NCBI GenBank assembly: GCA_022402525.1
Contig: JAKRSB010000101.1
Location: 1 to 64,000 of the forward strand
Direction: 5' to 3'
DNA from: Thermosynechococcaceae cyanobacterium MS004
GTDB taxonomy: Bacteria; Cyanobacteriota; Cyanobacteriia; Thermosynechococcales; Thermosynechococcaceae
Length of the DNA stretch: 64,000 bases
The notes under the pieces were generated by a model, which saw only the letters and a list, made by a program, of their open reading frames with translations, was not told where the DNA came from and did not search any database. Shown here piece after piece: positions 1 to 64,000 of the stretch. Every line of letters starts with the position of its first letter. Position 1 is the first letter of the stretch. The translations under genes were made by a program, and so were the position numbers.

Positions 1-149
1 CTATCCTGAAAGGGGTTTTAGGCTTTTAGATTCATCTTTTGTCAGTCAACCAGGTGCAGATGACTAACAGCAATTCCAAATTCGAAACTATAATTTCTCA
101 ATAAGTCGTTGAAAGGTTATGCTTAGACCCTTACGGCACAAAGCAAAAT

Positions 150-602
150 ATGACTCAAATAAAAAAGGTGGAATCTACAGGCATATTACTGGTTGAGGAT
201 GATCCTAACGATGTGGAGCTGATTCAGCTAGCGCTAGAAAACTATAACTTTGTCAACGATATCCATATTGCTCACGACGGAGAAGAAGCGATTCAGTATC
301 TAATGGGTTGTGAGGGCGAACCCTCCACTCAACCATTGCCTCGGATGATATTGCTGGATCTAAAATTGCCCAAGGTTAACGGAATTCAGGTGCTAGAGGC
401 GATTCGCAGTCATCCTCGAACCAAAAACTTAGTTGTCGTCGTAATGACATCTTCTGCAGAAAACCAAGATTTGCAAGCTTGCTATGCATTGGGGGTCAAT
501 AGCTACATCGTCAAGCCTTTGGACTTCCAGCAATTTGTTGAAGTATGCCGAAAAGTTGGCTTTTATTGGATGTTGTTGAATCAGCAACCGATTGACACAT
601 AG
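150..602 (+). CDS. Rcp1-like single-domain response regulator
   Basis: A 150-residue stand-alone receiver domain that takes phosphate from a histidine kinase and passes the signal on by protein contact, since no output domain follows. The acidic pair D17/D18, the phospho-acceptor D70 (in LLDLKLP), T100/S101 and K122 (in VKPLD) are all present. The spacing between helix 2 and D70 is longer than in CheY, as in the Rcp1 family that partners cyanobacterial phytochromes and multi-PAS kinases. It converges with the large histidine kinase whose stop lies 50 bp away on the other strand. That kinase is a plausible partner but the pair is not an operon. The family call is firm; the partner is inference. 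Confidence 0.93.
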   Translation: MTQIKKVESTGILLVEDDPNDVELIQLALENYNFVNDIHIAHDGEEAIQYLMGCEGEPSTQPLPRMILLDLKLPKVNGIQVLEAIRSHPRTKNLVVVVMTSSAENQDLQACYALGVNSYIVKPLDFQQFVEVCRKVGFYWMLLNQQPIDT

Positions 603-651
603 CGATACTTCTGCGAGTAGCAGATTGACAGTAGCTTGCCGATTCACGACT

Positions 652-3600
652 TTAATATAGGCTAGAGTTTTGGCTTCCGAGTCTCAGGTAGAAGATGGCA
701 CCTTTCCCTGGCGTGCCTTCAGCCCAGACCGTTCCACCATGTCGCTGCACAATCCGCTGCACAATGGCTAAACCAATTCCGGTTCCTTCAAATTCAGCCT
801 GAGTATGCAGACGTTGGAACGCACTGAACAATTTATCCGCATATTCCATCTGGAAGCCCGCTCCGTTATCTTTGACCCAGACAGTGCCATCTGGTTCACT
901 GCCAATTTCAACACGAGGAGCAGCGGCATTGCGGCAAAACTTGATGGCGTTGTCTATGAGGTTCTGAAACACTTGCTGGAGCAGTGTCGTATCGCCCACT
1001 AGCGTTGGCAGTTCGCCAATGACAAACTCAATAGATGGACGATGGTCGGCACCCTCAGTTTGGTTCAGTGCAATTGCTGTCTCTACTAACTCTTGAATGG
1101 GGACGGGATGCCAAGTCATAGGGCGACGACCAGTGCGAGACAGAGAAAGTAAGCCATCAATGAGCTGTGCCATCTTGGCACTGCTATTTTCAACCACGTC
1201 TAAGTAGTGCGTCACCTTTGGATCTTCAAGAGCTAGATGGTTTGTAAGATGCTGCCTTAACGCACTCACAAAGCCGCTCATGTGACGTAATGGAGCGCGC
1301 AAATCATGGGAAACAGAGTAGGAGAAGGACTCTAGCTCACGGTTGGTAGCGGCAAGCTGTACAGCAGTTTGCTGAAGGATCATCTCTGCCTTTTTTTGAT
1401 CAGTAATCTCGAAGTTAATTCCAATCATGTGGCAAAATTCACCCTGCTCATTGCGCTTTACCAATGCAAAAGCTTTGATGAAATGGATTGTGCCATCAGA
1501 ATGCACCACCCGAAATTCAAGATCGTAGTCTTTCTCGCCTGCTAGAGCCTGGTGAATGGCGCTTTCGGCATGGGGACGATCTTCTGGATGTACCCTGCTT
1601 GCCCAAGCATCATAGACACTGGCGAACTCGTCAGGGGTGGTATCGTAGAGCTCATACATCCGATCATCCCAGGTGAGAATGTCCTCAATAACATTCCAGT
1701 CCCAGATCCCGATCGCACCAGACTTTACTGCCAGCGTGAGCCGATCTGAAAGGTTTTGCAGCGATTCCTCGGCTTGTTTTCGATCGCTAATATCGCTTAC
1801 TCTGACTAAGTTCATCGTGTTTCCAGCGACCACAATGGGCTTGGCAGCAATATTGCCCCAGAAAAAATTGCCTTGCCGGTTCACATACTCAAGTTCTTGG
1901 CTCCAAAAGCCCTGTACTTGAACTTGATGGGCAATATCAGCCAACACCTCATCAGAAAATTGATGTCGCTGAAGGATATGTCCTTCAATGCCAATCAATT
2001 CAGCTCGATCTGCTGCGCCAAATAGTTCTACTGCCCGTTGATTGCAATCTAAAATCAGTAGCGTTTCTATATCAACCAAAAACAGCGCATCTGCTAATTC
2101 ATTAAAAATAGCTTCTCGCAAGTCCCGATTTTTGATCAGGTCTGCCTCAGCTAATTTGCGAGCGGTAATGTCGATATGGCAGCCAATCATGCGGATGGGA
2201 TTTCCCGCTGAGTCCCACTCTATGACCTGCCCAGAGCAAATGACCCAAACCGTCGAGCCGTCTTTGTGGCGAAACCGCACTTCAGTTTCATAAGGGATTT
2301 CTCCATGGCTTTGGACATGGCGCTCAAAGCAGTTCAGTACGCCAGGTAAATCCTCTGCAAAAATAAGATTTTGCCAGCTTTCAGGTTGGTTGGGCAACTC
2401 CTCATCCTGATAGCCAAACATCAGTTTGAAGCCGGGGCTTAAGTATTCTTGGTTGGTTGGAATATCCCAGTCCCAATACCCTGCCAAAACAATTTCAAGA
2501 ATTTTCTCCAGCAGCTTAAGTTCGCCTTGGATGCTTACTGAGCGTAAGTGTTCGGCTTCGGCCTGCTTGCGATCGCTTATATCTCTAAAGTAAAGCCCCA
2601 AACCCAGGGCTGAGGGATAAGCATGAATTTCAAACCAATTTCCGGTCGGTTCATACAATAATTCAAGATGAGCCGCAACCTGTTCGTTCATTGCGCGTCG
2701 ATATTCTTGTTCAAGGTCTTTCCCCACTAAGAAAGGGAAAATATCCCAATGGTTTTTACCCAGAAAGGCTTCAGGCTCTAGGTTCGTGAGCGAGGAAATA
2801 ATTTGGGTTGCTGCTGGATTGGCATAAATGAATCGCCATTCACGATCTAGGGTGAGATAGGCATCCGTCATACTCTCCCAGATGGCAGTAATTTGCTGAT
2901 TGGCTTCTTTTAGGCTGAGTTCAGCTTGCTTGCGATCGCTGATGTCAGTATGGGTCCCTAACATGCGCAACGGCTGACCCTCCTCATCCCAGCTCACAAT
3001 TTTTCCAATTGATAAAATCCACTTCCAATCACCACTTGCTGTCCGCTGCCGAAACTCCACCTGGTAGTCTGGAATCTCGCCCGCAATATACGATTGATAC
3101 ATATGAGCAACATGCGCTTGGTCTTCAGGGTGCAGCCGCTCTAACCATTGCGCATTGGTTTCTCGAAAGACAATCGGGTCATATCCCAACATCTCGGCAT
3201 ATTCCGTATTTACAATGGCCTCATCCGTTTTGAGGTTGAGATCGTAAAGCCCTTGCTTAGCGGCCATTAGCGCAAGGCGTAATCGTTCTTCGCTCGCCTT
3301 TAATTCTGTTTCCGACTGCTGCCGTTTCAGGGTATTCATAAGAATATCTGCAAAAACTTTGAGCAGTCGAATGTTATCTTCTGACCAGAGACGCGGCTTT
3401 TGCAAAGAGACAAAGGCGACAAACCCTTTGACTTGATGCTCAACGATAAGGGGAACAGCGAGGGATGACTTTATCCCAAAGTGCTGAAAGCTCTGCTGAT
3501 CGATCGCCGCTTCTAGAGGTAGCACTTCAGAATTTGAGACATATACAACCTCACCCTGCTGCAGCAGAGCGGTTGCCCACGGGTACATTTCGAGCGGTAA

Positions 3601-4662
3601 ATTTTGACAATTTTGTAAATTGGACGTAATTCCGGGGGCAACCCACTCATGGGTCATGCTGTGGAGGGGTTCAGTCTCGCAGAATTGAAAGATGTAGCTG
3701 CTGTCCACCTGGGTAACTTCGCCAATCTCTCGCAAAGCCTGATTAATGCTATCCGTTGTGATTTTGGACGTGAGTTGAATGAAGCGACTAGAAATGCTGG
3801 CAACAAGGCGCTCTAATTTAATTTGAAATTCAAGGATTTGTTGGGCCTGTTGGCGTTCGCTAATATCGGTAATAGTGCCAACATAGCCCACAATTTCTCC
3901 TGTCAATTCCCGCTCTGCAACGGCTTGACCGTAAACCCATGTGATTTGTCCTTCCCCATTTTGAAACCGATACTCAAGCTGAAAAGGTCGATTGGCTTCT
4001 ACGGACGCGGCCCACTCTGCAATGACGAGATCGCGATCTTCAGGATGTAGCCCATCAATCCAACCAAAGCCTATCGCCTCTGCACCCTGAAGCCCCGCAA
4101 TCTGACACCAGCGCTCATTCACATAGATACAGCAGCCCGTACTATCCGTCCGGAAAATACCCACAGGACATGCCGCTGCTAACGCTTCATAAAATGTTCC
4201 ATTATGCTGCTGGACGCGCTCTGGCAGCAGAAGACCCACCACACGATTCAGGTCGTCCAAGATAGGAACATGACTAACGGTATGCTGCTGGAGTAGGCTT
4301 GCAATCGAGAATCCATCCTTGCACTCAGATTCTCGAAGCGTCAGAACAGGAGCGCGCATCACCTCCGCTACCGTTAGCTTCGTTAGGCTATCAAAGGGTT
4401 TTACCTGTACGCTCAGGCGAAGCATATCCCGCTCTGTCAACAGGCCAAGAAAGCGATCGCCCTTTACGATGAGTACACAGCTTAACCGAACCTCATGAAG
4501 TGAGTCTTCGCACTCTCCTTCAGCCTCTGGACAGGCACCGGATTGGACTCCGCTCATCAGAGCCATCGCATCTATTACAGTCGTATCGGGAGATATCCTG
4601 AGAGGATTTTGGATAATCGCTGTACTAAGGTCTGCTGCGCTGACAAAAGGTAGAGATAGCAT
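652..4662 (-). CDS. CBS / multi-PAS / GAF sensor histidine kinase
   Basis: A 1336-residue probably cytoplasmic sensor kinase; no membrane segment is seen. Domains in order: a CBS pair (about 15-155), PAS1 (about 158-275), GAF (about 285-455), PAS2 (460-585), PAS3 (590-705), PAS4 (715-840), PAS5 (850-965), PAS6 (970-1095), HisKA (about 1105-1175, with the phospho-histidine in SVSHDLRAPLR) and HATPase_c (about 1215-1330, with an N-box-like NLIDNAIKF and GTGIGLAI). Each PAS ends with a C-terminal DISDRKQAE-type tail, typical of cyanobacterial multi-PAS kinases. There is no receiver domain, so phosphate must go to a separate regulator; the Rcp1-like protein encoded convergently is the obvious candidate. 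The CBS pair at the extreme N-terminus suggests adenine-nucleotide sensing. Ligands of the PAS and GAF domains cannot be told. Confidence 0.93.
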   Translation of the reverse strand: MLSLPFVSAADLSTAIIQNPLRISPDTTVIDAMALMSGVQSGACPEAEGECEDSLHEVRLSCVLIVKGDRFLGLLTERDMLRLSVQVKPFDSLTKLTVAEVMRAPVLTLRESECKDGFSIASLLQQHTVSHVPILDDLNRVVGLLLPERVQQHNGTFYEALAAACPVGIFRTDSTGCCIYVNERWCQIAGLQGAEAIGFGWIDGLHPEDRDLVIAEWAASVEANRPFQLEYRFQNGEGQITWVYGQAVAERELTGEIVGYVGTITDISERQQAQQILEFQIKLERLVASISSRFIQLTSKITTDSINQALREIGEVTQVDSSYIFQFCETEPLHSMTHEWVAPGITSNLQNCQNLPLEMYPWATALLQQGEVVYVSNSEVLPLEAAIDQQSFQHFGIKSSLAVPLIVEHQVKGFVAFVSLQKPRLWSEDNIRLLKVFADILMNTLKRQQSETELKASEERLRLALMAAKQGLYDLNLKTDEAIVNTEYAEMLGYDPIVFRETNAQWLERLHPEDQAHVAHMYQSYIAGEIPDYQVEFRQRTASGDWKWILSIGKIVSWDEEGQPLRMLGTHTDISDRKQAELSLKEANQQITAIWESMTDAYLTLDREWRFIYANPAATQIISSLTNLEPEAFLGKNHWDIFPFLVGKDLEQEYRRAMNEQVAAHLELLYEPTGNWFEIHAYPSALGLGLYFRDISDRKQAEAEHLRSVSIQGELKLLEKILEIVLAGYWDWDIPTNQEYLSPGFKLMFGYQDEELPNQPESWQNLIFAEDLPGVLNCFERHVQSHGEIPYETEVRFRHKDGSTVWVICSGQVIEWDSAGNPIRMIGCHIDITARKLAEADLIKNRDLREAIFNELADALFLVDIETLLILDCNQRAVELFGAADRAELIGIEGHILQRHQFSDEVLADIAHQVQVQGFWSQELEYVNRQGNFFWGNIAAKPIVVAGNTMNLVRVSDISDRKQAEESLQNLSDRLTLAVKSGAIGIWDWNVIEDILTWDDRMYELYDTTPDEFASVYDAWASRVHPEDRPHAESAIHQALAGEKDYDLEFRVVHSDGTIHFIKAFALVKRNEQGEFCHMIGINFEITDQKKAEMILQQTAVQLAATNRELESFSYSVSHDLRAPLRHMSGFVSALRQHLTNHLALEDPKVTHYLDVVENSSAKMAQLIDGLLSLSRTGRRPMTWHPVPIQELVETAIALNQTEGADHRPSIEFVIGELPTLVGDTTLLQQVFQNLIDNAIKFCRNAAAPRVEIGSEPDGTVWVKDNGAGFQMEYADKLFSAFQRLHTQAEFEGTGIGLAIVQRIVQRHGGTVWAEGTPGKGAIFYLRLGSQNSSLY

Positions 4663-5489
4663 CAGATTAGGCCTTTTCCCTTTAGTTTTCTTTTGGTTTT
4701 AGTCGACTCAACCCTTCCCAAAATCAACTTAGGATAGGCGAGGATACGCGCTCCAAAACAAGATTCTTAGATTTCAAAATAATAATCTTAGGTGCTCTTT
4801 AAATACAGTTTTAGGTACTACAGTTCGTGCAATGGAGTTTCTTGACCTAGATGAATGCTTCACAATTTATCTGAATTGTCATCTGTATGCATATTTTGTA
4901 AATAAAATATATTTAATAAGTTTGTTTTTAATACTATCTTTAGATGATTTAAGGTCGCTTATATGTAAGAATCTCAAACTCTTTTCTTGAAACTATTCTC
5001 AATCGGTACATTCGACTTGACAAATAATGATAAGTCTAGATTAACGTGATTTTTCTGAGATTTGCCTGCAAAAGGGCTTGCTCAATCAACATGCCTCCGC
5101 GACTTACAACTTAATGATCAATGGTTTTGTCTTTTTTGACACATTTTGAGCTAAAAGGGCTAAATAATTCTGCTTACTAAGACATAAGACAGAGAGATGT
5201 ATCCGAAGCTCAATTGTATTGTCATATTAGAGCTTTTTAGGCCAGAATAGACCTTGATTTAGCCCTTATCGCCATTGAGATGATTTTGCTTTTGAGAATA
5301 TTTAATGTCGTTGTGAATTGATTGTAAATTTTTATGAAATGGCAAGAGATCTCTTATCGCAACTTTCGTTAGAATAGTGGAGGTAATTAATTAAATTGTT
5401 GTTCTATCAAGACCCCCACTAGAATTGATTGGTAAGCCTTAGATGCAGCTTATAAAAATGCGATTTGCCGCAACGAGTAGACTGCTAAT
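4663..5489. other. AT-rich intergenic region, no gene seen
   Basis: 827 bp between two divergently transcribed signalling genes. It is clearly more AT-rich than its surroundings and holds no open frame with a convincing start and no family resemblance. It must contain the promoters of both the multi-PAS kinase and the GGDEF-EAL gene, but I see no clear -35/-10 pair, strong hairpin or tandem array. Small regulatory RNA cannot be excluded by eye. Confidence 0.6.
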
Positions 5490-7865
5490 ATGAATAACCC
5501 AGACTCTCAAGTAAAGGGTCAAGACTCTCAAGTCAAGAGCATGAATGAGAGCAAGCTCAAAAAGAATGTAGGCTTGAATCGACTTCTCCATCTCCTGATT
5601 GTTGAAGACGTTGCTCAAGATGTAGAGCTGATTTTACTAACGCTTGAAAGCGCTAACATCGAGTTTACCTATGACAGCGTTTCAACGGCGACTGATTTTG
5701 AATACTGCCTAGATCATCACGTCTATGATGTGGTTTTATCAGACTATCGACTGACCAACTTTAACGGCTCAGAGGCGTTTAAGGTTCTAGAGCGTTCAGG
5801 AAAAGAGATTCCCTTTGTTTTAATTACGGGGAGCCTAGGCGAAGAATCTGCCGTCGAATTTATTAAGGCGGGGATGACCGACTATGTTTTGAAAGATCGG
5901 CTCTTTCGTCTGCCGATGGTTTTACAGCGCGCTTTAGATGAGTTGGAGCTGCGCCATCAACAAAAAGCCGCGATCGCACAAATCCAGCAGCAGGCATGGC
6001 GGGAAACCATCATTAATCGCATTGGTCAATCTATGCGCGAAACACTGGTTTTAGAAGATATTCTGCAAAGGATGGCAGATGAGCTTCACACTGCGCTTCA
6101 GCTCAGTCGCTGCCTCATTTTTCAGCCCAATTCTAATGATCAGCTTTGCATCACTTTTGTGAGCAGCCTTACGCCTGACAAATCTAGTCTTCTCGATCAA
6201 CACTGCCCATGGTTGAACCACTTTAAGGATGTTTTGGCCCAGGCCAAGCAAGTCGCGCTCAACACGATTGATTCAAGCTTGCCCTCGGAGATTCAGGAAG
6301 CGGCGGCTGTTTACTCTCTTCACTCTCTTTTGCTTACGCCGCTTTACTATCAGCAAACGTACCTTGGAGCGATTAATCTGCACATCTGCGACCAGCCGCG
6401 AGAATGGTCAGAGCATGAGTTGGCCTTAGTAAGGGAGATCGCCAATCAGTGTGCGATCGCGATCCATCAGGCAAAACTCTATCAAAATGCCCAAATAGAG
6501 ATAGCCGAACGTAAAAAAATGGAAGGTAAACTCCGCCATGATGCCCTGCATGATGCGCTGACAAACCTTCCCAACCGAACATTAATTTTAGACCGTCTGC
6601 ACCATGTCTTGAAGCGCTTCCAGCGAGATGCTCATCCTTCCTCTGCTCAAGCGCCAAATAAATTTGCCGTTCTCTTTTTAGATCTTGATCGGTTCAAAGT
6701 TATAAACGACAGCCTTGGACATATTGCTGGCGATCAAATGCTGCAAATGGTGGCACAGCGATTGAGTGCGGTACTTAGAGCCGGAGACTCCCTGGCCCGT
6801 TTGGGGGGAGATGAATTTGTGGTCTTGATTGAAGGCATTCAGGACTTGAGCGATGCGATCGAAGTTGTACATCGCATCCATGAAACGCTCAAAAAACCTA
6901 TGGCTTTAGATAGCCATGAAGTGACCGTAGGAGCCAGCATTGGTATTGTGTTTAGTGCAGCCCACTACACTCATCCAGCCCAGCTTTTACGAGATGCCGA
7001 TACAGCAATGTATCGCGCTAAAAGTAAGCAGCGTGGTTCCTACGAGGTATTTGATACCTCCATGCACTTGCAGGTGATGCGCCAGCTTCAGCTCGAACAC
7101 GAACTCCGCCATGCAATTGAGCATCAAGAACTGACGCTTCACTATCAGCCGATGACAAGCCTTAATTCTAAGCAGATTTTGGGTTTTGAGGCACTGGTGC
7201 GCTGGCAGCATCCTGAACGTGGGTTAATCCCTCCCAACGACTTCATTTCTATTGCAGAAGACACTGGCTTAATTATTCCCATTGACCTATGGGTATTGCG
7301 AGAAGCATGCCAGCAGCTGAGCAAGTGGCAGGCTTGCCTGCCCGGTCACCACCCCTTGTTCATGAGCGTCAATTTTTCAGGACAGCAGTTTTTACAATCT
7401 AATTTGATGTCCCAGATTGATCAAATTTTGAGTGAGGTGAATCTTGACCCTCGCCAATTAAGGATTGAGCTAACAGAAAGCGTTCTGATTGAAAAGACGA
7501 AGGTTGCAACCGAAATCTTGAACCAGTTAGTTGCACGCCACATCCAGGTCGCCCTAGATGATTTTGGGACAGGCTACTCTTCCCTCAGCTATCTGCACCG
7601 CTTTCCAATTCACACCCTAAAAATTGATCGCTCATTCATTTCACCGTTGGGCAACAACCCAGAAAATAGCGAAATTGTTAAAACTATTGTCAATTTGGGT
7701 CTCAATTTAGGTTTAGAGATCGTGGCTGAGGGGATAGAAACACCTGAACAACTTCAGTTTCTTGAAGAACATCACTGTCAAATTGGGCAGGGATACTACT
7801 TCTCCAAACCCTTAGAAGCAAAAGCGGCTTTCGCGTTGCTCAATCAGCAGACGAAGATTCTTTAG
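5490..7865 (+). CDS. REC-GAF-GGDEF-EAL cyclic-di-GMP turnover protein
   Basis: A 791-residue bifunctional-type signalling protein. It has a receiver domain (about 35-160, acceptor Asp in VLSDYRL), a GAF domain (about 185-340), a diguanylate cyclase domain (about 350-515, intact RLGGDEF near 436) and a phosphodiesterase domain (about 535-785). The EAL domain keeps FEALVRW near 566, LTES, DDFGTGYSS, KIDRSF and VAEGIET, so both catalytic sites look intact. Which activity dominates cannot be predicted; phosphorylation of REC and a ligand on GAF probably set the balance. The first ATG has no clear Shine-Dalgarno, and an in-frame ATG at codon 18 is an alternative. Between the two lies a direct in-frame duplication (DSQVKGQ/DSQVKS), one of many such repeats in this window. 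Confidence 0.93.
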   Translation: MNNPDSQVKGQDSQVKSMNESKLKKNVGLNRLLHLLIVEDVAQDVELILLTLESANIEFTYDSVSTATDFEYCLDHHVYDVVLSDYRLTNFNGSEAFKVLERSGKEIPFVLITGSLGEESAVEFIKAGMTDYVLKDRLFRLPMVLQRALDELELRHQQKAAIAQIQQQAWRETIINRIGQSMRETLVLEDILQRMADELHTALQLSRCLIFQPNSNDQLCITFVSSLTPDKSSLLDQHCPWLNHFKDVLAQAKQVALNTIDSSLPSEIQEAAAVYSLHSLLLTPLYYQQTYLGAINLHICDQPREWSEHELALVREIANQCAIAIHQAKLYQNAQIEIAERKKMEGKLRHDALHDALTNLPNRTLILDRLHHVLKRFQRDAHPSSAQAPNKFAVLFLDLDRFKVINDSLGHIAGDQMLQMVAQRLSAVLRAGDSLARLGGDEFVVLIEGIQDLSDAIEVVHRIHETLKKPMALDSHEVTVGASIGIVFSAAHYTHPAQLLRDADTAMYRAKSKQRGSYEVFDTSMHLQVMRQLQLEHELRHAIEHQELTLHYQPMTSLNSKQILGFEALVRWQHPERGLIPPNDFISIAEDTGLIIPIDLWVLREACQQLSKWQACLPGHHPLFMSVNFSGQQFLQSNLMSQIDQILSEVNLDPRQLRIELTESVLIEKTKVATEILNQLVARHIQVALDDFGTGYSSLSYLHRFPIHTLKIDRSFISPLGNNPENSEIVKTIVNLGLNLGLEIVAEGIETPEQLQFLEEHHCQIGQGYYFSKPLEAKAAFALLNQQTKIL

Positions 7866-7872
7866 CCTCAGG

Positions 7873-7936
7873 TTTATCGTCCAAATTTATCATCCAAATT
7901 TATCATCCAAATTTACCGTCCAAATGATCGTCCAAA
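7873..7936. repeat. 13-bp tandem repeat, about five units
   Basis: Units of the form TTTATCATCCAAA with one or two changes run head to tail at 7873, 7886, 7899, 7912 and 7925. The array starts 8 bp after the stop codon of the GGDEF-EAL gene. The unit is not palindromic. Confidence 0.9.
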
Positions 7937-8048
7937 GGCTGAGAACGATTGAGAAGATGCCGATAGGCAGCTCTGACTAGAGCCTGTGTATTGGCAACAT
8001 TGTCATGGATGACTTTTCTTTACTGACGTGAGTTTGATGATGCACTTG

Positions 8049-8158
8049 AAGCCCCTCACCCCAAACCCCTCTCCCAAAGGCGAGGGGCTTAAGAAGCTTG
8101 ATTTTTAATTGCCTCTCTTCTCCCTAAGGAGAAGGAGAATGGGAGGATGAAGGGTGAG
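8049..8158. repeat. Palindromic dispersed-type repeat element
   Basis: Nested inverted repeats: AAGCCCCTC (8049-8057) with GAGGGGCTT (8082-8090), CTTCTCC (8117-8123) with GGAGAAG (8128-8134), and an outer CTCACCC (8055-8061) with GGGTGAG (8152-8158). The wording resembles the CCCTCACCCC/CTCTCCC elements scattered through many cyanobacterial genomes; that resemblance is from memory. It sits between the 3' ends of two convergent genes and could also help terminate transcription. Confidence 0.6.
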
Positions 8159-8204
8159 TGTTTTTTGTCGAATTCAAGTTGTAATGAACTGCGTAAATCC
8201 TCCT

Positions 8205-9344
8205 TTAAAGACCTTCTAAATCAGCCAAGACAGCGGCAGCAGTTTGATAGCGACGATTGATCGTGGTGCGCGTCATTTTCTCTAAAATTCCGGCAAGCTT
8301 TGGGCTAACCTTTGCGTAGTCTCGCCAACTGTATTCTCCAGTTATTGACAGCGGCAGACGGCTTGGGGCAAGCCCTGTAATCGCCTGAATCGCAATGACA
8401 CCTGCTGAGTAAATATCGCTGCTGGGGACGGGCTGACCCATCATTTGCTCGTAGGATGTGTAGCTGGCAGTGCCGACCGCAACGGTCATCATGGGCTTAG
8501 AGTCTTCCTCAGGATTCCATTCTTTAGCGGCACCAAAATCAATCAAAATGAGGTGGCTATCTTTTTTGCGGCGGATAATGTTGGAAGGCTTGATATCGCG
8601 ATGGATAATCTGAAACTGATGAATGGCGTCTAAGCCCCGTAAAATTCCGGTCAACAGCTCAATGATCTGAAGTTCTGAGAGGGGACGTCCTTCTACGATC
8701 TCCTTATCCAACGGATGCCCCACGATGTACTCCCGGATGAACCAAATTTCCTGCTCATCTTCGAAATAGCTCAGCAGTTTAGGTATGCATTCTAAGGTCT
8801 TGAGCTTTTCCAGAACGCTGGCTTCTCCCTTAAACAGGCGTCGAGTGGTTTGTAGGTCTCGGTCAGCGTCGGGTTGGGGGATAAAGTGCTTAATGACCCA
8901 GAGGCTTTTGGGGCGGGCGGTCAGGTCTTCCGCTACGTAAGTTTTGCCAAACTTACCGGAGGCCAACATCTCCAGAAGGCGGTAGTGGTCTTTAAAGTGT
9001 CCTAGAGAGGAGGCTTGCGGTGAGGCTTGCGAGGAATCTTGTGGCGAATCTTGTCGTGAACCTTGTGGTAAATGGAGGCTGGGGGAGCTGTGAGGCGTGG
9101 ACGCGATCGCATCTGCTGATCTAGGAGCCTCGTTGGCGGGTAAGGCTCCGGTTTTTCTGGAGGAGTGGGAATGCCAAGGCCTCCACCCCAGAAGCAAAAA
9201 ACCGCAAAGACCCAGACCCCCGATCGCAGGCAGCAGCAGCAGGGAGGGAAGCTCGATGATCGCAAACAGCCAGACCAAGCCTGCCGTTAGCCCACCCAAG
9301 CTGGCCCACACCACGAGCTGAAATAAAATGCTGCGATCGCGCAA
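8205..9344 (-). CDS. Membrane-anchored Ser/Thr protein kinase
   Basis: 379 residues. Two hydrophobic segments (about 8-30 and 33-53) precede a Ser/Pro/Gln-rich linker with SQASPQAS-type repeats and then a Hanks-type kinase domain (about 120-378). Seen: glycine loop LASGKFGKTY, ATP-binding K152, catalytic H248-R249-D250 with N255, and D269 of DFG. All catalytic residues are present, so it should be active. It is the last gene on the minus strand after the two RiPP exporter genes, 100 bp downstream of the second ABC gene, so read-through from that operon is possible. The start is uncertain: this call uses a TTG, no in-frame ATG lies upstream before a stop, and the membrane anchor would be lost with an internal start. 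Its link to peptide export is inference only. Confidence 0.85.
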   Translation of the reverse strand: MRDRSILFQLVVWASLGGLTAGLVWLFAIIELPSLLLLPAIGGLGLCGFLLLGWRPWHSHSSRKTGALPANEAPRSADAIASTPHSSPSLHLPQGSRQDSPQDSSQASPQASSLGHFKDHYRLLEMLASGKFGKTYVAEDLTARPKSLWVIKHFIPQPDADRDLQTTRRLFKGEASVLEKLKTLECIPKLLSYFEDEQEIWFIREYIVGHPLDKEIVEGRPLSELQIIELLTGILRGLDAIHQFQIIHRDIKPSNIIRRKKDSHLILIDFGAAKEWNPEEDSKPMMTVAVGTASYTSYEQMMGQPVPSSDIYSAGVIAIQAITGLAPSRLPLSITGEYSWRDYAKVSPKLAGILEKMTRTTINRRYQTAAAVLADLEGL

Positions 9345-9444
9345 GGGGTCGTCCTCAAACCGTTGGATCTTGATGTGTCGTCTGGCTATTTTCTCACTGT
9401 ATCAGAGGGATAAAACGGGATAAAACCCCAAAAGCTGATGACTT

Positions 9445-12400
9445 CTAAAGCTGTTGACTGGCCATAAGCTGACTAAAGACCCCAGCCTGCTGCATGAGCC
9501 CATCAAAGGTTCCTTCCTCCACCACCCGGCCGGCCTTCAGGACATAAATACGATCGGCCTGACGAATGGTGCTGAGACGATGGGCAATCAAAATACGGGT
9601 TACGCGCAGCTTCTCCAAACTCTCACTCACGATCGCCTGAGTACGGTTATCTAGAGCGCTGGTGGCCTCATCCAGCAGCAATACCCTGGGCTGAAGCGCT
9701 AAAGAACGGGCAATGAGCAAGCGCTGGCGTTGCCCCCCCGATAGGTTGCCACCACTTTCACTGATCATGGTGTGCATCCCCATCGGAAAAGTCTGAATAT
9801 CTTCTGCCAGTCCCGCACTCTGGGCAGCAGCCCAGGCTTCATCCATTGTCAGCAGCGCACCAGCGGCAATATTATCAAAAATGCTGCCGGCACTGAGCTT
9901 TCCGTTTTGCATGACAACGCCCATCTGCCGCCGCACAGCCTGGAGGTTAAGGCTTGCAAGATCCTGCCCATCAAAGGCAATTTTGCCGGAGAGGGGCGTT
10001 TCAAACCCCAGGAGTAGCCTCAGAATTGTGGATTTGCCGCTGCCCGATGGCCCTACGAGGGCGATAAATTCTCCTGGTTCCGCCACAATAGTCACGTCTT
10101 CTAGAATCAGCGCACCCTCTTCGTGGTATCGAAAGCTGAGATGGTCTAACTTTACCCGTCCCGTTAGGCGGCCTGGGTCGGCTTTGGTTTCATCAATTTC
10201 CAGCTTAGCTTCTAAAATTGGCTTGGCGCGTTCCCAGAGCGTCGTGACTTCCAAAATGGTCAGGAGTGAGTTGCTGAGATTGGTTGCGCCCCCCACAAAG
10301 CTGCCAAAGGCGACATTGAAGGCCAAAAACGTCCCGATATTAAGTGCTCCAGTCGTTAACGCCCCAGAATTTAACGCCCCAGCATTTCCCTGAACGTCCG
10401 CAAGCTGGCTGGCTGCAAACCAAAAGATCGCAATGGAGCTAAAAATAGGCAGCACTTCATTGAATAAAAGCAGGCCATCGGACAGGGTGGACTGCTTGAG
10501 GGTGAGTCGCTGCTGGTGTGCGTATTTCTTGCCCCAGTGGGAGAAAGCCCGCGCCTCTGCTCCCGCAACCCGCAGTTTTGCAATGCCAGAAATGAGCTCC
10601 ACCATCAGCCCAGTGATTTCTCCCTGGAGTCCCTGAAGCTGGCGCACGAGGTTGAAGATTAAGACCCCGATGGTGGTGGTGACGCCAATGGACAGCAGGG
10701 CGACCCCTAGGGCGATCACGGCTAAGGCGGAGCTGTAGTAAAACAGCAGACCCAAGTTGAGCAATGCAAAGAAACTGCTGAGGATGGTTTGTAGGGTGGT
10801 GCCCGTGAGCTGACGGCGGATTTGATCGATCGCCGAAATTCTGGACTCTAGATCGCCCGTCGCATACTGACGCAGGAAAGGGACTTCCACATTCAGGACG
10901 CGATCCCAGATGGCGGCGCTGGTTTCGGCATCGGCTAGGGTCTCAAACCGCAAAATGGCGAGGGCTTGGGTAATGCGAAAAAGTAGGGAACCAAACATTG
11001 CCGCGAGTAGCCCAAGGCCAACCTGAATCATCAGCCCTCGATTGGCATCCGGAATGGCGTCGTTGATCAAAATGGCGGTGGCTTGGGGCGTGATCATCCC
11101 TAGCAAGGTGACGGCCACAATGCTGAAGCCCATTAGCCACAGGTCATGGCTGCGCTTGCCTAGGGCAAACTTCAATAGGTCAAGGGCGTTGAGATGGGTC
11201 GGCGGGAGCGATCGGTACAGGGTATAGGCGACGGGGGAGAGCGCTTCGGCCAACCTGGGGGTGAGCCTGCGCTGGGAGCGCTCTACAGGGTCAAAGAGCA
11301 GATAGGTTCCTTCGGTCGTGGGGAGCAAGGCCACGGGCTGATCGTCTTCTGCGCGGAATGCCACCAGTGCCCCGCCATCCTGTTGCCACCAGTGCCCGCG
11401 CAGCAGTACACGGCGCAGCCTAACCCGCGAAGCACGGGCGATCGCCTCTAGGGGCACCTTCAGTTTTTTCAGGTTTTCGGACTTTGCGGGTTCTAAAATT
11501 TCAATGCCGAGCGATCGCCCTACAGCACGGGCCGCCGTCAGAAGTGGACTGCCCTCTCGGTAGGTTTCCGCTAGATCGGGGGTGAGCACTTCTGCTAACT
11601 CGCCCAGGGTATCGCCGAGAGACTCCAGGCTCATGCGCTTGCGTTCGCGGAAGCGGATATAGGCTTCTAGCTGCTCTTGCTGCTCTAGGCGCTCCAGAAA
11701 GTCTAGAAAGAAAGACTCCATGTGGGCAAGTCCCGATAAAAACGCAGCCTGATCCGGCAGATCATGACTTGCCACCACCTGAAGCTCCACATTGTCCAGG
11801 GCCTCTACCCAAATTCCGCTAATGGGAAACCAGTCTGAGTCTGGACGAATCAAAAGTTCGGCCAGCCCAGCCCAAGCCAGTTGCCCTGCCTGTACCTTCA
11901 GCCACAGCACCACGCCACGCCGTGCCTGAAGGCTTTGGCTTTTCTTGAGGGAAAACTGGCTTTGCTCTGGCCCTTGGGTCTGGAGTGCGAGGGTGGGAGA
12001 ACACTGCAGAACGGTCTGGGCAAGGGGAGCGGTAAACTTCCCCAGGGTTTCAATCCAGCGCTCTAACCCTATCCAGTGCTTTTGTTGGGTGTTTATTGGT
12101 TGGGTGTTTATTGGCTGGGCGCTTATTGGTTGGGCGCTTAAAGGGGGTGCTGTTTGCGGGTCGGACAGTGGGCAAATGGTAGAGGGCTGAACGGCGATCG
12201 CCATCAGAATAAGCTGCTGACGGCCTGGGGTGGGGGACACCCCACAAAACAGCTCTCCGGACTTGAGGGTAAAAAGATAGCGTCGATTGCCTGCTGGCTC
12301 TCCATCTTTCAGAATGACTGCAAAAATTGAGAGTTCTCCCCGCTCTACTCGCCAGAGCCGCACTTCGGTCAGCAGTATGGAATCATTCAGCTTGAGCACA

Positions 12401-12573
12401 AGCGACGATGGGTCATCTGCTGGCTGCTCATGCTCCGGTGGCACCTGCGCTGGTTTTATGATCTTTTTAGCGAGATCGTCGGCCTCCTGAGCTTTAGCAC
12501 CGCGATCATCAGTACCGCGATCATCAGCACCACAATCATCTGTGCCGCAATCATCAGGCAGATTCTGGGTCAT
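9445..12573 (-). CDS. RiPP export ABC transporter, permease/ATPase (NHLM ABC2 type)
   Basis: 1042 residues, the partner half of a Nif11/NHLP-type peptide exporter. The first 440 residues are not membrane-like: a low-complexity Asp/Gly start (DDCGTDDCGADDRG), a beta-rich stretch (about 50-130) reminiscent of a cyclic-nucleotide-binding or cupin roll, and a charged helical part. An ABC transmembrane domain (about 455-745) follows, then an ATPase (about 790-1040) with Walker A GPSGSGKST, LSGGQRQRL, LLLDEATSALD and the H-loop IAHRLSTI. It lacks a peptidase, as expected for the second NHLM transporter. It begins 10 bp after the upstream exporter gene; a GAGGAG ribosome site lies beside that gene's stop, suggesting coupled translation. 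An in-frame repeat (QPINTQ) lies at about 155-170. Confidence 0.92.
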   Translation of the reverse strand: MTQNLPDDCGTDDCGADDRGTDDRGAKAQEADDLAKKIIKPAQVPPEHEQPADDPSSLVLKLNDSILLTEVRLWRVERGELSIFAVILKDGEPAGNRRYLFTLKSGELFCGVSPTPGRQQLILMAIAVQPSTICPLSDPQTAPPLSAQPISAQPINTQPINTQQKHWIGLERWIETLGKFTAPLAQTVLQCSPTLALQTQGPEQSQFSLKKSQSLQARRGVVLWLKVQAGQLAWAGLAELLIRPDSDWFPISGIWVEALDNVELQVVASHDLPDQAAFLSGLAHMESFFLDFLERLEQQEQLEAYIRFRERKRMSLESLGDTLGELAEVLTPDLAETYREGSPLLTAARAVGRSLGIEILEPAKSENLKKLKVPLEAIARASRVRLRRVLLRGHWWQQDGGALVAFRAEDDQPVALLPTTEGTYLLFDPVERSQRRLTPRLAEALSPVAYTLYRSLPPTHLNALDLLKFALGKRSHDLWLMGFSIVAVTLLGMITPQATAILINDAIPDANRGLMIQVGLGLLAAMFGSLLFRITQALAILRFETLADAETSAAIWDRVLNVEVPFLRQYATGDLESRISAIDQIRRQLTGTTLQTILSSFFALLNLGLLFYYSSALAVIALGVALLSIGVTTTIGVLIFNLVRQLQGLQGEITGLMVELISGIAKLRVAGAEARAFSHWGKKYAHQQRLTLKQSTLSDGLLLFNEVLPIFSSIAIFWFAASQLADVQGNAGALNSGALTTGALNIGTFLAFNVAFGSFVGGATNLSNSLLTILEVTTLWERAKPILEAKLEIDETKADPGRLTGRVKLDHLSFRYHEEGALILEDVTIVAEPGEFIALVGPSGSGKSTILRLLLGFETPLSGKIAFDGQDLASLNLQAVRRQMGVVMQNGKLSAGSIFDNIAAGALLTMDEAWAAAQSAGLAEDIQTFPMGMHTMISESGGNLSGGQRQRLLIARSLALQPRVLLLDEATSALDNRTQAIVSESLEKLRVTRILIAHRLSTIRQADRIYVLKAGRVVEEGTFDGLMQQAGVFSQLMASQQL

Positions 12574-12583
12574 GGCTTACTCC

Positions 12584-14836
12584 TCACGTCCTGCTCACTT
12601 CTTCCTCGACTTCACTGCGAATCAGGTTGGCATAAGCGCCAGGTTGCGCAATGAGCGTCTCGTGGGTGCCGCGCTGTACCACCTTGCCCTGCTCCAGCAC
12701 AATAATTTCATCGCAGTCGCGAATGGTGCTGAGGCGATGGGCAACCACGATGCAGGTACAGCCCCGACGGCGGATATTTTGAGCCACTTTTGCTTCCGTT
12801 TCGCCATCTAGGGCGCTGGTGGCCTCATCCAGCACCAAAATGGACGGGTTATTGACAAGGGCGCGGGCAATTTCGAGGCGCTGGCGCTGTCCACCGCTCA
12901 AATTCACGCCCCCTTCAAGCAGCACCGCGTCAAACCCCCCAGCCTGATCCAGCACCACATCCTCAATTTCGGCATCCTGACAGGCGCGCACCAGATTGAT
13001 ATCGGGAATCGTCGCGTCCCACAGGGTGAGGTTTTGGCGAATGGTGCCGGCAAATAAAAAAATGTCTTGGTCAATGAGGGCTAAGGATTCGTGGAGCGAT
13101 CGCCGCTGCACCGTGTCCCGTGGATGGCCGTCAAGTAAAATGGTGCCGTCCCAGGGGGCGTATAGGCCGCTAATGAGCTTTGCGACCGTGGATTTGCCAG
13201 ACCCGCTGCTGCCCACAATGGCTAGGCGATCGCCAGGGCTGGCTTGGAGGCTGAAGTTGGCGATCAGGGGTGGCTCGACAGGGTTGTAGCCAAAGGTCAC
13301 ATTTCGCAGCTCTAGGGAACCCTTGAGGCGAAAATCTGCCATCAGCGCGGTTTGTTCCGTCTCGGCACGCTGGGTTTCCGGATCCACGGGATTGATCAGC
13401 ACGTCATCTAGGCGGGTGAGGTCGCTTTCTAGCTCTTGGAGAGAGCTGCTAAGCCCCACTAAGCTGCCGATGGGTTCCAAAAAGCTGCCCGTTAAGCTCT
13501 GAAAGGCTACCAGCATCCCAATACTCAAGCCGCCAGAGATCACCTTGAAACCCCCTAAAATCAAGACCAGCAGGGTCGTGAGGCCAGAGAGCAGCGTGGG
13601 CAAAAGATTCAAGAGCTGGCTTTGGAGCCCTAATGCCTGCTGGGCATTTAGCGCCTTGGCTTGGTAGCCCCCCCAGCGACTAAAGAAGTCTGACTCTAGG
13701 GCAGAGGCTTTGAGGGTTTCAATGCTCATTAATCCAGCGATCGCTACCCCTTTCGCCTTTCCGTACTCCATGGCCAAACGCAGACTCGTATCCACCCGCT
13801 GCCGTGCCGCCCACTGCACCGCCACAAAATTGAGCAGGGCAAAGCAGACCACCATCAGCGTCAACCCCCAGTCGTACTGCCACATCACCAGGGCAAACAG
13901 CAGCATCACGATCGCATCAATCACCGTGGTGGTAATTTGGCCAGAAAGCAGTTGGGCTACTGAGTTATTGAGGCCGAGGCGGCTGGCAATTTCGCCTGCA
14001 AACCGCTGGGCATAGAACCCAATGGGTAGCCGCAGCATGTGCCAAAGAAGCTGCCCCGAAAACTGAATCCCCAGCTTGACCTGAAGCTGGCGCAGATGCT
14101 GAAGCTGAAGATATTTCAGGATGCCATTTAAGCCCGCCGTCAGCGCCATGCCGATGAGTAAAGGGCGCAGCCAGTCCAGCAGATTTTCGACCAAAATGCT
14201 GTCGACAAATACTTGGGTAAAGACCGGAATGGCTAGACGGGGCAGCACCAAGAGTAGTCCGGCAATCATGGCGTAGAGCAAGACCGTCCAGGAGCCCTGG
14301 AGGCGGCGGGAGAGCGCCCCCAAGGTGCTGGGCTTCCGGCCACCGCGCTGAAACTCTGGGCCTGGCTCTAGCGCTAAAACGACTCCCGTAAAGGCTGCGT
14401 CAAATTCGGCAGGCGTGACGGTGCGTGGCCCCGTGGCCGGATCGTTCAGGTAGATCTTCTCCTTGGTAAATCCTTCCACCACTAGAAAGTGGTTGAAATT
14501 CCAGAACACAATGAACGGACAAGTCATGGCTTGGAGAGACTCTAGGCTTTTCTGATAACCCTTCGCCAGTAGCCCAAACCGCCGTGCGGCCTTAACTAAA
14601 TTTGAGGCTTTACTGCCGTCACGGGAGATCCCGCAGGCTTGGCGCAGCTCCGGTAGCGGCACAATGCGGCCATAGTATCCGAGGATAATACCCAAGGCCG
14701 CTGCCCCGCACTCGACGGCCTCCATCTGCAGCAGCGTGGGAGTCCGCACTCGCTGACCTGACTTAAACAAAGACCAGAACCCAGATCTGACCCTAGCGAA
14801 AAAATGAGATTGAGCGGTACTCAGTGCTGCCAGCAT
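12584..14836 (-). CDS. C39 peptidase / ABC exporter (NHLM ABC1 type)
   Basis: 750 residues. An N-terminal C39 peptidase (about 30-155) with catalytic C43 (MEAVECG), H116 (NFNHFLVV) and D132 (LNDPATG) is fused to an ABC transmembrane domain (about 180-460) and an ATPase (about 505-740; GSSGSGKST, LSGGQRQRLEIARAL, LDEATSALD). Such proteins cut the leader after a Gly-Gly motif and move the mature peptide across the inner membrane. The precursor encoded at the head of this cluster has the matching Gly-Gly at residues 69-70. The next gene follows after 10 bp, and the membrane fusion protein precedes it. Peptidase and transporter roles are established for the family; the substrate is inferred from clustering. 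Confidence 0.95.
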   Translation of the reverse strand: MLAALSTAQSHFFARVRSGFWSLFKSGQRVRTPTLLQMEAVECGAAALGIILGYYGRIVPLPELRQACGISRDGSKASNLVKAARRFGLLAKGYQKSLESLQAMTCPFIVFWNFNHFLVVEGFTKEKIYLNDPATGPRTVTPAEFDAAFTGVVLALEPGPEFQRGGRKPSTLGALSRRLQGSWTVLLYAMIAGLLLVLPRLAIPVFTQVFVDSILVENLLDWLRPLLIGMALTAGLNGILKYLQLQHLRQLQVKLGIQFSGQLLWHMLRLPIGFYAQRFAGEIASRLGLNNSVAQLLSGQITTTVIDAIVMLLFALVMWQYDWGLTLMVVCFALLNFVAVQWAARQRVDTSLRLAMEYGKAKGVAIAGLMSIETLKASALESDFFSRWGGYQAKALNAQQALGLQSQLLNLLPTLLSGLTTLLVLILGGFKVISGGLSIGMLVAFQSLTGSFLEPIGSLVGLSSSLQELESDLTRLDDVLINPVDPETQRAETEQTALMADFRLKGSLELRNVTFGYNPVEPPLIANFSLQASPGDRLAIVGSSGSGKSTVAKLISGLYAPWDGTILLDGHPRDTVQRRSLHESLALIDQDIFLFAGTIRQNLTLWDATIPDINLVRACQDAEIEDVVLDQAGGFDAVLLEGGVNLSGGQRQRLEIARALVNNPSILVLDEATSALDGETEAKVAQNIRRRGCTCIVVAHRLSTIRDCDEIIVLEQGKVVQRGTHETLIAQPGAYANLIRSEVEEEVSRT

Positions 14837-14860
14837 TCCTGGAATCTAGGCTCCTCATAC

Positions 14861-14918
14861 ATCTGGTTAATAAAATCTGGTTAATAAAAATCTGGCTACT
14901 AAAAATCGGGTTAATAAA
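14861..14918. repeat. 14-15-bp tandem repeat overlapping the HlyD stop codon
   Basis: Four units of ATCTGGTTAATAAA (with small changes) start at 14861, 14875, 14890 and 14905. The last unit contains the stop codon of the HlyD-like gene (14911-14913, minus strand), and the array fills most of the gap to the C39/ABC exporter gene. Confidence 0.9.
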
Positions 14919-16389
14919 GTCCGGTCAGCTCGCGCAAAATGGGAAATACAAAGCTGATGGGCGCACGATCTTCGAGAGTGACCTGAGCCGTTGCATTGGT
15001 GCCGGGGGTGAGTTTGAGCTGAGGCCCCTGAGAGGAAGACCATTCGTAGCCTGTGGCGGTTTGGGGGTTGGCCTTAAGCTGGGCATACACTCCAATAAGG
15101 GGAGACGTGCCCAACGCCTGCACCACGTCTGCATTGCCAATCAGTGCGGTCATGTCCTGCTTGGTCATCGGAAACTCGGACACGGAGGTAACGGTAGCCT
15201 GGATGCCGCCAAATCGCTCGCGCTTGATGGTGGTGGGGGTAACCTGCATGGACATTCCTGGCCTAATTTTTTTGCCGTCCTGTATCGGAAAAAAGGCGAG
15301 CCCCTGAAGTTTTTCGGTTTGGGGGCTGGTGGCAATGAGTCCGAGGGGGGTGCCCGCCGCTACCACTTGGCCAACCTTGACGGGCAACTCCAGCACCTTT
15401 CCGGCGATCGCACTGCGAATTTGGCTTTGCTCTTTAAGCTGAAGCTGGAGCAGATTGAGCGATCGCCGGGTATCTGCAAGGGCGTTGGAGCGCTGTGCCG
15501 AGGCTTCCTGCTGGCGCTGCTGAATATTTTTGGCCTTGGTATCAAGATCTTGAAGCTGCCGCTGGAGATCATCCCGCTGAATTTGAAGGTCTAGGAGCCG
15601 ATTGCTGTCTTCTACATTGGTGCGCTCCACCTGCACCAGCCGCACCTGAAGCTGACTGAGCTGGCTTTCTAGCTCAGAAATGCTGCGTAAGTTACCCAAG
15701 TAGGTCTGTTCTGCTTCAAGGGCGGTGTCTTGGGTTAAGACACCCTGCTCTACTAGGCGTTTGCGATTTTCCCAGCGGGTCTTGAGCACCGAATCGAGCT
15801 GCTTTGCATCGGTGATTCGCGCCTTGAGGCTAATTTGCTGCTGGCGGACGGACTCAATTTCCTTAGATTTCAGGGCAGGGGTAATGGGTTCGAGGCGGGG
15901 GACGAGAATCCCCACATTGCCGATCTGTTGCTCCAGGTTGCGTCGCTGCTGCACCAAGGACTCTAGCTCTAGGCGATCGCGCTGTTGCTCTGTGGTTTCA
16001 ATGCGGTTGGTTTGCTGCTCTAGGGCCGCTAGCTTTGTCTGCTGCTGCTGAATTTGTTGCTGTAGCTCTGGCTGGTCAATCAGCGCCAGTAAGTCTCCAG
16101 ACTGAACCGTATCGTTTACCTTTACCCTGAGCTGACGCAGCCGACCCACGGCTGGCGACTGAATTTCGCGGAGTTGGTAGGGGTACACAAACACCGCCTG
16201 CGCCGAAATGCGGACAGGCACCTTTCCCCAGACGCTCCAGGCGATCGCCACGCCCGATAACCCGCCCAAGGTGCCCAGCAAGATCCAACTGCGGGGCTTC
16301 ACAACCTGCATGAGCTGGTCAAGCTGTTCTGGGGAAGAGAGCCGCTCTAGCGCTTCTTTGCGAAAAAGCTTGTCAGAGGGGTTTGTCAT
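14911..16389 (-). CDS. HlyD-type membrane fusion protein of the RiPP exporter
   Basis: 492 residues. A short cytoplasmic N-terminus and one membrane segment (about 35-54) are followed by a first lipoyl half (about 75-105), a long coiled coil (about 110-325, rich in Gln, Leu and Glu), the second lipoyl half (GKVLELPVKVGQVVAAGTPLG) and a beta-barrel C-terminus. This is the adaptor-protein architecture that bridges an inner-membrane ABC exporter to the periplasm or outer membrane. It lies between the cyclic-nucleotide-fold protein (47 bp gap) and the C39/ABC gene (74 bp gap filled by a tandem repeat), all on one strand. No TolC-like outer-membrane factor is encoded in the window, so one from elsewhere would be needed. 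Confidence 0.93.
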   Translation of the reverse strand: MTNPSDKLFRKEALERLSSPEQLDQLMQVVKPRSWILLGTLGGLSGVAIAWSVWGKVPVRISAQAVFVYPYQLREIQSPAVGRLRQLRVKVNDTVQSGDLLALIDQPELQQQIQQQQTKLAALEQQTNRIETTEQQRDRLELESLVQQRRNLEQQIGNVGILVPRLEPITPALKSKEIESVRQQQISLKARITDAKQLDSVLKTRWENRKRLVEQGVLTQDTALEAEQTYLGNLRSISELESQLSQLQVRLVQVERTNVEDSNRLLDLQIQRDDLQRQLQDLDTKAKNIQQRQQEASAQRSNALADTRRSLNLLQLQLKEQSQIRSAIAGKVLELPVKVGQVVAAGTPLGLIATSPQTEKLQGLAFFPIQDGKKIRPGMSMQVTPTTIKRERFGGIQATVTSVSEFPMTKQDMTALIGNADVVQALGTSPLIGVYAQLKANPQTATGYEWSSSQGPQLKLTPGTNATAQVTLEDRAPISFVFPILRELTGLY

Positions 16390-16436
16390 CGTGGTTTTTT
16401 AGAAGGGTTTGCCAGAGGGGTTTATCAGAGTGGGCA

Positions 16437-17021
16437 CTACTTTATATCCAGCCGATGCAGAATCCATTCAAAGCGAGAAGCAGCCAGGGCTAAGTCATCC
16501 AGTACATCGGGCGCAATTTCGTCTGCATCATAAATTCCGGCCTCCAGGGACGATAAACGACTCCCCGCAGCCTGAGCATTTAAGACCCGCAATCGACTGG
16601 ACAGAAATAGCGCGACCATTCGATAAAATCGAGCCGCAAACCCTAAGTCCGTACTCAGGTGACGCTTAAGTTGCGATCGCGGAATGGAGAGGACCCATGA
16701 TTCTTGGAGTGCCGTGACATTAGCGGAAGGCATTTGACTATCCACTATCGACATTTCGCCCACAATGTCCCCAGCCGTGAGCTGTGCCACAATCTGATAA
16801 TCAATGGGCTGACCAACGGGCTGCTCAATGGACGGCCCAACGGACGGCTGACTCACAGAAACACCAAACTGGCCCTCTAGGAGTAAGTAAAGTGCATCAA
16901 TGGGCTGTCCCATCCGCACCAAAGGTTTCCCCTTTGCAACCTTTACCTTGGAGCCAACCGCCAGAACCCAGTCAATATCGCTATCGCTCAGGGCACCCAG
17001 CGCAATCAGCACATTTCTCAT
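16437..17021 (-). CDS. Cyclic-nucleotide-binding-fold protein in the RiPP cluster
   Basis: 194 residues with one cNMP-binding-type beta roll (about 10-130) and a helical C-terminus, without a DNA-binding domain. The glycine/glutamate part of the phosphate-binding cassette is present (DIVGEM, G88-E89). The Arg that normally follows to hold the cyclic phosphate is missing: the equivalent stretch reads QMPSANV (97-102). Ligand binding may therefore be lost and the domain may act structurally. Proteins with this fold recur beside Nif11/NHLP-type bacteriocin transporters in cyanobacteria, with unknown function. A good AAGGAG ribosome site lies upstream of the ATG. A Pro/Gln repeat insert (about 58-72) lies in the beta roll. 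Confidence 0.85.
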   Translation of the reverse strand: MRNVLIALGALSDSDIDWVLAVGSKVKVAKGKPLVRMGQPIDALYLLLEGQFGVSVSQPSVGPSIEQPVGQPIDYQIVAQLTAGDIVGEMSIVDSQMPSANVTALQESWVLSIPRSQLKRHLSTDLGFAARFYRMVALFLSSRLRVLNAQAAGSRLSSLEAGIYDADEIAPDVLDDLALAASRFEWILHRLDIK

Positions 17022-17084
17022 TACTTTCTCCTTCGATATCCCTCGACACGCTTTAGCTGGATGGGAAAAATCGGTGGCACCGCC

Positions 17085-17175
17085 AATCGATAGCGCGGTT
17101 AATCGATAGCGCGGTTAAATGGCACTCATGTTAATGGCACTCATGTTAATGGCACTCATGTCAATGGCACTCATG
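17085..17175. repeat. Two adjoining tandem arrays (16 bp x2, 15 bp x4)
   Basis: AATCGATAGCGCGGTT occurs twice (17085-17116). It is followed by four units of AATGGCACTCATGTT (17118, 17133, 17148, 17163; the last incomplete). The final unit contains the stop codon of the radical SAM gene (17171-17173). Because the period is 15, a multiple of three, the minus strand reads as a small repeated open frame (see findings). Confidence 0.92.
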
Positions 17176-19387
17176 CCGTAAAGCTGCCGCTGAACTGAGG
17201 ACGGGACAAAGAAAGTTTATGCTGTAAAAACGCGCCAAAGGCACCTAGCACATGGAGCGTAACATCAGGATATTGCTTGTCCTCTGAGGTTCCGTCATGA
17301 ATGAGATGGCCCGTAGGGGCAATGTAGGCTTCGCCGGGTGCAATGCGAAGCTTCACGACTGGGTATTCTGGATACCGCTTCATAAAGGCATGGCCTGAAA
17401 ACAGGGTTCTGGACATTGCAGAGACTTGCCTGTCTGAAGTTACCCCAACGGCATTGAGTAAGGCTGGCCAGGGTAAATTAATGAATAAAAAATGGCGGTC
17501 TTCTTTGCCTAAATTTAAGCAGAATCGGCGCTGGGGAGGCAGATTTGCGGATTGATCCCAGCTATCAAGATGCAGCCCTAAGTAAGTCATTTTTGCCCTT
17601 TGCTGCTCTTGATTGTCGTTCTTGGTCAGGGTTTTTAGGTTTGGCGGAGCAGAGTACAGGGTAAAAATGCTAGGGCGGTAGTCTTCAAAATGGGCTTGAA
17701 GATAATGATGGATCTCTCGCATCATGGGATGAGCACTCAATTGTCCGTTTAACGGCAGACCCTGAGTTAGCTGTCGATCTAATGGCTGCCGATCTAATGG
17801 GTGCCGATTTAAAAACTGTTGTTCTGAGGGGTTCGGATTCCATCGGTCTTGAATCCCAAACCCTGCCAGATATGCTCTCAGAGGTTCAAGGATATAGTCT
17901 GGAATCTTTAGCACCGTAATGGCTAAGTCCAGTGCATTATTCTCGAAATCGACGAGAATTCTCTGCTCCTCTACCGTGGGCGATCGCCAAGGAGCCTGAG
18001 GCACCCGTGCCCCTGGATGATACCGAAGTCCATCGACCGGGCATTCCGTTGCGCCTGCTGTCCCCTGACTCAGCAGAATTCGATTCTCTCCACAATCGAG
18101 CGCTGAATGACCTGCACTTTGCGCAAACTGAATTTGAATGCCAGGGGATAGGGCGGCTAATTCATGGGTCGAGGGCATAGAGAGAGGGAGAGGGCGGATA
18201 GGGCACTGAATAACGCCAATCTCCTGAAGCCGTCGCTCAATATAAGACAACATCTTTTTTTCCACCCCACAGTCCAAAGGCTCCGTAGTCTGGTGTAGGA
18301 CACTTTCCTCCGCAACAGGATATCCATCACAGCTCCCAAAAAATCGACAACCATGACAGACCGCCGCCATTCTACGCTCAGCGGCAGTAATAGCCTTTTG
18401 GTGGGCTTCACTCAGCACAATGTCGCGCATGGATGACTCAAATAAATTGCCATGACGCCACCCTTCCTGATAGGCGTCCGCATAGCTAAATACATCCCCA
18501 TTGGTATTAATTAAATAGACATTCTCCCACTCCCGTTTGTGGTAGAAATTGGGCTGAGCCTCTGGTCGTTGGTGATGCATGACCTGCGCAATCCAACGGT
18601 TGAGCGGATCAATCTGAACCGACCCAGGCTGGGTGAGCACCAGCTCAAACAAAGCTTGAAAGGCAGACTCAACCTCGGCGGTTGAAAGCTCATAGTCTTG
18701 ATGCTGATTTTCAAAGGCTCCCTTGACCAGCGGCAAAATCCGAAAGGAATTCACCTTCAATGCTTCATAAAACCGATAGATTTGGGAAATATGGTCAACG
18801 TTCCGCTTTGTGAGGACGGTAATGCAGCCAAAGTCAACCTTATGCTGCTGCAAACGATCTAAATTGGCCAGCACCCGTGCTTGAGAATCTTCGCCTGCGC
18901 TGAAGACGCGCAGGCCTCCAAATAAATCAATCGATACCCCCACCGCATCAAACCCATGCTTGAGTAAATGAATCCGGTCTTCCGTGAGTACCGTCAGATT
19001 GGTTTGCACCGCATTTTTGACTGATAACCCACCCAAAATATCTCGCTGGCGCGCAAAGGTCTGCCAGTAAAATTCAGGGGGCAGCAGCAGGGCCTCTCCG
19101 CCTTGCCAGTCCAATTCAATTTCGACAGACTGGCCAAACTGACGGTAGTAGTCTGCAAGGTGGAGATACAGCTGATCTAGCTGATCCAGCGACATTGCCT
19201 CACGATCGCTCAGCTCAGCATATTCATAGCAGTAGCGACAGCGCAGATTGCAAAATTTAGAAACCTTGACCACAAAGTGTACTTTACGGACTTCAGGAGG
19301 CACTTCAATGGGTGCTTCAGCAGGCACTTCAACGGGCGATCGCGGTCTATCTCGTTGCTCATCCAGACGGGCTAGATTGGCGTTCAT
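17171..19387 (-). CDS. Radical SAM/SPASM-like peptide maturase B with extra C-terminal domain
   Basis: 738 residues. The radical SAM core (about 35-260) has the 4Fe-4S motif C46-x3-C50-x2-C53 (CNLRCRYCYEY) and the SAM-contact WQGGEAL. A short SPASM-like cysteine set follows (C344, C347, C353, C373), suggesting auxiliary cluster ligands. A variable linker (about 400-595, with LDRQPLDRQ repeats) leads to a C-terminal region conserved with its neighbour. That region holds GLHLDSWD (H606, D608), NLGKEDRHFLFI, and APGEAYIAPT ending in IHDGTS (H697). The HxD...H pattern looks like a non-haem iron facial triad, but this is inference. Its start overlaps the stop of the paralogue by 4 bp (ATGA), implying coupled translation. 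I know of no exact family name; peptide modification of the Nif11 precursor is the likely role. Confidence 0.9.
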   Translation of the reverse strand: MNANLARLDEQRDRPRSPVEVPAEAPIEVPPEVRKVHFVVKVSKFCNLRCRYCYEYAELSDREAMSLDQLDQLYLHLADYYRQFGQSVEIELDWQGGEALLLPPEFYWQTFARQRDILGGLSVKNAVQTNLTVLTEDRIHLLKHGFDAVGVSIDLFGGLRVFSAGEDSQARVLANLDRLQQHKVDFGCITVLTKRNVDHISQIYRFYEALKVNSFRILPLVKGAFENQHQDYELSTAEVESAFQALFELVLTQPGSVQIDPLNRWIAQVMHHQRPEAQPNFYHKREWENVYLINTNGDVFSYADAYQEGWRHGNLFESSMRDIVLSEAHQKAITAAERRMAAVCHGCRFFGSCDGYPVAEESVLHQTTEPLDCGVEKKMLSYIERRLQEIGVIQCPIRPLPLSMPSTHELAALSPGIQIQFAQSAGHSALDCGENRILLSQGTAGATECPVDGLRYHPGARVPQAPWRSPTVEEQRILVDFENNALDLAITVLKIPDYILEPLRAYLAGFGIQDRWNPNPSEQQFLNRHPLDRQPLDRQLTQGLPLNGQLSAHPMMREIHHYLQAHFEDYRPSIFTLYSAPPNLKTLTKNDNQEQQRAKMTYLGLHLDSWDQSANLPPQRRFCLNLGKEDRHFLFINLPWPALLNAVGVTSDRQVSAMSRTLFSGHAFMKRYPEYPVVKLRIAPGEAYIAPTGHLIHDGTSEDKQYPDVTLHVLGAFGAFLQHKLSLSRPQFSGSFTA

Positions 19388-21543
19388 ACCCTCCCTCCCA
19401 CCAGAACTCGATGAGGGGCAACCTGCTGCACTGAAAACCCAAAGTGTCCCGTAATATGGAGCGCCACATCTGGGTAGCGTTTACCGATTGAGGTGGCATC
19501 ATGAATCATGTTGTCTGTCGGCGCAATATAGGCTTCTCCTGGGGCAATGCGCAACTTAGCCACGGGGTAGTCAGGAAACCGTTCCATAAACTTTTGGCCG
19601 ATATGTAGCCCTCGATAGTCCCGGTAGATATCTTCTGGGTCTGATAAGCCAATCATCTGAAACATCTGAACTTGAGTGAGCGGAATGAACAGAAAATGCC
19701 GATCCTCTCGTCCTAGATTGATGCAGATTCGATTGCGAGACTGATGACGGCGGCGCAGCGGCTTTTTGTCCCAACTGTCGAGGTGCAGCCCTACAAACTC
19801 TCGCTCAAAGGGATTCATTTTCTCTTGGGTCACGGTTCGCAGCCCTGGCGACGCGCTGGCTAGACTTAAGATTTCCGGTGCCAAACCCTGCAAAGAATAT
19901 CGCTCTAGCTCAGCCCTGACATCTGCGAGCGTTTTTTCCCAGCGTGGATGGGTGGTGTGGGCGCGGTAATTCTCTTGGCTCAGATGATGGCGTGTGCCAT
20001 ATTCCTCAAAAATCTCGATAAAGGGGGAGATCACATCCTCAGTCAATCGAATAATGCCCAAATCAGAGCCGAGCTGCCATTGGCTGAGGTCGCTCAAGAG
20101 ATGAGGGGCACAAAGAGACTCAGCTTCATGGGGCGTTAGTTCTCGCCAAGGCTCTACTGGAACATAGGCCGCTGAAATATAGGTACTGCTGACTTGGGGG
20201 AGAGTTGATGCCTTACAAATTCCTGCACTGTACTGAACCCTTGAGGTTAGAGAGTCTGGGTCATAGCAGTAAAGCCTGACCGATGTCTCAGAAGAATAAG
20301 CGGGCAGTGGCTGAGCAGCAGGTTGAGCAACAGGTTGAGCAACAGGTTGAGCAGTAGATTGAGCCGCCGAAGCTGGAGACATGAGACGGTTGGTCACAGG
20401 GTTAATAATGCCTAGTGCTTTCAATCGTCTTTCAACAAAAGCCAGCATGGGGGCATCGATTGGGCACTGAGGCTGGTTATAAGAATCAAGTTTTTCCTCA
20501 GATTGTTGACCCTGAGCTTGATTATTTTCAGCGATCGAAAATCCACTACAGCTTCCATAGAAGCGACAGGAATTGCAGATTGATGCGGTTCGCTGCTCTG
20601 CTGCATCAATCACGGCTTGATGAACGGGACTATGAATGATGTCTGACAGCGGCGTCGTAAATAGATTGCCGTAACAAAACTCTGGCTCATAGGGGTCGCC
20701 GTCACTAAAAATATCTCCATTGGTGTTGACGACATAAACCGTCTCCCACTCTCGCTTGCTATAAAAAGCAGGTTTTGCGGCTGGAGTATAGTGATGAATA
20801 ATTTGCTTAATATAGGTTGAAATTGGCTCTATATTGATTGCGCTATTGCTGGTCAAGACGAGATCCACCAAACCTTTAAAGGCTTCTACAACTTCTTCGT
20901 TGGTGATTTCATAGCCTTGATGCTGGCCTTCAAAAGCACCTTTGAATAGGGGTAAAAATCTTACAGAGGAAATCTTTAGCCGCTCATAGAAGCGCATCAT
21001 TTCCTGAATTCGATGAATGTTTAATTGGGTCAGAACGGTAATGCAGCCAAAGTCAATATGTTGAGCACGAAGGATGTCTAGATTCTTGAGCACTTTGATT
21101 TGGGAGTCCATGCCAGAGCCATTGACCCGTAGTCCACCAAACAGATCGAGAGAAACACCAACTTTGTCAAACCCCTCGCTGAGCAGTCGAATACGTTCTG
21201 AGTCTAAAAGGGTTAGGTTTGTTTGGACTGTGTTGGAGATGTGGAACGGGAGATGACCAAAAATCTGATCCTGCTGGTCGAAAGTTTGCCAGTAAAAGTC
21301 AGGTGATATTACCAAAGGTTCTCCGCCATGCCAAATAAATTCAATATCAACAGGTTGATCAACCTGTTGATCAAATGTCTGATAGTAGTCAGCAATATGC
21401 TGATACATCTGAGTTAAGTGAGGTTGAGTAATGATCTCTCTATCGTTCAGTTCTTCATATTCATAACAGTAGCGGCAGCGAAGATTACAGAACTTGGAGA
21501 CTTTGACAACAAACTGAACCGCTCGATGATCGGCAGAAACCAT
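19384..21543 (-). CDS. Radical SAM/SPASM-like peptide maturase A with extra C-terminal domain
   Basis: 719 residues, a clear paralogue of the next gene. C19-x3-C23-x2-C26 (CNLRCRYCYEY) and the canonical WHGGEPL form the radical SAM site. C323, C326, C332 and C360 form a SPASM-like set. Residues 398-412 are an in-frame AQPVAQP repeat linker. The C-terminal part repeats the neighbour's pattern: GLHLDSWD (H587, D589), NLGREDRHFLFI, and APGEAYIAPT with H681 in MIHDATS. A strong AGGAGG ribosome site precedes its ATG. It lies 543 bp downstream of the precursor gene on the same strand and overlaps the second enzyme by 4 bp. Two paralogues acting on one precursor could modify different sites, or do successive steps; sequence alone cannot decide. 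Confidence 0.91.
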   Translation of the reverse strand: MVSADHRAVQFVVKVSKFCNLRCRYCYEYEELNDREIITQPHLTQMYQHIADYYQTFDQQVDQPVDIEFIWHGGEPLVISPDFYWQTFDQQDQIFGHLPFHISNTVQTNLTLLDSERIRLLSEGFDKVGVSLDLFGGLRVNGSGMDSQIKVLKNLDILRAQHIDFGCITVLTQLNIHRIQEMMRFYERLKISSVRFLPLFKGAFEGQHQGYEITNEEVVEAFKGLVDLVLTSNSAINIEPISTYIKQIIHHYTPAAKPAFYSKREWETVYVVNTNGDIFSDGDPYEPEFCYGNLFTTPLSDIIHSPVHQAVIDAAEQRTASICNSCRFYGSCSGFSIAENNQAQGQQSEEKLDSYNQPQCPIDAPMLAFVERRLKALGIINPVTNRLMSPASAAQSTAQPVAQPVAQPAAQPLPAYSSETSVRLYCYDPDSLTSRVQYSAGICKASTLPQVSSTYISAAYVPVEPWRELTPHEAESLCAPHLLSDLSQWQLGSDLGIIRLTEDVISPFIEIFEEYGTRHHLSQENYRAHTTHPRWEKTLADVRAELERYSLQGLAPEILSLASASPGLRTVTQEKMNPFEREFVGLHLDSWDKKPLRRRHQSRNRICINLGREDRHFLFIPLTQVQMFQMIGLSDPEDIYRDYRGLHIGQKFMERFPDYPVAKLRIAPGEAYIAPTDNMIHDATSIGKRYPDVALHITGHFGFSVQQVAPHRVLVGGRV

Positions 21544-22086
21544 ATGCTCCTCCTAAAAATCAGTAATGCCTGGAGTATTAATTAAAAAATAGAGCTGTAT
21601 TTAGATTGATAATGCTCATATAAATACTCGAATAGAACTACTTTAAGTTTTCTAGATCTTAAGTCAAGTAAGACGAAATTATTGAATTTTATCTTTCTAT
21701 GTTTCGTCGATTTTGAAATTGTCTTGAAATCGCATTTTGAAGACTTTTTTGGTCATCTAATTTATGAATTTGATCCTACTGATCTAACAAATTCAGGTCG
21801 CTATGGTGTCTTCTTCCGTCTTTTAACTCAATGCATATTGAGTTAATGCCTATTAAGCCAATGCATATTGAGTCAATGCCTATTAAGCCAATGCGCATCG
21901 ACTCAATATAGACGCATCCCAATTCTGTAAAGCTGCACCATGAAACAAAAGTCTCATGAAGAAGTTTTGCTTTGGCTTTATGGACATAAAGTCTTCAGCA
22001 AATGAGTAAAGGACTCAATTCACATCAGTGGGATGCGGCTCATGACGATGGTTGAATGTGATGTCTGAACAGTCCTGGATTAACCG
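21544..22086. repeat. Intergenic region with 30-bp tandem repeats
   Basis: 543 bp between the precursor gene and the first radical SAM gene. From 21829 to 21908 it contains a 30-bp unit (two full copies at 21829 and 21859 plus a partial third), each built of two related 15-mers around AATGCATATTGAGT and AATGCCTATTAAGC. The rest is AT-rich. I found no convincing second precursor peptide here and no perfect terminator hairpin, so whether precursor and enzymes share one transcript is open. Confidence 0.8.
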
Positions 22087-22530
22087 CTATGACTCACTAA
22101 CTAAGGATTGGAAGAGTTCTACCGCAGACACTGCTTCTGACTCTTCGTTTTCGCTAATGGCTTTGACGGGCTGAAAGGACTGTTGATTCACCCAGCTAGG
22201 GCCAGGAATTGTAAGTTTAAATTTGTCGCCAGATGCCTTCAGGTCGCCAATATTCGTATACCGGCTAAAGAAGTTTGTCTGTAATGCAATTTGGCTTAGG
22301 TTGCTGAATGAGCTAGCAGCGCCACCCACAACTCCATCTAGTGCTTCAGCAGAGAGTTCATCCCCACCCACAGCATCTAAATCAGCTTTGTTGAAAGAAA
22401 ATCCCTTTTCTTGCGCGATCGCAATCAATGCATCGGGGGAAGTTTTGACCAGGGCATAATTCAGTGCGCCCTGAAGTTCTTTGTCATTATAGACAGCTTC
22501 AAAAAACTGAGTAACTGATTCAGTAGACAT
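22087..22530 (-). CDS. Nif11-leader RiPP precursor peptide
   Basis: 147 residues. Residues 1-54 match the Nif11-type leader (MSTESVTQFFEAV, then a helical stretch and IAQEKGFSFNKADLDAV). A double-glycine site follows (LDGVVGG, residues 63-70), giving a predicted core of 77 residues from A71. The core has no cysteine, so thioether chemistry is excluded. It holds four aromatic-X-polar triads: F75-S-N77, F88-S-R90, Y91-T-N93 and W113-V-N115. The C-terminus (about 127-147) is acidic and helical and may be a follower. A GGAG ribosome site lies 7 bp before the ATG. It heads a run of minus-strand genes for two radical SAM enzymes, a C39/ABC exporter and HlyD, which fixes its role as their likely substrate. 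The mature product is unknown. Confidence 0.9.
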   Translation of the reverse strand: MSTESVTQFFEAVYNDKELQGALNYALVKTSPDALIAIAQEKGFSFNKADLDAVGGDELSAEALDGVVGGAASSFSNLSQIALQTNFFSRYTNIGDLKASGDKFKLTIPGPSWVNQQSFQPVKAISENEESEAVSAVELFQSLVSES

Positions 22531-23106
22531 AGTATTCTCCTATACTTAATCTGAAGTTCTTGCTTTGTAAAAGCTCGAACTCCTTCAGTATAAGGATTTT
22601 AAAACTTAAGCTTGTGATTCTTGTTGCTAGAAATGCGTGACAAATATCACATTGTAAAATTTCTCTAAAATATTAAGTATTACGAAGTATAAAAATAGTA
22701 ATCACTCAAATTCGATTGCAGAAAAAACATAAAATTAACATGATCGAAAAGCCTAATTCTTGATATTAAATGTTTATTTTTACATTTTAAATTCACGTTT
22801 TCTTGGCATTGAGTCTGCGATAGCGTAACTGTTCCTGAGAGAGCTGTCTAAGCTGAGTAAAGTGGCTCATGGAGAGAATAGACCCAAGGCAGTAGACCCG
22901 CCAGCACCCAATCGTGCGTGTTTTCATCTTGTTTTTTTGCGTCTTGTGTTTTGGGCTTTGAGAGATTTGATTGTTCACTCCCATCAGGTATAGCGTGTGC
23001 TTGATTGGTTTGACATCTGCTTGTGTCGGTGCGCCATGGCATCTTGGCCTTTGTTGGGAGCAGGATGACTCAGGTGCTCTAAGATTGCCAATTATCATGT
23101 CCAAAC
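22531..23106. other. Promoter-containing region upstream of the precursor gene
   Basis: The half next to the precursor gene is AT-rich and must contain its promoter. A TATACT-type -10 candidate lies on the minus strand (22587-22592), about 57 bp before the start, without a clear -35. Farther up, a 103-codon minus-strand frame (22793-23104) is open, but its residue make-up and weak context do not convince me. Its last 45 residues, basic and aromatic, could be a relic of a mobile-element gene; I do not recognise a family. Confidence 0.45.
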
Positions 23107-23142
23107 AAAAAAAAAAGGATGCTTCTGCTTGCCAGAAGCATC
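23107..23142 (-). terminator. Strong intrinsic terminator
   Basis: A perfect 10-bp stem, GGATGCTTCT (23116-23125) with AGAAGCATCC (23133-23142), and a 7-nt loop. On the minus strand it is followed by nine consecutive T (A run at 23107-23115). It lies 30 bp after the stop of the repeat-rich secreted protein gene and should separate that gene from the RiPP cluster. Confidence 0.93.
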
Positions 23143-23172
23143 CCTATGCAAAGTATTTTTAGCCGTGGGAGC

Positions 23173-24558
23173 CTAATAATTGATTTCGGCGGGCACCAAG
23201 TTTAGGTCAGGCCTCAAAATTTGATAGGTTCCAGGAACATAGGCTGAGGTTGGTCTTGCGCAGAGTACCTGCTGGTTGGGCAGTAAGATAACAATGTTTC
23301 CTGGTTCGCAAGCTGCCTGAGTTAGACCGTTATAGGAAAGGATTTGGGGTGCTTGACTATAAATGGTGCTGGCTTGACGATAGGGCGAGAAGCTGGAGCC
23401 AAACCCGCCTAGCGCAGCTCCGTTGATTAGACCAGGCAAGATTGCGCCTAAAAGGTCATCCCAACGATATCCGCGCTGACTCCAGTAGTCACGCTCGTAC
23501 CAATAGCCGGGGCCACTCCAGAATGTGGTGTTATTCCAGTAGTCGCGATCGCGCCAGCTGGTGTTTCCCCAGTAGTCTTGATCGTAGTAGTTGACATAGT
23601 TACGATAAAGGTCGCGGTGCCGCGCATTAAGCCGCGCCAGTCGCCGCTCTTGTTCAATCAGCTGCTGCTGTCGAAGCCAATTATCGCGAGCACGATTGCG
23701 ATCGCGCTGCCAGATGAGACGCTGCTGGGCAAGCTGACGCGCATATCGGTCAGACCGATTTCGACGGTTTCCGAGCTGCTGCTGCCAGACCGACTGTACC
23801 CGCCGCCGCTGTGATTGGATACTATTATCCCGCCGCTGACCCCAAGCATTGTCTCCAGAATTATTTTGTCGTCTTCGTAGCTCTTGGGCATTTTGGAGCT
23901 GGCGTTGCCGATCAAACGCATCCTGCTGCCGTCGCCGCTGCCGCGCTTCTTCTATCCGTCGCTGTCGCTCTAGAGCATTTTGCTGAAAATCTTGAATGTT
24001 CTGGTTTGGCCCCTGGCCCCAACCGTTCCCCCACCCGTTATTTTGTGGCCTATTCTGTCGCCGCTGCCGCGCTTCTTCTATTTGTCGCTGGCGCTCTAGG
24101 GCATTTTGCTGGAAGTCTTGAATATTCTGGTTTGGCCCCTGGCCCCAACCGTTATTTTGCGGTCTATTTTGTCGTCGTTGCCGCGCCTCCTCTATCCGTC
24201 GCTGGCGCTCTAAGTCATTTTGCTGGAAGTCTTGGATATTCTGATTTTGGCCTTGGCCCCACCCATTATTTTGCGACCTATTCTGCCGTCGCTGCCGCGC
24301 TTCTTCCCGACGCTGCTGAAACTCCTGACTATTTTGAAGCGGCTGCTGATTATTCAAGCTCTCCTGACTGCGAAACCTTGACCTGCGCCGACCTTGATTC
24401 TCTGAGGTCTGCTCGGTGGCTTGTGCCAGCATGAGAGAAGCATTTTCTGTGGAGCGCTCGATACCGGAAGGCAGGGAGTTGGCGCTGGCGCTAGGGACGG
24501 AGCCAAGGATGCCAACCCCAAACATTAATGCGGTTATCCTGACAAGATTTAGTTTCAT
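23173..24558 (-). CDS. Secreted Gln/Arg/Asn-rich repeat protein, function unknown
   Basis: The ATG at 24558 gives 461 residues and a clean signal peptide: a basic n-region (MKLNLVRI), a hydrophobic core and a VPSASA cleavage site. An upstream in-frame GTG adds 12 residues that spoil this, so I reject it. The middle holds three near-identical repeats of about 40 residues (QNNGWGQGPNQNIQDF followed by ERQRRIEEARQRRQ). Below them lies a very basic Arg/Gln helix region, then a Tyr/Trp-rich patch (DYWNNTTFW, GYWYERDYW) and a Gly-rich hydrophobic segment (LLGAILPGLINGAALGGFG). The C-terminal 60 residues look globular, with two cysteines. It is probably an exported, positively charged structural or surface protein. 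A perfect terminator follows it. Confidence 0.8.
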   Translation of the reverse strand: MKLNLVRITALMFGVGILGSVPSASANSLPSGIERSTENASLMLAQATEQTSENQGRRRSRFRSQESLNNQQPLQNSQEFQQRREEARQRRQNRSQNNGWGQGQNQNIQDFQQNDLERQRRIEEARQRRQNRPQNNGWGQGPNQNIQDFQQNALERQRQIEEARQRRQNRPQNNGWGNGWGQGPNQNIQDFQQNALERQRRIEEARQRRRQQDAFDRQRQLQNAQELRRRQNNSGDNAWGQRRDNSIQSQRRRVQSVWQQQLGNRRNRSDRYARQLAQQRLIWQRDRNRARDNWLRQQQLIEQERRLARLNARHRDLYRNYVNYYDQDYWGNTSWRDRDYWNNTTFWSGPGYWYERDYWSQRGYRWDDLLGAILPGLINGAALGGFGSSFSPYRQASTIYSQAPQILSYNGLTQAACEPGNIVILLPNQQVLCARPTSAYVPGTYQILRPDLNLVPAEINY

Positions 24559-24756
24559 GGGGGTTTTCTCAGACAGTGAGGGGAGCTTGCCCACTGGGGA
24601 CTAGTTTAAAAGCGATTAAGTAGAAACGATTAAGCTGCAGGGGCAATTCGTTAATGACGCTTCGACCCTTCAGAAAGTTGCCCCGGTCTTGTCTATCTTA
24701 AGGATGATTTAGGAGGCTCACTTAGTGCTTCTTAGAGCTCCTTAGATCTGCATAGC

Positions 24757-25368
24757 TCAAGGGGCCGAGCGCTCTGGCGAAGGGAGAGACTCTAGAAAAT
24801 TTTGGAGAAGCTGCTTTCCTGACTCAGTCAGGATGCTTTCGGGGTGGAACTGTACTCCCTGCAAGTGGGGATAGGTACGATGGCGTACGCCCATAATGGT
24901 GCCGTCGTCCGTCCAGGCCGTGATTTCTAAAATGTCCGGACAGGTGGGACGGTCAATCACAAGGCTGTGGTAGCGCGTTGCGGTAAATGGGTTGCTCAGC
25001 GCTTTAAAGACCCCCAGACCTGTATGGGAAATTGGGGATGTTTTGCCATGCATTAGCTCTGGTGCCCCCACAACATTGCCGCCATAGACTTGGCCAATGC
25101 TCTGGTGGCCTAGACAAACGCCCAAGAGCGGGACGGTTGGGCCGAGTTGCCGAATAATCTCTAGCGAAATACCCGCATCTTCTGGCCGACCAGGGCCTGG
25201 TGAAATCACGATCGCATCTGGGGCAAGCTGGCGAATTTCGTCGAGGGAAATTTGGTCGTTGCGATAGACCCGCAGATCCGACGCTACGGAAAAAAACTGA
25301 CCCAGCTCGCCTAAATACTGAACCAGATTGTAGGTAAAGCTGTCGTAGTTATCGATAACAATAATCAA
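24757..25368 (-). CDS. trpG: Anthranilate/aminodeoxychorismate synthase glutamine amidotransferase subunit
   Basis: 203 residues, a class I glutamine amidotransferase that supplies ammonia to the chorismate-using partner in tryptophan or folate synthesis. The N-terminal IDNYDSFTYNLVQYLGELG is diagnostic of TrpG/PabA. The catalytic triad is C85 (GVCLGHQ), H175 and E177 (FHPES). SPGPGRPEDAG forms the conserved loop. Length is normal. The start is a TTG, supported by an AGGGGG ribosome site 8 bp upstream. Whether it serves TrpE, PabB or both cannot be read here, because the synthase subunit is not in the window. The neighbourhood trpG-dgkA-ybeY is also found in other cyanobacteria. Confidence 0.93.
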   Translation of the reverse strand: MIIVIDNYDSFTYNLVQYLGELGQFFSVASDLRVYRNDQISLDEIRQLAPDAIVISPGPGRPEDAGISLEIIRQLGPTVPLLGVCLGHQSIGQVYGGNVVGAPELMHGKTSPISHTGLGVFKALSNPFTATRYHSLVIDRPTCPDILEITAWTDDGTIMGVRHRTYPHLQGVQFHPESILTESGKQLLQNFLESLPSPERSAP

Positions 25369-25438
25369 CGCAAAACCCCCTTAAAACCACCAAATATCTC
25401 GTAAGGCTCTAGGCGGTAGCCTCGCGGCCAATGTCTAA

Positions 25439-25490
25439 ACCCAAGCTAGTTCTAGACCCAAGCTAGTTTTAAAACCTAGCTAGTTCTAAG
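25439..25490. repeat. 17-bp imperfect tandem repeat
   Basis: Three diverging copies of ACCCAAGCTAGTTCTAG occupy the gap between trpG and dgkA. The copies begin near 25439, 25456 and 25474. Confidence 0.75.
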
Positions 25491-25570
25491 CTCAAGCGAA
25501 TTTGTGATACCCAAGGGCCAAGCATGGATTGCTCTCATGGCGAAACCTTGTAGCGCTGATTTACCCTAGC

Positions 25571-26032
25571 CTAACCAATGCTGGCTAAAAGCAGCTTCAA
25601 GAAGTGTGGGAGAAGGAGACAGCCAGCCACCCCAATGGATGCGATCGTAGACATCAACACCGCGCCTGCGGCACAGTCTTTTGCAATCTTAGCAAGCTCA
25701 TGATACTGAGTTTCTACCACCAAATCTACAACAGCCTCAATGGCGGTATTCAATAGCTCTAGCGTCATCACAAGGCCAATGGTCAGACCAATGAGCGCAA
25801 GTTCAACGGGAGGAAGCTGAAAAAATAAACCTAGGCTAATGGCAGTTGTGCCGACCAGCGCATGAATTCGGAAATTGCGCTGGGTGATAAATGAATACTT
25901 GAGGCCCGCCCCGGCATACTGAAAACTCAGCCAGAGGTTACGCGAAATTTGAAAGGAGTGCTCCCGTCGAGTTGTAGGCCGCTGAACGGGACGGGTTGAG
26001 CTGCTGGACGAATAGATCACTTTATCGGACAT
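25571..26032 (-). CDS. dgkA: DgkA-family kinase (diacylglycerol/undecaprenol kinase)
   Basis: 153 residues, a small integral membrane kinase with three hydrophobic segments (about 55-75, 78-98, 122-150). The family signature ELLNTAIEAVVDLV (from E92) and the AKDCAAGAVL motif contain the acidic residues that bind metal-ATP. Family members phosphorylate diacylglycerol or undecaprenol at the inner membrane; the Gram-positive and cyanobacterial type often prefers undecaprenol, so the exact lipid is open. The N-terminal 30 residues (Ser/Arg-rich) are an extra soluble tail. It lies between ybeY and trpG on the same strand. Confidence 0.9.
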   Translation of the reverse strand: MSDKVIYSSSSSTRPVQRPTTRREHSFQISRNLWLSFQYAGAGLKYSFITQRNFRIHALVGTTAISLGLFFQLPPVELALIGLTIGLVMTLELLNTAIEAVVDLVVETQYHELAKIAKDCAAGAVLMSTIASIGVAGCLLLPHFLKLLLASIG

Positions 26033-26539
26033 TACGCTTACCTAAAGGCTCACACCTGCATTGACGGCGAACGTTTGTGTTTAAATTTTTATTTTAAGCG
26101 CTTTTATATGGTCTTACCGCCTAGTCTTAGCATGTCACACACGACGCGATCTGTAGCTTTCGTCAATTTTGATTCGTCAATTGATTCATCAACTTGATTC
26201 ATTCATTCACTGCTTCATCAACTTTGAAGAGACTCTGAGGCTGAACAAACGCTGAAAAGGCCGAGAAGCAATCCGCTGAGCTAGCTATCCAATGCTGTAT
26301 GCGAGGTCAGGAACTAGAAGCAGATCACGGGCAGGCAAAGGTTAGAAAGTACGTTGCTCTGGAAGAAAGCGGATAGCGATCGCCCCAGGACAGCATAATC
26401 TTAACTCAGCCCTAGGGAAAGTCAACTATCCTAAGGATTTTGGGAGGAGCGGGTGTTCGCGGTCTTTGTAGAGGTTGACCTATCGATCCAGGGTTGGGTG
26501 AGGAGAGCCCTAGGCGATCGCTTGAGATAGCCCAGGGCT
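26033..26539. other. Intergenic region with imperfect ATTCATCAACTT repeats
   Basis: 507 bp between dgkA and ybeY on the same strand. From about 26158 to 26228 there are several imperfect copies of a GATTCATCAACTTT-like word. No gene, hairpin terminator or known RNA is visible in the rest. Confidence 0.6.
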
Positions 26540-27079
26540 TCAGTAGCCGAGATCTTCAGTAGACCAATCAGGTGCTTCTAGTCCAACGTGTTGCAGAAGC
26601 TGGGCTTGTTTTTTCAGCATGGCCTGAAGCTGGGGAATATCTGGGTGATCCCATCCTAAAAGGTGCAGAAGGCCGTGAGCGGCTAACCAAGCCAGCTCCA
26701 CCGCTAAGGAATGCTGCCCCGCCTGAACCTGGGCAGTTTCGACTGAAATAATGATGTCTCCTAGGTTGACGGGGAACTGTTCTTGGGCGGGGAGGGCAGG
26801 CCCAGTCCACTCCAGCGCCGCAAAGGCCAGCACGTCCGTGGGGGCATTTTGCTGGCGATAGGTTTTGTTGAGGTGCTGAATGTCTGCATCGGTCGTCAGC
26901 AAGAGGCTCACTTCATAGGCGTTTGCTGGGGAGATCTCAGGACTGAGGTAGTCCAGCCACTGCTCAAACCAATCTTGCCACTGCTGCTCGGAGAGACCTG
27001 CTGCGGTCTCATCAAAGCTGATGGATGCGCCATCTGTTCCTATGGGTTCTACCTGTAGGGTTAATTCCACTTGGATCAT
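26540..27079 (-). CDS. ybeY: Endoribonuclease YbeY (16S rRNA 3'-end processing)
   Basis: 179 residues, a zinc-dependent RNase that matures the 16S rRNA 3' end and takes part in ribosome quality control. The diagnostic zinc motif H135-x3-H139-x5-H145 (HGLLHLLGWDH) is complete. The conserved NKTYRQQNAPTDVLAF and GDIIIS segments precede it. Length is normal. The DUF3285 gene lies 36 bp upstream on the same strand, and dgkA is farther downstream. Confidence 0.96.
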   Translation of the reverse strand: MIQVELTLQVEPIGTDGASISFDETAAGLSEQQWQDWFEQWLDYLSPEISPANAYEVSLLLTTDADIQHLNKTYRQQNAPTDVLAFAALEWTGPALPAQEQFPVNLGDIIISVETAQVQAGQHSLAVELAWLAAHGLLHLLGWDHPDIPQLQAMLKKQAQLLQHVGLEAPDWSTEDLGY

Positions 27080-27115
27080 GGGTGCTGCGTCAATCGTGGG
27101 GTTATTGGCGGGGTA

Positions 27116-27343
27116 TTAGCGGGTCAAATAGGCCAAGCCCACCAAAACGCCCAGAAGGGCGAATGTTGTCAGCGCAAAGTGGGTCAAAGATTGCCTGGAC
27201 TTACGCACCATGTTACGCATGGCAAGCTTAACGTAGCTATCTTTGGGCTCAGTTGCTTCTGAAGCGGCTAAGGTAGGCGCGTCTGATTCCGTCTGTTTCG
27301 CAACGGCTTCAGGGCTAGAGGCGTCAGTAGGCTTGGATTCCAT
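27116..27343 (-). CDS. DUF3285-type small membrane protein
   Basis: 75 residues. A variable acidic N-terminus is followed by a conserved basic stretch (YVKLAMRNMVRKSRQSLTHF) and one C-terminal membrane segment ending in LAYLTR. This matches the cyanobacterial DUF3285 family as I remember it; function is unknown. It lies directly upstream of ybeY (36 bp, same strand), so the two are probably co-transcribed. Confidence 0.85.
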   Translation of the reverse strand: MESKPTDASSPEAVAKQTESDAPTLAASEATEPKDSYVKLAMRNMVRKSRQSLTHFALTTFALLGVLVGLAYLTR

Positions 27344-27502
27344 GGGTAAATTTTGGGGGGTGAATCGAGGGTGAATTTAGGGTGAATTTTCAGTTTGTTA
27401 CTCAATGTTACAGCCTAGGTCAATTCTTGAGAGGGTCAGAATGGAGCGCATTCAATGGCGTAGGATCTTGGTGACGCCTTACTGTTGCTCTCTAGGTTTT
27501 CT

Positions 27503-28171
27503 ATGAGTATCACCCCTGAAGCCATCGCTCAATCCCTTCAGTCCAGTGACTTGGGCGATCGCCTTTCTGCGGTGAATCAGCTCCGCTATCTTCCGGTCGA
27601 TCAGGGGTTTGAGCTACTCATCCAGGCGATTAAAGACAGCAATGCACGGGTGCGCTACGCAGCGGTCAGCCAAATGGATCGGCTAGGGCATCATGACCGA
27701 GCCAAGGCGCTCGAAATTTTGCTTAATCGTCTCTATGCTGACTCTGAGATTGACGTGAAGGCTGCGGCTGCCGACGCCATTGGGGCGCTTCAGCTTACAG
27801 AAGCCTTTCCCGACCTGGAAAGATGCTTCCGAGAAATTAATGACTGGCTCTTGCAGATGAGCATTATCTCAACCCTCGGTGAACTTGGGGACCCCCGTGG
27901 ATTTGACCTACTGAAAGAGGCGCTGTCTTCCCCCGAAGGTCTAGTCCAGGGTTCGGCGATCGGATCCTTGGGCGAGCTTAAAAATCCTGAAGCGATTCAA
28001 TTATTTGAGCCATTCCTGACCCACGAAGATTGGCAAATTCGCTATCGTGTCGTCCAGGCGCTGAGCAATATTGGTGGAGCAGAGGCCAGAACGATGCTGC
28101 AAAAGCTGGTGCAAGACTCAACGCCTCAAGTCTCAGAAATGGCGGCGATCGCATTGACTCAGTTGGATTAA
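27503..28171 (+). CDS. HEAT-repeat protein, NblB-like
   Basis: From the ATG at 27503 it has 222 residues, nearly all short helical HEAT/armadillo repeats (for example VRYAAVSQMDRLG, VKAAAADAIGAL, IRYRVVQALSNIGG). The layout and the N-terminal ITPEAIAQSLQSSDLGDRL resemble NblB, the cyanobacterial HEAT protein needed for phycobilisome breakdown under nutrient stress, related to bilin lyases of the CpcE/F type. An upstream in-frame TTG would add six residues and looks less likely. A phycobilin-related role is inferred from family resemblance only; no phycobilisome gene is nearby. Confidence 0.8.
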   Translation: MSITPEAIAQSLQSSDLGDRLSAVNQLRYLPVDQGFELLIQAIKDSNARVRYAAVSQMDRLGHHDRAKALEILLNRLYADSEIDVKAAAADAIGALQLTEAFPDLERCFREINDWLLQMSIISTLGELGDPRGFDLLKEALSSPEGLVQGSAIGSLGELKNPEAIQLFEPFLTHEDWQIRYRVVQALSNIGGAEARTMLQKLVQDSTPQVSEMAAIALTQLD

Positions 28172-28376
28172 TTTCCGTCGGAGAACTAAACTTTGCTGGC
28201 AAAAAAATCATGTTTGGCTGGAGGGCCAAGTCCATTTTTTGCCAAGGTCTTCCTAATCGATTCTTAGATCAGTAAAGCGTCAGAAGAGTCTGTCAGCCAC
28301 TGATAGATTCGGTATGTATGTTTGCATGATTGAGTGGGCATCCTATCCTAGACTCGATTCAGATAGGATAAGCTGC

Positions 28377-29807
28377 ATGAGAATAATTTTTCAGGTTCCG
28401 GGAGGTAGACTAGGCCAAGTTTCAAATATTCAGTCTATTAAAGATGCTTCAAAAAATATTCAAAAAAACGTTGATGACCGCTATAAAGGTGTAATTCAAG
28501 AGTCAGATCAAAATCAAAAAAATACTCAATCACGCAACCCAGCTCAGAATAATCCAACCAAACAAAGCCCAAGTCCAGGTGGTTCTTCTCAATCTGGAGC
28601 ATCTGAAGTTCGAGAGCTTCTAAAAGCACCTGAAGCTGCTCCCAGTCAATCTGTTGCTCAAGAGCTTCTTGCCTCTCCTGTTACGCAGGCAACTTTGGGC
28701 GTTATGTTGGCCATTGGCATCATTGGGTGTTCCATACCTGTTTTTAGGCTATTTAGAAAAGGTATTGACGCTTCTGCTTCCCAGCGCCAGACCTTAAGCG
28801 ATCGCCTTGATCAAAGAATCCAAAGCTATCTGCAAAAAGACTTTAATAAAGGTTTTATTCTACAACGGCCACTCTGGGGAAAAAGAACTACGTTCCAAAA
28901 GCTTTTAGAAAGTTTCTATAAGCCAAAAGTTCCCGATGGGATGGTATTTATACACAACCGCGAAGTTGAAAGACTGTCTCCACTTGCGGAGCAAGCTTCT
29001 GCCATTGATAGCGAGAAGTTTACCAGCAAAGAATTTATCCAGTTTCTCAAGATTCGCGGACTACTGTATCAAGACTCAGGAGCCTATCAAGGCTTAGAGA
29101 ATAGCTTAAGGCTTTTGACAACTGCCATTGAGGCAAAGGTTTGCTTTGAAACAATTTGGCAGGTTGAGTTTCGCTACCTTAGCTCAAAGCAGCAAGAGTG
29201 CTATCGCTGCGTAGATCGTCTTTTGATTGATGAAATCAGGGGACAAGAATTTCAAGATATCCTCCAGGCAAAAGTTGATGAGGTGCTGCCTGACATTAAT
29301 AGTGAGGAAGGTAAGCGCGCGATTAATTCTTACCTGGATGCCATGATTCGACTATCAAGGCAAGATTTTGGCTTAGAACTTCTGGCGCTCTTCAAGCAAT
29401 ATGAAATGTCGGACTATGTTGTATTAGTGAAGGCAGATAAAATTCTGACGCAAGTTGAAAAGGGAGACCTGACAGATTATAGGGTTGCCCTGATTCCAGT
29501 CACCGAAAATTATGATGCATTAGAGAAGCTTGCCCCTATTATTAGCCTCCCAAAAGAGAAGACTGATCCAGACGTATTAGCGCGGATCTTCCACTTTGCA
29601 GCACTGGTGACTAAGCATCAAAAATCATATTTACAGTTTCAGCAGCTTGTTGCGGTACTGCTTCAATGGCAAGATCCCTACAAATCTGTTTGCAAAATCC
29701 GTCAAGACTATAATGTCGAAGCCTATCGTCAGCCCAAAGAATTTACTCAGAAGATCCCTGGAGAGTTGACGTACGAAAAATACAATAAATGGATTCATCC
29801 CAAGTAA
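28377..29807 (+). CDS. Single-pass membrane protein of unknown function
   Basis: I do not recognise a family. From the ATG at 28377 (476 residues) there is a soluble start (RIIFQVPGGRLGQVS), a Gln/Asn/Ser/Pro-rich disordered stretch (about 30-95), one membrane segment (about 105-125) and a helical soluble domain (about 145-476) with four cysteines and no obvious catalytic motif. Upstream in-frame ATGs at 28314 and 28326 would add 21 or 17 residues; no strong ribosome site decides. Base composition is more A/T-rich than the neighbours and HIP1 sites are fewer, which could mean acquisition, but this is weak. It stands alone between an NblB-like gene and a convergent acetyltransferase. Confidence 0.8.
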   Translation: MRIIFQVPGGRLGQVSNIQSIKDASKNIQKNVDDRYKGVIQESDQNQKNTQSRNPAQNNPTKQSPSPGGSSQSGASEVRELLKAPEAAPSQSVAQELLASPVTQATLGVMLAIGIIGCSIPVFRLFRKGIDASASQRQTLSDRLDQRIQSYLQKDFNKGFILQRPLWGKRTTFQKLLESFYKPKVPDGMVFIHNREVERLSPLAEQASAIDSEKFTSKEFIQFLKIRGLLYQDSGAYQGLENSLRLLTTAIEAKVCFETIWQVEFRYLSSKQQECYRCVDRLLIDEIRGQEFQDILQAKVDEVLPDINSEEGKRAINSYLDAMIRLSRQDFGLELLALFKQYEMSDYVVLVKADKILTQVEKGDLTDYRVALIPVTENYDALEKLAPIISLPKEKTDPDVLARIFHFAALVTKHQKSYLQFQQLVAVLLQWQDPYKSVCKIRQDYNVEAYRQPKEFTQKIPGELTYEKYNKWIHPK

Positions 29808-29840
29808 GCTCTCGCAGTAAAGGGCTTGCTTTATGAAAAA

Positions 29841-30332
29841 TTAGCGTTTTCCATTGACCTTTCCCAGCTTCAGCAATGACTGCTCCGTGACGCGGCAAAT
29901 TTTCCAGTCAGGCAGCACCTCAGCACCCATCTTTTGGTAAAAGGCGATCGCGGGGGTATTCCAGTCCAATACTGTCCACTCTAGGCGTCCATACCGTCGC
30001 TCAACGGCAATTTGAGCCACGGTTTGCAGTAAGGCTGTGCCGATGCCCTGTCCCCGATAGGGTTCTTGGACATAGATATCTTCGAGGTGTAGCCCGGGCT
30101 GGGTGAGAAAGGTGGAATAGGTTTTGAAAAACAGCGCAAACCCAATGAGGTGGCCTTCTATCTCGGCGACGATCGCTTCTGCTTGGGTGGGTTCTTCAAA
30201 CAGGTGTTTGCCCAGGGCCTCAGCGGTTCCTGTCACTTGATGGGTCAGCTTTTCGTAAGCCGCTAGCTCTTGAATGAGAGAAAAAATGCCTACTGTATCG
30301 GTGGGGACGGCAGGGCGCAGGATTGGCGGCAT
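29841..30332 (-). CDS. GNAT acetyltransferase, SSAT-like
   Basis: 163 residues, a complete GNAT fold. Motif A is YRGQGIGTALL (acetyl-CoA pyrophosphate loop), preceded by the LEDIYVQEP strand and followed by LEWTVLDWNTPAIAFYQKMGA. ELAAYEKL near the N-terminus and the WNTPAIAFY stretch are typical of the diamine (spermidine/spermine) acetyltransferase-like subgroup. The true substrate is unknown. It is 30 bp downstream of the ABA4-like gene on the same strand, so the two may be co-transcribed. Confidence 0.87.
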   Translation of the reverse strand: MPPILRPAVPTDTVGIFSLIQELAAYEKLTHQVTGTAEALGKHLFEEPTQAEAIVAEIEGHLIGFALFFKTYSTFLTQPGLHLEDIYVQEPYRGQGIGTALLQTVAQIAVERRYGRLEWTVLDWNTPAIAFYQKMGAEVLPDWKICRVTEQSLLKLGKVNGKR

Positions 30333-30362
30333 GGTGTTTTGAGAAGACTTTTGGTAGGAGTT

Positions 30363-30827
30363 TTACGGCAGGACGTTTTCAGGTGTGGTCTCAGATGGGT
30401 CAACAGCGAAAAACTTCTGGGCGATCGCGCTGGTGATGATGTGAGAGAGGAGGCCCATTGGCCCTGCAAAAAAGCAAAGCGCTAGGGAGTGCCTCGTCCA
30501 AACGCTTGTTCGCTGACCTTCCCAGTAAATCCAGCGGCCCACAAATAAATCCATCACCAAGTAATGAATCCAGCCTGTTGCCGCAGCACGCTCGTCCGAG
30601 AAAAATTGAGCAATGACGCTCAGCGTCGGATTAGACAAGGCTTGAGCAGATTCTGCGGTAATCGAGGATGCAAACAACCCCACATAGAGCAGCGCTAGAG
30701 CGATGAATGGCAAGAGCGAACTCATGATGCGGCGTGTCCAGTCCCAGTTGGGCAGCAAAATCATGACTGTCCAAAACGGCAGCACAAAAATGTTTGCACC
30801 GTTAAACCACTGATCAAGGGTAGGCAT
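30363..30827 (-). CDS. ABA4-like (DUF4281) membrane protein
   Basis: 154 residues with four hydrophobic segments. The conserved family words are visible: ANIFVLPFW near the start, then WIHYLVMDLFVGRWIYWEG and GPMGLLSHI. The plant relative ABA4 is required for neoxanthin formation in the carotenoid/abscisic acid pathway; the role of the cyanobacterial members is not settled. An AGGAG ribosome site sits upstream of the ATG. The crtP-crtB pair lies 14 kb away, so context does not prove a carotenoid role. Confidence 0.83.
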   Translation of the reverse strand: MPTLDQWFNGANIFVLPFWTVMILLPNWDWTRRIMSSLLPFIALALLYVGLFASSITAESAQALSNPTLSVIAQFFSDERAAATGWIHYLVMDLFVGRWIYWEGQRTSVWTRHSLALCFFAGPMGLLSHIITSAIAQKFFAVDPSETTPENVLP

Positions 30828-31054
30828 AGGTACTCCTGCGGAAGATATTGATCTTGCTTAAGGTTTTGTGAATGACGGCACATTAATTGTGAAATCGTCG
30901 TCTATCGGAATTTTATTGGCAATGTAAAGCAAGCTGTATGATACCGAATTCCTCTTATTCTGTGGGTTGAAGCCACTAGGCCAAGTCGCTATCTCCATCA
31001 ACCCAGTATGATTGAAAAATAGAACCCCTTAGCCTAAACCCCTGAGCTAGAACT

Positions 31055-32002
31055 ATGTCTCGTCGTCGTTCAACTCCCTGGATTCATCGCTGGTCTCGTG
31101 TACTGATAGGCGCGATCGCCATCATTGGTGCATTAACCACAGGCTACCTGACCTTCACGCACTTTCAAGGACAGCCTGTTGCCTGCCCAACCTCCGGCTG
31201 CGAATCAGTCTTGAGCAGCCAGTATGCCAAGCTCGGTGGTCTGCCGTTGTCCCTCTTTGGCACCCTTGCCTACAGCGGTATGGCCCTTTTTGCCTTGGGG
31301 CCTCTGGCCGTCAACGCCACTGAAAATCGAGAGCTCCGCAAAAAACTAGAGGAGTCCACCTGGATATTGCTGCTCATTGGCGCAATCTCCATGGTCGTCT
31401 TTAGCGCCTACCTCATGTTTTTGCTGTTCTTTAAAATCGATGCTGGCCTCTGCATTTACTGCATTGCGTCTGCCACGTTTACAGTAGCCATGCTGCTGTT
31501 GACGTTCCTGGGTCGAGATTGGCCAGATTTAGGTCAAGTATTTTTTACGGGCATTGTGGTTGCCGTTGTGGCGAGCCTCGGAACGGTGATTATGTATGCC
31601 GGTATCTCAGGCAAAACCGTTGCTTCCTCAACGGGCTCCCCTGGATTTCTACCCATTACGACAACCTCAGGCCCTGCTGAAATTGCGCTGGCTAACCATC
31701 TGACCCAGACAGGAGCCAAGATGTATGGAGCTTACTGGTGTTCCCACTGCCACGATCAAAAACAGCTTTTTGGGCAGCAGGCTGCTGCCAAAATTCCCTA
31801 CATTGAGTGCGATCCCAACGGAGCGAACGCTCAGCCAGATCTCTGTAAGGCGGCTAAGATCCAGGGCTACCCTACTTGGCAGATCCAAGATAAATTACTG
31901 AGCGGCACCCAGGCCCTCACCGAACTTTCCAAGGTTTCGGCTTATACTGGCCCCCAGAGTTTTAAAAATCTTGTTGAAGGTGCGGTGCCTCCACCTAGCT
32001 AA
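31055..32002 (+). CDS. VKOR-thioredoxin fusion (disulfide bond formation)
   Basis: 315 residues. An N-terminal vitamin-K-epoxide-reductase-like membrane domain (about 15-185, four to five segments) carries the loop cysteines C44 and C49 and the active-site pair C133-x2-C136 (CIYC). A periplasmic/lumenal thioredoxin-like domain (about 205-310) carries C229-x2-C232 (CSHC) plus C252 and C264. In this cyanobacterial type, electrons flow from substrate thiols through the thioredoxin domain to the membrane domain and quinone, replacing DsbA/DsbB. All key cysteines are present. It stands alone with 225-235 bp on each side. Confidence 0.95.
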   Translation: MSRRRSTPWIHRWSRVLIGAIAIIGALTTGYLTFTHFQGQPVACPTSGCESVLSSQYAKLGGLPLSLFGTLAYSGMALFALGPLAVNATENRELRKKLEESTWILLLIGAISMVVFSAYLMFLLFFKIDAGLCIYCIASATFTVAMLLLTFLGRDWPDLGQVFFTGIVVAVVASLGTVIMYAGISGKTVASSTGSPGFLPITTTSGPAEIALANHLTQTGAKMYGAYWCSHCHDQKQLFGQQAAAKIPYIECDPNGANAQPDLCKAAKIQGYPTWQIQDKLLSGTQALTELSKVSAYTGPQSFKNLVEGAVPPPS

Positions 32003-32057
32003 CTCTATTTGTAGACAGTTTTAGCCCTTTGATTTTAGCCTTTTGATCTGAAAGCCA

Positions 32058-32104
32058 AAGGCCGTTAATAACAAGGTCGTTCATAGCAAGGCCGTTAATA
32101 ACGA
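32058..32104. repeat. 15-bp imperfect tandem repeat
   Basis: Three copies of AAGGCCGTTAATAAC, the middle one diverged (AAGGTCGTTCATAGC), lie in the 234-bp gap between the VKOR gene and ispG. Confidence 0.75.
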
Positions 32105-32236
32105 TGTCAGCAACGATCACGATATGACTCAACTAGGGAGAATTTCCCTTTCCCTGGCATGTTATTTTGATCCTGTCTCTATGCCGTAATCTCTGCGCCA
32201 TAACCTTCTGTGCTGTAATCCTTGCCGTAATTTTTT

Positions 32237-33463
32237 ATGCAGACCCTCCCTACGCCCACCGCGACTCCCGCAGCTTGGTCAATGACCGACACGACCATTC
32301 CCCGCCGTAAAACCCGCCCGGTTGCCGTCGGCAACATTGTGGTTGGCGGCGGACATCCTGTGGTTGTCCAGTCCATGATTAATGAAGACACCTTAGATAT
32401 TGACGGCTCCGTGGCGGGGATTCGTCGCCTTCATGAAATTGGCTGCGAGATTGTGCGTGTGACCGTTCCCAGCATGGCCCACGCCAAGGCGCTGGCAGAA
32501 ATTAAGCAGCGGCTGAGCGAAACCTATCAGACGGTTCCGCTGGTAGCGGATGTGCACCACAATGGGGAAAAAATTGCTCTGGAAGTGGCAAAGCACGTAG
32601 ACAAGGTGCGGATTAATCCGGGGCTGTATGTGTTTGAAAAGCCGAAGGCCGACCGCACTGAGTATACAGAGGCTGAGTTTGCTGAAATTGGCAGCAAAAT
32701 TCGGGAGGCGCTCAAGCCCTTGGTGGTTTCGCTCCGAGATCAGGGGAAAGCGATGCGCATTGGTGTCAACCACGGTTCCCTAGCGGAGCGGATGCTGTTT
32801 ACCTACGGCGATACCCCGGAGGGAATGGTGGAGTCGGCGCTGGAGTTTATCAAGGTGTGTGAATCCTTGGACTTTTACAACCTGGTGGTCTCCATGAAGG
32901 CGTCGCGGGTGCCGGTGATGCTGGCGGCCTACCGCCTGATGGCGAAGCGCATGGATGAGCTAGGGATGGACTACCCGCTGCACTTGGGCGTGACGGAGGC
33001 TGGGGATGGGGAGTACGGCCGCATTAAGTCTACGGCAGGCATTGCGACGCTTTTAGCGGAGGGCATTGGCGACACGATTCGGGTGTCTCTTACGGAAGCA
33101 CCGGAAAAGGAAATTCCGGTGTGCTACAGCATTTTGCAGGCGCTGGGTCTGCGCAAGACGATGGTGGAGTATGTGGCTTGCCCCTCCTGTGGACGCACCC
33201 TCTTTAACCTCGAAACGGTGCTCCATGAGGTGCGCGAAGCAACAAAGCACTTGACGGGACTGGATATTGCGGTGATGGGCTGTATTGTGAATGGCCCTGG
33301 CGAGATGGCGGATGCGGACTATGGCTATGTGGGCAAGCAGCCGGGCTATATTTCCCTCTATCGGGGTCGGGAGGAAGTCAAGAAGGTGCCTGAAGACCAG
33401 GGGGTTGTGGAGCTGATTAATTTGATCAAAGCCGATGATCGATGGGTTGAGCCAGAGTCCTGA
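32237..33463 (+). CDS. ispG: 4-hydroxy-3-methylbut-2-enyl diphosphate synthase
   Basis: 408 residues, the penultimate iron-sulphur enzyme of the MEP pathway to isoprenoids; the cyanobacterial type takes electrons from ferredoxin. The TIM-barrel N-terminus shows [17 protein letters not shown] and [10 protein letters not shown]. The C-terminal 4Fe-4S domain has CPSC (about residues 315 and 318), a third Cys near 349 ([10 protein letters not shown]) and the glutamate of the same GPGE segment. The length fits the form without the plant insertion. The first ATG agrees with the usual cyanobacterial N-terminus (MQTLPTP). It feeds the carotenoid genes crtP-crtB found 11 kb downstream. Confidence 0.97.
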
Positions 33464-33496
33464 TAGGGTCTGAGGGGAAGGTCTGAGGGCTTATCT

Positions 33497-35473
33497 ATGC
33501 GATCGCCTTTGCCAGCCGGGACGATATTACAGGGTCGCTATCGATTGCTGGAGCTGATGGCGGAGGGTGGTTTTGCGCGCACTTATCTGGCGCAAGATCA
33601 GGGGCGATTTAATGAGCGCTGTGTGGTCAAGGAGTTTTGCCCCAGCTCTGGAGATGTGACCGTCTTTAAAAAAGCCAAAGAGCTGTTTCAGCGCGAAGCG
33701 GAGACGCTTTACGCCATTGAGCACGAACAGGTTCCAAAGTTCCGCGCCTTATTTACAACGGAGGCAGAGCAGGATTTACGCCTATTTTTGGTGCAGGATT
33801 TTGTGGCGGGTCAAACCTATCGCGCTGTCCTGCAAAATCGCCTTCAGCAGAATCAGCCCTTTTCCGAAGCAGAGGTGCGGCAGATTCTGCTGTCTCTGCT
33901 GCCTGTGCTGTCCCATATCCACGACCAGGGCATTATCCATCGGGATATCTCCCTCGAAAATCTAATGCTGCGATCGCCGGATCAGACACCTGTTCTGATT
34001 GACTTTGGCGTGGTCAAGACCGTTGTCTCCCAACTCCAGCAGTCGCGCATTATGCCCGTGGGTACCGTGGTGGGCAAATTTGGCTATGCCCCCGTTGAGC
34101 AGCTCCAGTCTGGACGCGCTTACCCCAGCAGCGATCTCTATTCCTTGGCGGTTTGCTGTCTAGTCCTGCTGACGGGACTAGAGCCATCCCAGCTTTTTGA
34201 TGATGGAGCGGCCCACTGGAACTGGCGATCGCAGGTGAACGTTAGCGATGGGTTTGCTGCACTCTTGGATCGGATGCTCTCCCATAAGCCTAGCGATCGC
34301 TTTAGTAGCGCAGACGAAATTTTTCAGGCGCTCCAGGCCCTGCCCGACCCATCTCCCTCCGTCTCCTTGGGTTCGCCTTCCAACCCCCTTCCCAACCTCC
34401 ATTCCAATGCTGATCTCAACGCTGCACCCACTGCTTTAAGCACCATTGCGGTGTCGTCACCGGATGCCTTTGCGTCTGGCCGCCGCCCCCAAGGAAAAGA
34501 TCCGGTCATTCCGCCGGTGCGGGGGGTGAAGGCTGCACTGAAAAAGGCAGCCAATCAAGAGGACGGCCGAGCAACGCCAACCCAAAAATCAGGAATTCTC
34601 TGGGGGCTGGGCTTGCTGATGGCAATCGCCTCCTTGGGCCTGGGCTGGTTTGTCATGCAGCTTGCGCTTCAGCGCCCCTGGAGACCCCAGCCTACAACAC
34701 CCACAACAGAAACGCGATCGCCCATTCCAACCCCCAGTCCGCCCAATATTCGCTATAGCGAAGCTCTGGATCTGACAACGGGACGCAGCACGACCGTACA
34801 GTCTAGTCTCAATCCTGGAGAAAGTCAGACCTATCAGTTCTCCGGCACCGCAGAGCAGACCCTTTCTGCCCAGTTGAGCGGGGCTGGCGTAACCTTTAGT
34901 ATTTTGCAGTCCGACCTCACGCCCGTAAGTCCTCAGACCCAGAGCATAACGACCTGGCGCGGAACCCTCCCCACCACTGGGCCATACTACATTCAAGTGA
35001 AAAACGACTCCGCTGAGACCCCTCAGCCGTTTCAGCTCAACCTCACCCTCTTAGAACCGGCCCCAACGCCTACGGCAGAACCGACCCCAGACCCTTCCCC
35101 CACCCCCTCGCCAAGTCCAACTCCCTCCACGCCCCCTCCCGCCAGCGTGACGGAAAGCGATCTGAACCTTGAGCCCCAAGGCGATGGAGACTCTCCCCGT
35201 ACAGAACAAGCGGTAAGCGGAGAACTTGCCCCAAACCAAATCCAGCGCTACGCCTTGCCCGTTGAGGCCGGTCAAACCCTTTCGGTGAGCGTGAGTGGCG
35301 AGTCTCCGGTGACCCTGACGATTCGCAACCCTGCTGGAGAACCCCTGAATGATGCCCAAAAGGTCTTGAGCTGGGAGTCCGTACTCTCTGAACCTGGCGT
35401 TTACCAAATCGATGTCGTGGCAATTGATGCCTCTGTCGCCACCAGCTTTGCGATCGCGGTAGGGCTTCGCTAG
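33497..35473 (+). CDS. Ser/Thr kinase with extracellular PPC domains
   Basis: 658 residues. A Hanks-type kinase domain (about 12-275) has the glycine loop AEGGFARTYLA, K45, H148-R149-D150 with N155, and D169 of DFG. A Pro/Ser-rich linker, one membrane segment (about 368-388) and a further Pro/Thr linker follow. Two beta-rich domains of the pre-peptidase C-terminal (PPC) type come next (about 410-530 and 565-655), each with a LNPGESQTYQFSG- or LAPNQIQRYALPV-like start. Between them is a PTPSPSPTPS spacer. The layout suggests a cytoplasmic kinase with an external carbohydrate- or protein-contacting sensor. It follows ispG after 33 bp on the same strand. Confidence 0.92.
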   Translation: MRSPLPAGTILQGRYRLLELMAEGGFARTYLAQDQGRFNERCVVKEFCPSSGDVTVFKKAKELFQREAETLYAIEHEQVPKFRALFTTEAEQDLRLFLVQDFVAGQTYRAVLQNRLQQNQPFSEAEVRQILLSLLPVLSHIHDQGIIHRDISLENLMLRSPDQTPVLIDFGVVKTVVSQLQQSRIMPVGTVVGKFGYAPVEQLQSGRAYPSSDLYSLAVCCLVLLTGLEPSQLFDDGAAHWNWRSQVNVSDGFAALLDRMLSHKPSDRFSSADEIFQALQALPDPSPSVSLGSPSNPLPNLHSNADLNAAPTALSTIAVSSPDAFASGRRPQGKDPVIPPVRGVKAALKKAANQEDGRATPTQKSGILWGLGLLMAIASLGLGWFVMQLALQRPWRPQPTTPTTETRSPIPTPSPPNIRYSEALDLTTGRSTTVQSSLNPGESQTYQFSGTAEQTLSAQLSGAGVTFSILQSDLTPVSPQTQSITTWRGTLPTTGPYYIQVKNDSAETPQPFQLNLTLLEPAPTPTAEPTPDPSPTPSPSPTPSTPPPASVTESDLNLEPQGDGDSPRTEQAVSGELAPNQIQRYALPVEAGQTLSVSVSGESPVTLTIRNPAGEPLNDAQKVLSWESVLSEPGVYQIDVVAIDASVATSFAIAVGLR

Positions 35474-35516
35474 TCATTCCAGGGCCTAAAATTTAAAATT
35501 GTGGCCATACATCCGA

Positions 35517-35558
35517 AACCCGCCTGCACGGGCGGGTTCAAAGTGGCGGGTTCAAAGT
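35517..35558. terminator. Hairpin between convergent genes, with 14-bp duplication
   Basis: AACCCGCC (35517-35524) pairs with GGCGGGTT (35531-35538) around a 6-nt loop. No long T run follows on either strand, so terminator activity is uncertain. GGCGGGTTCAAAGT is duplicated in tandem (35531-35544 and 35545-35558). It lies between the PPC kinase gene and hupE, which converge. Confidence 0.45.
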
Positions 35559-35671
35559 TCTGTCTTTATCCGGGCAGGTGCGCCTTTCTCCATAAAAGCT
35601 TCATCGGCCAGGCCTCTGAATGTAGCTTACCTGCGAACCTCTGGCGTTTTGAGATCGCTAGGCGGCTCACC

Positions 35672-36373
35672 TTAGCCACCTGGGACAGGAAATATCGTAG
35701 CAATGACTTGAGACGTCAACAACGAAAGACCAACACCGCAAATCACGAAACCTGCGGAACGCAGCTTGGCTGGAATCTGCGGTTGTTCTGCTGCCCGTCT
35801 CCGGAGAACCGCCTTGCCAACCTGTAGCGCAACGAGGGATACAGCCAGCTGAATCGCCGTAAAGCCAATGAGATAGGCCAGCACAGGCGTCATTTCTGCC
35901 CCGAAAATGGCTTCACCATAGGCATACCCATGAAATAAGCCTGCCACTGCCGACAAACCTGAAACGATACCCATGTGAGGGCTATCTTTTATCGCTAGCA
36001 GAATTCCGAAGAGCAAAATTGAAGCAGAGATCAATAGCTCGACGCCTGGAAGACTGATCCCTGCGAGGTGCGCACCGGTGCCGAGCATGGCCGACAACAT
36101 AAACGAAAGGGGAACCAAAAAGCCCTGCTGCTTCGTTGCGGCAAGCAAGCCAACCGCAACCACAAATGCAAAATGATCTGGCCCTAGCAGGGGATGAGCC
36201 ACGCCAGACAGGAAACCCTCAAAAAAGTTGGAGGGCATTTTGCCTCCCATGGGGTGATGAGCAGCAGCAGGCAAGGCGCTTAGCGACAGTGCAGCCATCA
36301 AAGCAGTCAAAATGCCGACCAGCCGAAAACCCTTATGGGGAGAAATCAGCCGAAAGACTCTAAACCTATCCAT
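35672..36373 (-). CDS. hupE: HupE/UreJ-family metal transporter, likely cobalt
   Basis: From the ATG at 36373 (GAGG ribosome site 9 bp upstream) it has 233 residues; a longer frame would start inside the riboswitch. A signal-like first segment ends in PAAAHHPMGG, placing a metal-binding His motif just outside the membrane. About six further segments follow. Family motifs: HPLLGPDHFAF and FHGYAYGEAIFG, with the His/Asp residues that bind the ion. HupE/UreJ proteins carry nickel or cobalt. The cobalamin riboswitch immediately upstream argues for cobalt uptake for vitamin B12 synthesis. No hydrogenase or urease gene is near. Family call firm; metal inferred from the riboswitch. Confidence 0.92.
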   Translation of the reverse strand: MDRFRVFRLISPHKGFRLVGILTALMAALSLSALPAAAHHPMGGKMPSNFFEGFLSGVAHPLLGPDHFAFVVAVGLLAATKQQGFLVPLSFMLSAMLGTGAHLAGISLPGVELLISASILLFGILLAIKDSPHMGIVSGLSAVAGLFHGYAYGEAIFGAEMTPVLAYLIGFTAIQLAVSLVALQVGKAVLRRRAAEQPQIPAKLRSAGFVICGVGLSLLTSQVIATIFPVPGG

Positions 36374-36407
36374 TTTCTGTACCTCGCAGATGAAGAAGTG
36401 GGGCAAA

Positions 36408-36540
36408 CCATCGGCGGGCATCCTGACTTAGAGATTTGCATGATCTCATTCATGATCTCATTACAGTTGCGGGACAGCGTTGGATTTGCACCAAACTTTC
36501 CCCGTTTCCTCTAGCGACTGCTCCTCGCTAGAACCGATGA
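36408..36540 (-). ncRNA. Cobalamin (AdoCbl) riboswitch upstream of hupE
   Basis: On the minus strand the conserved B12 core is unmistakable: GGTGCAAATCC, then GCTGTCCCGCAACTGTAA and, at the 3' end, AAGTCAGGATGCCCGCCGAT. A closing stem P1 is formed by CATCGG (5' side, complement of 36534-36539) and CCGATG (3' side, complement of 36409-36414). The 3' end is about 35 nt before the hupE ATG. With cobalamin bound, expression of the transporter should fall. I see no clear terminator between it and the start, so control of ribosome access is more likely than attenuation (inference). Confidence 0.94.
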
Positions 36541-36564
36541 ATTAACAGCACAATACCACCTTTA

Positions 36565-36622
36565 AGTCCGCAGATTTAAGGCCACAGATTTAAGGCCGCA
36601 GATTTAATTGCGCAGATTTAAG
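36565..36622. repeat. 14-bp tandem repeat (GCAGATTTAAGGCC-like)
   Basis: Four diverging copies of a CAGATTTAAGGCCG-type unit lie between the 3' end of sdhA and the hupE riboswitch. The 36541-36755 stretch holds no gene. Confidence 0.8.
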
Positions 36623-36755
36623 CAGACCGCAACCCAGCTTTCCGCGCCAAGGGATGGCTGTTGGCTTATTTTTCGCATTGGAAAAGTGCCCTGGAGCTAC
36701 TTTGAGCTGACTGTGTTTACTCTGTTTGACTTTGCTTGGGTGTCATGAAGTTCTT

Positions 36756-38483
36756 TTAATACTTACGCTCTTTAGGCTCAAACTGGGTGATTGTTACGGG
36801 CAGATGGTCAAGCTGCACCTGGCCTGCCGTGAAGTAGGCGAGGGTGTGCTGTAAAAAGGCAGCGTCGTCTCGGTCTGGGTAGTCTTCCCGGCAGTGGGCA
36901 CCCCGACTTTCTTTGCGGTTGAGGGCGCTGGTCATGATAATTTCGCCCACAATCATCAGGCTGCGTAGCTCCAGGGCCTCTAAAATTTCGGTGTTCCACT
37001 GGGTTCCTTTGTCGTCAAGCCGGATGGTTTGATAGCGCTCTTTTAGATCCTGGAGCTGGGCCAACCCTTCTAAAATCAGCGCTTCCGATCGGTAAACCCC
37101 GCAATACTGAGTCATACAGTCCTGTACCTGCTGCCGAAGGGCACCGATTCGTAACGTTCCTGGCTGGTCAAGGAGCGTCTGGATATCCTGCTTGGCACTC
37201 TCTAGGTAAAATTTTTCGTTAATCTCTGGTAGCGATCGCCCTGCAACATACTCGGCGATTGCTGCACCCGTCCGGCGACCGTAGACCACGCACTCTAGCA
37301 GGGAATTGCTGCCCAGACGGTTGGCACCATGTACTGAAACACAGGCCGCCTCCCCAGCGGCAAAGAAACTTTCAACCTGTGCTGTGGCGCTGCGCCGCAC
37401 TTGGCCATTGACCGTAACGGGGATGCCGCCCATGGAGTAGTGAATAGTGGGGCGTACCGGAATGGGTTCATAGATTGCGTCTACCCCTGCTAGCCGATGG
37501 GATTCCTCCCAGCAAAAGGGCACCCGACTCATGATTTTCTCGCGGCCCATGTGGCGCAGGTCTAAATGGACAAAAGGGCCCCCCGCACTTCCGTCAAGAT
37601 GCACCCCTCGTCCCTGCCGAATTTCTGTGGTGATGGCCCTTGAAGTAATGTCTCGCGGGGCTAGCTCCATGCGGCTGGGCGCATAGTTTGCCATAAAGCG
37701 ATCGCCCTCTACATTCACCAAGTAGGCACCTTCCCCCCGCACTGCTTCGGAAATCAAGACGCCTGCCGGATACAGTCCCGTGGGGTGAAACTGCACAAAC
37801 TCCATATCTTCTAGGGGCAGTCCCGCCAGAGCCGCCATCGCTAGGCCATCACCCGTCGAGGCAAAGTCATTGGAGGTGGTATTGAAGACCCGTCCATAGC
37901 CGCCAGTGGCAAACATCACCGCCTTGGCGCGGATGACTTCGAGGGTGCCATCTAAAATGTGATACACCACCACACCCTTAGCCTGATTGTCTTCGAGGAT
38001 AAGCCGCAGGACGTACCATTCATCGTAGAGGGTTACGCCGTAGCGTATCAGGTTGCAGTACAGCTCGTGCAGGATTGCGTGGCCGGTCTTGTCAGCAGCG
38101 TAGCAGGTGCGGTTGTGGCTGTGTCCGCCAAAGGCGCGCTGGGCAATGCGTCCGTCGGGAAGACGCGAGAATAAAACGCCCAAATGCTCTAGGTCAATCA
38201 CCACATCAGGCGCTTCCTGGGTCAAGATCGCCACAGCATCTTGGTCGGCCAAGTAGTCCGAGCCTTTTACGGTGTCGAAGGCGTGGGCTTCCCAGCTATC
38301 CTGGTCGTCTACATTTTTGAGGGTGGCTGCAATGCCGCCTTGCGCCGCAACAGAATGGGAGCGGATGGGATGGGTTTTGGCAATCAGAGCAACGTTTGCC
38401 TGAGGCGATCGGCGCGCAATTTCTAGGGCTGCCCGACAGCCAGCCAGACCACCCCCTACAATAACGACATCGTGGTCGAGCAT
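36756..38483 (-). CDS. sdhA: Succinate dehydrogenase/fumarate reductase flavoprotein subunit
   Basis: From the ATG at 38483 (AGGA site upstream) it has 575 residues; an upstream TTG adds six and is unlikely. The FAD dinucleotide fold is DVVIVGGGLAGCRAA. The histidine that binds FAD covalently is H43 in RSHSVAAQGG. The catalytic regions FGGHSHNRTCYAADKTGH, HPTGLYPAG and the capping-domain sequence RDITSRAI are present. It oxidises succinate (or reduces fumarate) and passes electrons to the iron-sulphur subunit SdhB. No sdhB or membrane-anchor gene lies beside it; this dispersal is normal in cyanobacteria. Confidence 0.95.
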   Translation of the reverse strand: MLDHDVVIVGGGLAGCRAALEIARRSPQANVALIAKTHPIRSHSVAAQGGIAATLKNVDDQDSWEAHAFDTVKGSDYLADQDAVAILTQEAPDVVIDLEHLGVLFSRLPDGRIAQRAFGGHSHNRTCYAADKTGHAILHELYCNLIRYGVTLYDEWYVLRLILEDNQAKGVVVYHILDGTLEVIRAKAVMFATGGYGRVFNTTSNDFASTGDGLAMAALAGLPLEDMEFVQFHPTGLYPAGVLISEAVRGEGAYLVNVEGDRFMANYAPSRMELAPRDITSRAITTEIRQGRGVHLDGSAGGPFVHLDLRHMGREKIMSRVPFCWEESHRLAGVDAIYEPIPVRPTIHYSMGGIPVTVNGQVRRSATAQVESFFAAGEAACVSVHGANRLGSNSLLECVVYGRRTGAAIAEYVAGRSLPEINEKFYLESAKQDIQTLLDQPGTLRIGALRQQVQDCMTQYCGVYRSEALILEGLAQLQDLKERYQTIRLDDKGTQWNTEILEALELRSLMIVGEIIMTSALNRKESRGAHCREDYPDRDDAAFLQHTLAYFTAGQVQLDHLPVTITQFEPKERKY

Positions 38484-38602
38484 AGTTTCCGTCCTTTCCA
38501 ACCCGTTAAGCTTGTGTTTTCTGGGTTGCGTTTTCTGAGTTGTGCTTAATTTACCGAACTCAAACGCTTGTCGTACAGCTTTTCAATAAAACAGCACAAG
38601 TC

Positions 38603-38673
38603 TGTCCCAGACCTGGAGAAGGTCTGGGACAGGTCTGGGGCAGGTTTGGGGCAGGTTTGGGGCAGGTTTGGGA
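38603..38673 (-). terminator. 11-bp hairpin plus 11-12-bp tandem repeat
   Basis: TGTCCCAGACC (38603-38613) and GGTCTGGGACA (38621-38631) form a perfect 11-bp stem with a 7-nt loop. The right arm belongs to a tandem array of CAGGTTTGGGG-type units reaching 38673, 5 bp from the stop of the acetyltransferase gene. On the minus strand the next T-rich stretch is about 10 nt away, so termination is plausible but not certain. Confidence 0.55.
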
Positions 38674-38677
38674 AAAG

Positions 38678-39262
38678 CTAGGAGATTGATTCTGAAGCAG
38701 CCTGCTCGCTCGATTCCGTCATGCGGGGCAAAACTGGGCGATCGCTCGGCTGGTAGAGCATCATGGTGGTGCTGGCGTTTTGGGTAAAGCCCATGTGCTC
38801 ATAAAAAGACTGCTGGTGTGTCGTCATTAAATAAACACGCTCCACTTGGTTCATGTGGGGATGGGCGAGCAGTGTTTGGACAAGCTGCCCCCCTAGCCCT
38901 GATCCGCGAAAGTCAGGATGAATCACCACATCCCAAATTGTGGCCCGATAGATCCCGTCAGAGGTGGCGCGGGCGAAGCCAATGAGCTGCTCGATCCCAG
39001 GCTCCATTTCGTTTTTGGAGTCATTTTCGTTTTTGGAGTCATTTGCCCTGATGGTGTTCCAGACGCTAATGACCGGGTGGCTGTGGGCGATCGCAATTTT
39101 CAGGTCTTCTAGAGTGCGATCCTGTGCCCAAAACGCCGCCTTCTGAAACAGGGCCTGAAGCTGAGCCAGATTCTCGGACGTGGTGAGAGCAGGGGGGTTG
39201 GGCGTTAAGCCCTCACAAAATCGAACTTGACGATGATCGCGATTGGATCTGTGGCTAACCAT
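38678..39262 (-). CDS. GNAT acetyltransferase, Ycf52/NSI-like
   Basis: 194 residues. The GNAT core reads IGFARATSDGIYRATIWDVV, then VIHPDFRGSGLGGQLV (acetyl-CoA loop) and QQSFYEHMGF. This closely follows the plastid/cyanobacterial NSI (Ycf52) type acetyltransferase, whose plant members acetylate protein lysines or serotonin. The substrate here is not known. An in-frame duplication (NDSKNENDSKNE, about 74-85) sits in a loop before the core. The N-terminal 25 residues are poorly defined and the start could lie further in. Confidence 0.85.
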   Translation of the reverse strand: MVSHRSNRDHRQVRFCEGLTPNPPALTTSENLAQLQALFQKAAFWAQDRTLEDLKIAIAHSHPVISVWNTIRANDSKNENDSKNEMEPGIEQLIGFARATSDGIYRATIWDVVIHPDFRGSGLGGQLVQTLLAHPHMNQVERVYLMTTHQQSFYEHMGFTQNASTTMMLYQPSDRPVLPRMTESSEQAASESIS

Positions 39263-39397
39263 TCAGTTCAGTACCAGAGTTTAATCACCAGGGCGTGAGC
39301 ACTTTAAGCAAATACGAGAAGGACAGTACCAGCAGGAGAGGATCAAAGAACACTGACCCATGCTAGCAAACGTCTTGAATGGGGCTGTTTGAATGGA

Positions 39398-40291
39398 TTA
39401 GACTGCTTGAGCAATGGAATTTGAAGGGAGGGTGATTTGGAGAATTGAATAGTAGCCTAAAACCTTAAGGCTTTCCGTATTGTCTTCTAGCAAACGTAAG
39501 ACCGGCTCGAAGGGTTTTGTGTCTAAGCCGACTTCAGCATCCACAAAGAAAACGTAGTCTCCTGGCGATCGCTTGGAGGGCCGTGACTCAATGCGGCTCA
39601 GGTTAATGTGGCGCTCTGCAAAGATCTGAAGTGGCTTAACCAAGGCTCCTGGACTGTTTCGAACCAGGCTAAAGGCTAAAGACGTATAGACCGGAAGCTC
39701 GCGCACCGTAGGAATAATCACCGAAGCATCTGGACGACTCACCACCAAAAAGCGAGTGGTATTGTCTGGGTAGTCTTGAATTGACCGAGCCAGAATGGGA
39801 AAGTCATATAGCTGAGCCGCACGCTCAGACGAAATCGCCGCCGCCCTGCCCCCAATGTATTTCAGCGCCTCCGTGGTTGAGTTGGTGGGAATCAGCTCAG
39901 CGTCTGGAAGGTTTTGCTGTAGCCAGCGCTGACATTGACCTAACGCTTGGGGATGGGAGTAAATGTGGGCGATCGCGCTCAGGTCTTCAGACTGCGCCAC
40001 CAACACATGGTCAATGGGCAGTGCGATCGCCTGACGGATTTTGAGATTGTCTACCCGCCAAAGGGTATCTAGGGTCATGGTGACACTCCCCTCAATGGAG
40101 TTTTCCACTGGAGCGATCGCAATATCCACGCGCTCCTCTGCTACCGCATGAAGCGTCTGAGCAATGCTTGAAAACGGGATGAGCTGGGGTGCGGCCTGCA
40201 GCGTTTGGCCAGACCACCACTGGGCGTAGGCTAAAGCCGCCTGCTCTGCGTAGGTGCCAATTGGCCCAAGATGGGCAATGGAAAGGGTCAT
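39398..40291 (-). CDS. pheA: Prephenate dehydratase
   Basis: 297 residues, a monofunctional enzyme converting prephenate to phenylpyruvate for phenylalanine. The catalytic domain (about 1-190) shows LGPIGTYAEQAA, APVENSIEGSV and the substrate-binding TTRFLVV motif. A C-terminal ACT domain (about 205-285) carries GALVKPLQIFAERHINLSRIESRP, with the ESRP word that binds phenylalanine for feedback inhibition. No chorismate mutase domain is fused. It stands alone, with a 16-bp tandem array in its upstream gap. Confidence 0.95.
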   Translation of the reverse strand: MTLSIAHLGPIGTYAEQAALAYAQWWSGQTLQAAPQLIPFSSIAQTLHAVAEERVDIAIAPVENSIEGSVTMTLDTLWRVDNLKIRQAIALPIDHVLVAQSEDLSAIAHIYSHPQALGQCQRWLQQNLPDAELIPTNSTTEALKYIGGRAAAISSERAAQLYDFPILARSIQDYPDNTTRFLVVSRPDASVIIPTVRELPVYTSLAFSLVRNSPGALVKPLQIFAERHINLSRIESRPSKRSPGDYVFFVDAEVGLDTKPFEPVLRLLEDNTESLKVLGYYSILQITLPSNSIAQAV

Positions 40292-40412
40292 AAGGCTTTC
40301 TAGAAAGGTCTGGAAAGGTACTGATGGGTGATGGAATTAACCTACGATCTGCCCCATCCCCTTAATTTAGGTTAAAGCGCGGCTTATTCTGCAAATGCAA
40401 CTGAATCTAGTT

Positions 40413-40476
40413 CGTTAAGCATCTAGCCCGTTAAGTATCTAGCCCGCTAAGCATCTAGCCCGTTAAGCATCTAGCC
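40413..40476. repeat. 16-bp tandem repeat, four units
   Basis: CGTTAAGCATCTAGCC is repeated at 40413, 40429, 40445 and 40461, with single changes in units two and three. It lies in the gap between the divergent pheA and DUF1997 genes, about 57 bp before the latter. Confidence 0.93.
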
Positions 40477-40533
40477 TGTCAAATCGTCAGACAACTGTAG
40501 AATAAAAACACAGCTCATTATTGTGCCCAATTC

Positions 40534-41121
40534 ATGAGAGCAAACTTTACAGGTTCACAATCTGTTTCAATTTTGGTTCCGCAGGCTGCCGTGCCCATTC
40601 AGCACTATTTGCGACAGCCCCATCGTCTGATGTCCGCCCTTGCGGAACAGAACCAGGTTGAGAGTCTGGGTGCTGGAGGCTACCGCCTCAAAATGAAGCC
40701 CCGCCAGTTTTTCATGTTTAGCCTACAGCCCACTGTTGATATACAGGTTCAGGCCAAGGCAGACGGGACAGTCTTGCTGACCTCTCAATCCTGTGAAATC
40801 AGAGGCGTAGACTTTATCAACCATCGATTTCAGCTCAACCTCAAAGGCATTTTGTCTCCTGTGCTCAAGGGAAACCAGACCTACCTAGAAGGTCAAGCAG
40901 ACCTTCAGGTACAGGTTGATTTACCGCCCATGCTCTGGATGACACCCAACGCTATTTTACAAGCCGCTGGAAATGGCCTCATCAAAAGTATCCTGATCAC
41001 GATCAGGCAAAAGCTAGCGCATCAGCTCATTTTGGACTACCAAGCCTGGGCGCAATCGGAAGCGGAGACTGGGCTGACTTCTCCTTCAATCGTCCATTCC
41101 CAGGCACTCCGGAACGCTTAA
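40534..41121 (+). CDS. DUF1997 family protein
   Basis: 195 residues. The sequence has the DUF1997 pattern found in cyanobacteria and plastids: an HYLRQPHRLMSAL start, the YRLKMKPRQFFMFSLQPTVDIQV strand region and a C-terminal helix rich in Leu/Ile (GLIKSILITIRQKLAHQLI). Function is unknown; it may be a lipid- or membrane-associated beta-rich protein, but I see no proof. Its last 36 bp overlap the 3' end of the convergent DUF790 gene. Confidence 0.85.
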   Translation: MRANFTGSQSVSILVPQAAVPIQHYLRQPHRLMSALAEQNQVESLGAGGYRLKMKPRQFFMFSLQPTVDIQVQAKADGTVLLTSQSCEIRGVDFINHRFQLNLKGILSPVLKGNQTYLEGQADLQVQVDLPPMLWMTPNAILQAAGNGLIKSILITIRQKLAHQLILDYQAWAQSEAETGLTSPSIVHSQALRNA

Positions 41122-42336
41122 GGACTCCAGCGCCGTTAGGACAGCCTTGGGCAAGAGTTTGTCTTTGAACCAGACCAGAGGCGCTGGGGTATCTCGGAAG
41201 TCCACGCCAGCCTTTTCGAGATTCAGGCGCTCTGAGATGGCCAGAATTAAGTCGGTGCGTCCAGCCTGACGCACTTGGGAAAACTTCTTTTTCAGGTATT
41301 CGGGTCGCCAATAGCCCACAATTTCTAGCAGTGCAGTGCGGCCATCGGGATGCACGAGTCGAAAATCTGGAATCATGACGCTCCCCGGTATCGGAATCAG
41401 GTCTACCTCTCGCTCCAGCCGCCATTCGGTTTTGGTTTTTTCCCAGCGCTCGGCAAAGCCTGCTTCCAGTAAGCTGTCAAAGGTTTTGCCGGATGGGTAG
41501 TGGCTCACTAGGCCACAGTCTGCATCTAGGCTAAAGCGGCGGGTGGTGAGAGTGGCTGCGTAGGCGTCTTTGATCTGGAGGGTCGCCGTAAGGCTCCATT
41601 TGGTGACGTGAAGCAGAGCAGGCAATAGCTTGGCGAGGGCTAAGCCATAGCGGGTGCTGTTTTGAAACAAGCTGGTAGGCCCATCAATGGTGAGGGTAAA
41701 CCCATGCTCAGCATCGCCTTCAATGTAGGCCATTAGGCTAAAGAGCTTGAGGTAGCGAAACATCAGCTTATATTCGCCCGGATCGTTACGATGGGCGTTG
41801 AGGATAATTTCGCTGGCGCGATAGAAGATGCCCTGCACTTGGGAGAGGTTATATCGATGGAGCAGTGCCTCTGGTGTAGGAGCGTCAAATTCCGTCAGAA
41901 TTTGATGTTCGTTGAGGTCTGCATAGAGTCCCTGCTGAATCTGCTCTGGGAAGACTTCTTGCCCCAGTTCTTGGGTGAGCTGCTGGGCCAGGGTTTTGAG
42001 GGTGAGGGTGGTGGCGGCGGGATGGGGAGCCTGCTGAGCGGCTAAGCTAAAGGCTCGCTGTCGCAGGAGTTGCGGGTCTAGGGGACTGACGGTTTCAAAG
42101 GTGCTGTGGGCCTGGGTGAGCAGATGGGCAAGGCCGCGCTTAAACCGATAGTCGGTGTCTTCGCCTTCTAGTTCTTGAAGCTGCTGGTTGAGTGCGCCCC
42201 GCGAGGTGCCCCGCGCATTCTCAAACAGGGTAATGAGGTCGGTGGCGATCGCCAAGTTGCCCTCATTGAGTGCCAGCCGCTTTGGAATGACGGCCTCCCC
42301 CTGATAGCGATGCATAAGTAGTTCGGTGGGCAGCAT
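41086..42336 (-). CDS. DUF790 (Bax1-like) nuclease family protein
   Basis: 416 residues. The N-terminus MLPTELLMHRYQGEAVIPKRL, the YRFKRGLAHLL segment and the C-terminal region (MIPDFRL, then LLEIVGYWRPEYLKKK) fit the DUF790 family. Its archaeal member Bax1 binds the XPB helicase and cuts DNA in nucleotide-excision repair. The PDF...LEIVGYW arrangement looks like a PD-(D/E)xK-type nuclease core. No XPB-like helicase gene is beside it. Its 3' end overlaps the convergent DUF1997 gene by 36 bp. Family call good; repair role inferred from the archaeal relative. Confidence 0.84.
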   Translation of the reverse strand: MLPTELLMHRYQGEAVIPKRLALNEGNLAIATDLITLFENARGTSRGALNQQLQELEGEDTDYRFKRGLAHLLTQAHSTFETVSPLDPQLLRQRAFSLAAQQAPHPAATTLTLKTLAQQLTQELGQEVFPEQIQQGLYADLNEHQILTEFDAPTPEALLHRYNLSQVQGIFYRASEIILNAHRNDPGEYKLMFRYLKLFSLMAYIEGDAEHGFTLTIDGPTSLFQNSTRYGLALAKLLPALLHVTKWSLTATLQIKDAYAATLTTRRFSLDADCGLVSHYPSGKTFDSLLEAGFAERWEKTKTEWRLEREVDLIPIPGSVMIPDFRLVHPDGRTALLEIVGYWRPEYLKKKFSQVRQAGRTDLILAISERLNLEKAGVDFRDTPAPLVWFKDKLLPKAVLTALESLSVPECLGMDD

Positions 42337-42413
42337 AGCCCTTACTATAAAACCTATAGATGGATACTGAAATGGATACTGAGATCAATACTGAAATAAG
42401 CAAGGCGTAGATC

Positions 42414-42632
42414 ATGTTGGAGCGCTGGATCGACTGGGGATTTTCCCAAACAGGAATTATCGTTCTTATGGGTCTGCACTGCATCATTGGTCTGACGGCT
42501 GCTCTCCTGGCACGTCAGCAAGGACGTCCCTTTTTGCCCTGGATCTTTTGGGGATTATTGGGCGGCACGATCGCCCTGATTGCGGCTATTGTTCGGCCAG
42601 TTAACGGTGGCGTGAAGGAGCCCAAGGCTTAA
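42414..42632 (+). CDS. Small two-segment membrane protein
   Basis: 72 residues with two hydrophobic segments (about 14-33 and 42-62) joined by a short basic loop (RQQGRPFLP). The WIFWGLLGGTIALIAAIV second segment is typical of small cyanobacterial membrane proteins. No family is recognised. The ribosome site is weak (AAGGCG). It is divergent from the DUF790 gene and convergent with the cyclotransferase gene. The clean hydrophobic pattern makes a real gene likely. Confidence 0.6.
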   Translation: MLERWIDWGFSQTGIIVLMGLHCIIGLTAALLARQQGRPFLPWIFWGLLGGTIALIAAIVRPVNGGVKEPKA

Positions 42633-42683
42633 GGCGATACGGGAGACGGCTGTACAAGCATCTTCTGGCTCGGCTAGCGCGCG

Positions 42684-43208
42684 TTAGTCGCCCGTCCATT
42701 CCCCTTCAGAAATCAGGCGTCCACCGATCTGCTGCACCCGCTCAGGCTCCATGAAATAGGCCCAGCCGTATCCCAAGGACTTTGACTTTGCAACAGCAGA
42801 CCTCATTTCATCAGCCTGCGTTTTCGGCGTAGAGGTGTTAGACATATCAGGCGAGAAGGCTTCAGGCGCAATTATTTCAAGTGCAATTGTTTCAAGTGTA
42901 ATTGTTTCAATCGTAAAGACCTCAATCCAGTCTCGCTGGTATTCATTCTCGGAAGCGGGGCGGTAAGGGCTGTAGTCTTCTAGGGCATCCAGACGGCTCA
43001 GAATTTTGTTTTCCTCAAATGTATCGTCAGCAAAGGTGAGCAAAACGCCCTTGACCCACTGCGTCCCTTTCGTCATGGCCGGATAGCCTACAGGAAGCTT
43101 AAAAAGCTGTCCGCGTGCCCAAGCGGTTTCCGCGCTTTGGCGATCGCGGCAGTATTGGTCATTGCACTGCCCTGGCTTTAGGGTTCCGTAGACAAAAATC
43201 TTGAGCAT
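42684..43208 (-). CDS. Gamma-glutamylcyclotransferase-like protein
   Basis: 174 residues. The diagnostic substrate-loop sequence FVYGTLKPGQCN at residues 5-16 and a DALEDYSPYRPASENEYQRDW segment define the GGCT/AIG2-like fold. Such enzymes release 5-oxoproline from gamma-glutamyl compounds. An in-frame 15-bp duplication gives TIETITLETIALEI (about 97-110), likely a surface loop. Substrate unknown. Confidence 0.85.
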   Translation of the reverse strand: MLKIFVYGTLKPGQCNDQYCRDRQSAETAWARGQLFKLPVGYPAMTKGTQWVKGVLLTFADDTFEENKILSRLDALEDYSPYRPASENEYQRDWIEVFTIETITLETIALEIIAPEAFSPDMSNTSTPKTQADEMRSAVAKSKSLGYGWAYFMEPERVQQIGGRLISEGEWTGD

Positions 43209-43322
43209 CCCTAAACAGTACGGCTACAGGCTCAAACCTACCTGAATTTAGCGCCAAAGCTTAGGTCCATAAGCTTTGGTTCATTAGGTTAGGTTCAAAT
43301 GAGTTCTGAAATGAGCTCTGAA

Positions 43323-43378
43323 ATTAGTCCAGAAGAATTAGTCCAGAAGAATTAATTCAGAAAAATTAATTCAGAAAT
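43323..43378. repeat. 14-bp tandem repeat overlapping the lepB stop codon
   Basis: Four units, ATTAGTCCAGAAGA twice and ATTAATTCAGAAAA-like twice, start at 43323, 43337, 43351 and 43365. The last unit contains the lepB stop codon (43366-43368, minus strand). Confidence 0.9.
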
Positions 43379-43968
43379 TTGGCCTCGCCCACCGGAAGCG
43401 TACCAGTGCGGTTAATCGGCCAGAACCGAAATGATGCGCGTCCAACAATTTCTTGCTGAGACACCAGTCCCCAGCAGCGGCCATCGTAGCTATTGTTGCG
43501 GTTATCCCCTAAGACCAAGAACTTGCCATCCGGAATCTTGACGGGCTTGGACAAGAAGGCAGAAACGCCCTCCAAGGAGCAGGTTTCAACGGAGGTTGCA
43601 CCGTTATTCGCGACGTAAGCCTCCGCGAGCTGACGATCATTGATGTAAACTCGACCATCCTGAATCGCAACGCGATCGCCAGGAACACCAATGACGCGCT
43701 TGATAAAGGCATCCTTGAACCCTTGGGCGCGGAGTGATTGGGTGGGGTTAAAAACCACGATATCGCCCCTCTGGGGCTGGTGAAAGTAGTAGGTGATTTT
43801 TTCAATAATGAGGCGATCGTTGACCTGTAGGGTTGGCTCCATTGACCCAGAGGGAATATAGCGTGCCTCAGCCACGTAGGAGCGAATCCCAAAGGCCAGT
43901 AAAAGGCTCAACCCCACGGTCTTTGCAGCTTCTAACCACCAAGACTCTTGATCGGACGATTTCGACAT
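43366..43968 (-). CDS. lepB: Signal peptidase I
   Basis: 200 residues. One N-terminal membrane segment (about 13-28) is followed by the catalytic domain. Catalytic S42 lies in IPSGSMEPTL and the general-base K90 in FIKRVIGVPGDRV. The GDNRNNSYDGRCWG box is complete. It removes signal peptides on the outer face of the cytoplasmic or thylakoid membrane. Length is typical of cyanobacterial LepB. Its stop codon lies inside a 14-bp tandem repeat. Confidence 0.96.
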   Translation of the reverse strand: MSKSSDQESWWLEAAKTVGLSLLLAFGIRSYVAEARYIPSGSMEPTLQVNDRLIIEKITYYFHQPQRGDIVVFNPTQSLRAQGFKDAFIKRVIGVPGDRVAIQDGRVYINDRQLAEAYVANNGATSVETCSLEGVSAFLSKPVKIPDGKFLVLGDNRNNSYDGRCWGLVSQQEIVGRASFRFWPINRTGTLPVGEAKFLN

Positions 43969-44424
43969 AGGTGCTTAATTCAAAAGGAACTGAATTCAAA
44001 AGGAACTGAACTGAACGTAAAGATGACTATCTAGAGTGCTGAACGAAGAGTGCTGAATGAAACGTCGAGCTTAGCAAAGATTTTAATTCAAACCCTTAGG
44101 TTTCTCAAAATCAGGCGGCTTCCCCATTGATTGCCTGCGGTTTCCCTAGCGGTTTCTCTTGGGGTTTCCCTAGCGGTTTCTCTAGCGGCTTCCCTGACGC
44201 AGACCATGTCTAAACGAGTCAGCTACTCAGCGAATCAATCTCTCCTGACCCCTCTCCTGACCTTATGCATATCCCGCAGGTTCCGTTTAGAAAAGATGGG
44301 TGTTTCCCAAATGTAACGGATTGCAAAGTATAATGAGGGGCGTAATCTAGATAGACCGTGAGCCTACCTACTCATTGGCTCAGGGACTCAGCCTTTTATA
44401 CTCTAGACCTAGGAAATTAAGTTC
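43969..44424. promoter_or_regulatory. Intergenic region upstream of crtP with a candidate -10 box
   Basis: 456 bp between the divergent lepB and crtP genes. It contains a diverging CCCTAGCGGTTTCTCT repeat (about 44145-44200), which opens a meaningless Val/Ser-rich frame. A perfect TATAAT lies at 44329-44334, about 90 bp before the crtP start. No good -35 stands at the proper distance, so the promoter call is tentative. Confidence 0.4.
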
Positions 44425-45849
44425 ATGCGGGTTGCGATCGCAGGTGGTGGATTAGCAGGACTAGCCTGCGCGAAATATTTGGTGGATTCAGGCCACCAGC
44501 CGATTATCTTTGAGAGTCGCGATGTGCTGGGCGGGCTGGTTGCAGCTTGGAAAGACCAAGATGGTGACTGGTATGAAACCGGTCTACATGCTTTCTTTGG
44601 AGCCTACCCCAACATGCTTCAGCTTTTTAAGGAGCTGGATATTGAAGACCGCCTTCAGTGGAAAGAGCATGCACTGATTTTCAACCAGCCGGAAAAGCCC
44701 GAAACCTACTCCTACTTTAGCGTTCCCAATATTCCGGCCCCCTTCAACGTCCTGATGTCGATTTTGCGCAACAACGACATGCTGACCTGGACGCAGAAGC
44801 TGCGCTTTGCCCTAGGGTTATGGCCAGGGGTACTGCGAGGCCAAAAGTATGTAGAAGCCATGGACAAATACAGCCTGAAAGAATGGCTGGAGCGCCAGGG
44901 CATTGATGAGCGCGTCAGCTCGGACGTTTTTATTGCAGCCTCCAAAGCCTTGACCTTCATCAACCCAGAGGATGTATCCGCCACCATTGTTTTGACGGCG
45001 GTGAATAAATTTTTAAGAGAGCGCTATGGCTCCAAAATTGCCTTTCTGGACGGCTCGCCGACAGAGCGGCTGTGTCAGCCGATGGTGGACTACATCACAG
45101 CGCGAGGCGGCGAAGTCCTTTTGGAAAAACCCCTCAAGGAAATTGTGGTGAACGCAGACGGCACGGTGCGGCACTTTTTAATGCGCGGACTGCACGGACA
45201 GCCTGACCAAATTGTCGAGGCTGACCTGTATGTCTCGGCGATGTCCGTGGACGTGATGAAGGTGCTAATGCCCCAGCCCTGGAAAGAAATTCCGTTTTTC
45301 CAGAAGCTAGAGGGACTAGAGGGCGTGCCGGTCATTAACCTGCATCTTTGGTTTGACCGTAAGCTAACCGATATTGATCACCTCTTGTTTTCGCGGTCTG
45401 ACTTGCTGAGCGTCTATGCGGACATGAGCATTACTTGCAAAGCCTATGAAGATCCGGATCGCTCTATGCTGGAGTTTGTGCTGGCCCCCGCTAAGGACTG
45501 GATTGATCGCACTGACGAAGAGATCATTGCCGCCACCATGAAGGAGCTTGAACGACTCTTTCCGCAGCACCTGACGGGAGAGAACCCCGCCAAGCTGCGG
45601 AAGTATAAAGTGGTGAAGACCCCCCGATCCGTCTATACCGCTTCTCCAGGGCGGCAGGCATTCCGGCCTGATCAAGAAACGCCAATTTCTAACTTCTATC
45701 TGGCGGGGAGCTATACGCTCCAGCAGTACTTGGGCAGTATGGAAGGGGCGGTTCTTTCTGGTAAGCTGGCAGCGCAGGCGATTTCAAATGCCTATCCCGC
45801 CGCTCCGTCTTCTGCTTCTGTCTCGTCTTCCCAAGCCGTTCCTGTCTAG
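44425..45849 (+). CDS. crtP: 15-cis-phytoene desaturase, plant type
   Basis: 474 residues. The FAD-binding N-terminus ([17 protein letters not shown]) and the plant-type body ([15 protein letters not shown], the segment ending [25 protein letters not shown]) identify the CrtP/PDS desaturase, which turns phytoene into zeta-carotene using plastoquinone. It differs from bacterial CrtI. The C-terminal [20 protein letters not shown] completes the flavin site. crtB begins 7 bp after its stop, so the two form an operon; this order is usual in cyanobacteria. Confidence 0.98.
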
Positions 45850-45856
45850 CCGACAC

Positions 45857-46795
45857 ATGCTGCAATTGCCTGAAACCCCGCGATACACAATGCCTCAAAG
45901 TTCTTTAGCGCAGTCTTACGAACTCTGTCGGCAGGCAACCGCTTTTTATTCCAAGACATTCTACCTGGGTACGCTGCTCATGACGGAGCAAAAGCGGCGC
46001 GGGATTTGGGCGATTTATATGTGGTGTCGCCGCACGGATGAGCTGGTGGATGGCCCAAGGGCTGCAACCACTACGCCAGAAACGCTGGATGCGTGGGAGT
46101 CTAGTCTAGAAGCGCTGTTTGATGGAAAGCCGACAGATGACTATGATGTAGCGCTAGTGGATACCATCGAGCAATACAACCTCGATATTCAGCCCTTTCG
46201 GGACATGATCGAGGGGCAGCGGATGGATCTTTACCGCAGCCGCTACGAAACCTTTGAAGAACTCAAGCTCTACTGCTACCGGGTGGCTGGGACGGTGGGG
46301 CTCATGTCTGCTCAAATTATGGGGTTGGAGTTTTTCTCTGATCGGCTTCAGGCTCCTTGGGTAGATCCCTATGCAAAAAAGGATAGCGACCCCATTGAAC
46401 AGGCGATCGCCCTAGGGATTGCCAACCAACTCACCAATATTCTGCGAGACGTGGGGGAAGATGCTAGGCGTGGCAGAATTTATCTGCCCCAAGAAGATTT
46501 GCGCCTGTTTAACTACACAGAAGCTGATTTGATTAAGGGTATCGTAGATGACCGCTGGCGCGCCCTAATGAAGTTTCAGATTGAGCGGGCGCGCAAGTTT
46601 TTTGAAATCTCTGAAGGGGGAATCCGTGCCCTAGAGCGAGATGCGCGATGGCCTGTTTGGTCGGCGCTGGTGCTATATCGGCAGATTCTAGATGTGGTGG
46701 AGCGCAACCGCTACGATGTGTTTACTAAACGGGCCTATGTTCCAGGGGTTCGGAAGTTTTTATCGTTGCCTAATGCCTGGATTAAGGCGATCTGA
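45857..46795 (+). CDS. crtB: Phytoene synthase
   Basis: From the ATG at 45857, 312 residues, starting MLQLPETPR as in other cyanobacterial CrtB; the frame stays open 23 codons upstream into crtP but no signal supports that. It condenses two geranylgeranyl diphosphates to phytoene, the first committed carotenoid step. Two Asp-rich metal sites are seen, RRTDELVD and DVGEDARRGRIYLP. FYSKTFYLGTLLM and YCYRVAGTVGLM are the usual conserved segments. It directly follows crtP. Confidence 0.97.
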   Translation: MLQLPETPRYTMPQSSLAQSYELCRQATAFYSKTFYLGTLLMTEQKRRGIWAIYMWCRRTDELVDGPRAATTTPETLDAWESSLEALFDGKPTDDYDVALVDTIEQYNLDIQPFRDMIEGQRMDLYRSRYETFEELKLYCYRVAGTVGLMSAQIMGLEFFSDRLQAPWVDPYAKKDSDPIEQAIALGIANQLTNILRDVGEDARRGRIYLPQEDLRLFNYTEADLIKGIVDDRWRALMKFQIERARKFFEISEGGIRALERDARWPVWSALVLYRQILDVVERNRYDVFTKRAYVPGVRKFLSLPNAWIKAI

Positions 46796-46807
46796 AGTGT
46801 TTGCTTG

Positions 46808-46940
46808 AAGTTTTTTTTTTGAAGTTTTTTTTTGAAGCGTTTCCCTAGAAATGTTTATGGAAAGCCTTCAAGTGCCAATCTTCAAATGTAAGTCTTCAAA
46901 TCTAAGTCTTCAAATCTAAATCTTCAAATCTAAATCTTCA
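46808..46940. repeat. T-run repeats and 14-bp tandem array overlapping a stop codon
   Basis: Two TTGAAGTTTTTTTTT-like copies lie just after crtB. From 46879 on there are four units of TCTTCAAATCTAAG (46879, 46893, 46907, 46921) and a partial fifth. The partial unit holds the stop codon of the convergent GGDEF-EAL gene (46938-46940). Confidence 0.9.
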
Positions 46941-49058
46941 AACTTGCTCAACGGCTGAGACACTGCTCACAGCATAAGCTTTGCTCTGGATCGCTGCGTT
47001 TGAGGTCGTCATCAGCTGTTCAAGCTCTGGAAGTGGGAGAGGCTTGGCAAAAAGATAGCCTTGGACAAAGTCGCAGTCCAATGTTTTGAGCTGGAGAAGC
47101 TGAGCCTGAGTTTCAACTCCCTCTGCGATCGCGGTCATCCCTAAGTTATGGGCCAGGGTAATAATCACCTTTACAATTTCGGCATTGTCCGGATCGGTTT
47201 CTAGTAGCCGAATAAAGGACAGATCAATTTTGAGTGTGTTGAGGGGTAAATTGTGCAGCACGCTTAAAGAGGAGTAGCCTGTCCCAAAATCATCCACCTG
47301 AATTTGAATGCCCAATGCCTGAAGTTGGGTTAAAACCTGGACGGCTACGGCCTGATTTTCAATAATCATGGTTTCAGTAATTTCAAGCTTGAGACGCTTC
47401 GGGGGGCAGCCCGTAGAGGCCAAAACGGCCTGAATTTGATCGGCGAAATCAGGTTGCGAAAACTGTCTCGCGGACAGATTAACGCTAACGGTTAGGGGCG
47501 GAAGGGTTGAAAAGTCTCTCATCCAATGGATCATCTGGTGACAGGCTTCTTGGATGACCCATTGGCCAATCGGCAGAATCAGTCCGGTTTCTTCGGCAAT
47601 GGGAATAAACTCTGCCGGAGAAACCATCCCGCGCTCTGGATGATTCCAGCGGATTAGGGCTTCAACGCCAGTTAGAGTCTGGGTTTTGAGGCAATAGATG
47701 GGCTGGTAGAATAGCTGAAACTGCTGCTCTGAGATTGCATGGCGTAAGTCAATCTCCGTCTGGAGAATCTTTTGGGCCTGCTCATGCATAGTGTGCTCAA
47801 AGATTGCGTACTGCGATTTCCCTGCGGCCTTGGCGCGATACATCGCGGTATCGGCATCCCGCAGAAGATCTTCCGGTCGCTGGGTCTGTGGGTCGCGCAG
47901 GGCAATCCCAATGCTCCCAGAAATATAGGCCATATGGCCTTCTAGATCAAAGGGTTGGGTCAAGGATTGATTCAGACGCGTTGCAATGTGTTCTGCATCC
48001 TGAATGCCCGTGAGATTTTCGAGCAGAATGGCAAATTCGTCTCCCCCAAGCCGCGCCACAATGTCGCCAGGGCGGAGGGAGGCTTCTAGACGCTGGGCTA
48101 CCTGCACCAGAAGCTGATCGCCCATGGCGTGACCCAGGCTATCGTTGATGCTTTTGAAGCGATCGCAGTCGAGAAACAGCACCGCAAATTGATAGGCCTG
48201 GCGTTCCGCGCGATTAAAGGAGCGCTTGAGCTGGTCTAGAAAGAGGACGCGGCTGGGCAGCCCTGTCAACTGGTCAAATAGCGCGACGTGATGGGTTAAG
48301 TCAGTCTGAGAGCCTGCAATGCGCAACACCTGCCCCTGAGCATCTCTGACCGCTAGTCCGTGACTAAGCACCCAGCGATAGGAGCCATCTTTGTGGTGAA
48401 TGCGGTACTCACTTCTAAAAGTTGCTTTGTAGCCAGAGAGATGCTCCTCAAGCTCCGTCTTAAATCGCGCCTGATCTTCGGGGTGAATGCGGCGCAGCCA
48501 CTCTTCTGGGCTGGGTTGAAGATCTGCTGGTGCATGGCCAATAATGGCGCTCCAGCGGGGTGAAAAATATATCTGTTGGGTTTGCCAGTTCCAGTCCCAA
48601 ATGCCGTCATTGACGGCCTGCGCCACGAGGGCATACTGCTGTTCCTTTTCCTGGAGCGCTCCGAGGGTGTGGGTGTGGTTGAGGGTATAGCGAATGGCGC
48701 GCTCTAGCATGGTCGGTGAAATATCGGCTTTGACCAGGTAGTCGGCTGCACCTGCCGCCATCGCTGCTAGATCTGTCTCGCGATCGCTTTGTCCGGTCAG
48801 CATAATGATGGGCACCGTTAAACCCTGGGCGGCAGCGGACTTGAGTAAGTCCAGCCCAGTATCTTGGCCAAGTTGAAAATCTGAGAGACAGATATCAAAG
48901 GGTTCGGTTTGGAGCTTGTCTAAGGCTGCGTCTAGGGTGGTTGCCCAGGTAATGGCGATCGTTATCCCACAAATTTCGCCCAGCAAGTCTGAGGTCAATA
49001 TATAGTCGTCCTCATCGTCTTCCACCAGCAGCAGCCGCAGGGAGTTCTTACCCAGCAT
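46938..49058 (-). CDS. REC-PAS-GGDEF-EAL cyclic-di-GMP turnover protein
   Basis: 706 residues. Receiver domain about 8-125 (acceptor Asp in CLSDFQL), PAS about 135-260, GGDEF about 265-430 with intact ARLGGDEFAIL, and EAL about 440-690 with VEALIRWNHP, ITETMI, DDFGTGYSS and AEGVETQ. Both the cyclase and phosphodiesterase sites look complete. It is the last gene of an overlapping three-gene operon: its start overlaps the response-regulator gene by 11 bp. Output of the CHASE4 kinase upstream therefore very likely tunes cyclic-di-GMP through this REC domain (inference). Confidence 0.94.
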   Translation of the reverse strand: MLGKNSLRLLLVEDDEDDYILTSDLLGEICGITIAITWATTLDAALDKLQTEPFDICLSDFQLGQDTGLDLLKSAAAQGLTVPIIMLTGQSDRETDLAAMAAGAADYLVKADISPTMLERAIRYTLNHTHTLGALQEKEQQYALVAQAVNDGIWDWNWQTQQIYFSPRWSAIIGHAPADLQPSPEEWLRRIHPEDQARFKTELEEHLSGYKATFRSEYRIHHKDGSYRWVLSHGLAVRDAQGQVLRIAGSQTDLTHHVALFDQLTGLPSRVLFLDQLKRSFNRAERQAYQFAVLFLDCDRFKSINDSLGHAMGDQLLVQVAQRLEASLRPGDIVARLGGDEFAILLENLTGIQDAEHIATRLNQSLTQPFDLEGHMAYISGSIGIALRDPQTQRPEDLLRDADTAMYRAKAAGKSQYAIFEHTMHEQAQKILQTEIDLRHAISEQQFQLFYQPIYCLKTQTLTGVEALIRWNHPERGMVSPAEFIPIAEETGLILPIGQWVIQEACHQMIHWMRDFSTLPPLTVSVNLSARQFSQPDFADQIQAVLASTGCPPKRLKLEITETMIIENQAVAVQVLTQLQALGIQIQVDDFGTGYSSLSVLHNLPLNTLKIDLSFIRLLETDPDNAEIVKVIITLAHNLGMTAIAEGVETQAQLLQLKTLDCDFVQGYLFAKPLPLPELEQLMTTSNAAIQSKAYAVSSVSAVEQV

Positions 49059-49521
49059 GGTTTAGATATCCTTCGCGCGGGAGCTGCACCACCGAAAACC
49101 AATAGTTACCCAAAGTATTTAAAACTTCGACCAGTCCATCAAAGGTGACGGGCTTTGTGATATAGGAATTTGCCCCAATATCGTAGCTACCGTAAATATC
49201 CCCGTCTGCACTAGAGGTGGTAAGCACCACAACGGGAATATGGCGGAGCTTGGGGTGAGCCTTAATTTCCCGCAGGGCTTCTCGGCCATCTTTGCGCGGC
49301 ATGTTTAGATCAAGCAAAATCAAGTCAGGAAGGCGATTATGGCTGGATTGGGTTGGGGCTAAACAGCTATTAAGTCGATCAATGAGCGCTTCGCCATCGT
49401 TGACAAAGTCAAGGTTATGGGGCAAGCCACTTTCTGCAAAGGCGTCCTGGGCAAACATTTGATCATCTGCGTCATCATCTGCCATTAAAACCAGAAGTCG
49501 ATGGGATGAGGGTAGGGTCAT
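49048..49521 (-). CDS. Rcp1-like single-domain response regulator
   Basis: 157 residues, receiver only. The acidic cluster is MADDDADD, the phospho-acceptor Asp lies in LILLDLNMP, TTSSADGDI carries the switch Thr/Ser, and K is in YITKPVTF. It overlaps the kinase gene by 4 bp (ATGA) and the following GGDEF-EAL gene by 11 bp. Such tight packing marks it as the middle element of one signalling chain. It could relay or compete for phosphate with the REC domain of the next protein. Confidence 0.94.
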   Translation of the reverse strand: MTLPSSHRLLVLMADDDADDQMFAQDAFAESGLPHNLDFVNDGEALIDRLNSCLAPTQSSHNRLPDLILLDLNMPRKDGREALREIKAHPKLRHIPVVVLTTSSADGDIYGSYDIGANSYITKPVTFDGLVEVLNTLGNYWFSVVQLPREGYLNHAG

Positions 49522-51881
49522 GGGGTAGGCTCTCCTTCTAGTTTGGGCTGCTGAAGTGGCAAATGGATCATAAACGTTGCCCCGGAACCGGGGGTACTTT
49601 TAGCCGTAAGCGTTCCGCCATGATGCTCTACGATTTTTGTGCACACGGCCAACCCAATCCCGGTTCCTTCGTATTCATTGCGGCCATGCAGGCGCTGGAA
49701 GACTTTGAAAATACGATCCAGGTACTTTTCATCAAAGCCAATGCCGTTGTCGGACACAGTGATGCAGCAGAAGGGTGTTGTCTGGGCGCTAGCGTGGGTA
49801 GAAGGCTGGGCGGCCGATTGGGTGACAGATTGGTCAGCAGAACATTGGCCATCGTTCTTTAGAGGAGGCTGAAGACTAGACTCAATGATGATTTGGGGCG
49901 ACAGACCTGGCTGCTGAAACTTGAGGGCATTGCCGATGAGGTTTTGAAAAAGCTGCCGCATTTGGAGGGCATCGGCTTCTAGGGTAGGCATGGGGCCAAG
50001 GGTCACTTGGGCGTGTGTCTCTTGAATACGCACCTCTAAGTCGCTCAGTACATCCTGAATTAGTGTAGATAGACACAGAGGCAAAAAAGCGTGAGTCTGG
50101 GTTGTGATGCGGGAAAAGGCAAGGAGATCTTGGATGAGGGTGCGCATGCGGCCTGCTGCATTTTGCATTCGGGCCAGGTAGTTCAGTCCCTGCTCATCTA
50201 GGGTATGTTCATATTTGTGCTTGAGGCGATCGCCAAAGGCCTCGATTTTGCGTAACGGCTCCTGTAAATCGTGGGAGGCAATATAGGCAAACTGCTCTAG
50301 TTCTTCATTGGAGCGGGCCAGTTCTTCAGCCTGACGGGCGAGCAAGTGGACAGCAGTTTTGCGATCGCTTATGTCGGTCAAAGACCCTGCCATCCGAGTG
50401 GGGGTTCCCTGAGGATCGCGCACTACCGAGCCACGACACATCACCCAGCGCTCGGTGCCATCCTGCTGGCGGATGCGGTGTTCATGTTCGAGGTGAGAGC
50501 TCATGCCCTGTAAGTGCACGTCAATGGCTGCCTTGAAGTCTGACAGATCCGCTGGATGCACATGCTCAAACCAGGTTTCTAGAGACGGCTCTAGTGCAGC
50601 ATCACCATACCCTAGAATTTTTTGCCATCGTGGGGAGAAATAAACGGTGCGGGTGAGTAAGTTCCAGTCCCAAATGCCGTCATTGGCTCCCATGACTGCC
50701 AAGGCATAGCGCTCTTTGCTATTCTGAAGCGCTTGCTGCACCGCCAGGAGCTGATCTAAGGTCTTGTTAATGGTTTTGCCCAAGTGCGTGAGTTCATCTT
50801 GCCCTGTCAGATAAATTCTGGCGGAGAGGGTACCCTGATGCCCAATGGCCCTGACCCCTTCGCTCAGGTGGCTGAGCCGCGACAAAATAAAGCGCTCTAG
50901 CAGCCCTAAAACCAGGGCACAAAACGCCAGACCAATGAGCAGCGTAGACCAAAAGTAGTAGTGAAGGCTGTTTAGTCCGTAGGTATAAATCTTTCGGTTA
51001 TTCTCAGCTTTAAGAATCAGGGCAGGCTTGCCCCGTACATCACTGATCTGCACATAGCTGGCTATGGTGTTTTCTCCTAAGACTTGAGCGGCGATCGTAG
51101 TGTTGTGAAACTTGTTTTTGGCGATCGCCCGTAGCTCTTGAGGCAAGTCTGACGAGTTATGGAGATAGAGTGTCACCGGAAGCTGAACTGCCGCAGAGAG
51201 CTTTTTAATCATTTGGGCATCAATATAGCGCCCCATGCTCAGCACTCCATTTCCTTGCCCAGTTCCGGTCTTGCTGAGGACTGGGTAGCTGGTCACGAGC
51301 ATTACGCCACTGGAGGAAGGTAGGACACCCTGAACCCTCTGGCCGGACTTCACGGTTTTGAGACTGGATAGATGATGGCCCAGAAAGGTTGACGGAACTG
51401 GTAGAGGCTGATTAGTGTAAAAGTCGAGCCCTTTTTGCGCAAGAAGTTTGCCAGCGCGATTGGAAATTGCAACGGTATTAATTTTGATATGGGCAAAGGT
51501 ATCGTCGTATAACTGGGATTCCATGAAGTTGGGATTACGCCCTTCCACAAACTGATAGGTTTCATTCCAGTCTGAGTAGTCTCTAGCGGACTCGCTTAGC
51601 CGAGATACCTCATTCGCCAAGGCATTTTGCAGACGTGCGGCATTGGTGAGGGCGCGATCATTCTCAGCCTCGCCAAAATTGTTCAGCAGGATGGTGCGCA
51701 CTACGGCAAACTGTGTCAAAAAGAGAATCGCAAAGCTTCCAGCAATAATGAATGTGACCTTAAATCGCAGCCCCACCCAGGGTTTAGGGCTTTCAGCAGC
51801 CAGTTGCCCCTCCTGGACTTCATGAGAATGAAGAGAGAGAATTTTCTGCGGTGAGGAGAACTTGGAGGACGCGATCGCCAT
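49518..51881 (-). CDS. CHASE4-HAMP-PAS sensor histidine kinase
   Basis: 787 residues. Membrane segment 1 (about 38-62), an extracytoplasmic CHASE4 domain (about 70-290, with RDYSDWNETYQF and NTVAISNRAGKLL) and membrane segment 2 (about 305-328) are followed by HAMP, PAS (about 395-510), HisKA (phospho-His in YIASHDLQEPLRK) and HATPase_c (NLIGNALKF, DNGIGFDEKY, GTGIGLAVC). An in-frame SAAQPSTHASAQ repeat lies in a loop of the ATPase domain. CHASE4 ligands are generally unknown. It heads the operon with the response regulator and the GGDEF-EAL protein. Confidence 0.94.
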   Translation of the reverse strand: MAIASSKFSSPQKILSLHSHEVQEGQLAAESPKPWVGLRFKVTFIIAGSFAILFLTQFAVVRTILLNNFGEAENDRALTNAARLQNALANEVSRLSESARDYSDWNETYQFVEGRNPNFMESQLYDDTFAHIKINTVAISNRAGKLLAQKGLDFYTNQPLPVPSTFLGHHLSSLKTVKSGQRVQGVLPSSSGVMLVTSYPVLSKTGTGQGNGVLSMGRYIDAQMIKKLSAAVQLPVTLYLHNSSDLPQELRAIAKNKFHNTTIAAQVLGENTIASYVQISDVRGKPALILKAENNRKIYTYGLNSLHYYFWSTLLIGLAFCALVLGLLERFILSRLSHLSEGVRAIGHQGTLSARIYLTGQDELTHLGKTINKTLDQLLAVQQALQNSKERYALAVMGANDGIWDWNLLTRTVYFSPRWQKILGYGDAALEPSLETWFEHVHPADLSDFKAAIDVHLQGMSSHLEHEHRIRQQDGTERWVMCRGSVVRDPQGTPTRMAGSLTDISDRKTAVHLLARQAEELARSNEELEQFAYIASHDLQEPLRKIEAFGDRLKHKYEHTLDEQGLNYLARMQNAAGRMRTLIQDLLAFSRITTQTHAFLPLCLSTLIQDVLSDLEVRIQETHAQVTLGPMPTLEADALQMRQLFQNLIGNALKFQQPGLSPQIIIESSLQPPLKNDGQCSADQSVTQSAAQPSTHASAQTTPFCCITVSDNGIGFDEKYLDRIFKVFQRLHGRNEYEGTGIGLAVCTKIVEHHGGTLTAKSTPGSGATFMIHLPLQQPKLEGEPTP

Positions 51882-52361
51882 AGGCTATTTTGCGAATGTA
51901 TCTGGGTGCTGCAAGTATGCTGCAAGTATGAGGCGAGTATGAGTGGGGCGTGTTTATTCAACTGTTTGCAGATAATCCACCCATTCTGAGAGGTGGTTAG
52001 TCAGTGCTAAGTAGAGACTTGAATTGATAAAACGCGCTGATCTAAGTTTGCCCAAATGTAATTTAAAACCTTCGACGATCTGAGGCTGAACGGCTTTATT
52101 TAGGGTGCAGTTCCTGATGAGGATCAGTTCTGCTCTCGGTTTATTTGTGCAGAATACGTTTATGAAAAATATATCCATATAGATTTAATAGCTTTAATTT
52201 ATGCGGATTGCTCTGAGCGTTGAGACAAAATCCTGAAGCAGCGGGAGACATGGACGGGAGATATGACAGGATAAATTCTGTTCAACCTGAATGCCATGTC
52301 GCGTAAAGGGGTACAAATAAGTGGGAAAACACTTTGAGCGATCCGTTGAGGGGTATAAACC
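51882..52361. other. Intergenic region, no gene seen
   Basis: 480 bp between two divergent genes, presumably with promoters for both. A 74-codon minus-strand frame (51954-52178) is open, but it has no ribosome site or family resemblance and I do not call it. The word GCAAGTATG is repeated near 51912-51930. A GAGGGG ribosome site at 52348-52353 belongs to the next gene. Confidence 0.55.
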
Positions 52362-52613
52362 GTGCCAAAAACACCAAACGAATTTTCAGTTCATCTATTG
52401 CTTGAAGGCGGACACCGAGAAGAGGTGCGCTTTGCGACCATTCAAGAATTCCAGCAGTGGTATGGCAATGAGCTGGTGCCCAAAAACGACTCCAAAGACT
52501 TTATCAATGTGCCCATCAAAACCGTTCAGGGTGAATATATTGTGGTGCGCCCTGCCAGTATTTTGGCCATTCGCGTGGAACCTGTGTTCGCGTCTAGCGT
52601 CGACCGATATTAG
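52362..52613 (+). CDS. Small conserved cyanobacterial protein, function unknown
   Basis: 83 residues starting at GTG, supported by GAGGGG 8 bp upstream. The beta-strand-rich sequence (FSVHLLLEGG, FATIQEFQQWYGNEL, FINVPIKTVQGEYIVVRPASI, AIRVEP) matches, from memory, a short protein widespread in cyanobacteria. No catalytic residues or membrane segment. A hairpin follows directly, so it is probably a single-gene unit. Confidence 0.8.
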   Translation: MPKTPNEFSVHLLLEGGHREEVRFATIQEFQQWYGNELVPKNDSKDFINVPIKTVQGEYIVVRPASILAIRVEPVFASSVDRY

Positions 52614-52617
52614 AGCT

Positions 52618-52640
52618 AGGGTTGGTCTGGCACCAGCCCT
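52618..52640 (+). terminator. Likely intrinsic terminator
   Basis: AGGGTTGGT (52618-52626) pairs with ACCAGCCCT (52632-52640), 9 bp with one G-U pair and a 5-nt loop, 5 bp after the stop of the preceding gene. The following sequence becomes T-rich (TTGTTTTTCTTT) after about 20 nt. Confidence 0.55.
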
Positions 52641-52685
52641 GTCTGCTTGTCTTGAGTTGTTTTTCTTTAAGTTTCTGAGTGTTTT

Positions 52686-53927
52686 ATGGGGAATTTTTTG
52701 ATTAGCTCGGCGTTGATTAGCTCGACGTTGATTAGCTCGGTGTTTGGTTCAGTGCTGGGCTCGATGGTTAAGGGCGTGAGGACAGTGGCATTCACCAGTG
52801 CGATCGCGATCGCCTCATCGTCTGCGATCCAGGCTGCTCCACTGCGGCGACTTCCGCCCCAGCAGATTCCCCTTGCCCTAGGAATAGACACTGAGCTATG
52901 GCGGCAGCCCGACGGTAGGGCTGGAGATAAAGCCAGCCTCCTGAAAGCCGTAGACCACAGTCTGCGCTACCTCCGGACGGGAGCCGCCCAGACAGCCTAC
53001 CGAAACTATCCGGTTCCTGGCGTCACGCGCGATCGCGTTCTCAGAAGTCTGGTGCGGTTTCGAGCCTTGCTTCAGGCTGCCCGTCGACCAGAAGACCTTG
53101 CGGCAGCCGTCCAGCGAGAATTTGACCTGTACGAGTCCGTTGGTAAGGACAACCAGGGCACCGTTGACTTCACTGGATATTACGAAGCGACCTATCGCGC
53201 TAGCCGTACCCCAACCGCCGAGTATCGCTACCCGATCTATCGCCTGCCGACCAATTTTGCAAGCTGGCCCAAACCCCACCCCACGCGCCTTCAGCTTGAG
53301 GGGGCAGATGGGCGACAGGCCAACCGTGGACTGCTGCGGGGGCAAGAGCTCGTGTGGCTCCGCGATCGCCTAGAAGCCTATCTCATCCAGGTACAGGGTT
53401 CGGCGCGGCTCACGCTGACTGACGGGAAGGTGATGACCGTGGGCGTTGCGGGTAAAACCAACTACCCCTATGTCAGCCTCGGCAAAGAGCTGGTCAACGC
53501 CGGAAAAGTGCGCCTCGAAGACCTGAGCCTACCTTTTCTACTTCAATACTTCCAAAAGCATCCCGCCGAGCTGAATACCTATATTCCGCGCAATAACCGC
53601 TTTATTTTCTTTTCAGAAACCTATGGTGCACCCGCCACGGGGAGTTTGGGTGTCCCCGTTACCGGAAGCCGATCCATCGCCACAGATAAAAGTCTGATGC
53701 CGCCCGGAGCCTTGGCTTTAATCCAGACTCAGCTCCCGTTTTACAACGCCAACCAAACCCTCACCCTGCGACCCGTCCATCACTTTGTGCTAGATCAGGA
53801 CACAGGTGGTGCCATTAAGAGTCCAGGGCGTGTAGATGTCTTTATGGGGACAGGCTCCCGCGCCAAAGATCGCGCTGGACTCATTAATACCCCCGGAAAG
53901 CTCTACTACCTCTTGCTTAAGCGCTAA
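52686..53927 (+). CDS. mltA: Membrane-bound lytic murein transglycosylase A
   Basis: 413 residues. An N-terminal export signal ends at ASSSAIQAAPL. The MltA domain (about 120-330) and the 3D domain (about 330-405, with the catalytic Asp region DQDTGGAIKSPGRVD) are complete. MltA cuts peptidoglycan glycan strands with anhydro-product formation. The signal peptide is odd: in-frame 15-bp repeats give LISSALISSTLISS. An ATG at codon 27 would give an ordinary signal peptide starting MVKGVRTVAF. Neither start has a good ribosome site, so the start is unsure. Confidence 0.93.
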   Translation: MGNFLISSALISSTLISSVFGSVLGSMVKGVRTVAFTSAIAIASSSAIQAAPLRRLPPQQIPLALGIDTELWRQPDGRAGDKASLLKAVDHSLRYLRTGAAQTAYRNYPVPGVTRDRVLRSLVRFRALLQAARRPEDLAAAVQREFDLYESVGKDNQGTVDFTGYYEATYRASRTPTAEYRYPIYRLPTNFASWPKPHPTRLQLEGADGRQANRGLLRGQELVWLRDRLEAYLIQVQGSARLTLTDGKVMTVGVAGKTNYPYVSLGKELVNAGKVRLEDLSLPFLLQYFQKHPAELNTYIPRNNRFIFFSETYGAPATGSLGVPVTGSRSIATDKSLMPPGALALIQTQLPFYNANQTLTLRPVHHFVLDQDTGGAIKSPGRVDVFMGTGSRAKDRAGLINTPGKLYYLLLKR

Positions 53928-54032
53928 GGACAGATGGGACAGACATATCCAGCCAGGAGAAACTCAATCAAGAGAAATCCAGTCAGGACATATCACTCCT
54001 CCAAAAATACCTGGCCTAGCCTAATACCTGCC

Positions 54033-54305
54033 CTAGAGTCGCTTGTAGTCTATCTGTGACTGCTTCTGAAGCTGGAGTCTGGGACGATGGCGCAGCTCAG
54101 CATGGGACTGAAAAGGAATCGGAACAGCCGCCTGCTCAAGCTGCCGTAATTCTTCATAAAGCCGCTGCGCCACAAGGGGATCTTCATCGAAGGGGTCGTC
54201 TGTAATAATTTGTTGACGCACCCAGGCTTGGAGCTTGCTGCGCAGAACTTGACGCCAGCTAGGGCGCTGAGGGTCGCGATAGGCAGAGGAACGAGATAGC
54301 ATCAT
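54033..54305 (-). CDS. Small hypothetical protein
   Basis: From the double ATG at 54305/54302 it has about 90 residues; the longer frame to 54407 has an uncharacteristic N-terminus. The sequence is hydrophilic and helical, with RSSAYRDPQRPSWRQVLRSKLQAWVRQQI followed by an acidic stretch (TDDPFDEDPLVAQRLYEEL) and a basic tail. The order of basic and acidic parts suggests a small soluble, possibly ribosome- or complex-associated protein, but I recognise no family. Convergent with mltA. Confidence 0.65.
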   Translation of the reverse strand: MMLSRSSAYRDPQRPSWRQVLRSKLQAWVRQQIITDDPFDEDPLVAQRLYEELRQLEQAAVPIPFQSHAELRHRPRLQLQKQSQIDYKRL

Positions 54306-54609
54306 GGGGAACTTAGGGGAATTTAGCGTTAAAGATAGCGGGATACCGCCAAGGCGGACAGCGGACGAAAAAAGCTTTGCCATCTGGAAAACTGAGCGTG
54401 AATGCACTATTGCGCTGAAGATACCGTGCTGGAGTCAACACTCACGACTTCATCGGAGTCAGATGTATGTGTGTGAGGTGCGTTTATGCAGAAACAAATC
54501 AACCCTGTGAATTGTAGTCCTCACTACTTAAGTGTGCACAGTTTTCAGTGCAAAAATAAATCCGTCCTCATATAGATTTGCATTGCTTTACAAAAACTCA
54601 AGAATTGTC

Positions 54610-55737
54610 TCACTTCAACACATTGCCCGTGAGCGGATCAAAAACGACGATCTGGCTGAGGTCAAAGGCGATCGCCAAGGCATCCTTGGGTGCTGGCGTA
54701 AAGGTGCCTTCGGTGACGAGGTTTAGAGATTGCTGAGGCGCTGCTGGAATCTGAGTGCGCAGTAAGGTTTCGCGGCCGAGGGGTTCAACAACTTCGACGA
54801 TTACAGTGATTGTGTTGTCTGGGATTATGTTATTTGGGGGAGAGGAGGGGACGATTTGAAGGTGCTCTGGCCGAATGCCTAGCTCTAAAGCCCTAGACTG
54901 GTTTTCCAGGCCGCTCAGGGTCTTGCTCAGAATCTGTTGAAGGCGGGGTGGGCAGGCTAGCTTTTGGTGGTTGATCAAAAAGCAGCCGTCTTCGTAAACC
55001 GTATGCAGCAGGTTCATGGGGGGGGTGCCCAGGAAGGTTGCCACCATACGGTTTGCGGGGTTTTGATAAATGTCTTGGGGGGTGCCGATCTGCTGGATTT
55101 TCCCCTGGGACAGTACCACCACTTGATCGGCAAGGGTCATCGCTTCGGTTTGGTCGTGGGTGACGTAGAGGGTGGTCACGCCAACCTGTTGATGGAGGCG
55201 CTTGAGTTCGGCGCGGGTTTCATCCCGGAGCTGGGCGTCGAGGTTCGAGAGTGGCTCATCAAGCAAAAAGACCTGGGGCTGACGCGCGATCGCCCTTCCA
55301 AGGGCAACTCGCTGCTGCTGACCACCGGAGAGCTGCTTGGGTTTTCGGCTCAGGAGGTGGGCGAGGTCTAGGGATTCGGCGACGGTGCGCACTCGCTGCT
55401 GAATTTGAGTCGGGTCAACCTGGCGCATTTTTAGCCCAAAGGCTAGATTCTCTGCCACGGTCATGTGGGGGTAAAGGGCATAGTTCTGAAACACCATCGC
55501 CACATCGCGATCGCGGGCGTTGAGATCGTTGACGAGGCGATCGCCAATGTACAGTTCGCCTTCGGTGGGGAAGTCCAGACCCGCCACCATCCGCAAAATG
55601 GTAGATTTCCCGCAGCCCGATGGCCCCACCAGCACCCAAAACTGACCGTCTGGAATTGTAAAGCTAATGTCTTCAACCGCTGTTGCGGTACTGAAGCGTC
55701 GCGCAATATTTTTAAGCCGTACCTGTGCCATAGCCAT
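54610..55737 (-). CDS. Sugar-type ABC transporter ATP-binding protein (MalK/UgpC family)
   Basis: 375 residues. The ATPase domain (about 4-240) has Walker A GPSGCGKST, Q-loop FQNYALYPHMTV, LSGGQQQRVALGRAIARQP and Walker B VFLLDEPLSNLDA. It is followed by a C-terminal TOBE/regulatory domain (about 245-370, GIRPEHLQI). The family energises uptake of sugars, glycerol-phosphate or related solutes and one ATPase often serves several permeases. No permease or binding-protein gene is adjacent, fitting a shared ATPase. A second ATG at codon 3 has the better ribosome-site spacing. Confidence 0.93.
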   Translation of the reverse strand: MAMAQVRLKNIARRFSTATAVEDISFTIPDGQFWVLVGPSGCGKSTILRMVAGLDFPTEGELYIGDRLVNDLNARDRDVAMVFQNYALYPHMTVAENLAFGLKMRQVDPTQIQQRVRTVAESLDLAHLLSRKPKQLSGGQQQRVALGRAIARQPQVFLLDEPLSNLDAQLRDETRAELKRLHQQVGVTTLYVTHDQTEAMTLADQVVVLSQGKIQQIGTPQDIYQNPANRMVATFLGTPPMNLLHTVYEDGCFLINHQKLACPPRLQQILSKTLSGLENQSRALELGIRPEHLQIVPSSPPNNIIPDNTITVIVEVVEPLGRETLLRTQIPAAPQQSLNLVTEGTFTPAPKDALAIAFDLSQIVVFDPLTGNVLK

Positions 55738-55914
55738 CCCTTCCCTTCGCCCTATTGTGACAGATCTGACGGCAGGGATAGGGAGTGGTAGCCACGTTAC
55801 AGTCAGTAAAGTAAGTCAGTAAAGTATGTGGCCTATCACCACTCCTCTATCATCAATTCCCTATCATCCCTCCCCTATCGTCCATCCTTAGAGACTCTTC
55901 TATAGCGCTGCCCC

Positions 55915-58599
55915 ATGCCTGTTCCGATCCCTCCAGACCCCACTCCAGACCCCACTCCCTATCGCACCGACGAGGATGAATTAACCCAGAGAATGGGGAA
56001 GAATCCCGCCAATCACCGCGATCGCGCGACGGTAGATCGGGAGCGCTTAACGCCCATGATGCGGCACTATGTGGATACAAAAGATGAGTATCCTCAGGCG
56101 TTGCTGCTGTATCGGGTCGGAGATTTTTACGAAACCTTTTTTGAAGATGCCTGCACCGTGGCTCAGGCTCTAGAGTTAATGCTCACCAGCAAAGAGTGCG
56201 GCAAAGACATTGGGCGGGTGACGATGGCGGGGATTCCCCACCATGCCCTCGACCGCTACTGTCGCACCCTGGTCGAAAAAGGATTTGCGGTCGCTATTTG
56301 TGATCAGGTCGAAGATCCGGCGCTAGCGCAAGGCTTGGTCAAGCGCGAGGTGACGCGGGTGATTACCCCCGGCACGGTGCTAGATGAGGGCATGTTAAAG
56401 TCCCGCAGCAACAATTTTTTAGCAGCCTTTGTTTTGGCGGGGCAGTCCAACGCCTCCTGGGGGTTAGCCTATGCCGATGTGTCTACGGGAGAGTTTTTGA
56501 CCACCCAAGGGAGCGATCGCGATCAGCTCACGCAAGAACTCATGCGGCTTCAGCCTTCGGAGGTGCTGTTTCCCACGGACGCAACGGATGTTAAGAAATT
56601 ACTGCGTCCTGGTGAGGCTTCGCCCCTCTTGCCGGAGGGGTTACCCAACCAGTTTTGCTACACCCTGCGATCGCAGGGTAGCTTTGCTCTGGTCGAGGCG
56701 CGACAGCGAATCCTAGAGCTGTTTCGAGTGCGATCTCTGGAAGGACTAGGGTGTGAGCATTTACCCTTGGCGGTACGGGCGGCGGGGGGTCTATTGGCCT
56801 ACCTAGAAGACACCCAAAAGGCCACCCACATTCCGCTTCAGCCCCTCTCCACCTATACCCTCAGCGAATTTTTAGTCTTAGACCACCAAACCCGCCGCAA
56901 CCTCGAAATTACCCAGACTTCACGGGATGGCACCTTTCACGGATCGCTGCTGTGGGCGCTGGATCGTACCGCCACCGCCATGGGCAGCCGCGCCCTGCGT
57001 CGCTGGCTACTCCAGCCGCTCCTTGATGTCGAAAAGATCACGGCGCGCCAAGGCACCCTAGAAGAACTGGTGCACAATACGCTGCTGCGCCAGCAAATCC
57101 AGCAGCAGCTCCAGAGCATCTACGATCTAGAGCGCCTTGCGGGTCGGGCGGGGGCTGGCACGGCCAATGCCAGAGACTTGGTAGCTCTGGCGGAATCCCT
57201 AGAGCGGCTCACGGATCTAGCCTATCTGGTGCGCAATGGGGCCTCTCCCTATCTCAAGGCAATTCAGACCGTCCCCCCAGAGTTAGATCAGCTGGCACTC
57301 AAGCTGCGCGCCCATCTCGTGGCGTCACCCCCCGTTGTCTTGACCGAAGGCAATCTCATTCGAGATGGCGTCAATGCTGAAATTGACAGACTTCGGCAGC
57401 AGGTGGCCGTAGACGAACACTGGATTGCTGACCTAGAGCGCGTCGAGCGCGATCGCACGGGCATTTCTACCCTCAAAGTGGGCTTCACCAAAGCCTTTGG
57501 CTACTACCTCAGCATCTCCCGCGCCAAGTCCATTCAGGCCCCTGCCGACTATATTCGCAAGCAAACCCTCACCAACGAAGAGCGCTATATTACCCCAGAG
57601 CTAAAAGAGCGCGAAGCCCGTATTCTCACCGCTCAAACCGACCTCTTTCAGCTGGAGTACGATTTATTTGGCATCCTGCGTGCAGAGGTGGGTGGCCTAG
57701 CCGAGCTCATTCGCACCGTGGCGATCGCCGTGGCAGGGGTAGATGTCCTGACGGGTCTGGCGGAGGTCGCCATTTACCAAGGGTATTGTCGTCCTCAGAT
57801 TCAGAAAGACCGCAGCCTTGAAATTCAGCAGGGACGGCATCCCGTGGTAGAGCAGTCCCTGCCGGCAGGCTTTTTTGTGCCAAATTCAACCGCTATGGGG
57901 GCACAGAACACCCCAGATCTGATTGTGCTGACCGGGCCGAACGCCAGCGGTAAAAGCTGCTATCTCCGCCAAGTGGGACTCATTCAAATCCTGGCGCAAA
58001 CCGGAAGCTTTGTCCCGGCGCAGTCCGCTAACCTGAGCATCTGCGATCGCATTTTTACCCGCGTGGGTGCGGTGGATGACCTGGCCACCGGACAGTCCAC
58101 CTTCATGGTGGAGATGAACGAAACCGCCAATATTCTCAACCACGCCACCGAGCGGTCATTGGTGCTGCTGGATGAAATTGGCCGTGGTACCGCCACCTTC
58201 GATGGACTGGCGATCGCCTGGTCAGTGGCGGAGTATTTAGCCGTTGAGCTGAAATCCCGCACCATTTTTGCCACCCACTACCACGAACTCAACGAACTGG
58301 CGTCCCTTGTCGATAACGTGGCGAACTATCAGGTCGTGGTTAAAGAAATGCCGGATCAGATCATTTTTTTGCATCAGGTACAGCCCGGTGGGGCCAGCCG
58401 CTCCTACGGCATTGAAGCAGGGCGGCTAGCCGGATTACCCTCCACGGTCATTCAGCGCGCCAAACAGGTCATGGGTCAAATTGAGAAGCACAGCAAGATT
58501 GCCGTGGGGCTGCGCAAAAGCAGTCAGCCCCCACAGCCCAAAGGTAAACCCTCCCATCGGGTTAAAGAAGAGACTGGGCAATTCGAGCTACCCTTTTAG
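55915..58599 (+). CDS. mutS: DNA mismatch repair protein MutS
   Basis: 894 residues. The mismatch-reading F71-Y-E73 lies in VGDFYETFF. The connector, clamp and lever domains follow. The ATPase has GPNASGKS (about 674-681) and [12 protein letters not shown], and the C-terminal helix-turn-helix follows. It binds base mismatches and recruits MutL. The first 45 residues precede the normal start and include a PDPTPDPTP repeat; a later ATG (codon 27) might be the true start, since no ribosome site decides. The Uma2 gene follows 26 bp after its stop. Confidence 0.97.
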
Positions 58600-58625
58600 G
58601 TATGGATTGAAAGGAAGGTGCCTTG

Positions 58626-59174
58626 ATGCTGGCCCAATCTGCCAAAGATCTAGAGCGAGTCCAGGCTCAACTGCCCGATCATCGGCTGGAGCTTGTCGAT
58701 GGAGAAATAATTGTCATGCCCCCGTCAGGTTATGAATCTGATGAAGTCGCCTCAGAATTTAGCGCACAGCTCCGAAATTGGGTCAAACCCAATAAATTGG
58801 GGCGCGTGACGGGGGCAGGGGCAGGGTTCAATTTACCCAATGCCAATACCCGCTCCCCAGATGTTTCTTTTGTGGCGGCAGCACGCTTGCGCAGTAGCCC
58901 CAGATCCTTTGCAGACCTAGCGCCCGATTTGGTGGTGGAGGTTAAATCACCAACGGATAGCCTTAAAAAGCTGCGCGAGAAGATTCAGGAGTTTTTGTCG
59001 TTGGGGACGCAAATCGGCATTTTAATTGACCCAGAGCAGCGATCGCTGGAGCTATATCAAGCGAACCAAGAACGGATTGTGCTCCAGGATGGTGATACAT
59101 TGAGGCTTCCAGATCTGCTGCCGGGCTGGAGTCTGGCGATCGCTGAGCTATGGCCTTTAGAGTTTCCAGAGTGA
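58626..59174 (+). CDS. Uma2-family (DUF820) putative restriction-fold nuclease
   Basis: From the ATG at 58626 (GGAAGG site upstream) it has 182 residues. The family pattern is clear: LPDHRLELVDGEIIVMPPSG at the N-terminus, the nuclease-like core with SPDVSFVAAARL and DLVVEVKSPTD (PD-(D/E)xK), and EKIQEFLSLGTQIGILIDPE after it. Uma2 proteins are greatly expanded in cyanobacteria; their function is unproven. It follows mutS closely and may share its transcript. Confidence 0.9.
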   Translation: MLAQSAKDLERVQAQLPDHRLELVDGEIIVMPPSGYESDEVASEFSAQLRNWVKPNKLGRVTGAGAGFNLPNANTRSPDVSFVAAARLRSSPRSFADLAPDLVVEVKSPTDSLKKLREKIQEFLSLGTQIGILIDPEQRSLELYQANQERIVLQDGDTLRLPDLLPGWSLAIAELWPLEFPE

Positions 59175-59353
59175 ATTGTGCTCCAAAGAACGGAAATTCT
59201 GTGCTGTCCTCCAGCTTGGGTGGTTTGCTTAAGAACTACTTAAAAACTGGTGAACCCTAAGGCGAAAACGCTAGCTTAGAAAAGCCAATACTGTTTTAAG
59301 AGGAGAATCAGTGCGCTTAGCATAAAAGTCCGACTGAATCTTGCCTGACCTTG

Positions 59354-59386
59354 CAATGGCTGCTGCTGCACAATGGCTGCTGCTGC
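59354..59386. repeat. 17-bp duplication upstream of dnaA
   Basis: CAATGGCTGCTGCTGCA-like units occur twice in the 281-bp gap before dnaA. I see no cluster of DnaA boxes here, so no replication origin is called. Confidence 0.7.
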
Positions 59387-59455
59387 CCTGTCCTGTGGGT
59401 CACGCTGCAACGATACGCCCAAACATTACCGTCCGAAGATTACTGAGGTTAGCCT

Positions 59456-60829
59456 GTGGATATTTCTGTCGAAAGCCTTTGGAGTCAGGTTCTTGAGCGT
59501 TTGCAGCTTCAGTTGAGTCGCCCAACCTTTGAAACCTGGATAAAAACGGCTAGCGCGAAGGAACTGGTGGATACTTGCCTCACGATTCAGACGCCCAATC
59601 CCTTCGCGCGAAACTGGCTCCAAAAGTACTACATCAAGGCGATCGCAGAAGCAGTCCAGGATATTTTGGGCCATGCCGTAGAAATCCAGATCGAAGTGCA
59701 GCCCGGTGAGGGCGAAAATGACAGCGGACTGCCTGGGTCAACCATGATGATGCCGCCCACCGCATCCCCGACCGCACCCGTTGCTGCATCCCAGCGACCG
59801 AGGGGCAGTGACCTGAACCCAAAGTATGCCTTTTCTCGCTACGTGGTTGGCCCCAATAACCGGATGGCCCATGCCGCCTGCTTAGCCGTTGCCGAGTCGC
59901 CTGGACGAGAATTCAACCCGCTCTTTTTGTGCGGCGGCGTCGGGCTGGGCAAGACCCATTTGATGCAGGCTATTGGCCACTATCGCCTTGAAATTTGTCC
60001 AGACTCTAAGATTTTCTATGTCTCTACCGAGCAGTTTACCAACGACCTGATTGCCGCCATCCGCAAAGACGGGATGCAGAGCTTTCGGGAGCATTACCGG
60101 GCGGTAGACGTAATGCTGGTGGATGATATCCAGTTCATTGAAGGGAAGGAATACACTCAGGAAGAGTTTTTCCACACCTTCAATACGCTGCATGAAGCGG
60201 GGAAGCAGGTGGTTTTGGCCTCAGATCGTCCGCCCAGCCAGATTCCACGCCTTCAGGAACGACTCTGCTCTCGGTTTTCTATGGGGCTAATTGCGGACAT
60301 TCAGCCCCCCGACCTCGAAACGCGGATGGCCATTTTACAAAAGAAGGCGGAGTACGAAAATATTCGGCTGCCCCGCGAGGTGATTGAGTACATTGCCTCA
60401 ACCTATACCTCTAACATTCGAGAGCTAGAAGGCGCTTTAATTCGAGCGGTGGCCTATATCTCCATTTCGGGGCTACCGATGACGGTTGAAAATATTGCGC
60501 CCGTCCTTACCCCCTCCTCGGTCAACTTAACCGCGTCGCCCCACATGATTATTTTGGCGGTGGCGGAAACATTTGGTATCTCGGTCGAAGACTTAAAGGG
60601 CACCTCTCGACGTCGGGATATTAGCAACGCCCGCCAGGTGGGCATGTTTTTGATGCGTCAGCATACGGGGTTGAGCCTGCCCAAAATTGGCGAAGAATTT
60701 GGGGGCAAGGATCATACAACAGTCCTCTATAGCTGCGAAAAGGTATCGGACTTACAAAAGAGCGACCCGAATATTGCCCAAAGTCTCAGACAGCTCCGCG
60801 ATCGCCTTGCCAATCATCAGGCCAAGTAG
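59456..60829 (+). CDS. dnaA: Chromosomal replication initiator DnaA
   Basis: 457 residues, GTG start with GAGG 7 bp upstream. Domain I (about 1-75), a short variable domain II (Pro/Thr-rich, about 90-120), the AAA+ domain (Walker [10 protein letters not shown] about 158-166, [18 protein letters not shown]) and C-terminal domain IV with [15 protein letters not shown] (DNA binding) are all present. It unwinds the origin in most bacteria; in several cyanobacteria dnaA is dispensable. The miaE gene follows with its ATG 49 bp downstream. Confidence 0.98.
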
Positions 60830-60878
60830 ATTTGCTGCTTGCGGTGCCCGATTTTCCGATTTCCTTCACGCTTCACCC

Positions 60879-61553
60879 ATGACTTCAAGCGCTGCATTGC
60901 CAACAACTGCGACAACAACTGCGCCAACGGCTCAGCCCATAACTGAGCCAACCACTGAGCTAACAACTCAAGCCACCATTAAATGGTTGAAGCAGCCCAC
61001 CTCACTGGCTTGGGTTGAACAGGCGATCGCCCACCTGGATACGGTGCTGCTCGACCATTCCCACTGCGAACGCAAGGCCGCTGGTGTGGCGCTCAACCTC
61101 CTGTTTCGCTACCCGGCCCATGAAAAGCTGGTGCGGATGCTCACCGCGATCGCCCGTGAGGAGCTAGAGCACTTTGAGCTGGTCAATCAATGGCTAGAGC
61201 GTCGGGGTGTCCCGCTAAAGCCGCTTCCTGCCCCACCCTATGGCGCTGGCCTCAGTGGACACATCCGACGGCAGGAACCAGAGCGACTGCTTGATACCCT
61301 ACTGGTTTCTGGCCTGATTGAAGCCCGTAGCCATGAGCGCCTAGGGTTGCTGGCGCAGCACCTTCCCGATCCAGAATTGGCTCGATTTTACCGTAGCCTG
61401 ATGGCGTCAGAGGCGAGACACTACGGCGTGTACTGGGTACTGGCTCAGACCTACTTTGCGGCTGACAGCGTACAGCAACGCCTGGAAGAACTATCTGAGG
61501 TTGAAAGCGATCTGCTGACAACGCTGCATCCTCAGCCGCGCATTCATAGCTAG
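60879..61553 (+). CDS. miaE: tRNA-(ms2io6A)-hydroxylase
   Basis: From the ATG at 60879, 224 residues. After a Thr/Ala/Pro/Glu-rich repeat tail (about 1-35, PTAQPITEPTTELTTQ) comes a ferritin-like four-helix di-iron enzyme. Iron ligands are in HCERKAAGV, REELEHFELV, LIEARSHERL and SEARHYGVY. It hydroxylates the isopentenyl group of modified A37 in tRNA, an oxygen-dependent step. The frame is open upstream into dnaA but without support. The GNAT gene follows after 16 bp. Confidence 0.93.
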   Translation: MTSSAALPTTATTTAPTAQPITEPTTELTTQATIKWLKQPTSLAWVEQAIAHLDTVLLDHSHCERKAAGVALNLLFRYPAHEKLVRMLTAIAREELEHFELVNQWLERRGVPLKPLPAPPYGAGLSGHIRRQEPERLLDTLLVSGLIEARSHERLGLLAQHLPDPELARFYRSLMASEARHYGVYWVLAQTYFAADSVQQRLEELSEVESDLLTTLHPQPRIHS

Positions 61554-61569
61554 CCCGAAGGACTATCCC

Positions 61570-62154
61570 ATGAGGCTCTTGTATCGAACGTTTCAAGACC
61601 CAGCGTTTCAAGACCAACCGCTTTTAATCCGCTCCTGGCAGCCCTCAGATCGGCAAGATGCAGCGGAGGTCATTCGTGGGGTTTTGGCGGAATATGGTTT
61701 GGGCTGGGAGCCTCAAGGAGCAGATCGAGATGTTCTAGAGGTGGAGTCTTGTTACTTAGAGCGCGGCGGGGAATTTTGGGTCGTAGAGCAATCGGGTATC
61801 CTCCTCGGTACTTCGGCCTACTATCCTATTCAGCGCGCAGAGAAAGCTGTCGAAATTCGCAAGATGTATCTGCATCCCAAGGTTCGGGGAAAGGGACTAG
61901 GACAATTTCTGTTAGAGCAGCTAGAAGCCGCGATCGCAATGCGGGGCTACCGTCAAATCTGGATTGAAACTGCCTCAGTGCTCAAAGAAGCCGTCCAGCT
62001 TTACGAAAAAAATGGATATATTCCAGCTACAGGCGTTGAAACCCCTCGCTGCGATCGCGTTTATGTAAAACAGCTCGTTATCAGCAGCCCATGCCCGACA
62101 AGATCTCATGAGCCATCTGTCCACGGGCAAGCTGTCAACGAGTCCTTCCGGTAA
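61570..62154 (+). CDS. GNAT family acetyltransferase
   Basis: 194 residues with AAGGA 7 bp upstream. GNAT motif A is seen as VRGKGLGQFLLEQL, preceded by AVEIRKMYLHPK and followed by QIWIETASVLKEAVQLYEKNGY. The N-terminus contains a small duplication (FQDPAFQDQ). The substrate is unknown; N-acetyltransferases of this subgroup act on small molecules or amino groups of proteins. It ends 63 bp before cysS on the same strand. Confidence 0.85.
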   Translation: MRLLYRTFQDPAFQDQPLLIRSWQPSDRQDAAEVIRGVLAEYGLGWEPQGADRDVLEVESCYLERGGEFWVVEQSGILLGTSAYYPIQRAEKAVEIRKMYLHPKVRGKGLGQFLLEQLEAAIAMRGYRQIWIETASVLKEAVQLYEKNGYIPATGVETPRCDRVYVKQLVISSPCPTRSHEPSVHGQAVNESFR

Positions 62155-62217
62155 GATAGAGCTTCTGGGGCGATCGCCTTTCCCCAAAATTTTCCTGACC
62201 CACTGTCTGCTGCCCCC

Positions 62218-63846
62218 ATGTCCCTCACGCTTTACAACAGCCTCAGCCGCCGCAAAGAACCCTTTGAAACCCTCACCCCAGGCCGCGTCCTGATGTACTG
62301 CTGTGGGGTGACGGTCTATGACTATTGCCATCTGGGCCATGCTCGTTCCTATATTGTGTGGGACACCGTGCGCCGCTATCTCGAATGGCGGGGCTATGCG
62401 GTGCAGTACGTGCAAAACTTCACCGACATTGACGACAAAATTCTAAAGCGCGCCCGTGAAGAGCAGTCCACCATGGCTGCCGTCAGCGAAAAGTATATTG
62501 CAGCCTACTTTGAAGACATGGAGCGGCTCAATATTCGTAAGGCCAATGCCTACCCGCGCGCGACCCATGCCCTAAATGGAATTCAGCGCCTCATTCATGA
62601 GCTAGAGCAAAAGGGCATCGCCTATGCAGCAGAGGGCGATGTTTACTATTCCGTGCGCAGTTTTCCCGGCTACGGAAAACTATCCGGTCGCAAACTAGAC
62701 GATATGCAGGCCGGAGCCAGTGGTCGGGTGGAGGTGCCAGAGTCTAATCATCCAGAATCTAATCATCCAGAATCTAGCCACCCAGAATCTAACCACCCAG
62801 AACCAAACACCTCAGTGCCTGAGCCGCCTGATGACCCAAGTGCAGAGCCCAAGAAAAAAGATCCCTTTGACTTTGCCTTATGGAAAGCTGCTAAGCCCGA
62901 AGAACCCTTCTGGGATTCCCCTTGGGGGGCCGGTCGTCCAGGATGGCATATTGAATGCTCTGCCATGGTGCGTGACGGCCTTGGAGAACAGATTGATATC
63001 CACGTAGGGGGAGCCGATCTGATCTTTCCGCATCACGAAAATGAAATTGCCCAGTCCGAAGCCGTCACCGGAAAATCGCTCGCGCGCTACTGGCTACACA
63101 ACGGCATGGTGAATGTTGAGGGGGAGAAAATGTCTAAGTCCCTAGGCAATTTCACCACGATTCGTCAGCTTCTGGATGAGCCATTGGCTATTCTAGAGGG
63201 CGATCGCTTTGACCCGATGGCGCTACGGCTTTTTGTCCTCCAGGCTCAGTATCGGAAGCCCATCGACTTTACTCCAGAGGCTATCAGTTCTGCCCAAATC
63301 AGTTGGCAGACCCTCAAGGCTGGACTCACCTTTGCCCAAGACTTTGGTAATGCTCTGGGCTGGACGGATCTTGAGTCGGATGATTCCCGCGCTGGTCTTC
63401 AAAACCCTTCAGAAGTTGCTCAGCAGGCTGTTCAGCGCTTTCAATCCTCAATGGATGATGACTTCAACTCCCCAGGGGCCTTAGCTGTCCTGTTTGAGCT
63501 GGCGAAGGAGTTACGGCGCGCCGGAAATGTAATCAACCACGTCGGGAAAAGCGATCGCGATGCTTCCGATCTGCGCCAAGAATGGCAAACCCTTGTCGAC
63601 TTGTCTACAGTGCTGGGATTAGAGGTGCTGGGACTAGAAGCAGCATCAGCGCAAGAAGCCTCTGGACAAGCGCAGGTCAATAGTCCTGAAATTGAAGCCA
63701 TGATTGCGGCGCGAACCGCAGCGAGGCAGTCTAAAAACTTTGCAGAGAGCGATCGCCTTCGGGACTTACTCAAGGCGCAAGGCATCACGCTTATTGATCA
63801 ACCCGATGGCACGACCCGCTGGCGGCAGGGCTCAGCAAGGCCATAA
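62218..63846 (+). CDS. cysS: Cysteinyl-tRNA synthetase
   Basis: 542 residues. Class I synthetase: the HIGH motif appears as HLGH in YDYCHLGHARSY, and KMSKSLGNF is the KMSKS loop. The zinc ligands include C29 (YCCGVTVYD region), the Cys near 243 (GWHIECSAM) and the following HHENE. FTDIDDKILKRA is typical. Around residues 180-205 an insert of ESNHP repeats (period 5 residues, about five copies) stands between the catalytic halves, where relatives have a short loop. It looks like a tolerated repeat expansion. Start without a clear ribosome site. Confidence 0.96.
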   Translation: MSLTLYNSLSRRKEPFETLTPGRVLMYCCGVTVYDYCHLGHARSYIVWDTVRRYLEWRGYAVQYVQNFTDIDDKILKRAREEQSTMAAVSEKYIAAYFEDMERLNIRKANAYPRATHALNGIQRLIHELEQKGIAYAAEGDVYYSVRSFPGYGKLSGRKLDDMQAGASGRVEVPESNHPESNHPESSHPESNHPEPNTSVPEPPDDPSAEPKKKDPFDFALWKAAKPEEPFWDSPWGAGRPGWHIECSAMVRDGLGEQIDIHVGGADLIFPHHENEIAQSEAVTGKSLARYWLHNGMVNVEGEKMSKSLGNFTTIRQLLDEPLAILEGDRFDPMALRLFVLQAQYRKPIDFTPEAISSAQISWQTLKAGLTFAQDFGNALGWTDLESDDSRAGLQNPSEVAQQAVQRFQSSMDDDFNSPGALAVLFELAKELRRAGNVINHVGKSDRDASDLRQEWQTLVDLSTVLGLEVLGLEAASAQEASGQAQVNSPEIEAMIAARTAARQSKNFAESDRLRDLLKAQGITLIDQPDGTTRWRQGSARP

Positions 63847-63891
63847 GTTTTTTCTCCCCAGTCTTGGTCTACAAAGCCTAATGCAGCAGCC

Positions 63892-64000
63892 ATGACAGCC
63901 GCGATCTTTCTCCTCTTGCTGACGGCGATCGCGGTTGCAGCGGTCTTGGGCTATCCCACCTGGTTGAAGCAGTGCCGGAATCGTCTGAGGGCAAAGCCTT
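63892..64000 (+). CDS. Partial gene, membrane-anchored N-terminus
   Basis: Cut off by the window edge; 36 residues are visible. A hydrophobic segment (AAIFLLLLTAIAVAAVLGY) is followed by a basic stretch (WLKQCRNRLRAKP). The tail resembles the start of cyanobacterial M90 (MtfA-like) zinc peptidases, but too little is present to claim it. It begins 45 bp after cysS. Confidence 0.5.
   Translation, partial: MTAAIFLLLLTAIAVAAVLGYPTWLKQCRNRLRAKP

Follow-up and report, generated by a model that had tools for sequence, protein, structure and literature searches.

A cyanobacterial Nif11-leader RiPP operon encodes two paralogous radical SAM enzymes fused to MicC-like oxygenase domains

Gene content of the locus

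The DNA analyzed here (the window) is a stretch of 64,000 nucleotides from contig JAKRSB010000101.1 of Thermosynechococcaceae cyanobacterium MS004. Within it we identified a minus-strand run of genes, called from long open frames and from Pfam and NCBIfam model scores far above chance. Read 5' to 3', the run encodes a Nif11-leader precursor of a ribosomally synthesized and posttranslationally modified peptide (RiPP; 22087 to 22530), the radical SAM (rSAM) enzymes rSAM2 (19384 to 21543) and rSAM1 (17171 to 19387), a cyclic-nucleotide-fold protein (16437 to 17021), a HlyD-type membrane fusion protein (14911 to 16389), an ABC exporter with a C39 leader peptidase (ABC1; 12584 to 14836), a second ABC exporter subunit (ABC2; 9445 to 12573), and a Ser/Thr protein kinase (8205 to 9344). 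The two rSAM genes overlap by 4 bp, and the remaining genes are closely spaced, apart from a 543-bp interval behind the precursor. The kinase (PF00069; E = 2e-33), which a preliminary description of the locus includes in its range but does not mention, follows 100 bp downstream of ABC2 as a possible further member of the operon. A terminator-like hairpin with a T tract (23115 to 23145, minus strand; consensus match only) separates the operon from the gene upstream, and a search against Rfam yielded nothing useful. That upstream gene (23173 to 24594) encodes a secreted, Gln/Arg-rich, Sec-type repetitive protein with no family match, in which 114-bp repeats encode NNGWGQG-like units.

The NHLM export trio is complete, with HlyD (TIGR03794; 337 bits against a cutoff of 156), ABC1 (TIGR03796; 1112 against 853), and ABC2 (TIGR03797; 953 against 709) all scoring over cutoff, and motif-bearing segments of both the C39 and the ABC domain were located in ABC1. 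The cyclic-nucleotide-fold protein (PF00027) reaches 141.9 bits against the bacteriocin-transport-associated model TIGR03896, below its cutoff of 161, and matches only the C-terminal half of the model, the N-terminal half being absent. Family models confirm every member of the one-strand gene set given in the preliminary description. In its exporter trio, leader, and Gly-Gly site, the locus conforms to the NHLM/N11P arrangement (Haft et al. 2010, PMC2887384), in which TIGR03794, TIGR03796, TIGR03797, and TIGR03798 occur together; the clusters described there are, in contrast, paired with heterocycle (TOMM) or lanthionine machinery and not with rSAM-oxygenase fusions.

The Nif11 precursor

The precursor comprises 147 aa and matches PF07862 (E = 1e-11) and TIGR03798 (45.4 bits against a cutoff of 32.3). 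Its leader (residues 1 to 70; 22321 to 22530, minus strand) ends in LDGVVGG, so that the Gly-Gly pair ascribed to it earlier falls at residues 69 and 70. Both glycines are conserved at a related metagenome locus, L047, and with a TIGR03796 exporter gene in the same run they mark the probable C39 cleavage site. A genome search found one Nif11 gene, that of the window, and one TIGR03796 exporter over cutoff, likewise that of the window; precursor and exporter therefore very probably belong together, and further Nif11 precursors sharing the exporter are ruled out. An NHLP-leader search of the genome gave no match, but nor did its search control, so that the empty result does not argue for absence.

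The core region (residues 71 to 147; 22090 to 22320, minus strand) is devoid of Cys, which argues against sactionine or ranthionine formation. It aligns together with the leader to the L047 precursor (BLASTP E = 1e-18, 32% identity), and the two cores have in common SNLS, NF[F/W]SR, and GPSWV[N/K]Q, the latter two motifs placing an aromatic residue two positions ahead of R, N, or K. From this alignment, F88-S-R90 in NFFSR (22261 to 22269; NFWSR in L047) and W113-V-N115 in GPSWVNQ (22186 to 22194; GPSWVKQ in L047) emerge as candidate i/i+2 cross-link sites. Possible further sites are F75-S-N77 (22300 to 22308), where SNLS but not the F is conserved in L047, and Y91-T-N93 (22252 to 22260), which is not conserved there; all four are on the minus strand. 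Aromatic-x-[NDKR] motifs, one of three residue sets tried, occur four times in the core against 1.2 expected from shuffles (P = 0.0135). As a sign of cross-link sites this excess is suggestive and modest, and it is absent from the precursors of several relatives. A search for precursor relatives in the order returned nothing useful.

Two paralogous rSAM-oxygenase fusions

The two enzymes (rSAM2, 719 aa; rSAM1, 738 aa) are 42% identical over nearly their whole length and are thus paralogous, as had been proposed. They are, however, not plain radical SAM enzymes: each is about twice the normal length of a maturase, with an rSAM-SPASM part in the first ~390 residues and an oxygenase part in the last ~290. 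In rSAM2 the former (20380 to 21543; PF04055, E = 1.5e-12) carries the C19xxxC23xxC26 motif as well as C323, C326, C332, and C360. The CxxxCxxC motif and SPASM cysteines are present in the window enzymes, with the Pfam SPASM model itself just under cutoff. Both rSAM domains score far below the cutoffs of the named cyclophane maturase families (GrrM/OscB, XyeB, FxsB, YhhB, and AmcB), their best NCBIfam scores being to sulfatase maturase and DynA-like models. TIGR04064, which describes Nif11-like peptide rSAM maturases (cutoff, 518.7 bits), does not appear in the list of the 25 top-scoring models of either protein, which ends at ~30 bits. The best match among solved structures is the cyclophane synthase ChlB (9gmc for rSAM2).

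The AlphaFold model of rSAM2 contains two confident domains (mean pLDDT, 86; pTM, 0.62) joined by a linker (residues 398 to 411) with pLDDT below 50, so their relative placement in the model is uncertain. This linker is encoded by an in-frame 12-bp repeat (20312 to 20364), which, together with the overlapping split genes of several relatives, suggests a route by which the fusion could arise.

The ~290-residue C-terminal domain (rSAM2, 19387 to 20253; rSAM1, 17174 to 18100; minus strand) has no Pfam or NCBIfam match, ruling out a domain known to these collections, and neither protein contains an HExxH motif, ruling out an HExxH oxygenase. A profile of the domain gave one convincing match among solved structures, the alpha-ketoglutarate (aKG)-dependent non-heme iron oxygenase MicC (PDB 9vkm; E = 1.1e-48 over 284 columns). 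MicC is homologous over the whole domain with a conserved triad, although it is a stand-alone chain and only about 26% identical to the window domain. The HxD...H triad and an Arg (H587, D589, H681, and R615 in rSAM2) are invariant in 20 of 20 sequences, MicC included, and the diverged rSAM1 domain, which forms a long branch in the tree, keeps the triad as H606, D608, and H697. Modeled alone, the domain reaches a pTM of 0.85, and a fold search gave weak matches to aKG oxygenases, GriE and FIH among them (E about 4e-4, TM 0.37). Since 9vkm is missing among the Foldseek matches listed, MicC homology rests on the sequence profiles, and the fold supports the broad oxygenase class only. By homology and triad, the domain can thus be assigned to the MicC-type aKG oxygenases.

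Split relatives and descent of the fusion

The fused form is absent from all related loci examined, where the two domains are encoded by separate neighboring genes. The oxygenase gene overlaps or closely follows the rSAM gene at L062/L003, L063/L004, L019 (Calothrix), L032 (Bradyrhizobium), and L047. In the stretches inspected, the nearest enzyme relatives sit with small Sec-signal proteins and lack both Nif11 and an NHLM exporter, and none of the genomes examined shares the full gene order that the preliminary description had expected to be conserved. By the test set in the preliminary description, this counts in part against it; these results weaken the claim of a conserved cluster but not that of local linkage. 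L047, a metagenome contig, does have a Nif11 precursor, adjacent to an unfused rSAM and oxygenase gene (one enzyme pair), with no exporter in the 5 kb to either side. This cassette (L047:2622-6196, IMG/VR) is flanked by near-identical copies of a small gene (2622 to 2963 and 5852 to 6196, minus strand), an arrangement that resembles insertion into a mobile element.

In the rSAM tree the window enzymes group with L047 (support 83/72), and rSAM1 specifically with L047 (96/91). The sisters of this group are cyanobacterial, largely Nostocales-type, enzymes with Sec-signal precursors, and GrrM, OscB-like, and AmcB enzymes are split from the window clade with 100/100 support. Because the window rSAMs fall under all named cutoffs and stand apart from GrrM/OscB/AmcB with this support, their chemistry could differ. 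The oxygenase tree likewise unites both window domains with L047 (94/95); the rSAM1 domain has diverged fastest (branch length, 2.1), and L047 is also a long branch. Given that long branch, the trees are compatible with a single fusion that was later reversed in L047 as well as with two separate fusions.

An rSAM profile found one weak, distant match in viral_contigs, and phage and plasmid records yielded distant rSAMs only, save for a GrrM-oxygenase pair on a Nostoc plasmid. Two congeneric genomes lack the enzymes, which is weak evidence because these genomes are 76 to 82% complete.

The oxygenase family in other genomes

One scan of GTDB genomes recovered 28 oxygenase loci, and further searches added more. 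The family is rare, being found in 9 of 386 cyanobacterial genomes, a set that possibly does not include the species of the window. Leaving aside a Microcoleus-type group of seven loci, an rSAM gene adjoins the oxygenase at 27 of 30 loci, the exceptions being L030 (at the end of a 4-kb contig), L039, and L042. Several of these partners belong to or approach cyclophane maturase families, scoring over cutoff as GrrM/OscB (L023, L026, L029, and L034) or AmcB (L043), or lying nearest to YhhB below its cutoff (L088 and L089). Adjoining precursors carry WxN repeats (L023, L026, and L029), FDN/WDN repeats (Streptomyces), or YDK/YDR (L088 and L089). In the triceptides reported so far, Trp or Phe is cross-linked to an Asn, Asp, Arg, or Ser two positions later, and in the case of YhhB the link runs from Tyr to Arg (PMC11002830). 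With cyclophane-type rSAMs and aromatic-x-polar precursors beside it, the MicC-like oxygenase is best read as a predicted tailoring partner of cyclophane-type rSAMs in Cyanobacteriota, Pseudomonadota, Actinomycetota, and Bacteroidota as well as at the metagenome locus. This suggests that an oxygenase family without a name in NCBIfam and Pfam serves, in at least four phyla, to tailor peptides cross-linked by rSAM enzymes.

The association is not exclusive. On a plasmid of Methylocystis parvus (L075:7458-8471), a MicC-like oxygenase gene is found amid TonB/iron ABC transporter genes and a nitrogenase-component-like gene, a set suggestive of iron uptake, with no annotated rSAM. In the Microcoleus-type group (L009, L013, L020, L021, L024, L025, and L028) the oxygenase gene stands alone without an rSAM; at L009, L013, L020, L024, and L025 it is flanked on one side by a gene for a 220- to 320-aa protein with CTHCTHCTH (or similar) at its end and on the other by a TPR-sulfotransferase-like gene, possibly an uncharacterized cassette.

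Individual loci vary further. In Bacteroidota (L088:6996-11294 and L089:4806-8073), a YhhB-like rSAM gene has ahead of it a precursor of 72 to 82 aa ending in ...AYDKHDTFLKAAV or ...AYDRVDQFLRA and behind it two or three MicC-like oxygenase genes in tandem. In Leptolyngbya sp. PCC 7375 (L022:4785-9839), the GrrM-type rSAM gene is split by transposase-like insertions, its relative at L023 being intact. In Streptomyces sp. CC208A (L036:8786-10447), a single open frame of 553 aa covers both the FDN/WDN precursor and the oxygenase, which may be a fusion, a chance open frame, or a sequencing error.

Proposed pathway and alternatives

We favor, with somewhat better than even confidence, the reading that these genes form one RiPP operon in which bifunctional rSAM-oxygenases cross-link and oxidize a single Nif11 peptide before Gly-Gly cleavage and export. 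The Nif11 leader of the 147-aa precursor would be recognized by both sister enzymes. In each, the N-terminal rSAM-SPASM domain would join an aromatic residue to residue i+2, generating strained cyclophanes at F-S-R, W-V-N, and perhaps F-S-N and Y-T-N, and the C-terminal Fe(II)/aKG oxygenase of the MicC family would then oxidize, most likely hydroxylate, the same region, with sites or steps probably divided between the two enzyme copies. The exporter's C39 domain would cut after Gly-Gly, and ABC1, ABC2, and HlyD would export the product. The earlier idea of one modified, exported peptide is partly supported: the operon combines a Nif11 RiPP precursor with a dedicated exporter, and the pairing of this rSAM clade with Nif11 recurs in L047, but the enzymes are fusions and not plain rSAM proteins. 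The proposal is least secure on which cross-link forms and on what the oxygenase reaction yields. Counting against the proposal, there are two tandem enzymes for one precursor here where L047 has one pair, L047 shows no exporter in its flanking 5 kb, the excess of aromatic-x-[NDKR] motifs is modest, and the nearest relatives accompany Sec-signal precursors instead of Nif11.

The window enzymes resemble triceptide/3-CyFE maturases (OscB, XncB, MscB, and YhhB; PMC11002830) in that an rSAM-SPASM protein lies beside a small precursor with candidate aromatic-x-polar motifs and in that relatives of their oxygenase adjoin GrrM/OscB, AmcB, and YhhB-like members. They differ in forming a separate clade below every family cutoff, in the Nif11 leader, and in the fused oxygenase. 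It is conceivable, if unlikely, that the rSAM domains carry out other chemistry (epimerization, spliceotide-like Tyr excision, or other C-alpha chemistry), while the oxygenase modifies the same peptide on its own. The window rSAMs reach the cutoff of no named cyclophane family, the best NCBIfam models are sulfatase maturase and DynA-like, and cyanobacterial spliceotide and epimerase rSAMs use Nif11/nitrile-hydratase leader peptides (PMC11002830). The oxygenase's partners elsewhere are nevertheless cyclophane maturases, the best structural match is a cyclophane synthase, the conserved core motifs pair an aromatic at i with R/N/K at i+2, and the Cys-free core speaks against part of the chemical range.

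We regard it as improbable that the C-terminal domain lacks oxygenase activity and persists as a structural or peptide-binding remnant, leaving rSAM chemistry as the only reaction. The fast evolution of the rSAM1 copy and the weak fold matches outside MicC would fit such a remnant, but both copies, like every aligned homologue including MicC, retain the Fe-binding H, D, and H along with the Arg. Least of all do we expect precursor and exporter to be paired while the rSAM-oxygenases modify another substrate, for example a Sec-exported protein elsewhere in the genome: close relatives do pair with small Sec-signal proteins, and a repetitive Sec-type protein is encoded next upstream, but in a single co-directional run the enzymes are placed between the precursor and the exporter, L047 independently couples the clade to a Nif11 precursor with the same core motifs, and the terminator-like site cuts off the upstream gene.

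Fused rSAM/aKG-HExxH proteins of the ChlB type have already been reported (Morishita et al., Nat. Chem. 2024, cited in PMC12636437; ChlB structures 9gm3 and 9gmc) and likewise combine a cyclophane-type rSAM and an aKG-dependent hydroxylase domain in one polypeptide. Here the oxygenase comes from a different family. As the window proteins lack HExxH and carry a MicC-like domain with an HxD...H triad, their fusion appears to be independent. We tentatively propose, at a little under even chances, a second, independently evolved bifunctional rSAM-oxygenase, tandem duplicated, that would cross-link and then hydroxylate a Nif11 peptide. Within an oxygenic phototroph, a single chain would combine a reaction sensitive to oxygen with one that requires it. 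If true, cyclophane-type rSAMs would have been fused twice, to different oxygenase folds, which would mean that this coupling is repeatedly favored. The proposal is specific enough to test, naming the substrate of a bifunctional RiPP enzyme and predicting the sites.

Tandem repeats in the window

With 50 arrays over its 64 kb, the window is dense in short tandem repeats (units of 9 to 30 bp), at 7.8 per 10 kb versus 2.8 per 10 kb in 17 other loci. Several lie in frame within operon genes, for example at 12084 to 12140 and 12499 to 12557, in addition to the linker repeat of rSAM2.
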